This document shows, in pieces, positions 1 through 64,000 of a DNA stretch of 64,000 bases. Positions within the stretch are counted from its first letter, which is position 1, and every line of letters starts with the position of its first letter. Under the pieces are notes generated by a model. It was not told the origin of the DNA and did no database searches. It saw only the letters and a list, made by a program, of their open reading frames with translations. This DNA comes from Populus alba (Eukaryota; Streptophyta; Magnoliopsida; Malpighiales; Salicaceae). The stretch is from assembly GCF_005239225.2 (NCBI RefSeq), contig NC_133298.1:2046001-2110000 (forward strand), written 5' to 3'. A program made the translations under genes and the position numbers.

Positions 1-77
1 CCTTGCTGAGATGCCTAGTGCTTTCAAGAGTGGATACGCAATGCCCAAATATTCCATTAGGAACCTGATATACTGTT
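1..77 (+). CDS. Ankyrin-PGG gene 2, exon 2 (partial, cut by window edge)
   Basis: Reads LLAEMPSAFKSGYAMPKY in frame, an ankyrin-repeat exon matching exon 2 of the intact paralogue on the - strand at 35148-35303. The exon ends in phase 1 at a perfect GTATGT donor (78-83). Exon 1 and the start codon lie left of the window. It is the first visible piece of a gene whose later exons are at 296, 20052 and 24971. The assignment is by paralogue alignment; expression is unknown. Confidence 0.7.
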
Positions 78-295
78 GTATGTTTGATGCAACATTTTCT
101 TTTCCATTCGTTTATTTTATTTGATAAGGATTAATAAGCTAAACCCCGTTCGAGCATCTGCTCTCAAGGAAAGCTGTTTAACCGATTAATTAAACACGAT
201 TTTCGGGTTTTAATTGTTTTTCGGGAGCCTTGTAAAATTGTATTGCTTTAAATCCTACAAGGTTTGATTAGACTTAAGTTGAGAGTTTTTTTCAG

Positions 296-343
296 GCCTT
301 TCCGCATCAAATGGCGATGATGACCAGAGCAAGAGTAAAAAAG
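296..343 (+). pseudogene. Ankyrin-PGG gene 2, exon 3 copy a (donor mutated)
   Basis: A 48-nt phase 1/phase 1 exon encoding LSASNGDDDQSKSKK, equivalent to 34878-34925 on the - strand. The acceptor TTTTTTCAG is good. The donor, however, reads ATACTG where the two later copies and the paralogue read GTACTG, so the GT is lost. Normal splicing from this copy is therefore unlikely unless another donor is used. A gain by sequencing error cannot be excluded. Confidence 0.65.
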
Positions 344-562
344 ATACTGAAAATTGAAACTATTTTGCTATCTTGGACAGCCCAAGATCATTGAGTAATT
401 TAACTATTATATTGATAATAATATTGCGCTGACCGATGCTGCCTGGGTCTTGTGGTTTTAAACACAAGCAACCACGGTTTAAAGCTTTAGAAACAATTCG
501 TGGAAGGACGAAATTTCCTTTTGTCAACAATAACGATGCTAAATAGATGTATTTTAGAAGCA

Positions 563-731
563 TGTTAGATTATATTTGAATAATTTCCTAATAATTATAG
601 GATTGACTTGAGACTCAATCTAAGATCCTTCATATCTAGAGATATCCTCCCTTTTTAGAGATTAAATATGATTCTATTTCTTATTTAGGTATAGGTTTCA
701 ATTGTTTCATATTTTATCTCTGTATCAGAGC
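563..731 (+). mobile_element. Copia-type LTR fragment with initiator-Met-like primer site
   Basis: Starts TGTTAGATTATAT and ends beside TGTATCAGAGC (721-731), one short of the common plant primer-binding site TGGTATCAGAGC. The first ~80 bp recur at 1941-2023. The insertion therefore predates, or was carried along by, the local exon 2/exon 3 duplication. No gag or pol can be recognised downstream. The stretch 735-985 shows nothing coding and partly matches 2024-2065. Confidence 0.45.
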
Positions 732-998
732 CCCCTCCTATGACCTGGGTTTTTTCCAGCTTAAGCAAGCTTTAAGTGTTTCTTTTTTATTTAGTTCATC
801 TATTGTCTACATCGCTGTCGCTCTTTGGTATCCTAAATTTCAATTTTTTCTGTCTTATGCTCTCTCATATGAAATTCTCAAGGCATCTATAGACACTCCC
901 ACTGCACACACATTCATCCCTAAACATCTAAGATTAGATGCAACAAAAGTTTATAATTGATTAGAAACAAATCGAATGACATTATACTTTCAAGGCAG

Positions 999-1151
999 AA
1001 ACTGCTCTGACGTTGCCCAAACGGGATCCATCACTTGATATGACGGACGAACAGGGCAGGACCTGTCTTCATCTCCTTGCTGAGATGCCTAGTGCTTTGA
1101 AGAGTGGATATGCAATGCTCAAATATTCCATTAGGAAGATATAGTACTGTT
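999..1151 (+). pseudogene. Ankyrin-PGG gene 2, duplicated exon 2 (copy b, in-frame stop)
   Basis: A second copy of exon 2 with acceptor AAGGCAG and donor GTATGT. It encodes an ankyrin helix pair (core DPSLDMTDEQGRTCLHLLAE) in the phase expected from the intact paralogue. A TAG at 1142-1144 ends the frame just before the donor, where copy a reads on. The exon is phase-symmetric (1/1), so skipping it would keep the frame. It is a decayed exon duplicate. Confidence 0.65.
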
Positions 1152-1369
1152 GTATGTTTGATGCAACATTTTCTTTTCCATTCATTTATTTTATTTGATA
1201 AGCATTAATAAGCTAAACCCCGCTCGAGCATCTGCTCTCAAGGAGAGCTGTTTAACCGATTAATTAAACACGATTTTCGGGTTTTAATTGTTTTTCGGGA
1301 GCCATGTAAAATTGTGTTGCTTTAAATCCTACAAGGTTTGATAAGACTTAAGTTGAGAGTTTTTTGCAG

Positions 1370-1417
1370 GCCTTTCCGCATCAAATGGTGATGACGACCA
1401 GAGCAAGAGTAAAAAAG
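1370..1417 (+). CDS. Ankyrin-PGG gene 2, exon 3 copy b
   Basis: A 48-nt exon encoding LSASNGDDDQSKSKK, with acceptor TTTTTGCAG and intact donor GTACTG. It is phase 1 on both sides, so it could replace copy a without a frame change. It probably arose with exon 2 copy b in one segmental duplication of about 1.07 kb. Whether it is used is unknown. Confidence 0.55.
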
Positions 1418-1628
1418 GTACTGAAAATTGAAACTATTTTGCTATCTTGGACAGCCCTAAATCATCAAGTAATTCAACTATTATATTGATAATAATAATG
1501 CACTGACCAATGCTCCCTGGGTCTTGTGGTTTTAAACTCAAGCAACCAGGGTTCAAAGCATTGTTACACATTGTATTGCTTTAAATCCCAGAAGGTTTGA
1601 TTTGACCCAAGTTGTGAGATTTTTGCAG

Positions 1629-1670
1629 GCCATTCCGCCGCAAATGGTGACCAGAGCAAGATTAAAAAAG
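1629..1670 (+). CDS. Ankyrin-PGG gene 2, exon 3 copy c (short)
   Basis: A third copy of the small exon, 42 nt instead of 48, encoding HSAANGDQSKIKK with intact acceptor (TTTTGCAG) and donor (GTACTG). It is again phase 1/1. Its downstream flank (1671-1940) matches the intron downstream of exon 3 in the - strand paralogue (34660-34877). This marks it as the true intron-3 border. Exon 4 of the same gene lies about 18.4 kb further right at 20052. Confidence 0.55.
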
Positions 1671-2189
1671 GTACTGAAAATTGAAACTATTTTGCTATCT
1701 TGGACAGGGCTAAATCATCAAGTAATTCAACTATTATATTGATAATAATATTGCGCTGACCGATGCTGCTTGGGTCTTGTGGTTTTAAACACAAGCAACC
1801 AGGGTTTAAGGCTTTAGAAACAATAACGATACTGCTCATGCAACAAAATCCTCCTTGGTAAGTGTCAAAAGTAATTCGTGGAAGGACGAAATTTCCTGCT
1901 GTCAACAATAACGATGCTAAATAGATGTATTTTAGAAGCATGTTAGATTATATTTGAATAATATCCTAATAATTATAGGATTGGCTTGAGACTCAATCTA
2001 AGATCCTTCATATCTAGAGATATCGCTGTCACTCTTTGTTATCCCAAATTTCAATTTTTTCTCAACAATTCCTAGACCGTCGGGTTTCTCGTTATCCGAG
2101 GAACTTTCCGACGAAGTTTCATTGTCAATGGATCGATCTCCATTAACATCTTCTGTAACATCGCCTACTCTTACGTGAGTGTGATTCAC

Positions 2190-3490
2190 GCTCCTTTGTT
2201 ATTTCTCCTAGTTTTCTAGTTCAACCAAATTATGTAGTAACTGTATTGGGTCTCTTGGTTCGACCTTTCTTTACTTGGTTTGGTGTTGTTTCAGACTAGT
2301 TCCTAAGATTTCTGGGCGTGTTCGTTCCAGTTTTAGCATTGGTCTATGCATATTCTACCTCTTTAACATTGTTTCAGCTTTGGGTTTCTTTGAGATCTTC
2401 TTGTTTATACATGCTCTTAACCTTAGCTTTTCACTGGTTTAAAATGATTCCCAAGATTTTCATACTTGTTTTTTTCTAGTTTGAGACTTGGTTATTTTAC
2501 TGATTCTATATTTCTACAATACTTTTTTTGGCTTTGAAGTTATATTTTATTAAATAGATTCCTAAGTCTTTGATTTTTGACCTAGATTTTCTTGGCTTTG
2601 CCAGTTAATAAATCATTGTTTTCGTTCATTCTATGCCATTTGTGGTTCTTGTATCGCAATACCCATGGCCACAACCCTTATTTTCTTTCATAGCATGTTT
2701 TCTTTCAACACATTGGATTGGTGGTGACACATGCTACTCTTAAAAGAAGTATGTTTTTCATTTCTGAATAATGAGCACGGTAACACTCTACTTTTGTTTT
2801 TCAATAAATTATATTTTACATTCAGCATTAACATAAAATTTAAATTTTAATGAAAAGATAAAAATATTCTACCATTTACCCCAACAACCCAGATAACAAA
2901 TCAGCCCATTAGAGTGCACGAACGTTAATTATTCACTTTCCCTCTGCACGACTTATTCTCCCCTTCTCACAAACACAAATTGAACCTTAACAATATTTTT
3001 TACAAATCAAGATATCAAAATTCATAAGAAGTACATTTTTTTGTTAATATCGATAGTGTTGAATCCTGAACTAAACCTCTATTTAGAATTTTCCAAAAGA
3101 AACCCTATTTTTGTACAATGATCCCGTCAACCCCAAACCATAAAAATCCTATTTTTTTTTTTTGTTAAATCATCAATATTTAGAATATCTAAGACCTTTT
3201 GGCATCTATAAATGAATTACTATTTTTTTTTTCCTTTCAAAATCCTGAAAATATGAGTTATTGTTCATATAAACCTTATTTTTTAATGTAATTAACTTTA
3301 TTTAATCGTTGTTTAACCTTTATCTATTATTTAATTAATTATTGCAGGAGGCAAAATGCCAAATTTTCAAAACCCTAAAAGAATTTCTTACTATTCACAA
3401 CAACCTTAACCTTAATTTTTTTAATTTGCAGTTAACTTTATTAATTTAAGCTTTGTTTGATCTTTATCTAATATTTAATTAATTTTTTGT
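2190..3490. other. AT-rich non-coding stretch
   Basis: No open frame or splice structure that I can defend. The left part continues repeat debris shared with 800-870. The right part probably belongs to the non-coding 5' section of the MULE that follows. No terminal inverted repeats could be fixed by eye. Confidence 0.4.
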
Positions 3491-4984
3491 AGGATACAAA
3501 GAGCTAAATTTCAAAGTGCATTATGGCAATAAGACCAGCATAGAAAAATATGGCGCTAACTATATATCATATATAGACATATTTTTCATCTGCAAACGAG
3601 CTGTCAATGATGACTTGAAGGAATTTCAAATTCAAGATGGACAAGGCAATAAAGTTTTTGATGATGCTTCCACATTGAAAATGTTGTCTTTGCATGAACA
3701 TGAAATTATCTTGTTCGTTGATACAGCTCCAAAATGTAGACCTCAATACTACTCAAGTGAACCTCATAAAGGTATGTATTTAAAGATTAAGTATTTTCTT
3801 GTTTATAATGATGATGCTAATAGGAGCAATAGAGTAGTTCTATTAGTTAGTGTACATGCTTATAATTATGATGATATTGGTAGTGTTGGTGTCAATGAAG
3901 ATCTTAGTAATGTTGGCTTTGAGTATCTTGTTGAAGGAAATGAGTATGATGGTGATATTTATAGTATGAATGATGATTATATTCCATTAGACGAGAAGTT
4001 GTTTGAATTTGTGAATAAAGCTGAGGATGAATGGATTGACAATATTAATAGTAATTTTATAATGGGAAAAACATTAAATGATGCCTCTGATTTTGAGAAT
4101 TAATGAAAATTGAGTAGTGAGGATAATGATGTTGATTTGAGTCATAAATCTAACAATAATGAGGATGAAACTTGTATGGGCAAGAAAAGAATGTAAATCC
4201 AACCTTTTGAGTTTAAATATAAAAGATTTAGGGTTTTGGTTGATGGGTCCATTGATTTTTAATAATGTAAAATATTCATTAATGTTTATCATTTTAGGGA
4301 TATGTTGAGGGAATATGAAGTTAAGTATGGTTATATATGTAAAAGAACTATTAAAAAAAAATAATAATAAAGTGGGTGCATTTTGTTTAGGCATTGGCTA
4401 GACATTGAGGATTTATGCTTCTTTGTTACCTAGTAGCAAAACTTTTATGATTAAGTTATTCAGAGGTAAACACAGTTGTATTAGGTCATTACAACTAACT
4501 CAACTATAAAAACTACTACTTATAATAAATGGTCACCCTAACATATCCAATTAAGTTCTTGATATTCTTTTAGATGATAAGTTTGGAATAAAGTCGTATC
4601 CAATGCAGTTGTGGAGAGTTAGAACAAAAGCTAGGGATTTTGTAGAAGACAATTATAAAGAGTCTCGAAGATATTTTAGCTATTAAAAGAGTTTAATATC
4701 CCAGTTCTGATGTCCAAGACATGTTTAGTTATCAAAAGAGTTTAACCTTAGTTCTAATACTTTGGTTTGACCCTAATTTGAATGTTGATGTGCATTCACC
4801 TAAAGAGTTTCAAAGAATATATATTTTCTTGAAAGCCATGAAGGATGGCTTTGTAAATAGTTATAAACCTTTTATGGGCATTGATGGTTGGCATTTGAAA
4901 GCTCTATATGGAGGAGTGTTAAAAATAATGACTCTCGGAGATGATTTGTGTATGCTATGTTTGATAGACAAAAGATATGATTAA
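3490..4984 (+). pseudogene. MULE (MuDR-like) transposase relic
   Basis: An open frame after a TTTTTTGTAG acceptor reads KVHYGNKTSIEKYGANYISY and on to ILFVDTAP. This is the PB1-like N-terminal module typical of plant MULE transposases. It is followed by an acidic, asparagine-rich linker that stops at 4101-4103. After several stops, 4721-4984 reads SPKEFQRIYIFLKAMKDGF then FMGIDGWHLKALYGGVL, the start of the MULE transposase core (the usual family form is close to GVDGCHLKG-YGGQL). The SWIM zinc finger and most of the catalytic core are missing. It is dead by stops and truncation. A second fragment of the same element lies at 18374-19165. Confidence 0.7.
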
Positions 4985-4999
4985 CATGGTAACACTTTA

Positions 5000-5690
5000 C
5001 GTACCTAGGTTTGTACTTTTTGCTATATAATAGATAGATACTTAAATGGATTTAAATGGAAACAAAACCTTGAGGGAGCCCAATTTTAAGTTTGTAATAT
5101 GTTTTTGCATGTAAAGGGGTGTATGAGATTGTGGTTGAATCATGTTTCTAAAATATTTTAAATTTTTTTTTGCTTTAAATTATTTTTTTAATGTTTTTGA
5201 ATTGTGTTGATGTGTTGATATCAAAAATAAATTTTAAAAAATAAAAAATATATTATTTTAATATATTTCAAAGTGAAAAACATTTTGAAAAGCAATCTCT
5301 ACCACTATTTCAACAAGCACTAAACCCATAAGTAATAGTCGTAACCTTGAGTGGTCAAAGCATGAATAAACTTAATTCTTCTACCTTGTAGAAGAGAATA
5401 TTAAGCTTGAGTTTATAGTAACTCATTGTTCATTCTTCTAATCTGACGTTTAGGAAGAACCATGCTTTCTATTATTATATTTTTTTTTATGAAAACAAGT
5501 TGAGAATAATAGGAGATTTAATAAATTAAAGATATTACCAAGTCACTTTTCCTTGCATTCTTTGCTCATCTTTAGTTTAAGCTTAGGTTGAGACTCCATC
5601 CTTAACTTATAGGGGTGTATTATAAGAAATGCTTATTTATAGGGTGTATATTATTATCATAATAATATTTACCATGTGTATATATTGAAG
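5000..5690. other. Intergenic, with an AT-rich MITE at about 5110-5330
   Basis: No gene. The segment around 5110-5330 contains the AT-rich core with TGATGTGTTGATATCAAAAA. Related cores sit at 39760-39910 and 30880-30985. This is a non-autonomous repeat type I associate with poplar genomes. Termini near GATTGTGGTTGAA and AGCAATCTCTACCAC are weakly inverted. Confidence 0.4.
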
Positions 5691-5699
5691 CTTGTATTG

Positions 5700-6020
5700 T
5701 AATCTCTACATTAATTTTTGTATATTACCCTAAATATAGAAATAGAAAATGATAGAAGCAAGAGAACTGACTGATAGAGATAATCACTCAATTGAGTATA
5801 CTAGGCCTGGGGGGCTTGTTTCAAGCCATATAAAGACTTATGTAGCTGAAATATATGAGGGGAAAGAGAAGGATCAACAAACCCTAGAGGTTGCTACATG
5901 TACACTTCTTCATGAAGTGTCCTATTGAGAAAAACATTATGAATATCAAGTTGATTAATCCTCTAATTTCGAGAAACAATAATAGTGAGAACCAACTAAA
6001 CAATAGCTTATTTAACCATA
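5700..6020 (-). pseudogene. Copia relic, reverse transcriptase part (left half)
   Basis: On the - strand this reads QLDIHNVFLNRTLHEEVYM, a stop, then QPLGFVDPS and, after a frame change, SLYGLK-type sequence. This is the Ty1/Copia reverse transcriptase core. It continues the - strand pol sequence found at 16934-18370. The two halves were separated by the 10.9-kb element inserted at 6026-16928. Stops and frameshifts make it non-functional. Confidence 0.7.
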
Positions 6021-6025
6021 AGGCT

Positions 6026-7964
6026 TGTCGCACCCCAAAAAAAAATCTCTTAGCGCGCGGCATCGGCTGGCGATTTAAGTCTCGTTTTTGTTTGCTTGAA
6101 TTTGGTTCGTTGGAGTCGCCACCTAGTAATTGATTTTGGGCTACTAGGAAACCGGATGTACTGGTCTCGTCAGAGATCCGCGGGTACGGGACTGGTTGTG
6201 GTTAGGGAAGGTATTAGCACCCCTAACACACCCTACCTGAGGTAAGCTGCTTCGCGAATTTGATGTGTTAAAGAAGTTTTAATAATTGTCTTTTCATCGG
6301 AAATTAGGAATATCACTTACGTATAAGTTAATAATTCTGAACCGAGATCCGATCAAAATATTAAATTTCTTCTTTAATATATTTGCAATTCTATCATTAA
6401 AAAATATATACAAATAAAAAAAACAAAATACAAGCACACACATACACTTTCACTATTTTATTTTTGTTTCTTTTCTTTTCTTTTTCTTTTCTTTTCTTTT
6501 CTTTTCTTTTACATCCACTATACAAATACAAATTCAAATTCAAATTCAAAATAAATAAATAAAAATTACATTAATTAATTTAAAAATTACAAAATAGTCC
6601 CTAGAACTCCAGAAATTGCAGGGAAGGACTTCTGCCATCAGCTGGAACAGTGGCGGCGCGTCTCCCCACGCGCCACCGTCACTGGCGGGGCGTGGGTTCA
6701 CGCGCCGCCGCAAGAAAAACACAGCAACAGGGGGGGCTGGATCGACTTCCTCTCAGCCTCCCAACGCCGGCGATGACCTGCAGAACAAAAAAAGGGAGCA
6801 ACACAGCAGTCGATTTTAACTTTTTTCTTAGTTTTTCAGATCTGTTTTTATTCTCTCTTCACTGTTTCGGGTCTGCTTCTTCTTGTCCGATCTGGCTTCT
6901 CCTTCTCTGTTTTCAGGTGGCTGGAAGTGCGTCTGTGTTTCGGTCAATGGCTGCGCAGCTGCTGGTGTCCAAATCGTCGGCTTCAGCTGGCTTTGCTGTT
7001 GCAGTCCGCGGCCACTGGAGCTGTTGCGGAGATGGGCGAGGTTGCTAGCGGCGTTGAGGCGGAGGATCTGCGACCGACCAGTTGAAAGAGATGACCGGTC
7101 TTGGCTGGTCTGTGGCCGATCTGGTGGGTGTCGGTGCTGGTGCTGGTGCTGGTGCTGCTGCTACCACCGGTGGGGGGGAACGGCTGGAGCTTGTCCGGTG
7201 TGGAGATGGCAGTGGAGAGGGGGAAACAACCGGGAAGAAGACAACGCCTCCGCTGCACAGGGCTGCTGTTTTGGCCGGTTGAGGGCTGGCTTCGGTTGCT
7301 CTTTGGCAGGGAAGAGGTGGTCGGCGGGAGGAGATGAAGGGGGTAACAGCGGCTGTGGATGAAGAGGATGAGAGGCTGAAGGAGGAAAAAAATAATCCGG
7401 GTGGATTTGGAAGGGCTGTTTGGCCGGTTTCCAAAGAAAAAAAAAATTCAATTCGGGTGAGGGGCTGTGTGGGGGAGAAAAAAATGAATTGGCTCCGGCG
7501 GCTGGGAAAAAATTCAAACCAGAGGGGGGGGCGGCTGCTCTTCAAAAAAGATTAGGTTTAGGTTTTTTGTAATTTTTTGTGTTTCCAAAATTAACCCCCC
7601 TCTTTTGTTTGAGTTAAAGACCAGTATTTATAAGCAAAAATGTTGCTAGGTTTTTCAACTTGGTCCCTCAACTTCTTTCTTTTTGTAAATTTTGATTTTT
7701 CTTATTTTTTTGTATTTTTTGAAACGAGCAATATCAACGTCGACTCAAATACGGAAAATCAATGATTTAAAAATGACGCGTGAAAAGTCGAACACGTTTG
7801 AAAATCTTTTAACAATTTAAATTCTTTTTTTAGACGACGTTGAAAATGCTAAAATGATGAAAATATATTAAAAAAACATATTTTTTGGATTTTCATTGTT
7901 TTTCTCTATTTTTGGATTTTTTGAAAATATATCAAAAACATGGGTCAAAAATTGAGTAGCAACA
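6026..7964 (-). repeat. 3' LTR of the LARD
   Basis: A 1939-bp LTR, left copy on the + strand and therefore the 3' LTR in element orientation. It carries the complement of a TATA box (7625-7634) and a GC-rich 5' leader region (about 6600-7550). That GC-rich part produces many overlapping open frames, none with codon structure of a gene. A TTTTC microsatellite sits at 6468-6510. GGAGTCGCCA at 6112-6121 is part of a module shared with every large LTR in this window. Confidence 0.9.
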
Positions 7965-8094
7965 GATGCCCCCTCTTTACAATGCTTACGAAGCAAAACT
8001 CCTCAAAATTTTGCATAGTAAGCTTTGTAAAGAAAACAAAAGGAAAATGATTTCATTATCTTGGGCTACCTGCCCACACACTCACACTGATATG

Positions 8095-9600
8095 TTTTCA
8101 CGGGCGACCTGCCCACACATACTCACTCAAGTCTATTTTCACGGGCGACCGACCCACACGTACTCACTCAAGTCTATTTTCACGGGCGACCGACCCACAC
8201 TCTCCCAATAGTCTATTTTCACGGGCGACCTGCCCACACATTGGGTTTACCTGAGATCCCATCTGGCGACCTCAATCAACTGGAACGAAATATGCGTAAC
8301 TCGGTTAACCTGAAATCCCATCTGGCGATTCCCTTTAACCAAAGCTACATGAGATCCCATCTGGCGACCTCATTCAACTGGAACTAAACTGTGTAACTCG
8401 GTTAACCTGAAATCCCATCTGGCGATTCCCTTTAACCAAAGCTACATGAGATCCCATCTGGCGACCTCATTCTGGAACGAAAATATGTGTAACTCGGTTA
8501 ACCTGAAATCCCATCTGGCGATTCCCTTTAACCAAAGCTACATGAGATCCCATCTGGCGACCTCATTCTGGAACGAAAATATGTGTAACTCGGTCAACCT
8601 GAAATCCCATCTGGCGATTCCCTTTAACCAAAGCTACATGAGATCCCATCTGGCGACCTCATTCTGGTCTCATTGTACGGGTGACGAACCCTAGTGCTGG
8701 TCTCATTGTACGGGTGACGAACCCTATGTTGGTCTCATTGTACGGGTGACGAACCCTAGAAAAATGCTGGTCTCATTGTACGGGTGACTAACCCTGTGTT
8801 GGTCTCATTGTACGGGTGACGAACCCTAGAAAAATGCTGGTCTCATTGTACGGGTGACGAACCCTATGTTGGTCTCATTGTACGGGTGACGAACCCTATA
8901 AAAAAGCTGGTCTCATTGTACGGGTGACGAACCCTATGTTGGTCTCATTGTACGGGTGACGAACCCTATGTTGGTCTCATTGTACGGGTGACGAACCCTA
9001 GAAAAATGCTGGTCTCATTGTACGGGTGACTAACCCTGGAAAAATGCTGGTCTCATTGTATGGGTGACCGACCCAAAAATGGAAAAAATGTGAAGAAGTG
9101 GTCTCATTGTAATGGGTGACCTACCCATGTGGAAAGAATATGAAAAGGTGGTCTCGTTGTGATGGGCGACCTACCCAAATAGAAAGAATGTGATGTGCGG
9201 TCTCATTATAATGGGTGACCTACCCAAATGGAAAAAATATGATGGAGTGTGGTCTCATTGTAATGGGTGACCTACCCAGATGGAAAAAATATGATGAAGT
9301 GCGGTCTCATTGTCATGGGTGACCTACCCGAAAATGGAAAAAATATGAAGTGGAGTCTCATTATAATGGGTGACCTACCCAGATGGAAAAAATATGATGA
9401 ACGGTCTCGTTGTGATGGGCGACCTACCCAAATAGAAAGAATATGAAGTGCGGTCTCATTGTAATGGGTGACCTACCCAAAAATGGAAAAAATATGAAAT
9501 GTGGTCTCATTGTAATGGGTGACCAACCCGGATGGAAAAAATATGATGAACGGTCTCGTTATGATGGGCGACCTACCCAGATGGAAAAAATATGATATGA
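8095..9600 (-). repeat. Compound tandem arrays in the LARD 3' untranslated region
   Basis: Four consecutive arrays: about 41 bp x4 (8095-8240), about 96 bp x4.5 (8250-8665), about 32-38 bp x12 (8666-9090) and about 50 bp x10 (9095-9595). All are built around a GGGYGACC..CCC or CTGGCGAC core. They lie just inside the 3' LTR. Tat/Ogre elements are known to carry hypervariable tandem repeats there that can seed satellite DNA. There is no coding potential. Confidence 0.9.
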
Positions 9601-12600
9601 CAAGTGTGAAAAATAGGACTTACCTGGCGAAGTCCTGAGGGGATGATAGAAGAAGGGCTGGAAAACTTGGTGCTTCCTGATAAGTCCCGATCATAGGATT
9701 TGAAAACTCGGTGTTTCCTGACTGCGAGGGTTGAAAACTCGAGGCTTCCCGATTGCAAGGTTGATCTTGTCATTTCTTTGGGATTTTCCTAATGTTAGGG
9801 TTCATCCCATCGTCCTTTTATTCCATGATCAAAACCGATTCTTTATTATCATCACCACCATGCTTCTTTCTTTTTCCAATATCTTGCTGGACCTCCTTAA
9901 GGATTTTCCTGTAACAATTCAAAAATATGTGCAAATTTTTTTCTTTTGTTTTTTTTTTTTTTTTTAGGTTAGATGACATGCATGCATCCTTACCTGTTTT
10001 GAAATATAGGTCCCCCCCTCTTTGATGCTCCATCGTCGTAGGGTGCCTTTGTTTTCATTCCAAAGCTTTCCTTGCTCTTTCGATGCATTGGCTCATTCAT
10101 GTGCAAGCCATCCACTCAGCTGTAAATGTAGTGCCCAACCCGGGCTGTCTTCGACAATTACTGCTTGCATCGTTCATCAAGCTTGACCCTGCCCCCAAGT
10201 GTGGTACTGCTTGATTCATCATGAAGGATTTTCTCCTGGCTTCTTCTAAGAATTATCCTCTGATTGATTGTGTGCATCATGCCAATACGCATCACAATTG
10301 TTAATCAGTCATGAACTTTCCTTTATTTGAAACAGTACTCTTTAAGTACATGTTATCATCAGCCTTCTTGGAACTCATTCAGTCATCCAATCATGCATCC
10401 CATAGCTTGCAGTACAAAGGCTCATGGTTGTATGCTCAGTGCTCTTCTCATAGACTCCTTTCAACTCTTCTAATCAGATTGTGAAAAGAAATGCCTCGGC
10501 CTCATCAATGATGCTACTTCTATCACCCATACTCATGCGGTGAAGTGCTCATCTGGCTTCAAAACAAATTGTCCCACACAGTCAGTCTTCGGGGTGGGTG
10601 CCTTTCTGACATTCATTCAATGCAGTTGCGTGGTAATGTCTGTCGATAACCATGTTTCAAAGGATGACAATATAAGATTGTCCTTCAAGTGCATCATTGT
10701 TCCACAGTCAGTCTTGGTGGTGTGCATATGTTCGATGTTCATTCAAATGCACTCACCCGATAACATCTGTCAGGAGTCATAGCCATGTTTCAGAGGGTGA
10801 CCCAAGATGGAGATATGAAAATATCCTTCAAGTGCAGCGTTGCTCATCAATTGCTGCTGAAGTTCACTGAATCATGGATTGTCTTTGAGCAACATTGCCC
10901 CAGCAATGATATGAATGCTCGTTCATCAGTTTATACTCAATGATGTTTTCCTTTGTCATTGTCAGATGATAATCATAACTTTCCGGGACTTTGATGACTC
11001 ATCATCTGATTCTTTCTTTGCCCCCAGCTGATCTGGATACTGTTTGTTTCCCTTCTTAAGGTCCATTGTATTGCCCCCAGCTGCTCAACTTTTCAAGGAG
11101 TGTCGAGGACTTCAATGTCATTTCTATCAACGATTTTGCATACTCAATCAATGTTCTTCTGTGTTTGATAATCTTCCTTGTTCTGGAATCAACTCTCATA
11201 TTTCAAAAATCATGTCTATTCAAAGTCTAGTTTGTTGAAATGAAATTAGAGATGTCCTTTTTTGGAAATCTTTTGAAAATCAAGCTTTTTGATCAAAGAC
11301 CCAACACACGTTATTCGAAATACACAGTCCTTTGATTGTCTTGTATTTTGAAAACAGAAATCGACCCGTTGTAGGATTAAAATGGCTTTTTCCATGGTTC
11401 TTTGTATCAATTTGAATCCTTGATATTGGGTATATCATTTGATGGTCTGTGATGAGGTGACATTTTTATGAATTTCAAAAACAAGATGCTCAGGCTTTAT
11501 CAAGAAAGGTTGTTTCTTAGCATTTATTTTATCAGCATGCATAATAACTAGTAGCTTAATTCATGAAGTCACGACTCTTATAGAAAAACTCTTCAAGTTT
11601 TGAGAGCGCCATTTATCGGTTCAAATTTCTTGCTTGATTAAAAAGGGCTTTTAAAAGCACGTAATGCAGGCTATGGTTCATGGCTATGAAAGAAAGGCAT
11701 TTCACAGGCTCAAATGGTGTTTGAGGGTTTCAAAGACCTAGGATCAACATCAATTATCCATCAACTCGTTTTCTATTGTTGTCTTTGTAGAGAAAACGAC
11801 ATAGAACCTTGTTAACCTCAAAGATCAGACTTCTATTAACAAAAGTCATAATGCAAATCCAACTTTCTTTGATGAATAACCAACCTTAATCACCTGATAA
11901 CATCAGAGACTTTATAATGGACACCAAAAGTCACGTTTACACCTTAGTTTTTTTTTCTGGTATTGACTTTTGTTGTGCCTTTCCTTGATTGAAATTTCTT
12001 TTGCTCTTCATAGACTTGATAGGCGTTCTCCTTCCTTTATCTTTGACTTGTATTTAAGTGAGGGCAATTTCAACTTCTTCTTTTTTCATTCTCTTTTTTT
12101 TCATAGCCTTCCTCAAAATTTTCTTATATGCCCCCAGTCTATGTGTTTTCTTTTAGCTCTCTCTCAATCATTGGACCTTTGTTTTAAGCCTTCCCCTTTA
12201 TCCATTAATTATATCAATGTCTCCAAAATATCTCTCATTTGCCCCCAGTATGGGGTGTGATCCTAGTCAGGGTTTCTTTTTTTGAAAGAAAATATTTTAC
12301 CAGGCTCAAAATGGGACTGCAAGGGATATAATCTTTAGAAAGTGAAGGGATATCAAAGATGGCCTTTTCTCATTTCAAGCAAGGTTGGTTAAAACCGATA
12401 AATTTTGACCTCATCTAGTGTAATGATTGGGACTTGTAAGAATCATGATTCACGAGTCCATAACTACCGAATCCACTACATGTCATTATGCATACTGTTA
12501 AAACTTAGCTATATGATGTGTGGTTCAGTTTCAGGGGGTATGAGTTCAAAATTGTTTGGTCACCTCATGTTATTTTCAAGTATCGAGTCATTTCTGTAAT

Positions 12601-14964
12601 CAAAACACTTTTAATCTTTCGACTTGATTAACCTTTATTGCATGTTGGAGTTTGATCAAAACATTTTGTCAAAATAAAATGTTAAACATCTGTTGATTTC
12701 AAAAACAACAAAAAGACAAAAGCAAGGCATGTTTCGTTGAAGGATGAGATGTGATATCAAAACAAAAATGCAAAATCCATAACAAAAATGCTTGACAATT
12801 TAACTCCTTCTTGGATCAGCTTCTCTGGCAATATCTATGTTTTGCCGAGCAATTCCAATCACTTGTCATTCTGAAAATGATTGATGACATTATCTTTCGC
12901 AAATTAAGCTCGACTCTTGAAACTCTTGCATCTGTTTACTAAAATGGTCGAGGACCCCACCATGACATCACATCTCTTATCTGGATTATACCACCTAGAA
13001 ATTGGTGGTTGCATGGGATTTGTCGGAGTCAAGCAAAAATTCTAGAATCTGGCAGGTGTTGGCCGACAAACATAAGTGGCAGAGGAATGTCAATCTTGGC
13101 AAAGACACTTGAGCAATTGATGCTTGAGTGAGACTTGACTAGGCAAAGTAACTGAGGTTTCTCAATCGAGAGTCATCTTCTGATGCACCTCTCATCATTG
13201 TTCTGGAATCCATGGCAGATCCTTCAATCTTTCCTCTCTTCATAGCTTGTTCAATTCTTTGGCAAATCCTCACAAGCATCATTTCAATGTTGTTGTGGTT
13301 GGTTGAGGATTGTTAGAAAACTTTCAAATAGCTTGGTAATCTTGGCAGCGCCTAGAAACTCGTAGTATCGCCGCTACCGACGTGTGGAATCACACATTGT
13401 CTCTATTGGACGAGCACCTGGTGAATCTAAAACTCCTTTGTCCCCTCTTCAATTTCTCACTGACAGTGCAGCAAACAAACACCTATAGAGGAAGTCCTGC
13501 TCTGTTGAAGTTTCAGTCTTCTTCATGTTTTTCATTCTAGGCATGTCTCTTCTCTCTACTCTTGCATTTTAATACTGACACTGTTGGAGGAAAATCATAG
13601 CTGATCTGAAACTACTATATTCCTTCTTGGATTTCCCATTTGCGGATCTACAAACAAATTCCTGCCGAAAGAGCTCTGCTACGTTGAAGTTTGAAATCTG
13701 CTCGTATTTTTCAGACCAGGTGTGGATCTTCAATGTACTAAGATGTCTCCGTGCTGAAACTGATGAGAGAAATATTTGTAGCATATGCAACTTATAAATT
13801 CCCTCTTGCATTCCCAATTTGCAGAGCCATAAATGGATTTTTATGGAGGGAGCTCTGCCACATTGAAGTTCAGTGTTTAATCATGATTTTTCAGACCATC
13901 TTGTGCTGTTGAACTGGAGTTGAGCTCATAATTGGGGTGGCTTTAAAACAGATTAATGCACCATGTACAGGAGACCGATAGTTGTTTGGTTCCATTAGAT
14001 GATGTGGAGGCGATGAACATTTAACAATGCAACTGGATAAGAACCAGAGTTGTCATCAGTTGATGACTGAAGGCGTTGTTGCTTTTGTTCATGACGAAAA
14101 AAGGAGAGATACAACTTCAATTAGATGTGAACAAGCAGTGTTCCCACAGAAGACTGTACAAATATTCTCTTTCCATTTGATGCTCAACACTTGTTTGAGC
14201 AGATCTGAGTCTAGCTACTTCACATTTAATGCTCTCAACCTTAATCTGATAATGAGCCTCTATCTGACACCTTTCTTCACCTCCATCATTTTTCTCCAAT
14301 CACGTGTAGCACAACTTGTGTGGGGGACCTACCTTTCAACCCGGTGCATGCATGATAAATGTATGAACATGTAATCTATATGATGAACTCACCCTTCGAG
14401 AGGTGACAATATGGTCATAACTCTTGTATGATGGACAAGAATCGTGATTTTTGACCAAACTCTACAATGAAAATTTTCGGAGCAACGGCCAATGTGTCAC
14501 CCACAAGTCTTGAATTCAAGATGCTTCAAGAAGGGTTTGCCCTTATGCAAAAAACGGTAGCACATACAACCTAAGAACAGGTTCTATTCATTATGTGAAC
14601 ATGGGTAGGTTTTCTATCTGGTCTCAAAAGGGTCTCATATCTGCCCAGTGACGTTCTTCGTAAAGACAGTATGGGGGCGTTGCAAGGAATGGTTAAGGCA
14701 CATATACCCACCATTACCAAGCAGGCACTCAGATATGAGTTGGATGTTTCACGCATCTGAACCCTGACCAATAGTCTTAGGGCAGATCGCTAGTTCCCCA
14801 CCTAACCTAGAAGCTTGTGTGTGCTTTTAAAAATAAATACAGGTGATGTATGAGACAATTCTATAAAATGCATGGAAATAAATATTAACAAAAAGATAAA
14901 AATGCAAAAACTTAAACACATCAAATACACAAAGCTTAGTCCAATAATGTCAGAAACAATACCT
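9601..14964 (-). other. LARD interior without recognisable genes
   Basis: No open frame here resembles gag or pol on either strand. The part 14540-14800 (- strand) matches the leader of the element at 55610-55960 (shared TCAGGGTTCAGAT and GTGAAACATCCAACT). It is thus the conserved 5' untranslated leader of the lineage. TGCCCCCAG recurs at 11019, 11072, 12129 and 12240, with a near copy at 10190. A segment near 12240-12280 matches 57785-57825 in reverse complement. Confidence 0.6.
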
Positions 14965-14982
14965 TCCCCAGTGGAGTCGCCA
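14965..14982 (-). other. Primer-binding site, tRNA-Arg type
   Basis: The - strand reads TGGCGACTCCACTGGGGA, complementary to the 3' end of a plant tRNA-Arg including CCA. It is separated from the 5' LTR by 3 nt. It fixes the element's orientation and its Tat/Ogre affinity. It is not a tRNA gene: only the 3' 18 nt match. Confidence 0.85.
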
Positions 14983-14985
14983 TTC

Positions 14986-16928
14986 TGTCGCACCCCAAAA
15001 AAAAATCTCTTAGCGCGCGGCATCGGCTGGCGATTTAAGTCTCGTTTTTGTTTGCTTGAATTTGGTTCGTTGGAGTCGCCACCTAGTAATTGATTTTGGG
15101 CTACTAGGAAACCGGATGTACTGGTCTCGTCAGAGATCCACGGGTACGGGACTGGTTGTGGTTAGGGAAGGTATTAGCACCCCTAACACACCCTACCAGA
15201 GGTAAGCTGCTTCGCGAATTTGATGTGTTAAAGAAGTTTTAATAATTGTCTTTTCATCGGAAATTAGAAATATCACTTACGTATAAGTTAATAATTCTGA
15301 ACCGAGATCCGATCAAAAATATTAAATTTCTTCTTTAATATATTTGCAATTCTATCATTAAAAAATATATACAAATAAAAAAAACAAAAATACAAGCACA
15401 CACATACACTTTCACTATTTTATTTTTGTTTCTTTTCTTTTCTTTTTCTTTTCTTTTCTTTTCTTTTCTTTTACATCCACTATACAAATACAAATTCAAA
15501 TTCAAATTCAAAATAAATAAATAAAAATTACATTAATTAATTTAAAAATTACAAAATAGTCCCTAGAACTCCAGAAATTGCAGGGAAGGACTTCTGCCAT
15601 CAGCTGGAACAGTGGCGGCGCGTCTCCCCACGCGCCACCGTCACTGGCGGGGCGTGGGTTCACGCGCCGCCGCAAGAAAAACACAGCAACAGGGGGGGCT
15701 GGATCGACTTCCTCTCAGCCTCCCAACGCCGGCGATGACCTGCAGAACAAAAAAAGGGAGCAACACAGCAGTCGATTTTAACTTTTTTCTTAGTTTTTCA
15801 GATCTGTTTTTATTCTCTCTTCACTGTTTCGGGTCTGCTTCTTCTTGTCCGATCTGGCTTCTCCTTCTCTGTTTTCAGGTGGCTGGAAGTGCGTCTGTGT
15901 TTCGGTCAATGGCTGCGCAGCTGCTGGTGTCCAAATCGTCGGCTTCAGCTGGCTTTGCTGTTGCAGTCCGCGACCACTGGAGCTATTGCGGAGATGGGCG
16001 AGGTTGCTAGCGGCGTTGAGGCGGAGGATCTGCGACCGACCAGTTGAAAGAGATGACCGGTCTTGGCTGGTCTGTGGCCGATCTGGTGGGTGTCGGTGCT
16101 GGTGCTGGTGCTGGTGCTGCTGCTACCACCGGGGGGGGGGGAACAGCTGGAGCTTGTCCGGTGTGGAGATGGCAGTGGAGAGGGGGAAACAACCGGGAAG
16201 AAGACAACGCCTCCGCTGCACAGGGCTGCTGTTTTGGCCGGTTGAGGGCTGGCTTCGGTTGCTCTTTGGCAGGGAAGAGGTGGTCGGCGGGAGGAGATGA
16301 AGGGGGTAACAGCGGCTGTGGATGAAGAGGATGAGAGGCTGAAGGAGGAAAAAAATAATCCGGGTGGATTTGGAAGGGCTGTTTGGCCGGTTTCCAAAAA
16401 AAAAAAAATTCAATTCGGGTGAGGGGCTGTGTGGGGGAGAAAAAAATGAATTGGCTCCGGCGGCTGGGAAAAAATTCAAACCAGAGGGGGGGGCGGCTGC
16501 TCTTCAAAAAAGATTAGGTTTAGGTTTTTTGTATTTTTTTGTGTTTCCAAAATTAACCCCCTCTTTTGTTTGAGTTAAAAGACCAGTATTTATAAGCAAA
16601 AATGTTGCTAGGTTTTTCAACTTGGTCCCTCAACTTCTTTCTTTTTGTAAATTTTGATTTTTCTTATTTTTTTTGTATTTTTTGAAACGAGCAATATCAA
16701 CGTCGACTCAAATACGGAAAATCAATGATTTAAAAATGACGCGTGAAAAGTCGAACACGTTTGAAAATCTTTTAACAATTTAAATTCTTTTTTTTAGACG
16801 ACGTTGAAAATGCTAAAATGATGAAAATATATTAAAAAAACATATTTTTTGGATTTTCATTGTTTTTCTCTATTTTTGGATTTTTTGAAAATATATCAAA
16901 AACATGGGTCAAAAATTGGGTAGCAACA
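14986..16928 (-). repeat. 5' LTR of the LARD
   Basis: 1943 bp, differing from the left LTR by only a few substitutions and homopolymer length changes seen by eye. This implies a recent insertion. The TATA box complement is at 16587-16596. The GC-rich leader section (15560-16510) gives overlapping frames on both strands that are composition artefacts. Confidence 0.9.
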
Positions 16929-16933
16929 AGGCT

Positions 16934-18370
16934 AAAGGTTTTTGAATCGTTAATGTTTTTTTGATGAGTAAAACCTTTAGCAATTAAGTGAGCTTTATAG
17001 AGCTCAATTCTACCAACAACATGATATTTAATCATGTACACTCAACGACTACTAACCATATTCTTCGAAGGATGAAGAGAAACTAAGGATCAAGTACCAT
17101 TGCAAAGTAAAACCTGAATTTTAGCCTCCATAGCATGATGCCAAAACTCATACATGTTATTGTCAAAAAAGGTAAAAGGTTCGTGATTAGGAGGAGAAGT
17201 TACTCAGGAAGGAGAGCGTATAAAAGGTGCCAATAATGCTTGGGATGGAGAACCATAGGGTTCTGACAAGAGACTAGAAGAGACAAAGGTAAGTCTGACC
17301 TCGAGGTCTGGTGTAGAGGATATGAATATAGGTTAACAACAAAGTTCAACCTTGTTGGAGAATTAGACAATGAGACAGACAAGGCAACAACAGAACTAGG
17401 TGGAGTAGTAGTATCAGAACCTGAAAATGGCATCCTTGAATAAGTAGAACTTGTACTTGGAGAACGAACATTAGATAAAGATGCATGAGGTGACATAGCG
17501 GCAAGGCTGGTAGGGAAGGCTAATGAGGCAAGTGAGGGAGCAGCACAGGTAGGGACTGAGTTGTAGACACATAGGAGTTAAAGGTAAGAGAGTTAAGCAA
17601 ATTGGGCAGGCTAGTAGTAACACTATAGTGGGGGAGAGGGTGTGGAAGGCGTAGCCATCTGGTCAGATTAAAAAAAAAAAAAAACATATGTTCATGAAAT
17701 CAAACATGACAATAAATGTAAATACATTGAGACGACATGTCTAAACAACGATAACCAATGTGAGAGTAGTTATAACCCAAAAACACACATGGAGAAGAAC
17801 AAAAATATAACTTATGAGCATTATATGGACAAAGAAATGAAAAGTACAGACACCCAAACATATATAAAAACCCATAATTAGGAGTATGTTGAAAAACACA
17901 CTCAAAAGGCAATTTATTCGTAACACAAGAGTAGGCATATGATTGATGATACATAGAAGTTTCAAATGCATAATTCCAAAATTGTAAGGTTGCTTTATAT
18001 CGACCTAGAAGAGTAAGATCAATTTTGACAATATGCTAATGACAATGTTTAAGAGTGATATTTTATTCATGAGTATGAGGACATATTTAGCGATGATGAA
18101 TACCAATGGTTTGAAAATAAGTGTTTAATTCCTGATATTCACCACCTCATTAGTCAAGACATATTAATTTTATGTTAAAATCAATGTTTAGTGAAAGCTT
18201 GAAAACAATGAAAATAGAGAATACATTAGATTTCACAACAAGAAGATAAAACCAAATATATTTTGTATGAGCATCCACAAAAATAACAAAATATAAAAAA
18301 ACATAAGAGCAAAACATAGGTGTAGGGTTCCAAACATCACCAAAAACTAAATCATGGGAGAACAATGAAA
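16934..18370 (-). pseudogene. Copia relic, integrase to reverse transcriptase (right half)
   Basis: Reading leftwards on the - strand: integrase core residues (LVFGDVWNPTPMF, VDAHTKYIWFY) at 18386-18150; the GFLYMFGCLYFSFLCPYNAH and CVFLGYNYSHIGYRC region at 17971-17700; a serine-rich linker (17496-17200); and KAHLIAKGFTH from the start of the reverse transcriptase (17041-16934). The rest of the reverse transcriptase continues at 6020-5700, beyond the inserted LARD. Many stops. LTRs were not identified. Confidence 0.75.
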
Positions 18371-18373
18371 ATA

Positions 18374-19165
18374 GTGTTGGTGTCAATGAAGATCTTAGTA
18401 ATGTTGGCTTTGAGTATCTTGTTGAAGGAAATGAGTATGATGGTGATATTTATAGTATGAATGATGATTATATTCCATTAGACGAGAAGTGGTTTGAATT
18501 TGTTAATGAAGATGAGGATGAATGGATTCACAACATTAATAGCAATTTTATAATGGGAAAAACATTAAATGATGCCTCTAATTTTGAGAATTAATTAAGA
18601 CTGAGTAATGAGGATAATGATGTTGATCTGAGTCATAAATCTAACAATAATGAGGATGAAACTTCTATGGGCAAGAAAATAATGTAGATCCAACCTTTTG
18701 AGTTTAAATATAAAAGATTTAGGGTTTTGGTTGATGGGTCTATTGATTTTTAATAATGTAAACTATTCATTAATGTTTATCATTTTAGGGATATGTTGAA
18801 GGAATATGAAGTTAAGTGTGGTTATAAATTTAAAAGAACTATTAATTAAAAAAATAAAGTGGGTGCATTTTGTTTAGGCATTGGCTACAAATTGAGGATT
18901 TATGCTTCTTTGTTACCTAGTAGCAAAACTTTTATGATTAAGTTATTGAGAGGTAGACATAGTTGTATTAGGTCATTACAACTAACTCAACATGGGTGGC
19001 TAAAAACTACTACCTATAGTAGATGGCGACCCTAACTTATCCAATTAATTATCCAATTAAGCTCTTGATGTTCTTTTAGATGATAAGTTTGGAATAAAGT
19101 CGTATCCAATGCAGTTGTGGAGAGTTAGAACAAAAGCTAGGGAATTTGTAGAAGACAAGAATGGA
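18374..19165 (+). pseudogene. Second MULE fragment
   Basis: Near-copy of 3878-4670: the same acidic linker (VNEDLSNVGFEYLVEGNEYD, then a shared asparagine-rich tail) and the same downstream non-coding frame. It starts abruptly at TAGTGTTGG beside the Copia relic and ends beside a LINE fragment. It lacks the N-terminal module and the catalytic core, so it is a passive relic. Confidence 0.7.
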
Positions 19166-19640
19166 TGCATAATCTCATATCCCGTGCTGAAACAACCTCC
19201 GAATAAAAGAAAACAAAGAACGACCAATAATATCCCATTAGCTTTGAAAAAAAAAAAAATAATAATGCTGTAGTCCATGCAATGCAGGTGCTTTATAAGA
19301 ATCCATAGAAAAATTACTCTTTCTACTTCATCATTAGTGATAGGCTTGGCAAGAGTGAGGAGATCACTAGAGGAAAGAGCAGGAAAATATCCGAAACACA
19401 TGCACCTAAGACCAAAGGACAATCCTTTATCAACTACTGTTTATAATAGTCTATAGCCATGATCTTCAAAACATCTACATCAGTACACCAGCTTCCATCC
19501 GCAGATTTCAACTGTAAGAGCATGGTACAATTTGGTATTTCTGTCTCCCAAACTAATGCCTTTTGATGCCACAATATCTCTTCTGGAAGCAGTAACAAAT
19601 CCAATTATTTCCGAAGCCTGGGATTCTTAATTATCTAGTA
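19165..19640 (-). pseudogene. LINE (L1-type) ORF2 reverse transcriptase fragment
   Basis: The - strand frames read LTLAKPITNDEVERVIF and then, shifted, WDIIGRSLFSFIRRLFQHGI. Both are characteristic of the plant LINE ORF2 region before and within the reverse transcriptase. A poly-A stretch on the + strand at 19247-19260 splits the frame. Short, frameshifted and dead. Confidence 0.6.
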
Positions 19641-20051
19641 ATTAAAGGATTTAAAGTTTACCTCTAGAGCTTTCTCAATACAAGTAAACGAGCCTCTGAT
19701 TATGAAAGACTTTTAGTGAAGGGTGTTTTTGTCCAATCCATATTTCGAATTATTAAAGTTACGGCATTTAAATATAGTTATGGTTAAATTAAATCACGTA
19801 TTACCTTTTCACTATTTATTTATTGCTTCAGTACCTCACCACGAACTAGTCAAAAAATAAAATTAAATTACGTAATATAAGTCTGTATTGAAAATTGAGA
19901 AACACCGGAAAATTGACTTAGGAGTAGAAATTTGGACACATCTCACCAAAATTGAACATTTGTATTATTTTCTCGTATACTCTGTTCATATTTGCAGAAA
20001 ATTCATTATAGATCTCTCTCTGTATATCTCACATATGAAGAAACATGATAG

Positions 20052-20632
20052 GATGGCAGGTGGGAAGAATCCAGAAAGAAAAGGACAAGCATGAATCTGC
20101 ATTGAAACTTGCACAGGAGCTTATAGAAAGGAACAAGCGTCATTGGTGGCAATCTATCAATGTAGTAGGTCCTAACAAAGTTACTATCGAAACCCCTGGT
20201 CAAGGAGGAAGAGGACGACAAAGCGAAGGACAAAAAGGGGGAAGAAACCCAGGGGAAGGAGGAGGAAAAGGAGTAGACCCAGGGGAAGGAGGAGGAAAAG
20301 GAGGACAACGAGTAGACCCAATCCCGTTGTTTATTGCAATTAGTAATGGAATAGAAGAGATTGCTAAAGAAATACTTGAAAAATTTCCTCAGGGTGTTGA
20401 GCTTGTTAATGAAACAGGACAGAACATAATGCATGTAGCTGTGATGCATCGACGGCTGGAGATTTACAGTTATGTAAAGAAAACGTTCAAATCAATTATG
20501 ATCAGGCTGAGTTCGAGGATCGATAATAATGGCTACACATTGTTACACCACGTTGCACACATGAAGCACTACCGCGGAGGAACCAAGCCCAGCCCTGCAC
20601 TCAAACTACAAGAAGAAATACAATGGTTCAAG
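20052..20632 (+). CDS. Ankyrin-PGG gene 2, exon 4
   Basis: 581 nt, open throughout. It begins after acceptor CATGATAG with GWQVGRIQKEKDKHESALKL, the same phase as exon 4 of the paralogue. It ends ..EIQWFK at donor AAG|GTGAGT. A Gly/Glu/Lys-rich linker (residues about 50-95 of the exon), with a 30-bp direct duplication at about 20260-20305, precedes ankyrin repeats (NGIEEIAKEILEKFPQGVEL, NIMHVAVMHRR). The upstream 90 bp match the paralogue's intron. Exon identity is clear. Whether the gene is still expressed is doubtful given the damage upstream. Confidence 0.8.
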
Positions 20633-20688
20633 GTGAGTTAGCTACTCTTGTACTATCGTAACCCCTTGCCATATTTTTATGAGATACA

Positions 20689-23600
20689 TGTTGGAAGAAA
20701 CTCTAGGTGTGGTGAAGCTAATCCCTAAAGACAAAACTAAACAACAAGAAATATTTGAGAGAATTAATGTTTTTCATTAAGTGTTTTCTCAAAGTTACTC
20801 TTAAACTCTTCTGCATGCATCTATCACGTTTTGATTATAAGCCTATTTATAAGTAAAAAATTCTAAACAATCAAGAAATTAAATTAACAAAAGGAAAACC
20901 TCAATTGATAAGAAAAATTATTCTACTTACTCGACCAGTCGATCGTTTTCTAAAAAGGTTGACTGAGTCATATAATCCAATCTGGTTGATTTGTTCTAAT
21001 CAGTTGATCGATTCCCAACTGGTCGACAAGTCCAATTAATTCTTTAGAAATCTGGTTTACTTTCAACATCCTCCTTAAATTTGATTTATTTATAACTCCC
21101 AATAAATCTCTCATCTAACATTATATTTAAGTGGCTTTGTGAAAATATTCACGACTTGATCTTGAGTCTTTATATACTTGACTTCAACTTTCTTGTTTAT
21201 AATGTAATTTCATAGATAATAAAATCTTGTGTCAATGTGCTTACTTTTATCATGAAAAATTGGATTTTTAGCTAAAACAATGGTTAATGAGTTGTCCACA
21301 TAAATTTTTGTATGTTTCTGTTATGACATTAAGAACTCTTTCAATAATCTTTTTAGCCATATGGAAATATAAAGACATGTTGTAACAACTATATATTCAG
21401 CTTTACAAGTTGATAATATGACTATGGATTACTTCTTTGAACTCCATATCCTTTATCATTCTTTGACAACTTCACTTCACACTTAGCTAGAATATTTACT
21501 TTTGCACAATCCTCCATCTTGAACTTCTTAGGAATCTCTTTTTCAAACTTCTCTTGACTCACAAAGATTTTATATTCTCTTTGTTTGATCTTAATCCCTA
21601 GATATTATGTCATAAGATCAATATTTGTTATCTCGAACTCTTTGATCATTGCTTATTTGAAGCCTCCAAACATTTTTGGATTATTTCCTATAAACATCAA
21701 GTCATCCACATACAAACATATAATAAGAGTATCACCACTCTCTTTTATCTTCACGTATATAATATATTCGTGGGATCATCTACCAAATCCATTCTTTAAA
21801 AAATATCCATCAATGTGATTATACCAAGCTCTTGGGGCTTACTTCAATCCATAAAAGGCTTTGCTCTACTTTAAAATTGTCTTCAAGTCCCTTCACTTCA
21901 TAACCTATAGGTTGCTCAATGTAGACTTTTTCTTCAAGAAAACCATTTAGAAAGGTTGATTTGACTTCTATTTGGTAGATTTCCCATCTATATTGGGTAG
22001 TTGTGGTAATAATCAATCCTATGTTTTTCACTATAACATTTTACCACTAACTTTACCTTCTACCTTTTTACTTCTCCTTTGACATTTTTCTTTTCTTTGT
22101 AGATCTACTTGATATCTATTTGCTTTTTTCTTTTAGGTCTAGAAACCAATTTCCATGTGTCATTTTCTCAATTGATGCAATCTCTTCATTTATAACAATT
22201 CTTTATTTTTCATCCTTTATTTCTTCTTCAGATACTATAGAATCACATATAGCAAGATAATAATATAATGTTACATCATCATCAATAAAATTAGTTACCT
22301 CATATATGCTATCAAGGCTCCTTATTTTTCTTGGTAGACTTTGTGGGCTACCACTACTTGAACTTCACATGAAAAAGAAGAAGATGAAGATGAAGTTAAG
22401 TTCATTGGTGTTTGTGGAGGTGTAACTATAGGTTGTTGATGATCTTCATGTCTCTCCTCCTTTTCATCAAGAATCGATAGAAAGTCTTCTCACCATCATT
22501 TACTTTCTAATCTCATGCTCCTTCTTCATTGAACTCAACAGCTATACTAATCACAATATTTCGTTAATTAGGGTTGTAAAGATTATACTTTTGATAATAG
22601 CCTATAAAGATCATCTTTTTGTTATTATCATCTAGCTTAGTTGTTATTTGATCATTTACATGCAAAAAGCCAATGCTAAAAAATATCTTCCAATGAGTAA
22701 CACTTGACTTTCTTCCATTCCATGCCTCTTGTAGAGTCATGACATTCAAGCCTTAAGTAGGACTCCTATTTCACAAGTAAACAACCCAATCTATAGCTCT
22801 AACCCGAAACTCTTTAGGTATCTTTTTAGTTTTGAGGATGGTTCTTATCATATTGAGGATGCTTCTATTCTTTCTCTCTACCATTTCATTTTGTTATAGA
22901 GATCTAGGCACTACTAGGAGTCTTTTTACACCATTATTTTCACAAAACTCATTAAACGCATTAGAACAAAATTTATCCCCTATTTGTTATAAGTGATTTT
23001 ATAGAATAATCACTTTTCTTTTCAACTAATACCTTAAATTTCTTAAAAACATTAATATACATTAGACTTTTTATTTTAAGAAGTATAACTATATTTTTCT
23101 ACTATAATCATTAATAAAAAGTAGAAAGTATAATTTTAAACCAAACAAGCATTGTTAAATAAGACCTCATGCATCTGCATGTATCTCTTATAGGGGTTGA
23201 CTTTCTTTTGATATAGACTCCTATGAAAAGCTCTTATGAAATAATTTGTCCACTAAACATCATTTACACAATTTATTTGGATGTTCAATTGATGGTAGAC
23301 CCTTTAACATCTCTTTTTGTGCCGTCATTTTCATGCTATCAAAGTTTACATGCTCAAGTCCCATATGCCAAAGCCAAGTCTCATCTTTCACACATGCCTT
23401 TAGGCATATTTGTCACTATGTTTAGCAAAAACATTTTATTATTTCTCATGGTCACCTTTGCGATCATAGCTCCATGATTATCAAATAATGTCAAAGTACA
23501 ATCTTTCATCATAATTTCAAAACTTTTTTTTTTTCAATAATTGTCACAAACCCAATATATTGCTTTATTACAATTAGGATATAATAAACATCACTAATAA

Positions 23601-24409
23601 ATTGATAACTATCATCTTTCATTTGAATTAAAATCATACAATTCTCTTTGGTGGAAACCTTTAAATGATCTACAACGGTGACATTACCTCTAATTGATTC
23701 ATTAAGCTCCATGAATTTGCCTTTATCTCGACACATGTGATTGTTGGCACCATTGTTAAAATCCATATGTTTTCATTGGCTTGCATTCGTTCATCATAGA
23801 CTAGTAATATAATAGTTGTTTTCTCCTCTTTTATCGCAAGATTGACATTCTCTTGAACCCTCTTAGTTGGATTCCAACAATCCCTAGCATAATGACCAAT
23901 TATTTTTGACATCTACAATACTTAACTTTTTTTTTTTCAAACTTGGGTCTCGGATTGCTACTGTAAGTGGAACATGTTGACCCGTTTGCTTTATTTGGTT
24001 GACTGGTTAACCTGCTAAGGCTATTATAGCTTCCTCTTCTAAATTTTCCCTTTCCTCCTCTTCTTCTGCCTTGTCCACGTCGTTTACTTCTTTGGGTATA
24101 TTCAAAACCATCTTGCTTCTCCTTTATAGAGAATTTTGAGAAGAGTGCTTATGCATATTTTATGAATCCTTGAATTTTATTGACTCTTTTTTCATGGGCT
24201 TGTAGTTTACCCATGCTATCTTGAATTAACAAGAGGAAAACCTAAGTTGATAAGGAAATATATTTTACCGACTCAATCGGTTGATTTTTTTTGAACCGGT
24301 CGATCAATTCATTTAATCTAATTCGGTTGCCCTAATTCAACCAGTTGACCAGTTCCCAACTAATCAATCTGTCCAACTAATTCTTTAGAAGTTTAGTTTA
24401 CTTTTAACA
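20689..24409 (-). mobile_element. Copia LTR retrotransposon in intron 4, internally deleted
   Basis: The left LTR is 20689-21069 (TGTTGGAAGAAACTC ... TTTCAACA). The right LTR survives only as about 24225-24409. The target duplication ATACA lies at 20684-20688 and 24410-24414. - strand pol debris runs in order: zinc knuckle (GHYARDCWNP) near 23880; protease (NNHMCRDKGKFMELNESI) 23766-23509; integrase C-terminal part (EAWNGRKSSVTH, KMIFIGY) 22749-22564; reverse transcriptase (EVKSTFLNGFLEEKVYIEQP) 22031-21819. The polypurine complement TCCTCCTTAAATTTGA follows the left LTR. Multiple stops make it defective. The - strand ankyrin paralogue shows the unoccupied site. Confidence 0.85.
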
Positions 24410-24495
24410 ATACAATTCTTTATTCCTATCTATGAGTAGTATTCATTTGTTAGGTAAAATTAAAGAATGTTTTTAATTAAGCTCATGAACAACAA

Positions 24496-24790
24496 TGTTA
24501 AATAGCAAACTCAAGAACAAGAAAAAATTTGAGATATATTGATATACTTTATTAAGTGTTTCTCACTTTAATATCACTCTCTATATTATTGAATTATGAT
24601 TATGATTACAAGTCTATTTATAAGCTTAAAATTCTAGACAAATAAAAAATTAAATTAATAAAAATTAAACTTAATCTGAATAAAAATAATAATTTTACCA
24701 ACTTAACAAATCAATTGTTTATCAACCATTCAACTAATTCGCAACCAATACACAAAAACAAACTGAAATCTAAGTTCATTTTCAATACCC
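24496..24790 (-). repeat. Degenerate Copia LTR fragment
   Basis: Resembles the LTR of the neighbouring Copia element (shared TATTTATAAG, TTCTAGACAA/TTCTAAACAA and ATTAAATTAA segments) but is much more diverged. It starts TGTTAAATAG. No target duplication was recognised. It is a probable old solo LTR in the same intron. Confidence 0.45.
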
Positions 24791-24970
24791 ATACACAAAA
24801 TCAGTGAAACGCAGCTCTTTATGCCTTGCAGTAAATAAGAGTGTACTTTAATGTACATTCTGTTGCTTTAATAAAAGAGAATACGTGTCCATGATAGGGA
24901 ACCCATTTTCCTGTAATTAATGACTTTACCGACACTAATGAATATGTTTACATGTTCTCTGTCCGTGCAG

Positions 24971-25702
24971 CGGGTGCAGAGGGCGATTCCACCTTCTCTG
25001 TCCGAGAAGCGGGTGTGGGTGCAGAGGGCGATTCCACCTTCTCTGTCCGAGCAGTGGGTGCAAACACCGAGGGAGGTTCCGCCTGACAATGAAGGAATGC
25101 AACGTTGGAAGGAATTGACTGCACTCGACCTCTTCCAAGAGGAGCATAAAGATCAACTCAAGTTGGCGCAAGAATGGATCGAGAAGACCTCTCAGTCATG
25201 CTCAGCAGTAGCCGTTCTTTTGGCCACCGTTGTCTTTGCTGCCGCTTACACTATACCTGGAGGTTCTAACGATCTTGGCTTTCCCATTTTCCTTCACAAC
25301 CGTTTCTTCTTAGCTTTCACTGTCTTGGATGTTATCGCCTTGGCTAGCTCGTTGACCTCAGTTGTGATGTTCCTTTCTATCCTCACCTCTCCTTTTGAAT
25401 ATGAGAACTTCTACCACAATATTCCTCGGAAACTGATATTGGGCTTCATTTTACTCTTCTTCTCAGTGATGACAACCATGCTTGCTTTTGCTTGCACCCT
25501 TTTTCTAATAATTCATTTCAGAAAGAAATGGACCACGGGTCTTATTTCGTTTGCTGCTTTCTTTCCAGTGACAGTATTTGCACTAATGCAGTTCCATTTA
25601 TATTTCTCATTTCTGAGCACTATGAAGGACCTCTTTAAGGAAGCCGGGGAGTATCTACCTCGATATTGCTGTCCGTTTCGGTGCCAGCGTTACAAAAGAT
25701 AA
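24971..25702 (+). CDS. Ankyrin-PGG gene 2, exon 5 (PGG domain)
   Basis: The last exon, 243 aa plus stop. It starts after acceptor TCTCTGTCCGTGCAG in phase 0, joining WFK to RVQRAIPP. It carries EEHKDQLKLAQEWIEKTSQS, then the PGG domain (AAAYTIPGG) with four predicted membrane helices. This is the C-terminal membrane module of ITN1/ACD6-type plant ankyrin proteins. The segment before it holds two in-frame copies of a VQRAIPPSLSE unit, each ending in an AG that could act as an acceptor. The exon is intact; function depends on whether the gene is still transcribed across the huge introns. Confidence 0.8.
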   Translation, partial: RVQRAIPPSLSEKRVWVQRAIPPSLSEQWVQTPREVPPDNEGMQRWKELTALDLFQEEHKDQLKLAQEWIEKTSQSCSAVAVLLATVVFAAAYTIPGGSNDLGFPIFLHNRFFLAFTVLDVIALASSLTSVVMFLSILTSPFEYENFYHNIPRKLILGFILLFFSVMTTMLAFACTLFLIIHFRKKWTTGLISFAAFFPVTVFALMQFHLYFSFLSTMKDLFKEAGEYLPRYCCPFRCQRYKR

Positions 25703-26190
25703 GCTCTCCTAAACGTACGTGTAAGCAGTAAAGAGCACTCATGACATGCTATGTTTTTTTCACGTTGAACTTTCTTTGCTTTTGGTTTTAATTTTTTTGA
25801 GAATTTTATAAAAGTTGAAGGGATCAAAATTGAATTATTACAAATATTAACTAATCTGTGATACAGGTTAATGGGGACCAACTGTATCATTGAAGAAAAA
25901 GCAAGGGACTTAAGGATTTGAAAGCAAGGGCTGGGAGTTCAAATGGTGGCCTTTGAAAATGTCTGTAAGGTCGTATGAGTCAGTAGACCTACTATTTTAT
26001 TTAGTTAAGTATTTACTTGTGTTTTCGTTTTCGTTGTAGCAGACTCTTGTTTATGGGAGGCCATGCCTCAGTTACTTTTCTCTTATGACTAAGACACTCA
26101 ATGGAAAATAGAACATCTGTGATTCAATCTGACGCAGGACAAATCAATTTGGCTTGATATTTTCCTTCCTTGATTATCTTAATTACTATT

Positions 26191-26791
26191 TGTCGCACGT
26201 GTGCGGCGTCGCGGCGAAAATCTAGTGTTTCCATTTTAATAATAATAAAAAAAAATCTATTTTTATGTGGCAGATATTGGGAAGACAAGAAAATGCTTGT
26301 CTTTTATTGGTAGAAAATAGAATGGGAGTCGCCACCTAGTATTTTGGTCACTAGGAACCCTAACTGGTCTCAGAGATCGGGTACGGGGACTGGTTGCGTA
26401 AAGGAAGGTATTAGCACCCCAAATACGCCCTACCTAAGGTAAGCTGCATTGTTTTATTATCTGATAAAAACTAAGGTGTTATTGGACTTCTAGTTGTTGG
26501 TCTGTCTATGGTTCAAGAAAAATCCTCCTCGGTAAGAAGGTCTTTATCTTATCGGGTAAAATCCTAACCGTTCTAACATCTATACCAAAACTTTATTAAT
26601 AATATTTAGGAATACGTTTTACGTGTAAATTCATAATCCTAAATACTAAAAGAAAACAAAAAGATTTTTTTAGAATTTTTGAAATATTGGCCTAGTTCTC
26701 AATGGCTTGAATAAACTGGTTATTAAAGTCAAAATGCATGCTAATACATATATTGTTTTGAAAATTTCCTTTGTTGTGTGAAAATATGATG

Positions 26792-26836
<45 letters not shown>

Positions 26837-28631
26837 GAGACTAGGCCGTATTTTAAAACAAAAAACAATTTTTGAAAAATATTTTTTTGTATGCTTTGAC
26901 AAAAATCGGGTATTTTAATACTGGGTTTGTATCCTTACGGTATAAAAATACAACCAATATTAATCCACTTTAATAAAAATATGCAGAAAAAAATCAACAA
27001 TATTTTCAAAGATTTTTCAAAATATTTTTTTTTTTATTTTTTTTATACACACACACATATATATTATAATATATAATAATTTATAATATATATAATATAT
27101 TATATTATGGGGCTGGGCCGACCCAAGTAAATGGGCCAGGCTCAGCCCAGAAAAAAAGGTCGGGCCGACCTCGGCCCAAAATGAAATTGGGCCGATCTCG
27201 GCCCAAAAAAAACTTCTACAGTCTGGGCCAGGACCGACCCAGACTTGCAAGACTGGGCCAGCATCGGGCTGGCCCAGCAACCCACGGCCCAGTGGGGGGA
27301 AGAATTATTTTTCTTCCCCTCGCCTCCTGCATGCAGAACGATTCTGCATGCAGGAGGCAAACGCCTGCAAAAAAGACAACAAAAGCAGGGGGGAAGAAAA
27401 TATACCTGGCGTGGAGGAGGCGGTCGCTGGTGGTGCTGCGGTGGCATGGCTCGCAAACGGTGTTGCTGTTGTTCTTAACAGTGGCGAGAGATTTCTTCCT
27501 CCTCCCCTTTCCCCTGTTTTTTTTGTTCTCAGTGGTCCTCTCCTTCACAGTTGTTTCCCTCTGTTTTCGGTTTCGGTTTCTTTGTTTTCGGTTTGTTCCT
27601 GCTCTCCCCTCTCGATCATTATTTCTCTCCTCCCTCTCTCCTCGGGTCCCTTCTCTCTTCGGTTTAACTCTCTATTTATAGGGGAAGAATCGGTGCGCCT
27701 TTTGCTAGTGCGGGAGCAAATCACGCAACGGCTGGTCAGCCAGTGACTTGTTCGGTGGTCTAAAGGTGTGGGGCTTCGGTGGGGGCGAGGAGAGAGAGGC
27801 GGGAAGGTTTGAAAACAACGGTTTTCTTCTCCTGCTATTGCTACTCATTCGGGGGGAAGAAGAAAGAGGAACAGTGTCGTTCAAAACGACACCGTTCCAG
27901 TCTTCTTCTTTTTTTATTATTATTATATATGAAACGACGTCATTTTGGATAAAACGCGTCGTTTCATTTAAATGAGCCAATTTTCAAATCAGCCCTCCAT
28001 CATTTCAATTGTATCCCTGCCAAATTCGGTCCCCGCCCCTCTTGTTGGCCGCATTTTTCACTTTAATCCTTGGGCTCTGATTTATGCAATTGAGCCCTCA
28101 ATTGATTAATAAACTTTCAATTTCTTCAATTAGGCCCCTGAACCAAATAATTGCAGCCCCTCCATTTACGCGCCTCTTCCAATTTGGTCCCTGGTTTCGG
28201 ATTTTCTTAATTAAGTTCCTAATTGGCCATTAAACTTCAATATTTATGCAATTAAGCCCCTGATTTGACCTAAAAAATTCCTAAAAAATATATTTTTGCC
28301 CCAAAACTTAAATTTCTTTCAATTAAAGCCCAAATTGACTTAAAAATCAATTTTTCTTGCAATCAAATCCCCTATAAAATCAATTAAACATCCAATTAAG
28401 TCCATAAACATCCAAACTTGGGCTTTTCTCCTCAAAATTCAAATTTCCTTCTCAACAGGGCTCTCATCCTTCAAGAATATACTATAAAAAAAAATCCAAT
28501 CTTTGTATTTTTTAACCTCCTTGACCAATTTTCCAACCATTTTCTGAGCGCTTCTGCCTCCTGTTATTTTTCTAACCTTCTTTGGCTATTTATTTTATTT
28601 TTTTGTGGGGACTCAAAAATAGGTTACAACA
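26191..28631 (-). mobile_element. Solo LTR of a Tat/Ogre-like retrotransposon (family 1)
   Basis: 2441 bp, reading in reverse from TGTTGTAACC to GCACACGTGCGACA. It is flanked by the perfect target duplication CTATT (26186-26190, 28632-28636). The TATA box complement is at 27673-27681. A perfect 17-bp-arm hairpin (27322-27358) and a cluster of GGCC palindromes (27111-27300) lie in the transcribed part. An AT microsatellite sits at about 26798-26832. The conserved 3' module with GGAGTCGCCA is at 26325-26334. Same family as 51687-54423 and 58641-60748. Confidence 0.9.
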
Positions 28632-28697
28632 CTATTTATGTATTTTGGAAATTCCCTTCAACTATGACTGAGTTTTAGTTTTGAGAATTAATAAATC

Positions 28698-28900
28698 CTG
28701 TTATCCCGTTACCTGAAGTGTCACATTTGCTCTGTTCTTTTCTTCTTCCCCAAATTTATTATTTGCATCTCTTTTGGTCCAACTGGATTGGGACACTCCA
28801 TATTGAGGTCGTACAACATAGCTATCCTGTTTCTGGATTCCTCTGCTCTTGATCAAAGTAGAAGCAAGTGCATAGTAAGATGCACCGATGAGTTAGTAGA
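28698..28900 (+). repeat. 3' flank of ankyrin gene 2, inverted copy of 31376-31530
   Basis: Shares, in opposite orientation with 31376-31530, the blocks CTTCTTCCCC, GAGGTC.TAC and GATCAAAGTAGAAGCAAGTG. Each copy lies downstream of one of the two convergent ankyrin genes. It marks the arms of an inverted segmental duplication. A CTGTTTCTGGATTCCTCTGC block is repeated within this copy (about 28826 and 28916). Whether it is a 3' UTR or part of another gene cannot be told. Confidence 0.6.
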
Positions 28901-29039
28901 AAGTCCAAGCTCTCCTGTTTCTGGATTCCTCTGCTCTTGATGAATGGAATGACCCCAACTGCTGCTATCAATGAAGTTCTTTCTTGAGAAAAATCACATA
29001 TAACCTTTGAAGGCAAACGAGTAGTGTAAACTGTGGTCA

Positions 29040-31375
29040 CCGCTTTATCAGAAATAATAGTATCTAAACATTTTGTTTAATAAATGATCGAGAAAAGAAC
29101 TGATTAGAATATGTTTTGAATCATTTATGAAAAGTAGCTTTCGAGATTTCAAGTTATAATTCAAAAGTTGTTTTTTGTAAACAATTTTTAACATAAATAA
29201 GTTTAAAATAATTTTATGTTAGGAGCATAGTTTATCAGACCGATTCGGGAGTTGATCCGACAAGGAGTCGAGTCCCCGTTACACGAATGGACCCTAGTCG
29301 ACCCGAAAAAATTTAAAACAAAATTAAAGTTTTAATATTTCTTATGAAAAAATAAAAAAACAATTCATGTAAATATATACTATACATATTATAAATAATG
29401 AAGTTTAAAAGATTATTTTAAATTAAAGGTTTTGTATCTCACATTGAAAAAAAATATTATGTTAGTATGTTATCATTTTAAATTGAAGTATTAATTAAAA
29501 ACAAAATGTTTTTTTTATTCTACATTGAAAAAACATAATTTGAGTCTAATTAAAAGACTTAATTATTTTTAAGAATTAATTTGAGTCTAATTAAAAGATT
29601 TAATTAAGTGTAAAGACTTAATTATACTTGAAATATGTCAAATTAATTTTATTAAGAATTTAATTGGTGAAAAATTAAGTTTGAAAGTTTAATTTGAACT
29701 TAATTGAGAAAATTAAAATTTTAGGATATCAAATTTAATTTTTTACAAAGTAAGTTAGTTTATATATCAAAGATAAAATCATAAAAAAATAAAATTTAAA
29801 ATCAATTAAAAAACTAAATTAAAAAATTCACATCCAGATTCTTCTAAGTCTGGTCTATTATGATCTTCAATGATCAAAGATCAAACCACTAATTAAAAAT
29901 ATCTATCGATGTTTAATTTAATGTGATTGACAATCCATAAATACATTAAATGAATACAACACCTCAAAGCTATTTTCCCGTGCGTGTTTAATGAATGAGT
30001 GATAGCAATGTTTCTTCCAAAAATGCTATGAAAGGGTTAATTTAGGTACATGCTCATATTCTATAAATGCATTTTTAGCTTTTAGACTGATGACCTTAAT
30101 TTCAGATGGAAAAAGAACTAGACCAAATGTAGCAAAAGCTACTAGTTTGTACCGTTCATTTCCAAGTTTTCCATCTAAATCCTCCATCAGCTACCCCAAG
30201 CACAACAATCTGACTACCTCTGATGTTGTATTTTTAAATCTTTGTTTGAAAATAGATCTTAGGGCTTTTATTCGGAAAATCCAAGATCATGTCGTATTCC
30301 TCCAATATAGATGTCATATGAATAATCCTAAAGGTAAAACACTTATAATTATAATTAGGATTCTAAAAGTTCAATAGAGCATTTATAGATTCTGTTTGTA
30401 GTAGTAATCTCATTAGCTGCACAATCCTATATTGCCTCTCAAAGATTGTCATTTTCCTTTGTAATGTGTGGTGATTTACTAGCATCAATTCTTAGAGAGT
30501 TTTCTTCAGCTAACTATGCCAGCTCAAATTCTTGCACAACTTCTTGAAAAAATAGAAATTTCTATGGAAGTTATGATTTCAGTTCAGGATCTTGCAATAC
30601 AAGAACAGCATGGCAGGTTTTTCTTGATGCAAATTACAAGTGGTATATATAATCCTACCCTAAGGACAGGTTCAATTTGTTAGGTTTTCTGATTTCAAAG
30701 GATCTCAAATTAGCCTCGTGATAGTTTTTGTAAAGACAATAGGAGAATGGTGTGCGTTATTCCGATTCAAAGAAGGTATCCTCATCAAGATAAGGTTATT
30801 GTTCCTTAAAAATACTGTACTGCAGGATTCTTTTTCAACTCTTATATATATATATTGTTCCTCACCACACTTTTGAAAAAAATTGATTTTGTTTTTGCTC
30901 TATAATATATTTTTTTTGTTTTTGTATTTTTTATGTGATGATATCACAAATAAATTTTCAAAATAAAAAAATATCATTCTATAATATTTTCAAGCCAGAT
31001 GCAATTTACAAAGACGTCATTACAATTCACATTGCCTTAAAAAAAAAGCAGCAGTAAGCACAAAAGCGACAATTTTTAACCAACGCATCAACCTCAAAAG
31101 GTGGCAGATGAAAATCAGCCCCCAATCGCAGCGGAAAAAGAGCGTCTGGAATTAGCAAATACTGGTAGCAATAAGGAACTTCTACGGCAGTAGCGATTCC
31201 AACACAAAAAATAAATCAAGGCTTCAAATAATTTTGTTATCCATGCTTTGATGGTAATTATAATCGTTAGAGCATGTTAATGGAGAATGTTTTAAGGCCA
31301 AAGGAGTATCGGTAAATCCTTTATCAAGGATTCCCACTTGATCTAGGATTTAACTAATATCTAACCAGCTTATCA
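29040..31375. other. Spacer between convergent ankyrin genes, repeat debris
   Basis: No gene. 29520-29830 resembles the inner part of the LTR at 50225-50560 (shared GAATTAATTT, GATTTAATTAAGTG and GTGAAAAATTAAGT). 30640-30800 resembles, in reverse, the Tat leader at 14571-14660 (GTAAAGACA context). 30880-30985 is an AT-rich MITE-like core. The remaining sequence shows nothing recognisable. Confidence 0.5.
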
Positions 31376-31830
31376 GTTCATGCTACTATGCACTTGCTTC
31401 TACTTTGATCTGTATTGCAAGGTGGTATGACCTCAAAATGTGGAGTGACCCCATCTGCAATTGATCCTGTTGGATCACTTGGGGAAGAAGAAAAAGAACA
31501 GAGAGAGAATGTGACACGTAAGATAACAGGGACAGCATGCATGATTTATTAATTCAAGAAAACTCTCAAAACAAAAACAAAGGGTGGTTGCCGAGAAATT
31601 TCCAAAACACCTTAAATATATAATGATGATGATTAAGATAATCAATGATGGAATTTCTCATTGCCAGAATGATTCGGCCCTGCTTCAGATTGGATCGCAA
31701 ATATTTTATTTTTCATTAAGTGTCCTGATCACAAGAGAAAATGACAGAGGCACTGACTCGCATAAAGAAGGGTTTGTTACAAGGAAAACACAATTAAATA
31801 CTTAACTGAAGACGATGGAGGTCTCCAAAC

Positions 31831-34800
31831 TCATATTGAAGCAAACCATGTTCTTCTGGCCTTCCTGCCTTGCCTGGAATGGGAGCGGAAAGGGAGGTGG
31901 ATATAAGGTAGAGACTTCACGACTTCCTTGTAGAAGTCCTTTATAGTAGTCATAAAGGCGACATATAAAGGGAACTGCATTACTGCAAATACTGACACGG
32001 GAAGGAAAGCAGCAATGGACATCAGACCTGTGGTCCATTGCTTCTTCAAGCGAATGACTAAAAGAAGAGTGCAAGAAAAAGCAAGCATGGTTGTCATCAC
32101 TGAGAAGAAGAGCAAAGTAAAGCCCCATATCAGTTTCCGAGGAATACTGTGATAGAATTTCTCGCATTCAAAAGGAGTGGTGAGGATAGAAAGGAACATC
32201 ACAACTGAGGTCAAGGAGCTCGCTAAGGCGGTAACATCCAAGACAGTGAAAGCTATGAAGAAGCGGTTGTGAAGGAAAATGGGAAAGCCACGATCGTCAG
32301 AACCTCCAGGTATAGTGTAAGCGGCAGCAAAGACAACGGTGGCCAAAAGAACGGCTACTGCTGAGCATGACTGAGAGGTTTTCTCGATCCAATCTTGCGC
32401 CAACTTGAGTTGACCTTTATGCTCCTCTTGGAAGAGCTCGATTGCAGTCATGAGTTTGTAATTCTTGTCATTCGGAAGCGCCCACTGTACCTGCTGCTCG
32501 GACAGAGAAGGTGGAAACCACCCACTGCAGTCGCTGCTGACGGACAGAGAAGTGAAGGTGGAAACCACCCACTGTACCTGCTGCTCGGACAGAGAAGGTG
32601 GAACCACCCTCTGCACTCGCTGCACGGACAGAGAACATGGAAACAAATTCATCAGTGTCGGTAAACTCATTTATTATAGGTAAATGGGTTTCCCTATCAT
32701 CGGCACTTATTCTCTTTTTTCTTCTTCTATTAAAGCAACAGATTGTGCATTAAAGTGCAATCTTACTTTACTTGTTGCAAGGCTTAAAGAGCTGCCTTTC
32801 ACTGATTTTCAAGTAAATTGAAATATAGGCAAATTGAAAACTCTGCAATTAACGAACAGATATTACTGGAATGAAGAAATGCATTTCATAAAAATATGGC
32901 ATGGGTTACGATTGTACTAAGAGTAGCTAGCTCACCTTGAACCATTTTATTTCTTCTTGTAGCTGGAGAGCAGGGCCGGGCTTGGCTCCTCCGCTGTAGT
33001 GCTTCACGTGTGCAACTTGGTGCAACAATGTGAAGCCATTATTATCAACGCTCGAACTCATCCTGGTCACTATTATGTTCTTTTTCTTCACAAGACGGAA
33101 AATCTCCCGCCGTCGATGCATCACGGCCACATGCAATATGTTCTGTCCCTCATCATTAACAAGCTCAATTCCCTGAGGAAATTTATCAAGTATCTCTTCA
33201 GCAATCTCTACTATTCCATTACTAGTTGCTATAAACAACGGGTTTGGAGGTGAAGGAGGCCTCTCTTGTCTTCTATTTTCTTCTATCTTTGGTTGAACAT
33301 TTTCATTATTTTCTACCTCTTCTCCTCCCCCTCTTCCTGTGTCCACTCCTTCTCGTGCCCCCTCTTGTCCTTCGCCTCCTTCTCCTGGGATTCCTCTCCC
33401 TCCTTGACTCTCACTTTGTCCTCCTCTTCCTCCTTGACCAGGGGTCTTGATATTAACTTCAGTAGGCTTCACTTTGATAGATTGCCACCATTTACGCTGG
33501 TTCTTTTTTATAAGCTCCTTGGCAAGTTTCAATGCAGATTCATGCTTGTGCTTTTCTTTCCGGATTCTTTCCACCACTGGCCATCCTATCGTGTTTCTTC
33601 ATATGTGAGATATACACAGAGAGAGCTAGCTATAATGAATTTTGCAAATATGAACAGAGGAGTATACCGGAAAATATACAAAAGTTCAACTATGTCACAT
33701 TCCCAGAGTTTCACAAATAGAAGGCTGCGGAAAAATAATTCACACAGCAGCCGCTGACTGTTGCTTCCTATATGTATGAATGTATGAATGTATGTATGTA
33801 TAATTAGTATCACAAAAGGATTTCTGTTCTGGCTTCTCCTATTCTGTTAGATGGTTTTATTCCTCAACATGCCTTTGCAAGTTGAATATGGAGAAGGCAC
33901 CACATTCAAATAAGATCGACGGAATGCAGAGCGCGTAGATGAATGAGGTTTGGTAAGCACATCAACAATTTGATCATCAAATGATATGAACTGATCCTAG
34001 AGCTCTGTACGAGAGTGGCCATATCACGGAATAAGGGGAAATCAATTTAGCTTGAAAAACTGGATTCATAGTGAGATACATGGCCGTGAAATTATCACAT
34101 CATATAAAAGGAAGAGAAGATGCTGAAATTCCCAGGCCTAGAAAAAAGAGAATGGAGCCTTTTTAGCTCGGCAACTCGGATCTTTACAAATATAACCATA
34201 ACAAGATCCATTTTCTTTTAGTCTAATCGGATCAGAAAAAATTAATATTTTCTCTTTTGAAACGAGGAAACCCATTTTGACAAAGAAAACCCCCCAAGTC
34301 GGCGAGGTCAAGAGTTCTCCCTCAGTTCAAGTGACACTAAGAAAGGAGAAAAAGGTTTGTGTTTTTTTTTTAAAAAAAAAGATATTTTCTAATGTTCTAT
34401 CCATACTGTGATCATACTGTAGGCTAGCTTCTCTCCTATCTTTTCAACAATTTCCCAAGCACAAGCATGTGTTCTTGAAAGGATTAATGTCAACATTTTC
34501 AAATGCTTGTTAGAAAGATTATAGGGTAGTTCTTATTGTAGTTATATTCGGGTGGGCAGTACTAGCTCCAGAGGGAAACGCTAAACCCAAGCTCGAGACT
34601 GGACCAATCCATCGAGCCAGCTCGTGCGGTCTACCTCCCAATCTCTAAGTATAAGGCCGATGATATTTCTTGCTTGGCAGCAGGAAATTTAGTCCCTCGA
34701 CGAATTGCTGTCGGCATTTACTGAGGATTTTTGTTGCTATGAACAGTGTGGTTGTTGTTTATTACTTGCTCGATTTTAAAACCACAAGAACCAGGGAGCA

Positions 34801-35974
34801 TCATCAGTGCAAAATTATTATTGTCAATTTAATAGTTAGGCTGTCCAAGATGGCAAAATAGTTTGAATCTTCAGTACCTTTTTTACTCCGGCTCTGGTCG
34901 CCATCACCCTTTGCGGCGGAAAGGCCTGCGAAAAACTCACAACTTAAGTCAAATCAAACCTTCTGGGATTTAAAGTAGTGTAAGCAATTTAACATGCTCC
35001 AAGAAAAGAAAAGAAAACTCGAAAAGCAGTGTTTAATCAGCCATTTAAACAGCTTGCCTTGAGAGCAGATGTTCGAGCTGGGGTTAGCTTATTAACGCTG
35101 ATAATATAAATAAATAAATATAATAAAAAATGTTGCATCAAACATACAACGGTAGAACAAGTTCGTAATGGTGATTGGGCGCAGTGCACATCCACTCTTG
35201 AAAGCACTAGGCATCCCAGCAAGGACATGAAGACAGGTCATTCCCTGACTGTCCTTCATTTCATAAAGTGATGGATCCTTTTCCAGCAACGTCAGAGCAG
35301 TGTCTGCGTTAGAAAGTATAATGTCATTTTACTTTCTTTTTTTTCCTAATAAATTGTAGATTTAAGTTGTACCTAAAGTGTTTGGGGATGAATGTGTGTG
35401 CTAGATGTCTTAAGAGTCTCGTTTGAGAGAGAATAAAGGGATTAAGAGCAAAACCAAAGTGGTGTCCTTGGATGGCAGCATGAAGAATCGGATTTGAATC
35501 TTCTCTCTTGCGGTGATCCTCTGGTAGCTTTCCCTCTGAGATTTGGTCCGCTAAATGATCCACTATTTTTTTCTTACCACATGCAGCAGCTCTATACAAT
35601 GGAGTCTCCCCAAGCTTGTTTTTAGTCTGAAGTTGCATTGAAGGATCATAGTTGAGTAAGTGCTCTACTGCTTCCATATTTCCAGCGAAAACTGCTTCAT
35701 GAAGAACTGTATTTCCATACGCGTTCGTTTTTGTATAAGGATTCCCGAGCATTGGATTTTTTTTGGCAATATTGAGTAGAGCTTGAAGCGGGTTAACCTT
35801 TTTGCTATACACTGCCAGGTGCAATGGAGTATCTTCCGAAACCGTTACTGGAGACATCACGTACATCTCACTGCTGCCACTGCAAGCATAAATCATCCCA
35901 TCCCAGTCTTCTTCCAAGGCTGCTTGGTAGACATCCTTCGCTACAGTTTTATATGTCCTCTTTCTTCTATTCAT
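31831..35974 (-). CDS. Ankyrin-repeat/PGG-domain membrane protein (ITN1/ACD6-like), 5 exons, 720 aa
   Basis: Exons on the - strand: 35974-35455, 35303-35148, 34925-34878, 33585-32936, 32619-31831. All have GT-AG borders and agreeing phases (1,1,1,0). Residues 1-225 hold ankyrin repeats (EDTPLHLAVY, GNTVLHEAVFAGNMEAVEHL, GETPLYRAAACGKKKIVDHL). Residues about 242-458 hold a Gly/Glu-rich linker and further repeats (NILHVAVMHRR, GFTLLHQVAHVKH). Residues about 530-700 are the PGG domain (AAAYTIPGG at 556-564) with four membrane helices. Related plant proteins act at membranes in salt, calcium or salicylate-linked defence signalling. That role is inferred from family only. It is the complete paralogue of the damaged + strand gene. 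Confidence 0.85.
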
Positions 35975-36905
35975 TTTTGTCTACCTTAAAGCACCTCTGC
36001 AATTGCTTTAATAACCAGGAGCGAACTCGTAATGGCACGTTCTTGGTTCCAGCAAGCTCTTCATTGAATACATTAAGTAAACAAAAAACAATAGGGCTAG
36101 GCGGATTAACATCTATGATTGTGCTTGGGAGGCGAATCCTAAACAGCCTTCAACATGGCAACCTGCCATTTAGAAGAGAAGGTAAGGAAAATTAAGAAAG
36201 GGAGATATAGACTTGATCTTTATACTTTGTTTAATCAAAGGTGTATTATTCAATGCCTAAAACATAATATATTATTCACTTTGTGCTCAACTGAATGTTC
36301 CACAATCAATTTTGATAATTTAGATTCGAAGCAATGCTTGCAAAAAAGGGATATTCTATCAATGCCATCAATTTTGTAATTTTTTTCATATACAACATGG
36401 AAAAAACATATCGCTAACCACATGTTAGTGATGCCTTTTGTTTTTGTCAAAAATTCTATTTTCACTATTTTTCAATTCTAAAAAAAAAAAAAACTCATCT
36501 AAAAATAATAAAGAGAAAGAAAGTGACTTGTTGACGTCAATTCAACTGACCATGAAATAGTTTAATTTTAATGCTAAATGATTTCATTTCCGTAAATACA
36601 ATAAATACAAAGAGGTCAAAAAAATATATTTTCTTTTCACTTATTAAATACATTAAAATAAGAAGGGAGTATTTTTTTTCCTTTCACATAGCTTTTTTTG
36701 GTTAATTTCATAATTATTGGGAATAATTTGGTTTTTTTTTCTTGATAAATTAATATTTAAATTTAAAAGTTATTCGTGTATAATGCTCGTGTTTTTTAGT
36801 TGGCGTACGCTACTCCGATGATCAAACTTTACCACCCTCAGCCTATCATTTCACAATGTCTAATCGTTAGGTTCGCTTCCTGCGCCTCTGGCTTACTTTC
36901 CTCTC

Positions 36906-37235
36906 CTGGCCCCACGGATTTTTGGATCCTGATAAATTCTGCGAAGTTACAGCTTTAGAATTTAGCAAATAATTGATCACTTTATAACATGGCCCCACAG
37001 ATTTTTGGATCCTCATAAATTCTGCGAAGTTACAGCTTAAGCAAATAATTGATCACTTTTATAACCTGGCCCACAGATTTTTGGATCCTAATAAATTCTG
37101 CGACAGCTTTAGCAAATAATTGATCACTTTATAACCTGGCCCCACAGATTCTTGGATCCTAATAAATTCTGCGACCTTACAGCTTTAAGCAAATAATTGA
37201 TCACTTTATAAACCTGGCCCCACAGATTTTTGAAT
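36906..37235. repeat. 78-bp minisatellite, four and a half copies
   Basis: The unit begins CCTGGCCCCACAGATTTTTG and continues through GGATCC, AAATTCTGCGA and AATTGATCACTTTATAA. Copies start near 36906, 36987, 37065, 37135 and 37215 with small indels. It lies about 0.9 kb upstream of the start codon of the - strand ankyrin gene, in AT-rich DNA. Confidence 0.8.
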
Positions 37236-40200
37236 CGATTCATAAATCATGAAAAAAGTTGACTTTTAATGTTAAATAATTTTATTTTTATTATAATAAA
37301 TATAAAAAAAAAATGAAAAAAAAGTTTATTTTCTTTTTACTTATTAAATATATTACAATAACATCTTCACTCTTGAAATAAATAAATAAAAATAAGCATG
37401 CTGGGGTATTTTTTTTTCCTTTCATCTAGGTGTTTTTTTTATATATAAATTCATAACCATGGGTAACTTGATTTCTTTTTTACTTTATAAATTAATATTT
37501 AAATTTAAAAGTTATTGGTATGTGCAATATAGGTGCTCACGCTTTTTAGTCAGCAATAACTAAATTTACTCTTTTATCTTGTTGTTGAAAGCATCATTGA
37601 AAAAAAAAGAAGAAAATCAATATTCAAAATGCTTGGAAAAAAAAATCAACTCAAAACAAATTTGTAACAAATAAATAAAACAAAAATAAATAAATTCAAC
37701 TAAAAAAATTCATATGAAAAAAATGAAGTTGCAATTGCTAAAAATTTAAAAATCCTATAAATAAATCAACTAAAAATTAATCTCATATGAAAAAAATATA
37801 ATTACTAAAAAACAAAAACAATTAAAATAAAAAAAAATCTTACCTTAATGTTCTTGCAAGTGAAGGTAAGGAGAGAAAAAAAAAAATTTCGTAAAGCATA
37901 TTAATTAAAAAAACTAAGAGGATAAAATAAGAAATAAGAATAAGACATACCTGAACATGGAGGAAAAGAGAAAGAGAAAAGAAAAGAAAAAAATAGATAT
38001 TGTTTTTTTTTTACATATAGTGAAGAAGAAGAAGAAGAAGAAGAAGAAATGAGTCTGTCTCTTGTGAAATAAGTGGATTCAAGTTTTTTATTAGGGCGCG
38101 TTAGCGATGGATTTACTGACTGATAATTGAATATTAATATTTTTTAATTATTTCATCGGTAGTATTTAATTTAAATTTTCAATTTCGTATAATTTTTTCA
38201 GAAACCATCAACAGTTACTGACGGATTTTCAATCTGTCAGTGATTCCATCTGTAATATTTAAAGGAAAATTTTAAATCAATTGATTTTTTTCAGAAAACT
38301 GTCAAATAACACTGATGACTTTTCAATTCATTGGTGATTTTGTCCGTAAAGAACAATAATTAACAGTGCAATTGGGAAGTGAATAGTTTTGGAGCTCTCG
38401 GAAAAATACCGACGAAAAATTCCGTTGGTTGTTCCTTTTGTAATTGACATAATGAACAGTATTCATAGTTTATCAAATGTAATTTTTTTTCACTGTAATT
38501 CTCTCAGTATATACCGAGAGAATATTTCTATCAGTAAAATCTCTTGAAAATTTACCGATAAAAATATTCTCTCGATATTTCTGTTTGTATTTATTGATTT
38601 TATGGTAATGTTAATGGTATTATTTTTTTACAACAGTCTTATATATGAGAAACGCTACACCGCGCGGTTTAACAACTAATTATTTTATATAATGTGTTTT
38701 CGAGAATACACGTGCAGCTCTTACTTGAAATCTCCATTAATAGCTTGACTTTGGTTTTAGTCTTTTTTTTTATTATTATTATTATTTTCATTCACTATTC
38801 CTGGATAGTGACAACTTCTTAGATTAATAATTAATAGCTTGACTTTGGTTTTAGTCTTTATTAATAATTAACGGAGAAGCGAGAACATTGTTTAAAAATA
38901 CCCATTGTAATAGGGTTTTATTGAGAAATTGAAGGGAAAAAAAATCTTAAAAAGTCCTTCTAATTCATCTGCTATTGGGGGAAAAAAAAAAGCAACATAT
39001 ATAATGAAATATTCTAATCTTTTCGTAATTGAACTTTATTATTTACAATTACAACATTAAAATCTAAGCTATTCCGCGAAAAAACAATTTTGCCGCTAAA
39101 GTCAATTCGCCGTTTGTGTGCTCATTACCCCATTTGTTCAATATTTTCCGCTCCATTAGGGACAATAGGAGATGGGACTTGGGATGAGTTACAGGCTTGT
39201 CGGTGGTGGATTTGGATTATATTTCTCACGGTGATGAATTTTTTTGAGCAAATGAATTTCTCGATCTCGAACAAAGATTTATTTATTTATTATTCCTTCC
39301 CTTCTTTTCTTATATTAATATTATAATTTTTGTTTTGATTATTTTTTTTTTCATTTTTTACTTTTTTAAGGTCACATCGAATTTGAAGCGCTCCATAAAG
39401 CCTACTGGCTCCACCGTTGAGCTACTGGGAAACAACACAGCACAAGATTCGATCTTGCAGAATTCAACTTTCGTTTTTAACCCATTATCAATATGCCTGA
39501 AAGTTTGCTTCATCACTCCCCCCACATAAGGCTATTAAGTTAATTATTTTTATAAATTGACTAAAACACAAGGGCAAGCGACCATGTCAAAACCAACCAC
39601 TTGGTTTTTGTTTTAGAAAACAGATTGTTATCGGTCCTATCAGGATTAAGTTTTATATCATATCTTTGAAAATAACGAGGACGGTTAGAATTAATAAAAT
39701 TGTTTAAAGGCTTAGAATATGGTAGATGCTGTGTTTTAAAAATGTTTGTTTAACGATGAATTTCAACATGTTTTTGGTTAAAATTTGAAAAAAAAAAATT
39801 TAAATTAATCTTTTTAGTGTTTTTTGAATTATTTTTTATACATTAATATCAAAAATAAATTAAAAAAATATTATTTTAAAACATTTTTGAATAAAAAATA
39901 ATTTAAAAAAATAACAATTAACATACTTTCAAACATCTTGAAAATTCATTTTGGTACAGGGCAGAAATAAAAAGATAAAAAAAAAACAGCGATGGGATAA
40001 GGATGCCAGACATGAAGAGACCCACTCATTTTTGCACCTGATTTTGCCAAATAATCAACAGGACTATTTCCTTCACAAAACACATGCTAAAATCTTTGCA
40101 ATCTCAGGTTCTATACGCATCAAAGTTGAATTTCCACAATCTGCAATATATGATCGTAGTTCTTCCAAATAATCTTTCCATAGAAACCTCTTAATCTATT

Positions 40201-40600
40201 ATTTATACATACATACATACATACATAAAAGTGTATCACATCGTGCGCGGAGCTCGTGAACACATGCATCCTATTATATATTATTTAAAGATTAGAATCT
40301 TAGATGAGGTGATATGAAAACATTTTTTTTTTTTTTTAAATGCATAATTTTAAAATGTGGATTTGAATTCATTTGATAAACGAAAGTTGATCGAAAAAGG
40401 TTTTTATCATAAGAAAATACTAGCAGACGGTTATTTTTAGGAAGGAGAGAGATTTTAAAAACAGTGAGGTGAATTTCGGGACCATACATGGATTTGGGTT
40501 TAGAATATTAGATCGTGGAAATTAATTATAGATACTCAAAAACAACATAGCTCCCATCATTGTTTGAACTTTGTACCACCTAGCTAGTTCCTTGAAACTC
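37236..40600. other. AT-rich intergenic region with MITE/CACTA-like debris
   Basis: No gene found. 38515-38572 is a 23-bp inverted repeat (GAGAGAATATTTCTATCAGT against its diverged mate). It sits beside motifs such as ACCGACGAAAAATTCCG that look like CACTA subterminal sequence. A GAA microsatellite is at 38022-38048 and a TACA microsatellite at about 40207-40227. 39760-39910 is the AT-rich MITE core also seen at 5110-5330. 38810-38870 contains a short direct repeat (TAATAGCTTGACTTTGG). Confidence 0.45.
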
Positions 40601-40613
40601 TTTCCTTAGCATC

Positions 40614-43600
40614 ATGAGTTTTCCTTCCCAGAGTTCTAACCAAGGGGCTTCCAAAGGCTCCAAAGCATCGCCTCCACAGGTCAGAATACTATTTCTTCTA
40701 CGGTATCAGTTCGTAATGATCAGGGGAAGCAAATGAAATGTTTAAATGATTTGACAATTTGGATTTTTTTTCCCTTGTTTAGGATGTTTCAAATGGTGCT
40801 GAAGGTACAGGATCATCGTTTCCCAGCATCCCCTCCAAGCTGAAAAAGCTAATCAGGAGAGGGTCTAAAGAGTGAGAATATGCGCCTTCCTTTATGAACA
40901 AATGATTTAATTTATATTTAGTTCTTTATTTTCTCGGTGACCTCAAGATGCAGTTCAAATAATTAAACTTTCGCTTTGCATATAATTAATCTTATTTTGA
41001 TATATAACTGAAAATAAAATATTAATTCTCGTCAAATTATTTGATAGAACTTTCTTTCTGTCAAATCTTAGGACTAAATGTTTTCTTTCTGGGATTCAAA
41101 CCTTAGGGATTGAAAATGGACTCATTTCAAGTCTCACAGGGTAAACTGAAACAAAATAAAACATTGAAAAAAGGGTTAAACCTCAAGATATTGGCCTGGT
41201 TTATCAAAGAACAACAGTACTTCTTACCTTAACTTTATGCTTCATCAAAAGGATCAGTGTTTAATTTCCAGCTTCTCCTCTAAGATAGAAAGTCCCTCAC
41301 AGAAGATTTTTAGAGTGGGTAAGAATATGCTTCTATATTTTTATTAGCAGTTTCTATTAGCATGCTTGTTTGCAGTGGTTTCAACACCGTTTATTAATCA
41401 GTATATTTTTTGTTGGAATGAGGTCCATTATTCATTTCTATGTCGAAAGGTCAGCCAGCCATATAAGGGCGATGTGAAAATTTAGTATTTAAGAGGATTA
41501 TCAATTTGCATGACTTTAATTGGCTTACTGTTGGTATTCGTCCACATTTAGATATCGTCTGAACTTCTAGTGAAGTCATTACCTGTGTAACTAAAGTTTA
41601 AGTCACATTTCTCAACCAGGCAGACAATCGACGCCATGTTAAAGTAAAACATGCTTCAGGTTGAATTTCCTTGAAAATCTAATTATTCCTGGTTAACAAA
41701 ATACGCAACACCAAAAAAGAGAAGATTCCACGCTTTCCTTTGAAATTTTCCATTAGCCATTGTATGCCATTGAAAAAGTAGAAAGTCTTCGGGACACACC
41801 AAGAGATGACTTTTGACCAAAACTTCCAAGCAAAATTGCATTAAAGTGACAAATGGTCTGAATTCTCCAGAACATTCGCTCAAAAAGAACAAGAAGATAT
41901 ATTGATCAATTGGAAGTAACCATCTGCTAAAAGAAAGGAACATAATCTGTTCTACACAGCTAACCATAAAAATGTCTGAATCTTTGGGGGATCTGCAGAA
42001 TCCCATATGTTTGATGTAAAAGAGCCATCAACTAGTGTACTGCAAGATTTAACTAAAAATCTCCCATCACTTCCAATATTCTAGATTTTAGCATTTGGAT
42101 TCCATTGAAAACAATTGAAATCTCGTTTAAGAGACTTTTGCAGGGAAGAAACTTGATCAAGCTCAAAAGCCCTTAACTCTCTTTGCCAACCTAACTGCCA
42201 AGTCCAAAATCCATTATACCATGAACTCAGGTTCAAAATTGTCACTAGCTTCCCAGGAGACAATTTGTATAGTCTCAGTTGTCTATTTTTCAGCAATGAA
42301 TCTCCCAACAACATATCATTTTAAAAGTGAACATACTCGTCATTTTGGACTACAAATCTAGTTTTATTTCTTAAAACTTTTGCATGGATTTATTGTTTTC
42401 ATTATTCGCTGCCAAATACATGATAGTTTCTTGCTGAAAAAGGAGCATTCTCAAAACTTGGGAGATACATTTTGTGGATTAAATCTCTCCCTTTACCTTA
42501 ATAAAAAGTAAACATCTCACGTTTTCTCTTACTAATTGATCCCTATACTTTTTGACCTGAACTTAATAAAGAAAAATTGTATCTATAACTGGCCTTAAAT
42601 TATAGTGAAGTCTTGAATATGAACTTCTCTTGAGAACATATTCATGGTTCATAGTAATTGATTGTTTTGTAATTAACAGGGCATTGTTTAACATAAATAA
42701 ATAAGAAAAACTTGATGTGGCGAAATCCGGCGACCGGTGATGTACTGATAATTGCTCAATGGAGGGGAAGCACACTGACACACAATATTTAACGTGGTTC
42801 GGCAAATCGCCTACATCCACGGGAGAGATAGATATTATTAGAGATAGAGAAAGAATACAATACATGGAGGAGGATCACATCCACTCAACTCCCATCTCTC
42901 ATTGCTACATAGGGTAGCAGCTGCATAAGGCAGCAGGGCTGCTGGTGGCAGCCCTTCTCTTTCTTTCTCTCTTCTTCTCTATTTTGTAGCTCTCCTACAA
43001 GACTCTCTCTCTCACTTTGTGCTGCACTCTTGGTGTCTATTTATAGGCTTCAATGATAGCTCCTCTTGCTCCTTTGTCATCAATGGTGGCTGCCAAACTC
43101 TCCTCTTGCTTCGGACCATACCATTGCATCCGGAATGATTAAATTAGCTGGAAACATGTCTTGAATCGTTCAAATCGCACTTCAGATGGCTAAGATTTGA
43201 TCAAAACAATTCTGGCCTGATCAAAGGCTTAGATTCAATCTCAGATCCAGTTGCACGTAGGATCAGCTACACTGGATCCTATCCCTCGGCTCGCGGCTCG
43301 GCTCCAACTCAGCTCGGCTCCACTCGGCTCCACTTGGCTCGGCTCGCGGCTAATGACATGGCAGGTGGGTCCCACTATGCTGACATGTCAGTTGACTAGT
43401 CAATGGCTTGCTGACTGTGTATGCTGATGTCATCCTTGTATAATGCTGATGTCGTCCTTTGCATGACACTGTTCATGATAACGTCACTGTTCATGTCTAT
43501 TGTTCATACTGTATTCGGGTCGGGTCAACTCATCCGGGTGAAGAAGACGCGTGGGGCGCGTCTGAGCGCGTGGGCAGACGCCTTGCCGGAGAGTGATGGA

Positions 43601-46600
43601 GAGTGCGGCCATGTCCGACGACCAATTTTGACGCCGTTTTCACCAGTGGCTTCGTATCGTCCTCCTCTACATAGTGGGATGGTCAAAACACCATTTTGAC
43701 AACTTTCATTTTTGAGCAAAGATCAAACACCACTTTAAACCAAAAAAGCTCTGATACCATTTGACGTGGCGAAATCCGGCGACCGGTGATGTACTGATAA
43801 TTGCTCAATGGAGGGGAAGCACACTGACACACAATATTTAACGTGGTTCGGCAAATCGCCTACATCCACGGGAGAGATAGATATTATTAGAGATAGAGAA
43901 AGAATACAATACATGGAGGAGGATCACATCCACTCAACTCCCATCTCTCATTGCTACATAGGGTAGCAGCTGCATAAGGCAGCAGGGCTGCTGGTGGCAG
44001 CCCTTCTCTTTCTTTTTCTTTTTTAAAAAAAAAGATGGGCGAAATCCGGCGACCGGTGATGTACTGATAATTGCTCAATGGAGGGGAAGCACACTGACAC
44101 ACAATATTTAACATGGTTCGGCAAATCGCCTACATCCACGAGAGAGATAGATATTATTAGAGATAGAGAAAGAATACAATACATGGAGGAGGATCACATC
44201 CACTCAACTCCCATCTCTCATTGCTACATAGGGTAGCAGCTGCATAAGGCAGCAGGGCTGCTGGTGGCAGCCCTTCTCTTTCTTTCTCTCTTCTTCTCTC
44301 TTTTGTAGCTCTCCTACAAGACTCTCTCTCTCACTTTGTGCTGCACTCTTGGTGTCTATTTATAGGCTTCAATGATAGCTCCTCTTGCTCCTTTGTCATC
44401 AATGGTGGCTGCCAAACTCATCTCTTCTTCAACAAAGATGGCTACCAAAGTCAAGGTTGGTGGTTGCCACCAACAAGCCTCCTTCTTTGACAATGTCAAC
44501 ATAATTGGCAATATTCCAACAAAACTCACATGATTCTAGCATTAGTTTACCTCTTCTCACTTTACAATTTGTGATTAAGGATACTGTTATTCCCATTCCA
44601 CAACTTGTTAATCTCACTCTATGTTCTTTTTAATTGACAAGAATAATCTTCTTCCATAACAACTGAAATAATATGGTATTATTTTACATATTATAAAACA
44701 AACACACAATTGACTTATAAAACCTCTCCCTACAAAAAATATAATAATCTAAAAGTAGTTGTCATCAGCGATATAATACCTATATTCTTGTTGAAGTGTT
44801 GTATTACAAATTTTGGTGTGGTTCATCATCTGTTGTTATGTTACTAGAAGTAAAATAAGAAATAACAAATTTTGGTATTTTGCTAATAGAGTAAAACATG
44901 CTTCATAATATTAATTTGCTTTCCAATAGTTGTGCATTAAATTCAGAACTTCTTTCGTTATTTGATACTAAGAAGATTTCGACAAATATTAACAGCAGTA
45001 AGGCAAGTAGCGACTCTCAACAACCATCTTCAAATAATGAAAATCCAGAGACGCATACAGAACCGGCCCTCTCACAGGTGAGAATACTAATGACTGGTAA
45101 TTAATCATCAGTTCGTGATGATCAGGGGTCAAATGAGATGGTTTCATGATAACAATTTGGAAATTCTATTGTTTGACATGTTTTATAGGGCGTTGATGGT
45201 AAAACCACGTTTAAACCAAAGGATCATTTAGGCAACATTTCGGAGGAAGAGTGTCAAGATTCGACAATTTCTGAAAGGCGAGGATAATATATACCTATTT
45301 TCTTGTTGAAGTGTTGTTTTACAAATTTTGATGTGGTTCATCATCTGCTGTTATGTTACTAGAAGTAAAATAAGAAATAACAAATTTTGGTATTTTGTTA
45401 ATAGAGTAAAACATGCTTCATAATATTAATTTGCTTTTCAATAGTTGTGCATTAAATTCAGAACTCCTTTCGGTATTTGATACTAAGAAGATTTTGACAA
45501 ATATTAACAGCAGTAAGGCAAGTAGCGACTCTCAACAACCATCTTCAAATAATGAAAATCCAGAGACGCATACAGAACCGGCCCTCTCACAGGTGAGAAT
45601 ACTAATGACTGGTAATTAATCATCAGTTCGTGATGATCAGGGTCAAATGAGATGGTTTCATGATAACAATTTGAAATTCTATTGTTTGACATGTTTTATG
45701 GGGCGTTGATGGTAAAACCACGTTTAAACCAAAGGATCATTTAGGCAACATTTCGGAGGAAGAGTGTCAAGATTCGACAATTTCTGAAAGGCGAGGATAA
45801 TATATACCTATTTTCTTGTTGAAGTGTTGTTTTACAAATTTGATGTGGTTCATCATCTGCTGTTATGTTACTAGAAGTAAAATAAGAAATAACAAATTTT
45901 GGTATTTTGTTAATAGAGTAAAACATGCTTCATAATATTAATTTGCTTTTCAATAGTTGTGCATTAAATTCAGAACTCCTTTCGGTATTTTGATACTAAG
46001 AAGATTTTGACAAATATTAACAGCAGTAAGGCAAGTAGCGACTCTCAACAACCATCTCCAAATAATGAAAATCCAGAGACGCATACAGAACCGGCCCTCT
46101 CACAGGTGAGAATACTAATGACTGGTAATTAATCATCAGTTCGTGATGATCAGGGTCAAATGAGATGGTTTCATGATAACAATTTGGAAATTCTATTGTT
46201 TGACATGTTTTTATGGGGCGTTGATGGTAAAACCACGTTTAAACCAAAGGATCATTTAGGCAACATTTCGGAGGAAGAGTGTCAAGATTCGACAATTTCT
46301 GAAAGGCGAGGATAATATATACCTATTTTCTTGTTGAAGTGTTGTTTTACAAATTTTGAATGTGGTTCATCATCTGCTGTTATGTTACTAGAAGTAAAAT
46401 AAGAAATAACAAATTTTGGTATTTTGTTAATAGAGTAAAACATGCTTCATAATATTAATTTGCTTTTCAATAGTTGTGCATTAAATTCAGAACTCCTTTC
46501 GGTATTTGATACTAAGAAGATTTTGACAAATATTAACAGCAGTAAGGCAAGTAGCGACTCTCAACAACCATCTCCAAATAATGAAAATCCAGAGACGCAT

Positions 46601-49600
46601 ACAGAACCGGCCCTCTCACAGGTGAGAATACTAATGACTGGTAATTAATCATCAGTTCGTGATGATCAGGGGTCAAATGAGATGGTTTCATGATAACAAT
46701 TTGGAAATTCTATTGTTTGACATGTTTTATAGGGCGTTGATGGTAAAACCACGTTTAAACCAAAGGATCATTTAGGCAACATTTCGGAGGAAGAGTGTCA
46801 AGATTCGACAATTTCTGAAAGGCGAGGATAATATATACCTATTTTCTTGTTGAAGTGTTGTTTTACAAATTTTGATGTGGTTCATCATCTGCTGTTATGT
46901 TACTAGAAGTAAAATAAGAAATAACAAATTTTGGTATTTTGTTAATAGAGTAAAACATGCTTCATAATATTAATTTGCTTTTCAATAGTTGTGCATTAAA
47001 TTCAGAACTCCTTTCGGTATTTGATACTAAGAAGATTTTGACAAATATTAACAGCAGTAAGGCAAGTAGCGACTCTCAACAACCATCTTCAAATAATGAA
47101 AATCCAGAGACGCATACAGAACCGGCCCTCTCACAGGTGAGAATACTAATGACTGGTAATTAATCATCAGTTCGTGATGATCAGGGGTCAAATGAGATGG
47201 TTTCATGATAACAATTTGGAAATTCTATTGTTTGACATGTTTTATGGGCGTTGATGGTAACCACGTTTAAACCAAAGGATCATTTAGGCAACATTTCGGA
47301 GGAAGAGTGTCAAGATTCGACAATTTCTGAAAGGCGAGGATAATATATACCTATTTTCTTGTTGAAGTGTTGTTTTACAAATTTTGATGTGGTTCATCAT
47401 CTGCTGTTATGTTACTAGAAGTAAAATAAGAAATAACAATTTTGGTATTTTGTTAATAGAGTAAAACATGCTTCATAATATTAATTTGCTTTTCAATAGT
47501 TGTGCATTAAATTCAGAACTCCTTTCGGTATTTGATACTAAGAAGATTTTGACAAATATTAACAGCAGTAAGGCAAGTAGCGACTCTCAACAACCATCTC
47601 CAAATAATGAAAATCCAGAGACGCATACAGAACCGGCCCTCTCACAGGTGAGAATACTAATGACTGGTAATTAATCATCAGTTCGTGATGATCAGGGGTC
47701 AAATGAGATGGTTTCATGATAACAATTTGGAAATTCTATTGTTTGACATGTTTTATAGGGCGTTGATGGTAAAACCACGTTTAAACCAAAGGATCATTTA
47801 GGCAACATTTCGGAGGAAGAGTGTCAAGATTCGACAATTTCTGAAAGGCGAGGATAATATATACCTATTTTCTTGTTGAAGTGTTTGTTTTACAAATTTT
47901 GATGTGGTTCATCATCTGCTGTTATGTTACTAGAAGTAAAATAAGAAATAACAAATTTTGGTATTTTGTTAATAGAGTAAAACATGCTTCATAATATTAA
48001 TTTGCTTTTCAATAGTTGTGCATTAAATTCAGAACTCCTTTCGGTATTTGATACTAAGAAGATTTTGACAAATATTAACAGCAGTAAGGCAAGTAGCGAC
48101 TCTCAACAACCATCTCCAAATAATGAAAATCCAGAGACGCATCCAGAGACGCAGGTGAGAATACTAATGAATTGTAATTAATTATCGGTTCGTGATGATC
48201 AGGGGTCAAATGAGATGGTTTCATGATAACAATTTGAAAATTCTATTGTTTGATATGTTTTATAGGGCGCTTATGGTAAAAACACGTTTAAACCAAAGGA
48301 TCTTTTAAGCAACATTTTGGAGGAAGAAAGTCAAGATTGGACAATTTCTGAAATGTGAGGATAATATATTCCTATTTTCTTGTTGAAGTGTTGTACGTGT
48401 TATAAATTTTGGTGTGGTTCATCATCTGCTGTTATGTTACAAGTATTTGGTTAATAGAAGTAAAATTAGAATTATTAAATGAGGTAGAGAAAAGTATGGG
48501 TTTGAGTTTAACACACGTCTAAAACCTTAAGGCTAGACAAAAATACAACTAAAGTTGTAGAAGTCTATAGTTTATTCAACAAAAGTGCCATGAAATCTGA
48601 AAAGATTTGTTTAAATACCTCAAATAACTAGGAAACAACTAATCGAGAAAAATAATAAAGCTAAAATCCAAAATTTAGAAGGAAAAAGTAGAAACAACTA
48701 ACCGTTTTTGTTTGTCGATGTGATCCATAAAATCCCGGGTAATTATTCCACATCATTAAATTAAAATCAAAATCTTTGGTGAATATTCTTGCATGTATTC
48801 ATTATATATATAAAAAAAACCAATATACAAAGTTCCCGCCATACTTTTAGTTATCGTTTCTTCCTGTTGTTTCCTTTCATTTTTGGTCGAGACCATAAAA
48901 AAAAGTTTTGATTTATTTCCTTACTTGCCAGGATTGGATTTTAGGAGTGAGTATATTAAACTAGAGACCAATGGTTTACCATCATGATGGAACTGTGTCA
49001 CTACCTTTTGTGCATCTGCTGATTCTGAATAGTGGTGCTGCAGTTTTTGTAGAGACTATTTTGTTTATCTCAACACGATTCTATTAATTTGCTCTTTGCA
49101 TGCTATAGGGATGGTACTGCAGAGCTGCTAGAAGGGTGTTGGCTTGATGTAACTGGTTCAATGCCTGCTACCAAAGGGAAGGCGTATGAAATTAGCTTCA
49201 TATTATCCATGAATGAAAAGAATTCCTTTGGCTGGGAAGATCCTGTTTATGTGATGGCTAGGATAGGAGAGGAGGGAGAATATACGCGCGTACAAATAGA
49301 TCTATCAAAATTAAAAGGGGAAGTAGTGGAATTTCCTCCGGATAAGTGTCGGGTTGAACCTCGTGGAATTTCCTCCGAAAGTGATGAAAAATCTGAAAGT
49401 AAAGCTCGTGAGAAGAAGAGTCAGACTAATAAAAAAGGTGCTGAAAACGCTAAAAATGACAAGGAGATGCTCTATTTTGGCTTGTATGAAGTGTGGACTA
49501 ACAACTGGAAGGGTGGTCTACGGGTTCATGAGGCCATAGTTCAGGAAATACCAGCTGGGATTAATGATCCTCCACCTAATACCCCTTCCGACGACTCCAA

Positions 49601-49787
49601 AGTGCAAGAAGTAATTACAGCTGACAAGTTTACTTCAGCGTCTGGAAACCCCCCCCCGGACATGTCCATAATTAAGAAAGTACCAGATCCTCTCGACGAG
49701 TTCGTAGCTCAGAAAACATCAGTTCACGATTCGGCCTCTACATCTACTAAGCATGTTGGTGATGATAATGGCTGCCGCATTTCGTGA
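40614..49787 (+). CDS. PHLOEM PROTEIN 2-like gene 1 with amplified internal exons
   Basis: Exon 1 is 40614-40679 (MSFPSQSSNQGASKGS.., phase 0). Exon 2 is 40783-40871 (DVSNGAEGTGSSFPS..SKE, ends phase 2). Then come up to seven exon pairs A/B (44930-48354) and the final exon 49109-49787. The final exon encodes the PP2 lectin core: LLEGCWLDVTG, ISFILSM, VYVMARIG and LYFGLYEVWTNNWKGGLRV. It contains a Lys/Glu-rich insertion (about 49376-49465) and an 80-residue tail ending in CRIS. Exon B of the last unit is a diverged form of the PP2 N-terminal exon of the gene at 62232. All joins keep frame. PP2 proteins are phloem or defence-associated lectins; the function here is inferred from family. Which exons reach the mRNA is unknown. 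Confidence 0.65.
41683..42330 (-). pseudogene. LINE ORF2 C-terminal fragment in the PP2 gene 1 intron
   Basis: The - strand reads GWQRELRAFELDQVSSLQKS (42314-42081), then a frame with LPIDQYIFLFFLSECSG and GKFQRKAWNLLFFGVAYFVN. This is the zinc-binding region at the C-terminus of plant LINE reverse transcriptases. It is broken by stops, with no full element. It lies between exon 2 and the amplified exons. 42331-42707 holds nothing recognisable. Confidence 0.6.
42713..44521 (-). mobile_element. TRIM-like non-autonomous LTR element with rearranged LTRs
   Basis: Starts TGATGTGGCGAAATC and ends AATATTCCAACA, flanked by the perfect target duplication AAACT (42708-42712, 44522-44526). LTR sequence occurs three times: 42713-~43105, 43763-~44030 (truncated at an A-run) and ~44040-44521. 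GCTCTGATACCA (43749-43760) just left of the second copy is the complement of TGGTATCAGAGC, an initiator-tRNA-Met primer site, so the element runs on the - strand. The short interior (about 43110-43745) has no gag or pol. It sits in an intron of PP2-like gene 1, opposite to the gene. Confidence 0.8.
44930..45277 (+). CDS. PP2-like gene 1, exon pair A1/B1
   Basis: Exon A1 44930-45077 (CALNSELLSLFDTKK to ALSQ) with acceptor TTCCAATAG and donor GTGAGA. Exon B1 45189-45277 (GVDGKTTFKPKDHLGN..) with acceptor TTTTATAG and a GC donor (GAAAG|GCGAGG). It is the most diverged of the first six A exons, as expected for an array edge. Confidence 0.5.
46474..46821 (+). CDS. PP2-like gene 1, exon pair A4/B4
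   Basis: A4 46474-46621 and B4 46733-46821 keep all acceptors and frames. The donor of B4 is GC. With units 1, 6 and 7 it belongs to the subset that could still be spliced in full. Confidence 0.45.
47500..47847 (+). CDS. PP2-like gene 1, exon pair A6/B6
   Basis: A6 47500-47647 and B6 47759-47847. Acceptors are intact, the frame is intact and the donor is GC (GAAAG|GCGAGG). Nearly identical to unit 4. Confidence 0.45.
48016..48354 (+). CDS. PP2-like gene 1, exon pair A7/B7 (GT donor)
   Basis: A7 48016-48154 is 9 nt shorter (ends NPETHPETQ). B7 48266-48354 reads AYGKNTFKPKDLLSNILEEE then SQDWTISE and ends at a canonical donor GAAAT|GTGAGG. It aligns with exon 2 of the PP2 gene at 62510-62595 (FKPRGLHITWS then SYWKMPE), keeping the Trp. 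The phase-2 end joins to GATGGTACT of the final exon, giving ISEMDGTAELL. It is probably the ancestral, functional pair. Confidence 0.6.
48361..49108. other. Last intron of PP2-like gene 1
   Basis: AT-rich intron between B7 and the lectin-core exon, with acceptor GCATGCTATAG at 49108. No further PP2 N-terminal exon was found in it. Confidence 0.55.
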
Positions 49788-49905
49788 GGAATATCTAGAA
49801 GATGTGTTATTTGACTCGAAGGAATCTCTAGAAGATAAGTGATAAACAGAATCTCTACATCTACTAAATGGCTAGTTATCATCAATAATAATTTTCCTCA
49901 AATAT

Positions 49906-51686
49906 TGTCATAACTCAATTCTAGGTTATTCTCCAAAAATCAATTTTTTTTTCAAAATAAAAATAAAAAAATAAAATAAAAGCTGACAACGTGGAAAAAG
50001 TAGATCAACGAGGGCTACAAAAATAGAAAAAAAAAGCTATAATTTTTGAAGGAAATTCAAGGTCTAATTGTTCCCCATTATGCCCAAAAAATGGAGAAAA
50101 AAGCAAATTCAAGGTCAAATTAAATGATTATTGGGTGAATTTGCATAAAAATTAAGTCCATTGATATAATTAAATTTTTAATAGACCAATTTGATTTAAT
50201 CATGGGCCAAATTAAATTTTTAATTATGTTTAAGAATTAATTTAGATCCAATTAAAGGATTTAATTAAGTGCAAGGACTAAATTATACTTTAAATGGGTC
50301 AAATTATTTTTATTTGGGACTTAATTAATGAAAAATTAAGTCCAAGGACATAATTAAATTTTTAATAGGCCAATTTGATTTAATCATGGGCCAAATTAAA
50401 TTTTAATTACGTTTAAGAATTAATTTGGGTCCAATTGAAGGATTTAATTAAGTGCAAGGACTTAAATATTACTTTAAATGGGTCAAATTAATTTTATTTG
50501 GGGCTTAATTGGTGAAAAATTAAGTTTGGGAGCTTAATTTAGAAGATTAAAATTTTAAAAGACCAAATTTAATTTTTACCAAGTTAATTGATTGAAATTG
50601 GGGGCCAAATTGCAAGAAAATTGAAGTTTTGGGGTCAATTAAGGGTTAAATTGAAGAAATCCGAGACCATGGACCAATCTGCAACAGGCAGCAAATTATG
50701 GGGCTTCAATTGACAAAAACCGGGGGGCACAATTAAAGAAATTGAAAGTTTGATGGTCAATTAGAGGTTAAATTGACAAAATCCGAGACCAAGGACCAGA
50801 TTGCAATAGGCGTGTAACTTTGGGGTTTCAATTGAAGTTAATCAGTGGCTTAATTGCATTAAATCCAAAGTTTAGGGTCAATTAGGGGTTCAATTAAAAC
50901 AAATTGAAAGATAGAGAACTGCATTGAACTTCGGCAAAATCCATATTCAAACGCAAAATGGCGCCGTTTTGAGTATTTAAAAAAAGAAAAGAAAAAAGAG
51001 AGGACCACACGACGTGTCGTCTGGTCACTGTTCATTGTCTTCTTCTTTTACCCGGTTAAAGTTGGTTCGGTAGCCTACTTTGCAGGTGCATATAATGCAT
51101 CAAACGACCATCAAATTTAACCAAACTTGCACGAAAATGATCCCCTACAGTCACTCTACATCCCCATGTGAATCGTTCAGTCTGAATGACAACAAATCGG
51201 CGCCGGCGCAGGCCTAAACATGCCCACTCATGCAGCTTTTTCTACAGAATTGACAACTCAGGATGCCTATTTTAGGCCAACGGTTGGGATCCTTCCCAAC
51301 TGAATCAATGGTTGAAATTTTACCCCGGTATAGACGAGAGTACCCTCTTCCACCACCTATAAATAGAGGCTCCGTTGATGACCTAGGGGGGAGAAGGGTC
51401 CAAAGTAAGCCAAAAAAACCAGCCTTTTTGGTTCCTGCACTGTCCTCTCTCTTCTTTTTCTCTCCACCGTGGCTTTCAGCCACCACCACCCTCATCACTA
51501 GTCTTTACACCATCAGATCCACCACAAGATTCCACCAACCGTGAACCTTTCTCTCTCCTCTCTGCAGCCCCTCTAATTTTTTTCTTCTTCTTTTGCTTCC
51601 TCTGCAACCGGTCGCCAACTCTTCCACCGTTCCTCCCAGTGACGCCGCCCAGGCCATCAGCTCAACCTCCTGATCATGTTCGTGAC
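49906..51686 (+). repeat. 5' LTR of the old Tat-like element, left portion
   Basis: Begins TGTCATAACTCAATTC, comparable to TGTTGTAACCCATTTT of the neighbouring family. Contains repeated AATTAAGTCCA/GGGTCAAATTA blocks (50140-50560), a TATA box TATAAATAG at 51358-51366 and a CG-rich leader. It continues at 54429 after the nested solo LTR. Confidence 0.65.
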
Positions 51687-53366
51687 TGTTGTAACCCATT
51701 TTTGGGTCCCCACAAAAAATAAATAAATAGCCGAAGAAGGTTAGAAAAAAATAACAAGAGGCATAAGCGCTCAGAAAATGGTCGAAAGATTGGTCAAGGA
51801 GGTTAAAAAATACAGAGATTGGATTTTTGGCAGTATTTTCTTGAAGGATGAGAACCCTGTTGAGAAGGAAAATTTGAATTTTTTGAGGAGAAAAGCCCAA
51901 ATTTGGACGTTTATGGACTTAATTGGATTTTATTTGAATTTATAGAGGAGTTGAGTGTAAGAAAAATTGATTTTAAAGTCAATTTGGGTTTTAATTGGGA
52001 GAAATTTAAGTTCTGGGGCCAACGTATATTTTTTTGGAATTTATTAGGCCAAATCAGGGGCTTAATTGCATAAATATTGAAGTTTAATGGCCAATTAGGG
52101 GGCTTAATTGTGAAAATCCAAAACCAGGCACCAATTTGGAACACGCGGGTAAATAGAGGGGGCTGTCTTGGTTTGATCCAGGGGCGTAATTGAAGAAATT
52201 GGAAGTTTATTGATCAATTGAGGGCTTAATTGCATAAATCAGAGGCCAAGGACCAAGATGAAAAACGCGGCCAACTATGGGGGCGAGGACCGAAATTGGC
52301 AGGGACGTAATTGAAAGAATCAAAAGATAATTGAGGGCTGAGTTGAAATTTTGCGTATTCTGGCGCCCTTTTTTTTAAATGAAACGGCGCGTTTTCCCCA
52401 AAACGACGTCGTTTCATATATATAAAAAAAAAAAAAGAGAGAGAGAGAGAAAGGACCGAACGGTGCCGTTTTGAACGGCACTGTTCCCCTTTCTTCTTCC
52501 TCCCCGAACGTGCAGCAGCATGGACGAAACCTTTGTTTAATCAGTCGGTGCCCCTCTCTCCTCGCGTGCGCTGACAGACCAAGCCCATGCACCTCGGACG
52601 ACGCGAAGCCAGGAGGGCCACGCCGTGATCGACCACGCTCACCGACCAGCCGACCGGCGCTGCCCCCCACGTTGCCCAGCTCAACCCACCTTGTTCTGCT
52701 CCCCACGCTGACCATGCAGCCCCGCTCCTTTGCCCGCCTATAAAAGAAGGGGAAAGATGTGAAGCACGAGAGGGAAAAGAGAGGACAAAAACCCGAGACC
52801 AAGAGAGAGAGACTAAAGGAGAGAGAAACAGTGGAACTAAACACCTAATACTCGAAGAAACAGCACTGGGAGGAGGGGAAGAAGACTGAAACCGTGGGAA
52901 AGCTTAGGAGAAAGGAAGACCCAGCACGACCCGAGAGATACCGGACTGTTGAAAATCGTCGTTTTGAACCGCCGACCACCGCTGCAGCACCATCAACCCG
53001 GACGTTCGACCAGCAGCATCACCTCCGCCGTGCCAGGTATTCTTCTTCCTCCTGCGTGTTCATTTATTTAGATTTATTATCCTCCTGCATGCAGAATCGT
53101 TCTGCATGCAGGAGGTAGGGGAAGGGAATTGTTTTCCCTTCCCCGTTTGTTTTTACATTGGGCCGGGTTTCCGGCCCAGTTTTGTTATTAGTTTTTTTTG
53201 GGCCAGACAATCCGAAGAGAAGTTTTTGTTGGGCCGAATTCGGCCCATCCACCCTGCGGGCCGAGATCGGCCCAATTTCAGCTGGGTTGGGTTCGGCCCA
53301 TTCATTGGGGCCGGCCCAACCCGATTTGTTTTTTATTATATATATTATGAATTATAGTATATTATC

Positions 53367-53402
<36 letters not shown>

Positions 53403-54423
53403 ATTTGTGTATATATATTTTTACTTAAAACAAATATTTCAAAAAAAAATTTTGTTGATTTCCCTGAATATTTTGGTCAAAATGGGTTAATGTTGTTTGG
53501 TATTTTTATACTATAAAGATACAAAACCAATGTTAAAAATACCCGGTTTTCGTCAAAATATCAAAGATTTTCAGATTAAAAAATATTTTTGCTTTCAAAA
53601 AGAATTTAAAAAAAAAGTCCCTAAAAATGTTGTTGATTTTTCTGCATTTCTTTATCAAAGTGGATTAATATTGGGTTGTATTTTTATACCGTAAGGATAC
53701 AAGCTCAGTATTAAGATACCCGATTTTCGTCAAAGCATAAAAAATTTAATATTTTCCAAAAATTGTTTTTGTTTTAAAATACGGCCTAGTCTCTCCAATA
53801 TATATATATATAAATATTATAACATCATATTTTCACACAACAAAGGAAATTTTCAAAAACAATATATGTATTAGCATGCATTTTGGCTTTAGTAACCAGT
53901 TTATTCAAGCCATGAGAACTAGGCCAATATTTCAAAAATTCTAAAAAAATCTTTTTGTTTTCTCTCAGTATTTGGGATTACAAATTTATACGTAAAACGT
54001 ATTCCTAAATATTATTAATAAAGTTTTGGTATAAACATTAGAACAGTTAGGTTTTTACCCGATAAGATAAAGACCTTCTTACCGAGGAGGATTTTTCTTG
54101 AACCATAGACAGACCAGCAACTAGGAAAACATGAAAATACCTTAGATTTCATCAGACAATAAAACAATGCAGCTTACCTTAGGTAGGGCGTATTTGGGGT
54201 GCTAATACCTTCCCTTTACGCAATCAGTCCCCGTACCCAATCTCTAAGACCAGTTAGGGTTCCTAGTGACCAAGATACTAGGTGGCGACTCCCATTCCAT
54301 TTTTCACTCACAAAAGACAATATTTTCTTGTATCCCCATAGATATAGATAGATTTACATTATAGATTGATGAAAATGGGAACAAACTATATAATTTTCGC
54401 CGCGACGTCGCACACGTGCGACA
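51687..54423 (+). mobile_element. Solo LTR (family 1) nested in the LTR of the older element
   Basis: 2737 bp from TGTTGTAACCCATTTTTGGG to GCACACGTGCGACA, with perfect target duplication GTGAC (51682-51686, 54424-54428). The TATA box is at 52739-52746. A palindromic AAACGACGTCGTTT lies near 52403-52416 upstream of it. A 16-bp-arm hairpin is at 53081-53115, a GGCC-palindrome cluster at about 53160-53325, a GT microsatellite at about 53374-53402 and the conserved 3' module (TGGCGACTCC) at 54283-54292. Same family as 26191-28631. Confidence 0.9.
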
Positions 54424-54428
54424 GTGAC

Positions 54429-55585
54429 CACCGCGCCCGGTAGCCTTCTCCTCCGCCATCCCCCACTCCTGCCCCCAGCTCTCGTGGCCATTTCATGCAG
54501 AAGACATTTTGCATGCAATGGCAGAATAATCAATGTGAAGGTGGGTCGGATCTTATTCGGCCCATACCAAATTCATGGGCCGAATCCGGCCCACCCCAAA
54601 AATACTTGTCAGGCCGAGATCGGCCCAACAATTTTGGGTCGATAATGGCCCACCCTTTTGTAGGCTGGGCTTGCCCCAGTCAGCTGGGCCGGCCTAGCCC
54701 ATGTATATTTATTTGTAATAATATATAATATTATATTAAAAAAAAATTCCAAAAATCCTTTCAAAAAATTGTGATTTTCTCAAGTATTTTTCAGCCAATT
54801 TTGCATAATATCGGGTTGTTTATTTACACTGTAAAATACAAATCCGGTATTAAAATACCCGGTTTTCTCCGAAATATTTTAAGAAAAAAACAAATTCCAA
54901 ACATTTTCATAAATAAAAAATATCTTATTGCATATGGCCAAATCCTAAAATTTTTCCAAGCATATTTTGAATATATATATCTATAAACAAAACAAAACAA
55001 AAATTGCATCTTTTTCATGTTAAAATTTTTTTTTATCAAAAATGGATATCATAACCAGTTTATGAGCATCCATTAGGATTTGGCCAAAATATCAAAAACC
55101 TTTTTTTTCAAAATTTTCTTTTTTAGGATCCAGATGTAGACTTTAATACTTGTAGGGTGTAAAATTACACGATAAAGTACACTCTCAAGTATTAAAAATA
55201 CAAGATGTAAAAATTGTGATGCTAATATTCAAACTTTAAAACAGTTAGGATTTAACCCGATAAAGAAGAGACTCTCTCATGAAGAGAGATCTGCTTTGAA
55301 CCTTAGAAAAGACCAATAAAAAACAATCAAACAACAATGCAGCTTACCTTAGGTAGGGTGCACTGGGGTGATGCGTCTTTCCCTTGCACAACCAGTCTTT
55401 TACTCAGACTCTCACAGACCATAGGTTCCTAGTGACCATAATACTAGGTGGTGACTCCTAAAAATTAATAATAATTTTATGATTAAATCCAAAAACCTTT
55501 CCCAACACACAACACACACCTCACACAGGAGGCACGATAGAGAGCCTCCGCCGTCGCCAGAAGACGACGTCGCGACCCCCCGTGA
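54429..55585 (+). repeat. 5' LTR of the old Tat-like element, right portion
   Basis: Resumes the LTR interrupted at 51686. It carries an imperfect hairpin (54487-54522), GGCC palindromes (about 54550-54705) and the conserved module with TGGTGACTCC (55449-55458). It ends near CGCGACCCCC just before the primer site. 55278-55583 is repeated at 58045-58354. Confidence 0.7.
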
Positions 55586-55590
55586 TTGGA

Positions 55591-55608
55591 TGGCAACTCC
55601 ACTGGGGA
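55591..55608 (+). other. Primer-binding site, tRNA-Arg type
   Basis: TGGCAACTCCACTGGGGA differs by one base from the site of the LARD (TGGCGACTCCACTGGGGA). It places the element in the same lineage and fixes its + orientation. Confidence 0.8.
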
Positions 55609-56133
55609 AAGCCTCGGACTAAACTTTGCTTGTTTGATTATTTGCCTTTTTGTTGGTCTTTAATTTTAGCTCACATTTTTATTGCTTTAGCATGCATTTT
55701 AATTTTGCAAATAAATGCAATTCTAGGTTAGGTGGGGAGTAGTGGTTTGCCTCATGACTTTCAGTCAGGGTTCAGATTCGTGAAACATCCAACTATGAGC
55801 TGAGTGTTTACTTGGTAATGGCGGTCACACTATGCCCCAACCATTCTTAGTAAACCCCTACACTACCTTTACGTGAGGTAGTCACTGGACAGTTCATAGA
55901 CCTTTTTAAGAACAGGTAGAAAGCCTACCCGTCATGTAATGACCTAGAACCTTCCTTTAGAGCATGAACTCCCTTGTTATTCATTTTACATGGGTTTTTG
56001 TCATTCATACCAAATGTGCATGTACATGCATCCACACACATACATCCATCCATTGTAAATAACATACATGCATGCAACATGTTGAAATATAGGTCCCCAA
56101 AGAGTCTACAACACTCGACTCCAAGCAAGAAAC

Positions 56134-57163
56134 ATGGAAGATGAAGAGCGTGCTCACCGTGACGCCCATTTCCAAGAAGAGTTAGAGTCTCTGAAAGCAA
56201 GCATGGCTCACCTCACAAGCTTACTTGAGCAAACACTTAGAAATGCCTCTGGTGAAGGTCCTTCCAATCGGCCAGGTATTTTTGTTCAACCTCCGGCAGT
56301 AGCTCAACCTGAAGAAACAATAAGTGAACATGGTCAAGAACCTCCACACAATCCAGCATTTGTGCACTCAACGCCATCGGCACCAGCCCCTGTAGTCATA
56401 GATCTATTTGCCAATGAGTCCTATAAGACCAAGTCATCCAATGGCATTGATCAAGATAAAATGGCGGTGTTGGAAGCTCGGATTAGAGCCATTGAAGGGG
56501 TAGACTTGTATGATCCAGTACGAGCATCAGAAATGTGTCTAGTCCTAAATGTGGTTGTCCTAAAAACATTTCGTGTTCCTAAATTCATCAAATATACTGG
56601 AACACAATGCCCCATGACTCATCTCAAATCCTATTGCAATAAAATGGCAGAAGTATGTTGAAGGTGGTTGCATGGGTAGGAAAAACCCATTTCAAAACTA
56701 CCACACTTCACCCCAAATCGCCAACATCAATTTCAACCCTTCATTTCCTACCAGAAAACCTGAGTCTCAAACCAAACACCAAAAAACCCAAGAACAACTA
56801 CCTCCATTGCCCTTAAATGAGATGTATCAAAAGCTACTAAGCATTGAGCATATAGCTCCAGAACCCTTGACTCCTCTGCAACCAACTTACCCTAACTGGT
56901 ACAAGCCCAACCTCACTTGCAAATACCATGCTGGCGCCGGGGGACACAACATTCATACTTGCAGTGCCTTTAAAAAGAGGCTTATGCATCTGATTAAAGC
57001 TGGATGGATCACCCTCGAAGGAACTCCAAACATGAGTTCGAACCCTCTAACCAATCATGCTTCAGGTAGTGGATCGGTGAATGCACTAGAGGCGGAATGC
57101 TCTAGAAACCTCAAAGCACCAATGGCAAGAGTAAGATATGAAGAAGGCAATGTGCACTTTTGA
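56134..57163 (+). pseudogene. Gypsy (Tat/Ogre-type) gag relic
   Basis: Starts MEDEERAHRDAHFQEELESL (coiled-coil-like), then a Pro-rich stretch, ARIRAIEGVDLYDPVRASEM and KFIKYTGTQCPMTHLKSYCN. The last is the capsid-like signature of this gag family. After a frame change at about 56661-56672 (with loss of intervening sequence) it continues with ANINFNPSFP, PPLPLNEMYQKLL and the Cys/His-bearing CKYHAGAGGHNIHTCSAFKK. It stops at 57161-57163. The missing middle and frameshift make it non-functional. Pol is absent downstream. Confidence 0.8.
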
Positions 57164-57339
57164 GGATAGAGGACAAAGTTTTGCTATAGAATGGGAAGAT
57201 GGAGCCTACTTAATTATCATGTCTGTTTCAACCTGTTTTAGTCTTGTTGGCGATTTAGCTCAAAATGTCACAAGACTTTCTCTATCAAATAAGCCTTTCA
57301 TGTTAATAAAATCATGTGTTGTTCTGTATTCATGATGTA

Positions 57340-58040
57340 CCTTCATTCAAATAACATATTGAGCACACCTTTGTACTCACAGAACCACTGCACCAAGAAT
57401 TCTTTGGTGTTTTTCCTTTTTTTTTCTGTAAAAAAAAAAAAAGCATGACCTTATGTTTTCACAAGGATTTTTAGAAAATCAAAGTTTTAACACAAAAACA
57501 AAAATCAAATTGGTGTTTGTTCTAATAAACAAGTTCTGAAAATTCAAGTGATATCCTAACACTTAAAAAACCTGAAAGATAACTCATAACTTCAGAGCTG
57601 AGTTTTGACTGCATGAATAATAAGAAACCATTTTGTATATTCGCATGTGAGAAAGCAAAGCCTGTCGGTTTTGAATGAATGCATTTGAAATTAAGAAAGG
57701 CCATTTTTTACCATCCTTTCACAAATTCTAAAAAAACTCCTTTTGCAGTCCCTTTTTGAGCCGAACGCATATTTCTAGAAGAACTAACCCTGGCTAGGAT
57801 CACACCCTACACTGGGGGGGCAAGTGCAAAAAATCCTTCATGACTAAAAGTGCCCAAACAACCTTGGGGAGCATGAAAAAACCGTCAACGATAAAAGTGC
57901 CCAAACAACTCTAGGGGACATGAAAGAAAATCTTCAATGATCAAAAGTTTCCAAACAAAGATAGATGGCATGAAACAGTTCTAAAAATATTTGAGCGTGC
58001 CGTAAAAATCACAAACATAATGACGCTCAAAAAGGAAGAA
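57340..58040 (+). other. 3' remnant of the old Tat-like element interior
   Basis: No coding sequence. 57785-57825 (CCTGGCTAGGATCACACCCT and a G-run) matches 12240-12280 of the LARD in reverse complement. 57830-57980 holds three loosely repeated units around AGTGCCCAAACAACTCTAGG. These are probably remnants of the tandem-repeat zone found before 3' LTRs in this lineage. Confidence 0.5.
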
Positions 58041-58640
58041 AAAACATGAAGAGAGATCTGCTTTGAACTTTAGAAAAGACCAACAAAAAACAATCAAACA
58101 ACAATGCAGCTTACCTTAGGTAAGGTGCACTGGGGGTGATGCGTCTTCCCCTTGCACAACCAGTCCTTTACTCAGACTCTCGCAGACCATAGGTTCCTAG
58201 TAACCATAATACTAGGTGGTGACTCCTAAAAATTAATAATAATTTTATGATTAAATCCAAAAACCCTTCCCAACACACAACACACATCTCACACAGGAGG
58301 CATGACAGAGAGCCTCCGCCGTCGCCAGAAGACGACGTCGCGACCCCCGCGACAATTATATAAAAAAAAAGAGTAAAAAACAGAAGCCCCAAAAGTTAAC
58401 TTGGAAGGCTAAAAAAATAAAGTTAAAGGCAGAAAACTTTAAATTCGAGTGTCTGATATTGGATCCAAAATCCTAATATGAAAAACTGATTTAGAGCTCA
58501 GGGGAAGCCAATAAGGCTGTTTGAGGGTCAAAATCCATTTACAATGCCTACTCCCAAGTATTTTCAGTGATTTGATCAGCAAAGCATATTGATTTCAATT
58601 CCGGATTTCTATCTAACTATTTATCTGTTTTTGTTAGTGT

Positions 58641-60748
58641 TGTTGTTACCTATTTTTGGATTTTTCATATATATATATATTTGGAAGGAATAAAAAAAAT
58701 ATAGGAATGAGAAAAGGATGCTGGAACGCCCATAAAATGGCTAGGAATTGATTGAGAAGGTTCAAAAATGCAAGAATTGAAATTTGACATTATATTTTTT
58801 TTACTGATGAGAGCCTTATTGACAAAGAAAATTTAAGTTGAGAAAGAAAAGTCCAAAATAAAATGTTTATGGACTCAATTAAATTTTATTCAAGGTTTAA
58901 TTGAATTTATGGAAGGTATGATCGCAAGAAAATTGATTTTTTAAGTCAATTTAATCTTATTTTGGAAGTAATTAAAGTTATAAGGTCCAATTATAATTTT
59001 GAAGAGTTGATTTGGTCAAATCAGGGGCTTAATTGCATAATTATTGAAGTTTAATGGCCAATTAAGGACTTAATTGAAATAATCCAAAACCAAGGACTAA
59101 ATCGGAAAAGGTGATAAAATCAAGGGGTCTAATTATAATTTTTCTGGGGGGCTTGATTACAAAATTATAAAAAAAAATATCCAATGACCAAATCAGAAAT
59201 ATTCATTTTGAAATTTTGAAACCGCGCCGTTTCCTTAAAGAGCACTGTTTATTGTCTCCTTCAAAGACGTTTTCAGCATTAAACCAGGGATATGTTTTGC
59301 AGCAAATTGCTCCAATTATGGGGCACGTTTTATGGCTGCTATCCCGGTGACCGTTACCACCGCAGTGCTTTCCTTGGGCTATAAAAGCCAGAGGAGGAGC
59401 CGACACCCAAGAGGGAGGAGGACAGAGAAGAAAAACCAACGAGACAGGGGGGCGAGACAGCAGGAAAAAAAACAGAGAGAAGAGGGTGTGAGCAGGATAA
59501 CAGAGAAAACGGAGAGGAGGCGAAACCGAAAGAGGAACCGAGTACCGGCATAAAACGCAACACCAACAGAGGAGTTAAGCCACCATCTGCTCTTTCTTTT
59601 CCAGAATGAAGGAAACAACAGAGTAAGCCACCAGCACCATCGGCTCCACTTTCTTCAGAACCAGGTATGCTTATTTCCTTTCTCTGTTTGTATAAGAATT
59701 GACGCATGTTAGTCTAAAAAATAGAAACAGAGAGAAAACGCAAGAAACTACAAGAATCCTTCTGCACTTTAAACAGGGGCTCGTTTTTGCTATCTGTAAA
59801 AAACGAGCATGAACAGTGCGAAGGTAATATTACCTTCGCACTGTTCTATGCACGCGTAAAATTTTACGCATGCATAGTTTGTTTGGGCCACTGGCTTGGG
59901 CAGTGACCATGCACGGGTGGCCAGGTCCGGCCCAGCTACATGGGCCGGGTCCGGCCCAGCCACATGGGCCAGGTGGGCCCAGCCCAAAAAATCTTCAAAA
60001 TTATTTTAAAAAAAATCTGTGATTTTCCATAAATTATTTTACAATATTTTTGATACACATCAATTTGTATTTTTATACTGTAAAGATACAAATCATTTAT
60101 TAAAAATATCCGGTTTTCGTCAAGACATTAAAAAAATATTTTGTTTTTTTGCATATGGCTAAGTCTCTTAAAAAAAAAATTCAAATTGTATTTTCATTTA
60201 ACAAAGAAAATTTCAAAAAATATGTATTAGCATGCATTTTGGTTTTAATAACCACTTTATTAAAGTCGCGAGAACTAGGTCAATATTTTAAAAAAATTAA
60301 AAAATATATTTTGTTTTCTTTTAATATTTGGGGTTACGACCTTATACGTAAAACTTATTCCGGATATTAAATTTTTTTATTGAGGTTAGAACGGTTAGGT
60401 TTTACCCGATAAGATAAATATATTCTTACCGAGGAGAACTTTTCTTAAACTATAGACGGACCAACAACTGAAAAACACAACAAAACTTTAAATTTTATCA
60501 GACAATAAACAATGCAGCATACCTTAGGTAGGGCGTATTTGGGGTGCTAATACCTTCCCTTTACGTAACCAGTCTCCGTACTCTATCTCTGATACTAGTT
60601 AGGGTTCCTAGAGACCAAAATACTAGATGGCGACTCTCATTCTATTTTTCTATTAATAAAAGATAAGAATTCCTTGTCTTCACATATTTTCCATATCAGA
60701 TAAAATTTGAGGGTGAATTTTTCACTACGACGCCGCACACGTGCGACA
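58641..60748 (+). mobile_element. Solo-type LTR (family 1), no matching target duplication
   Basis: Runs from TGTTGTTACCTATTTTTGG to GCACACGTGCGACA, the same termini as the LTRs at 26191 and 51687. The TATA box is at 59380-59387. Hairpins are at 59779-59808, 59811-59846 and 59847-59876, with GGCC motifs at 59920-59985 and TGGCGACTCT in the conserved module at 60628-60637. Left flank AGTGT and right flank AATAT do not match, suggesting a recombined or truncated insertion. Confidence 0.75.
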
Positions 60749-61705
60749 AATATCATATTTCAAGTTATTTTGATTTTATTAGTCAGCGCAACTATGGCAA
60801 ACTTATATTATACAATATTAAGATCCCAGTTATTTAGCTATGGATTGAATAAGAACTATAGACTTAAAGACTCTTTCTCCAGAGCTTTTCTGTTTGCCTT
60901 GTGATTTGCTGCGTCAACATCCAATAAATTTTAAAAAATAAATTTGTAAATGAAGTAATAAAAGCAGCTTAATTAAAAAAAAACATAGAGGTAAAGCATA
61001 GAGAAAAAAGGAATTGTAATTTGTTTTGTCTTTGTCTTGATTGATCCTTCATGTTGTTTGAACGTCTACATTGCGCTCTTAAACAATATAAGTTTATCAA
61101 TTTGTCCCAATTACTCGGTGATCAATTGAAAAATGTTTATTTGTTTTTATAAGCACTTTGGTTAATAAGGAAATTAGAAAGAAGAATAAGCAAGGAATAT
61201 TATTTGATTTGTTTTTGAAAAATTGAAAAACTTTCGCTTAGTCAATTTTTGCCCTCCCCGTTTCCTTAAACATTATTTGGTTCCATCCTCGACAGCATCA
61301 TTTGCAAGATCCTTTGTTCTTCACTCAACTACATTAATTGAATACCGAAAAAAATTGACGTTGATCCTTAGACATGTTGATTTGATTGTTTGTAAACTTT
61401 TTGGTATTGATCCTTTAAAACAAAGATTTTTTTTAATTAGAACAACAACTTTTGATATCAGAGTTTTAAAAATAAAATGATTTGTTAAATTTAGACTTCA
61501 AAATTAATTACAACGTAAAGGAAAATAAAATAAATGAGTTCCTCTAATTCACTAATTTTATTGAAGTTATTGGTGGGTTTATTGGATTTAAAAATATATC
61601 TAGCTTAGGGAAAAGTCTCTGCACAGCAAAAATTCCTTTTTCTTCTTCATAATCGAACTTTCTCTTGGTGGCAATTAATGGGGGTCTATATATGTTCATA
61701 GAATG
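60749..61705. other. Intergenic, nothing recognised
   Basis: AT-rich sequence between the LTR and the short dicot repeat. An open stretch at 61223-61480 has no family resemblance I can name, and its base composition is like its surroundings. Confidence 0.4.
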
Positions 61706-61891
61706 TGTAACACCCCACCTCACTAGCAAGATATTGTCCGCTTTGGGTCCCACAAGCCCGCACAGGTTTGTTCTTGCAGAAACGAGCCCACCGTGGGGCC
61801 TGACTTCCCAAAACACGTCTTACTAGTTAAGGTGAGCATGCACTTATAAGGTCCTGGCTCTGGACACTCGCTTTCAATGTGGGATCTTACA
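61706..61891 (-). repeat. Short LTR/TRIM-like repeat of a type widespread in dicots
   Basis: 186 bp. On the - strand it runs from TGTAAGATCCCACATTGA to GGGGTGTTACA, i.e. TG...CA termini, with near-identical flanks GAATG and TAATG. This resembles the GATCCCACAT repeats seen in many dicot genomes. It lies about 340 bp upstream of the PP2-A-like start codon. Confidence 0.55.
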
Positions 61892-62140
61892 TAATGAATC
61901 TAGTTATCACTTAGCAAAATGGATCAATTCTTTACTTGGCCATATATGGACCACTAATTGATAACAAAAATATCTAGATGCCATTCTTTCTGATATAATC
62001 GACTACCATTTACACGATTCCTTTGTTTCAAAACTACGATGGATCGATTATTTTTTTCTTTTTGTGGTTGATTTTCTCTCAATTAATGTCCTTGTCTTGA
62101 CACGAACATACTGATGAACAAAGAAAAATACTTTCCCTTG

Positions 62141-62150
62141 ATATAAAAGG
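62141..62150 (+). promoter_or_regulatory. TATA box of PP2-like gene 2
   Basis: ATATAAAAGG lies 82 bp upstream of the start codon at 62232, a normal plant spacing for a short 5' UTR. No transcript evidence. Confidence 0.5.
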
Positions 62151-62231
62151 CTCAATAAGGATTCATATACATCATGCATTGCAGTCTGTCAAAACTAATA
62201 ATATAATATTTAGACTTGATTTTCTCTCAAG

Positions 62232-62336
62232 ATGTCAGAGGCTGCTGATCCTGAAGAAGTGGAACACGATAAGGTTGGATATATTATTAGCTATTTTAGT
62301 ACCACTTTCTGCACTAATATTTGTTTGTTGTAGTCC

Positions 62337-62374
<38 letters not shown>

Positions 62375-63124
62375 TATATATAGATAAAATCTGTAAACAA
62401 ACTTGGGTTTTAGTTTGATATTAGAAGGTTTCTGAGAATGTCCATCTATCTTTTATGAGTAAAAAATGAGGTTGTTAATGGTGAGCTGGAATTATTTTTA
62501 TGCTTACAGGATGAAGGTAGGTGGAGGTTTAAACCAAGGGGATTGCACATCACATGGAGTAGTAATTCAAGTTATTGGAAGATGCCTGAGAAAGGGTAGA
62601 GAGAATTATCCCTTCGATCAAATTATATCGTTTCAATGCTTCAAGTATTGTAAATAATCAAATGATATAGACAGAAACTATCATAAAATAATAATTTTCT
62701 GACATAGATCTCATTGGATGCTTAAGTTCTACACATAAATTTCAGGACGGATGGTCCTGCAGTGTTGCTGGCGGTATGCTGGCTTGAAATAGACGGCTCA
62801 ACTTCGGAACCCCTGTCCAAAGGGAAGAGGTATGCACTGAGCTTCAAAATATCTATGAAAAAACAAGATCCTGCTTGGAAGGAAGGTCCTGTTTTCATGT
62901 TAGCTAAGGTAGGGAAGAAAGGAATTGCCCAATGGGAAAAAATCAATTTAGGAGATATGAGAATCGGCAACATAGTCGAAATTCCTCATGGGAAGCTTCG
63001 GTTTGAAGTTCCGAAAAAGGCTGAAGATACCAGGCTCTATTTCGGACTCTACGAATTGTGGACTGGAAATTGGAAGCAAGGTTTACAAATTCATGAAGCT
63101 GTAGTTGAAGAAATGCCAGATTGA
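62232..63124 (+). CDS. PHLOEM PROTEIN 2-A-like lectin gene 2, 3 exons, 168 aa
   Basis: Exons 62232-62273 (MSEAADPEEVEHDK), 62510-62595 and 62746-63124. GT-AG borders, phases 0 and 2, total 507 nt. Exon 2 gives WRFKPRGLHITWS and SYWKMPE. Exon 3 gives VCWLEIDGS, YALSFKISM, VFMLAKVG and LYFGLYELWTGNWKQGLQI, ending VVEEMPD. This is a complete PP2 domain with a very short N-terminus, no signal peptide and no membrane segment, so it is probably cytosolic or phloem. Family members bind glycans and are stress or defence-responsive; this copy's role is inferred. A TA microsatellite (about 62339-62372) lies in intron 1. Confidence 0.85.
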
Positions 63125-63586
63125 GCTTCCTTTCAAATTCATCACTCTTGTACTATCCTTGATGAGTTATGGCTAAATGTAACCCTCAGTGAGTTTTTTT
63201 TTTTTTTTTTTCTCCTGTGAAATATTTTATAAATCCAAGGAAAAATCTGTAGCACCAGAATAAAATTCTCCTATTGAAATATGAAAGAGTCTGTAGTCCT
63301 AAGTTTTCAGGAGTTTACGAGCAAGGTCGAGTGGACTTTGGTTTACATTACAGGGATGACTCACGTCCCTCATCTACAAAACCCTGACACGCCTATCTCT
63401 AAATAATTTGAATATGTGACCTGTATGCGGAAGTCCAGAATTTAATCAAAGGTGGCAGTCCTCTTGAGAGTATTTGCTATTTTCTAAACCATTCTCACTT
63501 CATTTCGAGAGTTTAGCTAGAGAGGGTCCTAAAGGAATAGTTTTGTGTGAATCTGCAGATGCTGAATTGTGGTGAGTTTAGCTAAT
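63125..63586. other. 3' flank of PP2-like gene 2
   Basis: Holds the 3' UTR with an AATAAA-like site in GAATAAAATT (about 63258-63267), then intergenic sequence. The last ~60 bp align with the intron end before the PP2 core exon of gene 1 (GTGCTGCAG/TCTGCAG context). Confidence 0.4.
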
Positions 63587-63871
63587 GATGGTCCTGAAGA
63601 GCTGCTACTGGTGTGTTGGTTTGGAGTAACAGATCATGTAACGAAGGGGAAGAGGTTTGAAATTAGTAATTTACCTCAAGTTATCCATGAAAAACAACGC
63701 ATTTTCTTGGACTGCTACTCGTGTTTTGATGATGGCTAGGATAGGAAGAGAGGGAAGATGCTCATGTTTAAAAATAAACCAATGATTAATAAATCCAAAT
63801 TAAGCTATGTTTTGGCTTGTAATTAGAAAAGTGTGGACAAACTGGCTAATTCATGAGGCCATATAGTTCAG
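63587..63871 (+). pseudogene. Degenerate third PP2-like copy
   Basis: Starts DGPEELLLVCWFGVTDHVTK GKRFEIS in the frame of the lectin-core exon. It then breaks by frameshifts and stops (MARIGREG is still visible near 63730 in another frame, and HEAI near 63856). The LYFGLYEVW core is destroyed. No upstream exons were found. It makes a tandem trio with the genes at 40614 and 62232. Confidence 0.7.
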
Positions 63872-64000
63872 GAAGCAACAGTTCTACAGGACATGAATTT
63901 ATTAATGCTAGCTATAACAGCTAGTTCTTAATTTTGCTTACCAAGATGAGAAAAATTGCTTGATTTAATGTTTCAAATAGCTCGTTTTCCCCCCCTGTAA

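Follow-up and report, generated by a model that had tools for sequence, protein, structure and literature searches.

A tandem amplification of a frame-neutral exon pair in a PP2-A9-like gene of Populus alba, whose extra units are probably bypassed in splicing

Adjacent exon copies lying in the same orientation in one gene characterize intragenic tandem exon duplication, a phenomenon reportedly treated by Kondrashov and Koonin in 2001. In the phloem lectins of the Nictaba/PP2 type (PDB 7vs6, 7yaq, 8ad2) the lectin domain corresponds to two exons together, named below exon B and core exon. The single-module PP2-A9-like proteins of Populus (for example P. nigra LOC133676272 isoform X2, here P0006, and POPTR_015G120000, here P0029) have the order exon 1, exon 2, A, B, core, with one A-B pair, and match Pfam PF14299 from profile position 6, inside exon B. 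The window analysed here, 64,000 nucleotides of P. alba (contig NC_133298.1, positions 2,046,001 to 2,110,000), contains a gene of the same order but with seven A-B pairs, i.e. with adjacent homologous exons of one orientation. This array gene was initially annotated as unlike any described PP2 gene. The statement stands for the literature searched, including the available text of PMC5485960, PMC6362431, PMC8999561 and PMC2674458, where we found neither a described PP2 exon array nor LOC118045217; it does not extend to the databases, whose P. alba entry P0045 contains five copies of an overlapping exon pair.

The array gene belongs to the PP2-A9-like group (Nictaba/PF14299). Its 225-aa core shows 100% identity with a protein of P. 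alba, and the core exon reaches 49.4 bits against PF14299, above the gathering cut-off of 25, which bears out its first description as PP2-like; the same profile matches all 26 proteins of alignment A1 (26 of the 47 proteins compared, P0001 among them). Solved structures gave no match with the core alone as query, and five with the alignment as query. With the predicted structure of paralogue P0045 as query (mean pLDDT 53.1; 66–93 by block over residues 351–470), Foldseek ranks first the phloem lectin 7yaq (E 8.7e-6), second the hinokiresinol synthase 8jmq, third and fourth 7vub and 7vs6; judged on this paralogue, the predicted fold is the PP2 beta-sandwich. Exon 2 ends and the core exon starts in phase 2, and the relatives suggest that exons 1 and 2 share one transcript with the core; all junctions considered here are likewise predicted from sequence and relatives. 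The strand of the repeats found in the large intron was set by GCTCTGATACCA, recognised by eye, which we take to be a tRNA-Met PBS-like motif.

Table 1. Positions of the exons, repeat units and intronic repeats in the window.
Feature	Position	Strand	Exon A	Exon B	Remarks
Exon 1	40614..40679	+			ATG, 22 codons, ends in phase 0; like the MSF-starting N-termini of P0004, P0006, P0023, P0029 and P0045
Exon 2	40783..40871	+			phase 0 to 2; similar to HVSKGAEGTGSSF... in relatives
LTR-retrotransposon-like repeats, large intron	42706..44430	-			three partial copies of a ~260–407-bp repeat, 97.5–98.9% alike
Unit 1	44771..45293	+	44999–45077	45189–45277	B acceptor AG, GC donor; left half diverged from other units
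Unit 2	45294..45806	+	45514–45592	45702–45790	B acceptor AG lost, GC donor
Unit 3	45807..46321	+	46027–46105	46217–46305	B acceptor AG lost, GC donor; extended A carries a 1-nt insertion
Unit 4	46322..46837	+	46543–46621	46733–46821	B acceptor AG, GC donor
Unit 5	46838..47349	+	47058–47136	47247–47333	B acceptor AG lost, GC donor; 2-nt deletion, frameshift
Unit 6	47350..47863	+	47569–47647	47759–47847	B acceptor AG, GC donor
Unit 7	47864..48370	+	48085–48154 (9 nt shorter, in frame)	48266–48354	B acceptor AG, GT donor; one Trp kept; right half diverged
Partial eighth copy	48371..48443	+			intron immediately after B7, with homology to the beginning of unit 1
Core exon	49109..49787	+			bulk of the PP2/Nictaba domain, plus disordered tail and stop codon

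The seven tandem units of about 515 bp that the initial annotation had described, each comprising one segment that resembles A and one that resembles B, were all recovered, at spacings of 507–516 bp. It had placed the array at 44768..48360, where it indeed lies, though the homology runs slightly further and the array covers 44771–48443. Units 2–6 differ mutually by 0–2 substitutions in about 510 bp in a multiple alignment, and by 0–3 in separate pairwise alignments; this near-identity excludes a chance origin. Tandem Repeats Finder did not pick up the array because the longest period it considers there is 500.

Unit 1 and unit 7 are separated by 31 substitution sites. Each of units 2–6 is unit-7-like to 44980 and unit-1-like from 45057, and one switch within 44981–45056 fits the five internal units at 31 of 31 sites. 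The internal units are hybrids of the diverged end units, as in an array made by unequal crossing-over; this agrees with the process first proposed for the locus, by which the seven near-identical copies were apparently made. Two diverged copies, one of the unit 1 type and one of the unit 7 type, would have undergone an unequal exchange within exon A or at its edge, and the hybrid unit would then have been multiplied into five near-identical internal units. An ancestral, frame-neutral A-B pair would thereby have been amplified in tandem inside the gene, and recently so.

As for earlier duplications, a simple copying at exon level, of exon 1 into A or of exon 2 into B, found no support: 170 and 276 of 300 shuffles respectively reach the score, so that there is no significant exon-exon similarity. 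The segment exon 1-intron 1-exon 2 aligns with A7-intron-B7 (40659–40821 to 48130–48289) with a score of 285, reached by none of 200 shuffles (maximum 126). The alignment is carried mainly by the introns, so intron 1 and the A7-B7 intron are treated as homologous. The start of intron 2 compared with the post-B intron (223/300 shuffles), and the region upstream of A1 compared with that upstream of exon 1 (298/300), gave nothing significant, and no hidden whole unit was found in the first part of intron 2 with unit 6 as query (77/200 shuffles reach the score). A single 19-nt match between intron 2 and the sequence preceding A1 is stronger (2/300 shuffles). The ordinary PP2 gene lying downstream, compared with A7-B7, was matched by 179 of 300 shuffles in one test, and in another gave a weak similarity (4/200).

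Units 2–6 show nine indel events, eight of a single base and most in short runs, against two substitution sites; a control repeat pair of the window shows 6 indels against 19 substitutions (Fisher p = 0.0024). By this excess the indels look partly like residual read error, and one could suspect that the copy number or the sequence of the array is wrong, through surplus copies or uncorrected indels. We hold such an assembly artefact to be very unlikely: at least four types of unit (unit 1, internal-T, internal-C and unit 7) are arranged in a consistent recombinant pattern, which the copying of one unit cannot yield, and P0001 has an internal-type unit adjoining unit 7, though P0001 may share the assembly. 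Given the excess of indels, the acceptor losses and the frameshift of unit 5 may nevertheless be uncorrected assembly errors.

The intron phases are those first proposed: A goes from phase 2 to 0 and B from 0 to 2, compatible with exon 2 and the core. As phases 0 and 2 alternate, any even block of exons is frame-neutral, and in terms of phase the view of A-B as a frame-neutral two-exon cassette is supported. With a 148-nt exon A (acceptor CAATAG/TTGTGC), A+B measures 237, 237, 238, 237, 235, 237 and 228 nt in units 1 to 7; the 79 codons per unit with frame kept, as initially claimed, are therefore found in four of the seven units and the frame in five, and the remaining units depart from the claim. 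This long exon A was however rejected as the main form. The A motif occurs in 8 of the 47 proteins compared and the extension in a single one, the P. alba database protein P0001; in the seven others exon 2-type sequence runs straight into ...KAS(S)DSQQ, which fits an exon A of 79/82 nt with a NAGNAG acceptor. With the later NAGNAG acceptor, a unit adds 168 nt, i.e. 56 codons (units 1–4 and 6), 166 nt in unit 5, out of frame, and 159 nt in unit 7. With the shorter A, A+B is a multiple of three in six units of seven, the B acceptor is present in four and a GT donor in one. The AG before B is missing in units 2, 3 and 5, and the B donor is GC (AAG/GCGAGG) in units 1–6. All seven A exons keep their acceptor AG and GT donor, so that only unit 7 has AG and GT at both exons.

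In the profile of the 26 proteins, the B stretch aligns with the N-terminus of the phloem lectin 7vs6, both Trp included. Judged from sequence, B corresponds to the part of the lectin domain that holds its N-terminal strand and its Trp motif, and A to a low-complexity linker. Both Trp of the pair are missing in units 1–6 (ISEEECQDSTISE) and only the second is present in unit 7 (ILEEESQDWTISE); the conserved Trp pair of the N-terminal strand is thus incomplete in the array gene, and its PF14299 match starts at profile position 30, against 5–8 in P0006, P0021, P0029, P0045 and P0047. Counted on full codons, amplified B differs from B7 by 8 non-synonymous and 1 synonymous changes, which gives no sign of purifying selection. 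Between units 1 and 7, 10 of 89 sites differ in B and 6 of 111 in the adjoining intron (p = 0.19). B7 may be decaying as well, with one of the two Trp left.

Several A-B units, at most 1, 4, 6 and 7, might be spliced serially; the resulting lectin would have a long disordered tail at its N-terminus, varying in length with the copy number. The joins could run through GC-AG and GT-AG introns, or connect the GT inside one B with the upstream acceptor of the A that follows. The B-to-A joins are in frame, and six units in series, without unit 5, make an open frame of 610 aa; P0001 reads as two units linked by an inner donor of B and the extended form of A, and P0045 is modelled as 555 aa with five 56–57-aa repeats. 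However, no supporting transcript was seen for the database proteins P0001 and P0045, and the 610-aa query had four matches, none so built, among the best 7,990 candidates by shared words. The state of exon B is also unfavourable, by its acceptors (AG missing in 3/7), its donors (GC in 6/7), its lost Trp and the 8:1 ratio of changes, so that a repeat protein seems to us unlikely. Only serial splicing of units through the GC donor would be expected to yield the junction peptide ...ISESKASSDSQQ... in the protein.

That the sites of A are intact in 7/7 units while those of B decay, and that any A joins B7 in frame by phase, would rather suit a choice of one A of the seven, followed by B7, in each transcript, as in a weak alternative-exon array or a splicing decoy. 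But such a choice would bring little diversity, the A peptides being nearly alike (one S/P difference in units 1–6, mainly a 3-codon deletion in unit 7), and we regard it as improbable.

We favour, with a probability of roughly 0.6, a recent amplification of A-B by unequal crossover in which unit 7 supplies the working B and units 1–6 are mostly spliced out; the extra units are most likely bypassed for the main part. The amplified hybrids would have inherited the degraded B of the unit 1 type (GC donor, Trp lost), leaving unit 7, which adjoins the core, to supply the working B. The main transcripts would be exon 1-exon 2-(one A)-B7-core or exon 1-exon 2-core, units 1–6 leaving mostly with the large intron and being occasionally included. 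Against a bypass, AAG/GCGAGG is, in our judgement, otherwise a fair donor, and most GC-AG introns are handled by the major spliceosome according to the available text of PMC7072748, so that units 1, 4 and 6 could be used. P0001 also takes in two units, and in the gene model of P0045 the repeated exon 2-A pairs are coding.

A single A-B precedes the core in six relatives, five of them from Populus (P0004, P0006, P0008, P0013, P0023 and P0029), which indicates that A and B are ancestral. P0008 begins within exon 2, and P0004 (323 aa) is encoded on a sequence of 1,280 nt, thus probably a cDNA. A-B is absent from P0014 and P0022; P0022 and P0023 are isoforms X3 and X2 of P. euphratica. P0045 (P. 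alba LOC118045217 isoform X3) reads exon 1-(2-A)x5-B-core, and the 0/2 alternation of phases, by which such arrays would be tolerated, would explain how a different pair could be multiplied five-fold there. P0047 of Dovyalis reads (1-2-A-B)x2-core, its halves scoring 156 for a maximum of 69 in 500 shuffles. P0045 also has a Pfam match to LZ_Tnp_IS66 (5e-6), for which no individual stretch passes; it was set aside as an artefact of repetitive sequence. A scan of viral and genome contigs for a contaminating poplar contig gave pattern matches only, and no confirmed relative.

One exon ladder was apparently multiplied in different registers across related genes. It is conceivable, though we rather doubt it, that in Salicaceae the PP2-A9-like ladder of 0/2 phases grows repeatedly by unequal crossing-over (A-B x7 here, 2-A x5 in LOC118045217, 1-2-A-B x2 in Dovyalis) into disordered lectin tails of variable length, with a copy number differing between trees and several units of the array gene translated through GC-AG introns. 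The locus is a clear case of intron phase rendering a gene permissive for the amplification of exon blocks, and one where recombination products are directly readable within one array. It also allows one to test if exon arrays end up as coding repeats or fall silent as their splice sites decay. As a phloem-lectin-related locus, possibly variable in copy number, it could be typed across poplar populations. Gene models spanning such arrays may be unreliable.

Compared with the known kind of tandem exon duplication, the array gene is distinguished by a seven-copy block of two exons, by its unequal-crossover hybrids and by a paralogue with a different register. This paralogue, P0045, belongs to the same PP2-A9-like subfamily and, as judged from the protein, would share the segments 1, 2, A, B and core as well as a frame-neutral two-exon array. 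Its repeat is however exon 2 plus A (phase 0 to 0), in five copies with a single B, whereas the array gene repeats A plus B (phase 2 to 2) seven times and has most of its B splice sites degraded. With respect to the Nictaba/PP2 lectins, finally, it is exon B that is degenerate in the array gene.

All seven units of the tandem array of a two-exon module proposed in the initial annotation are present, at a spacing of 507-516 bp, in the large interval between exon 2 of the PP2-like gene and its core exon, which holds most of the PP2/Nictaba (PF14299) domain. The length of exon A is 79 nt, except for 70 nt in unit 7; in 7/7 units it has an AG acceptor (tandem CAGCAG) and the donor CAG/GTGAGA. Exon B, of 89 nt but 87 in unit 5, where it is frameshifted, keeps its acceptor AG in units 1, 4, 6 and 7 and misses it in units 2, 3 and 5; its donor is AAG/GC in units 1-6 and AAT/GT in unit 7. 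Unit 7 only thus combines AG and GT at both exons. We consider it probable (about 0.6) that unit 7 provides the B joined to the core, units 1-6 being mostly spliced away with the intron. Production of a repeat protein from the array seems rather unlikely, conceivable because GC-AG introns, a minor class in plants, are yet genuine; the consulted part of PMC7072748 gives 97.9% for plants, taken here as the GT-AG share. The pattern of non-synonymous to synonymous changes in exon B is 8:1, with no purifying selection visible, and B divergence (10/89) is not significantly higher than that of the neighbouring intron (6/111, p = 0.19).

Positions of the features in the window
Feature	Position	Remark
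Exon 1	40614-40679	
Exon 2	40783-40871	
19-nt stretch	41639-41658	intron 2
LTR-retrotransposon-like repeats	42706-44430	large intron
Units 1-7	44771-48443	
Core exon	49109-49787	
Downstream PP2-A-like gene	62232-63124	three exons (by eye)
Second PP2 core	62750-63118	in the downstream gene
Third PP2-like core	near 63587-63870	
Control repeat pair	6026-7964, 14986-16928	
Duplicated pieces, ankyrin-repeat/PGG-type membrane protein gene-like	20039-20641, 24917-25702, 31831-32670, 32927-33598, 35324-35980	both strands; by eye from ORFs

Comparison of units 2-6 gives 9 indel events, of which 8 concern a single base and most fall within short runs, versus 2 substitution sites. The control pair, a direct repeat of ~1.94 kb with 99.1% identity and 9 kb apart, shows 6 versus 19 (p = 0.0024 against the array). 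As indels exceed substitutions relative to this pair, the array may contain uncorrected read errors, and the unit 5 frameshift and the B acceptor losses need confirmation by reads. The GC donor is unlikely to be a sequencing error, since it is common to six units.

A module of 79 codons per unit, keeping the frame, had been proposed. With exon A starting at CAATAG/TTGTGC, A+B indeed amounts to 237 nt in 4/7 units, but to 228 nt in unit 7, and units 3 and 5 fall out of frame; the joins to exon 2 and to the core are in frame with either exon A start. The A motif is present in 8 of the 47 proteins compared, and only P0001 (P. alba) has this extended exon A. As the other seven fit an entry into A by a NAGNAG acceptor, judged from protein and not DNA—both forms occur, e.g. 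GSKASS and GKASS, with GTKASS in the related protein P0013—we infer a module of 56 codons.

To judge from the sequences compared, A and B are ancestral exons. A single A and a single B precede the core in P0004, P0006 (P. nigra LOC133676272 isoform X2), P0008, P0013, P0023 and P0029 (POPTR_015G120000), five of which are from named Populus; P0008 begins within exon 2 and A of P0013 is shortened. The contig of P0004 (323 aa) measures only 1,280 nt and could not accommodate these introns, hence its sequence is presumably cDNA. Exon 2 is joined straight to the core in P0014 and P0022; the latter and P0023 are named as isoforms X3 and X2 of one P. euphratica protein, with identical core. Since some relatives carry a single A-B and these two none, A-B resembles a cassette that keeps the frame and that annotations either include or skip. 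The Populus tomentosa gene model P0046, the N-terminal part of a Copia-type retrotransposon fused to a PP2 protein, is possibly a prediction artefact.

Exon B belongs to the lectin domain. The PP2 profile match opens at position 6, within exon B, in P0006 and P0029 (residue 85 or 86, B beginning at 78 or 79), and only at position 30 in the window gene, whether with exon B of unit 7 or of unit 1. A 26-protein profile aligns the exon B stretch with the N-terminus of the solved phloem lectin 7vs6, both Trp of the stretch included; neither Trp is found in units 1-6 and the second alone in unit 7. The part consulted of a review (PMC6362431) describes Trp residues of the Nictaba-domain motif M1 as important for sugar binding; these would be the two Trp of exon B. 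For the P. alba protein P0045, AlphaFold2 gave a model of low overall quality (mean pLDDT 53.1): the repeats are unstructured (block means 35-51), the start of B (from 307) forms a short strand (residues 301-320, 71-81), and the remainder of B falls to 34-45. In that of P0001 (mean 56.7; residues 1-120 at 27-39) a single good block (79) lies at the start of the unit 7 B, followed by 42. Foldseek with the P0045 model returned the phloem lectin 7yaq first, hinokiresinol synthase 8jmq second, then more phloem lectins.

Substitutions separate units 1 and 7 at 31 sites; within units 2-6, any two copies are 0-2 substitutions apart. Across all 31 sites, units 2-6 are unit-7-like through 44980 and unit-1-like from 45057; the single intervening site, 45030, has the unit-1 state in units 2 and 5 and the unit-7 state in 3, 4 and 6. 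Such a hybrid, with its 5' portion from the right copy and its 3' portion from the left, would be inserted between two tandem copies if they crossed over unequally, here within 44981-45056, inside or at exon A. A history in which the internal units represent the ancestral state and the end units alone diverged fits less well: a comparison by eye with P0045 and further relatives shows derived B residues common to units 1-6 (V, H, G, C, and S for W) and others found in unit 7 alone (Y, N, L). Under the crossover, the founding left copy would therefore have carried a degraded B, which then multiplied. Besides, the start of unit 1 (44771) is homologous to the intron right after B of unit 7 (48364 on; score 347, 0/200 shuffles), which suggests that one more unit formerly stood left of unit 1 and has been lost. 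The LTR-retrotransposon-like repeats, 97.5-98.9% alike, end ~340 bp left of the array. The 19-nt stretch is a near match to sequence lying 5' of exon A (score reached by 2/300 shuffles) and is a possible trace of an array breakpoint.

The core exon translation (49110-49784, 225 aa) is 100% identical to P. alba A0A4U5Q0A1 (P0001) in the protein search, and 18 of the 22 organism-named matches (44 in total) are from Populus; the window is taken to be P. alba DNA or a haplotype of that species. The Pfam PP2 match of the core (49.4 bits, cut-off 25) begins at profile position 35. The core appears mosaic: its first 68 residues are nearest to the P0003/P0045 type (62/68, versus 53/68 for P0020 and 43/68 for P0028), and the next segment, with a SDEKSESK...TNKKG-like insert, resembles the related proteins P0028 and P0027, which suggests exchange among clustered PP2 paralogues. 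The second core scores 55.5 bits with PF14299; the third is apparently broken, as judged by eye.

In the literature searched (accessible parts of open-licence papers) no PP2-type exon array of this kind was found described. The parts consulted report tandem pairs of Nictaba domains in one protein (PMC5485960) and, for Brassica napus PP2 genes, mostly three exons in clusters II-IV and two to six in cluster I (PMC8999561). The phases at the junctions of exons 1, 2, A, B and core are 0, 2, 0, 2; therefore every even exon block is frame-neutral. From boundaries deduced by protein homology, P0045 (LOC118045217 isoform X3) reads exon 1-(exon 2-A)x5-B-core, the repeated units measuring 57, 57, 57, 57 and 56 aa; intron 1 and the A-B intron are homologous, which would provide matching sequence for a 2-A crossover. 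P0047 of Dovyalis caffra (Salicaceae) reads, on the same basis, (1-2-A-B)x2-core, its halves scoring 156 versus a maximum of 69 in 500 shuffles, and its upstream B lacks Trp like the window gene. The same exon ladder thus appears to have been multiplied in three registers.
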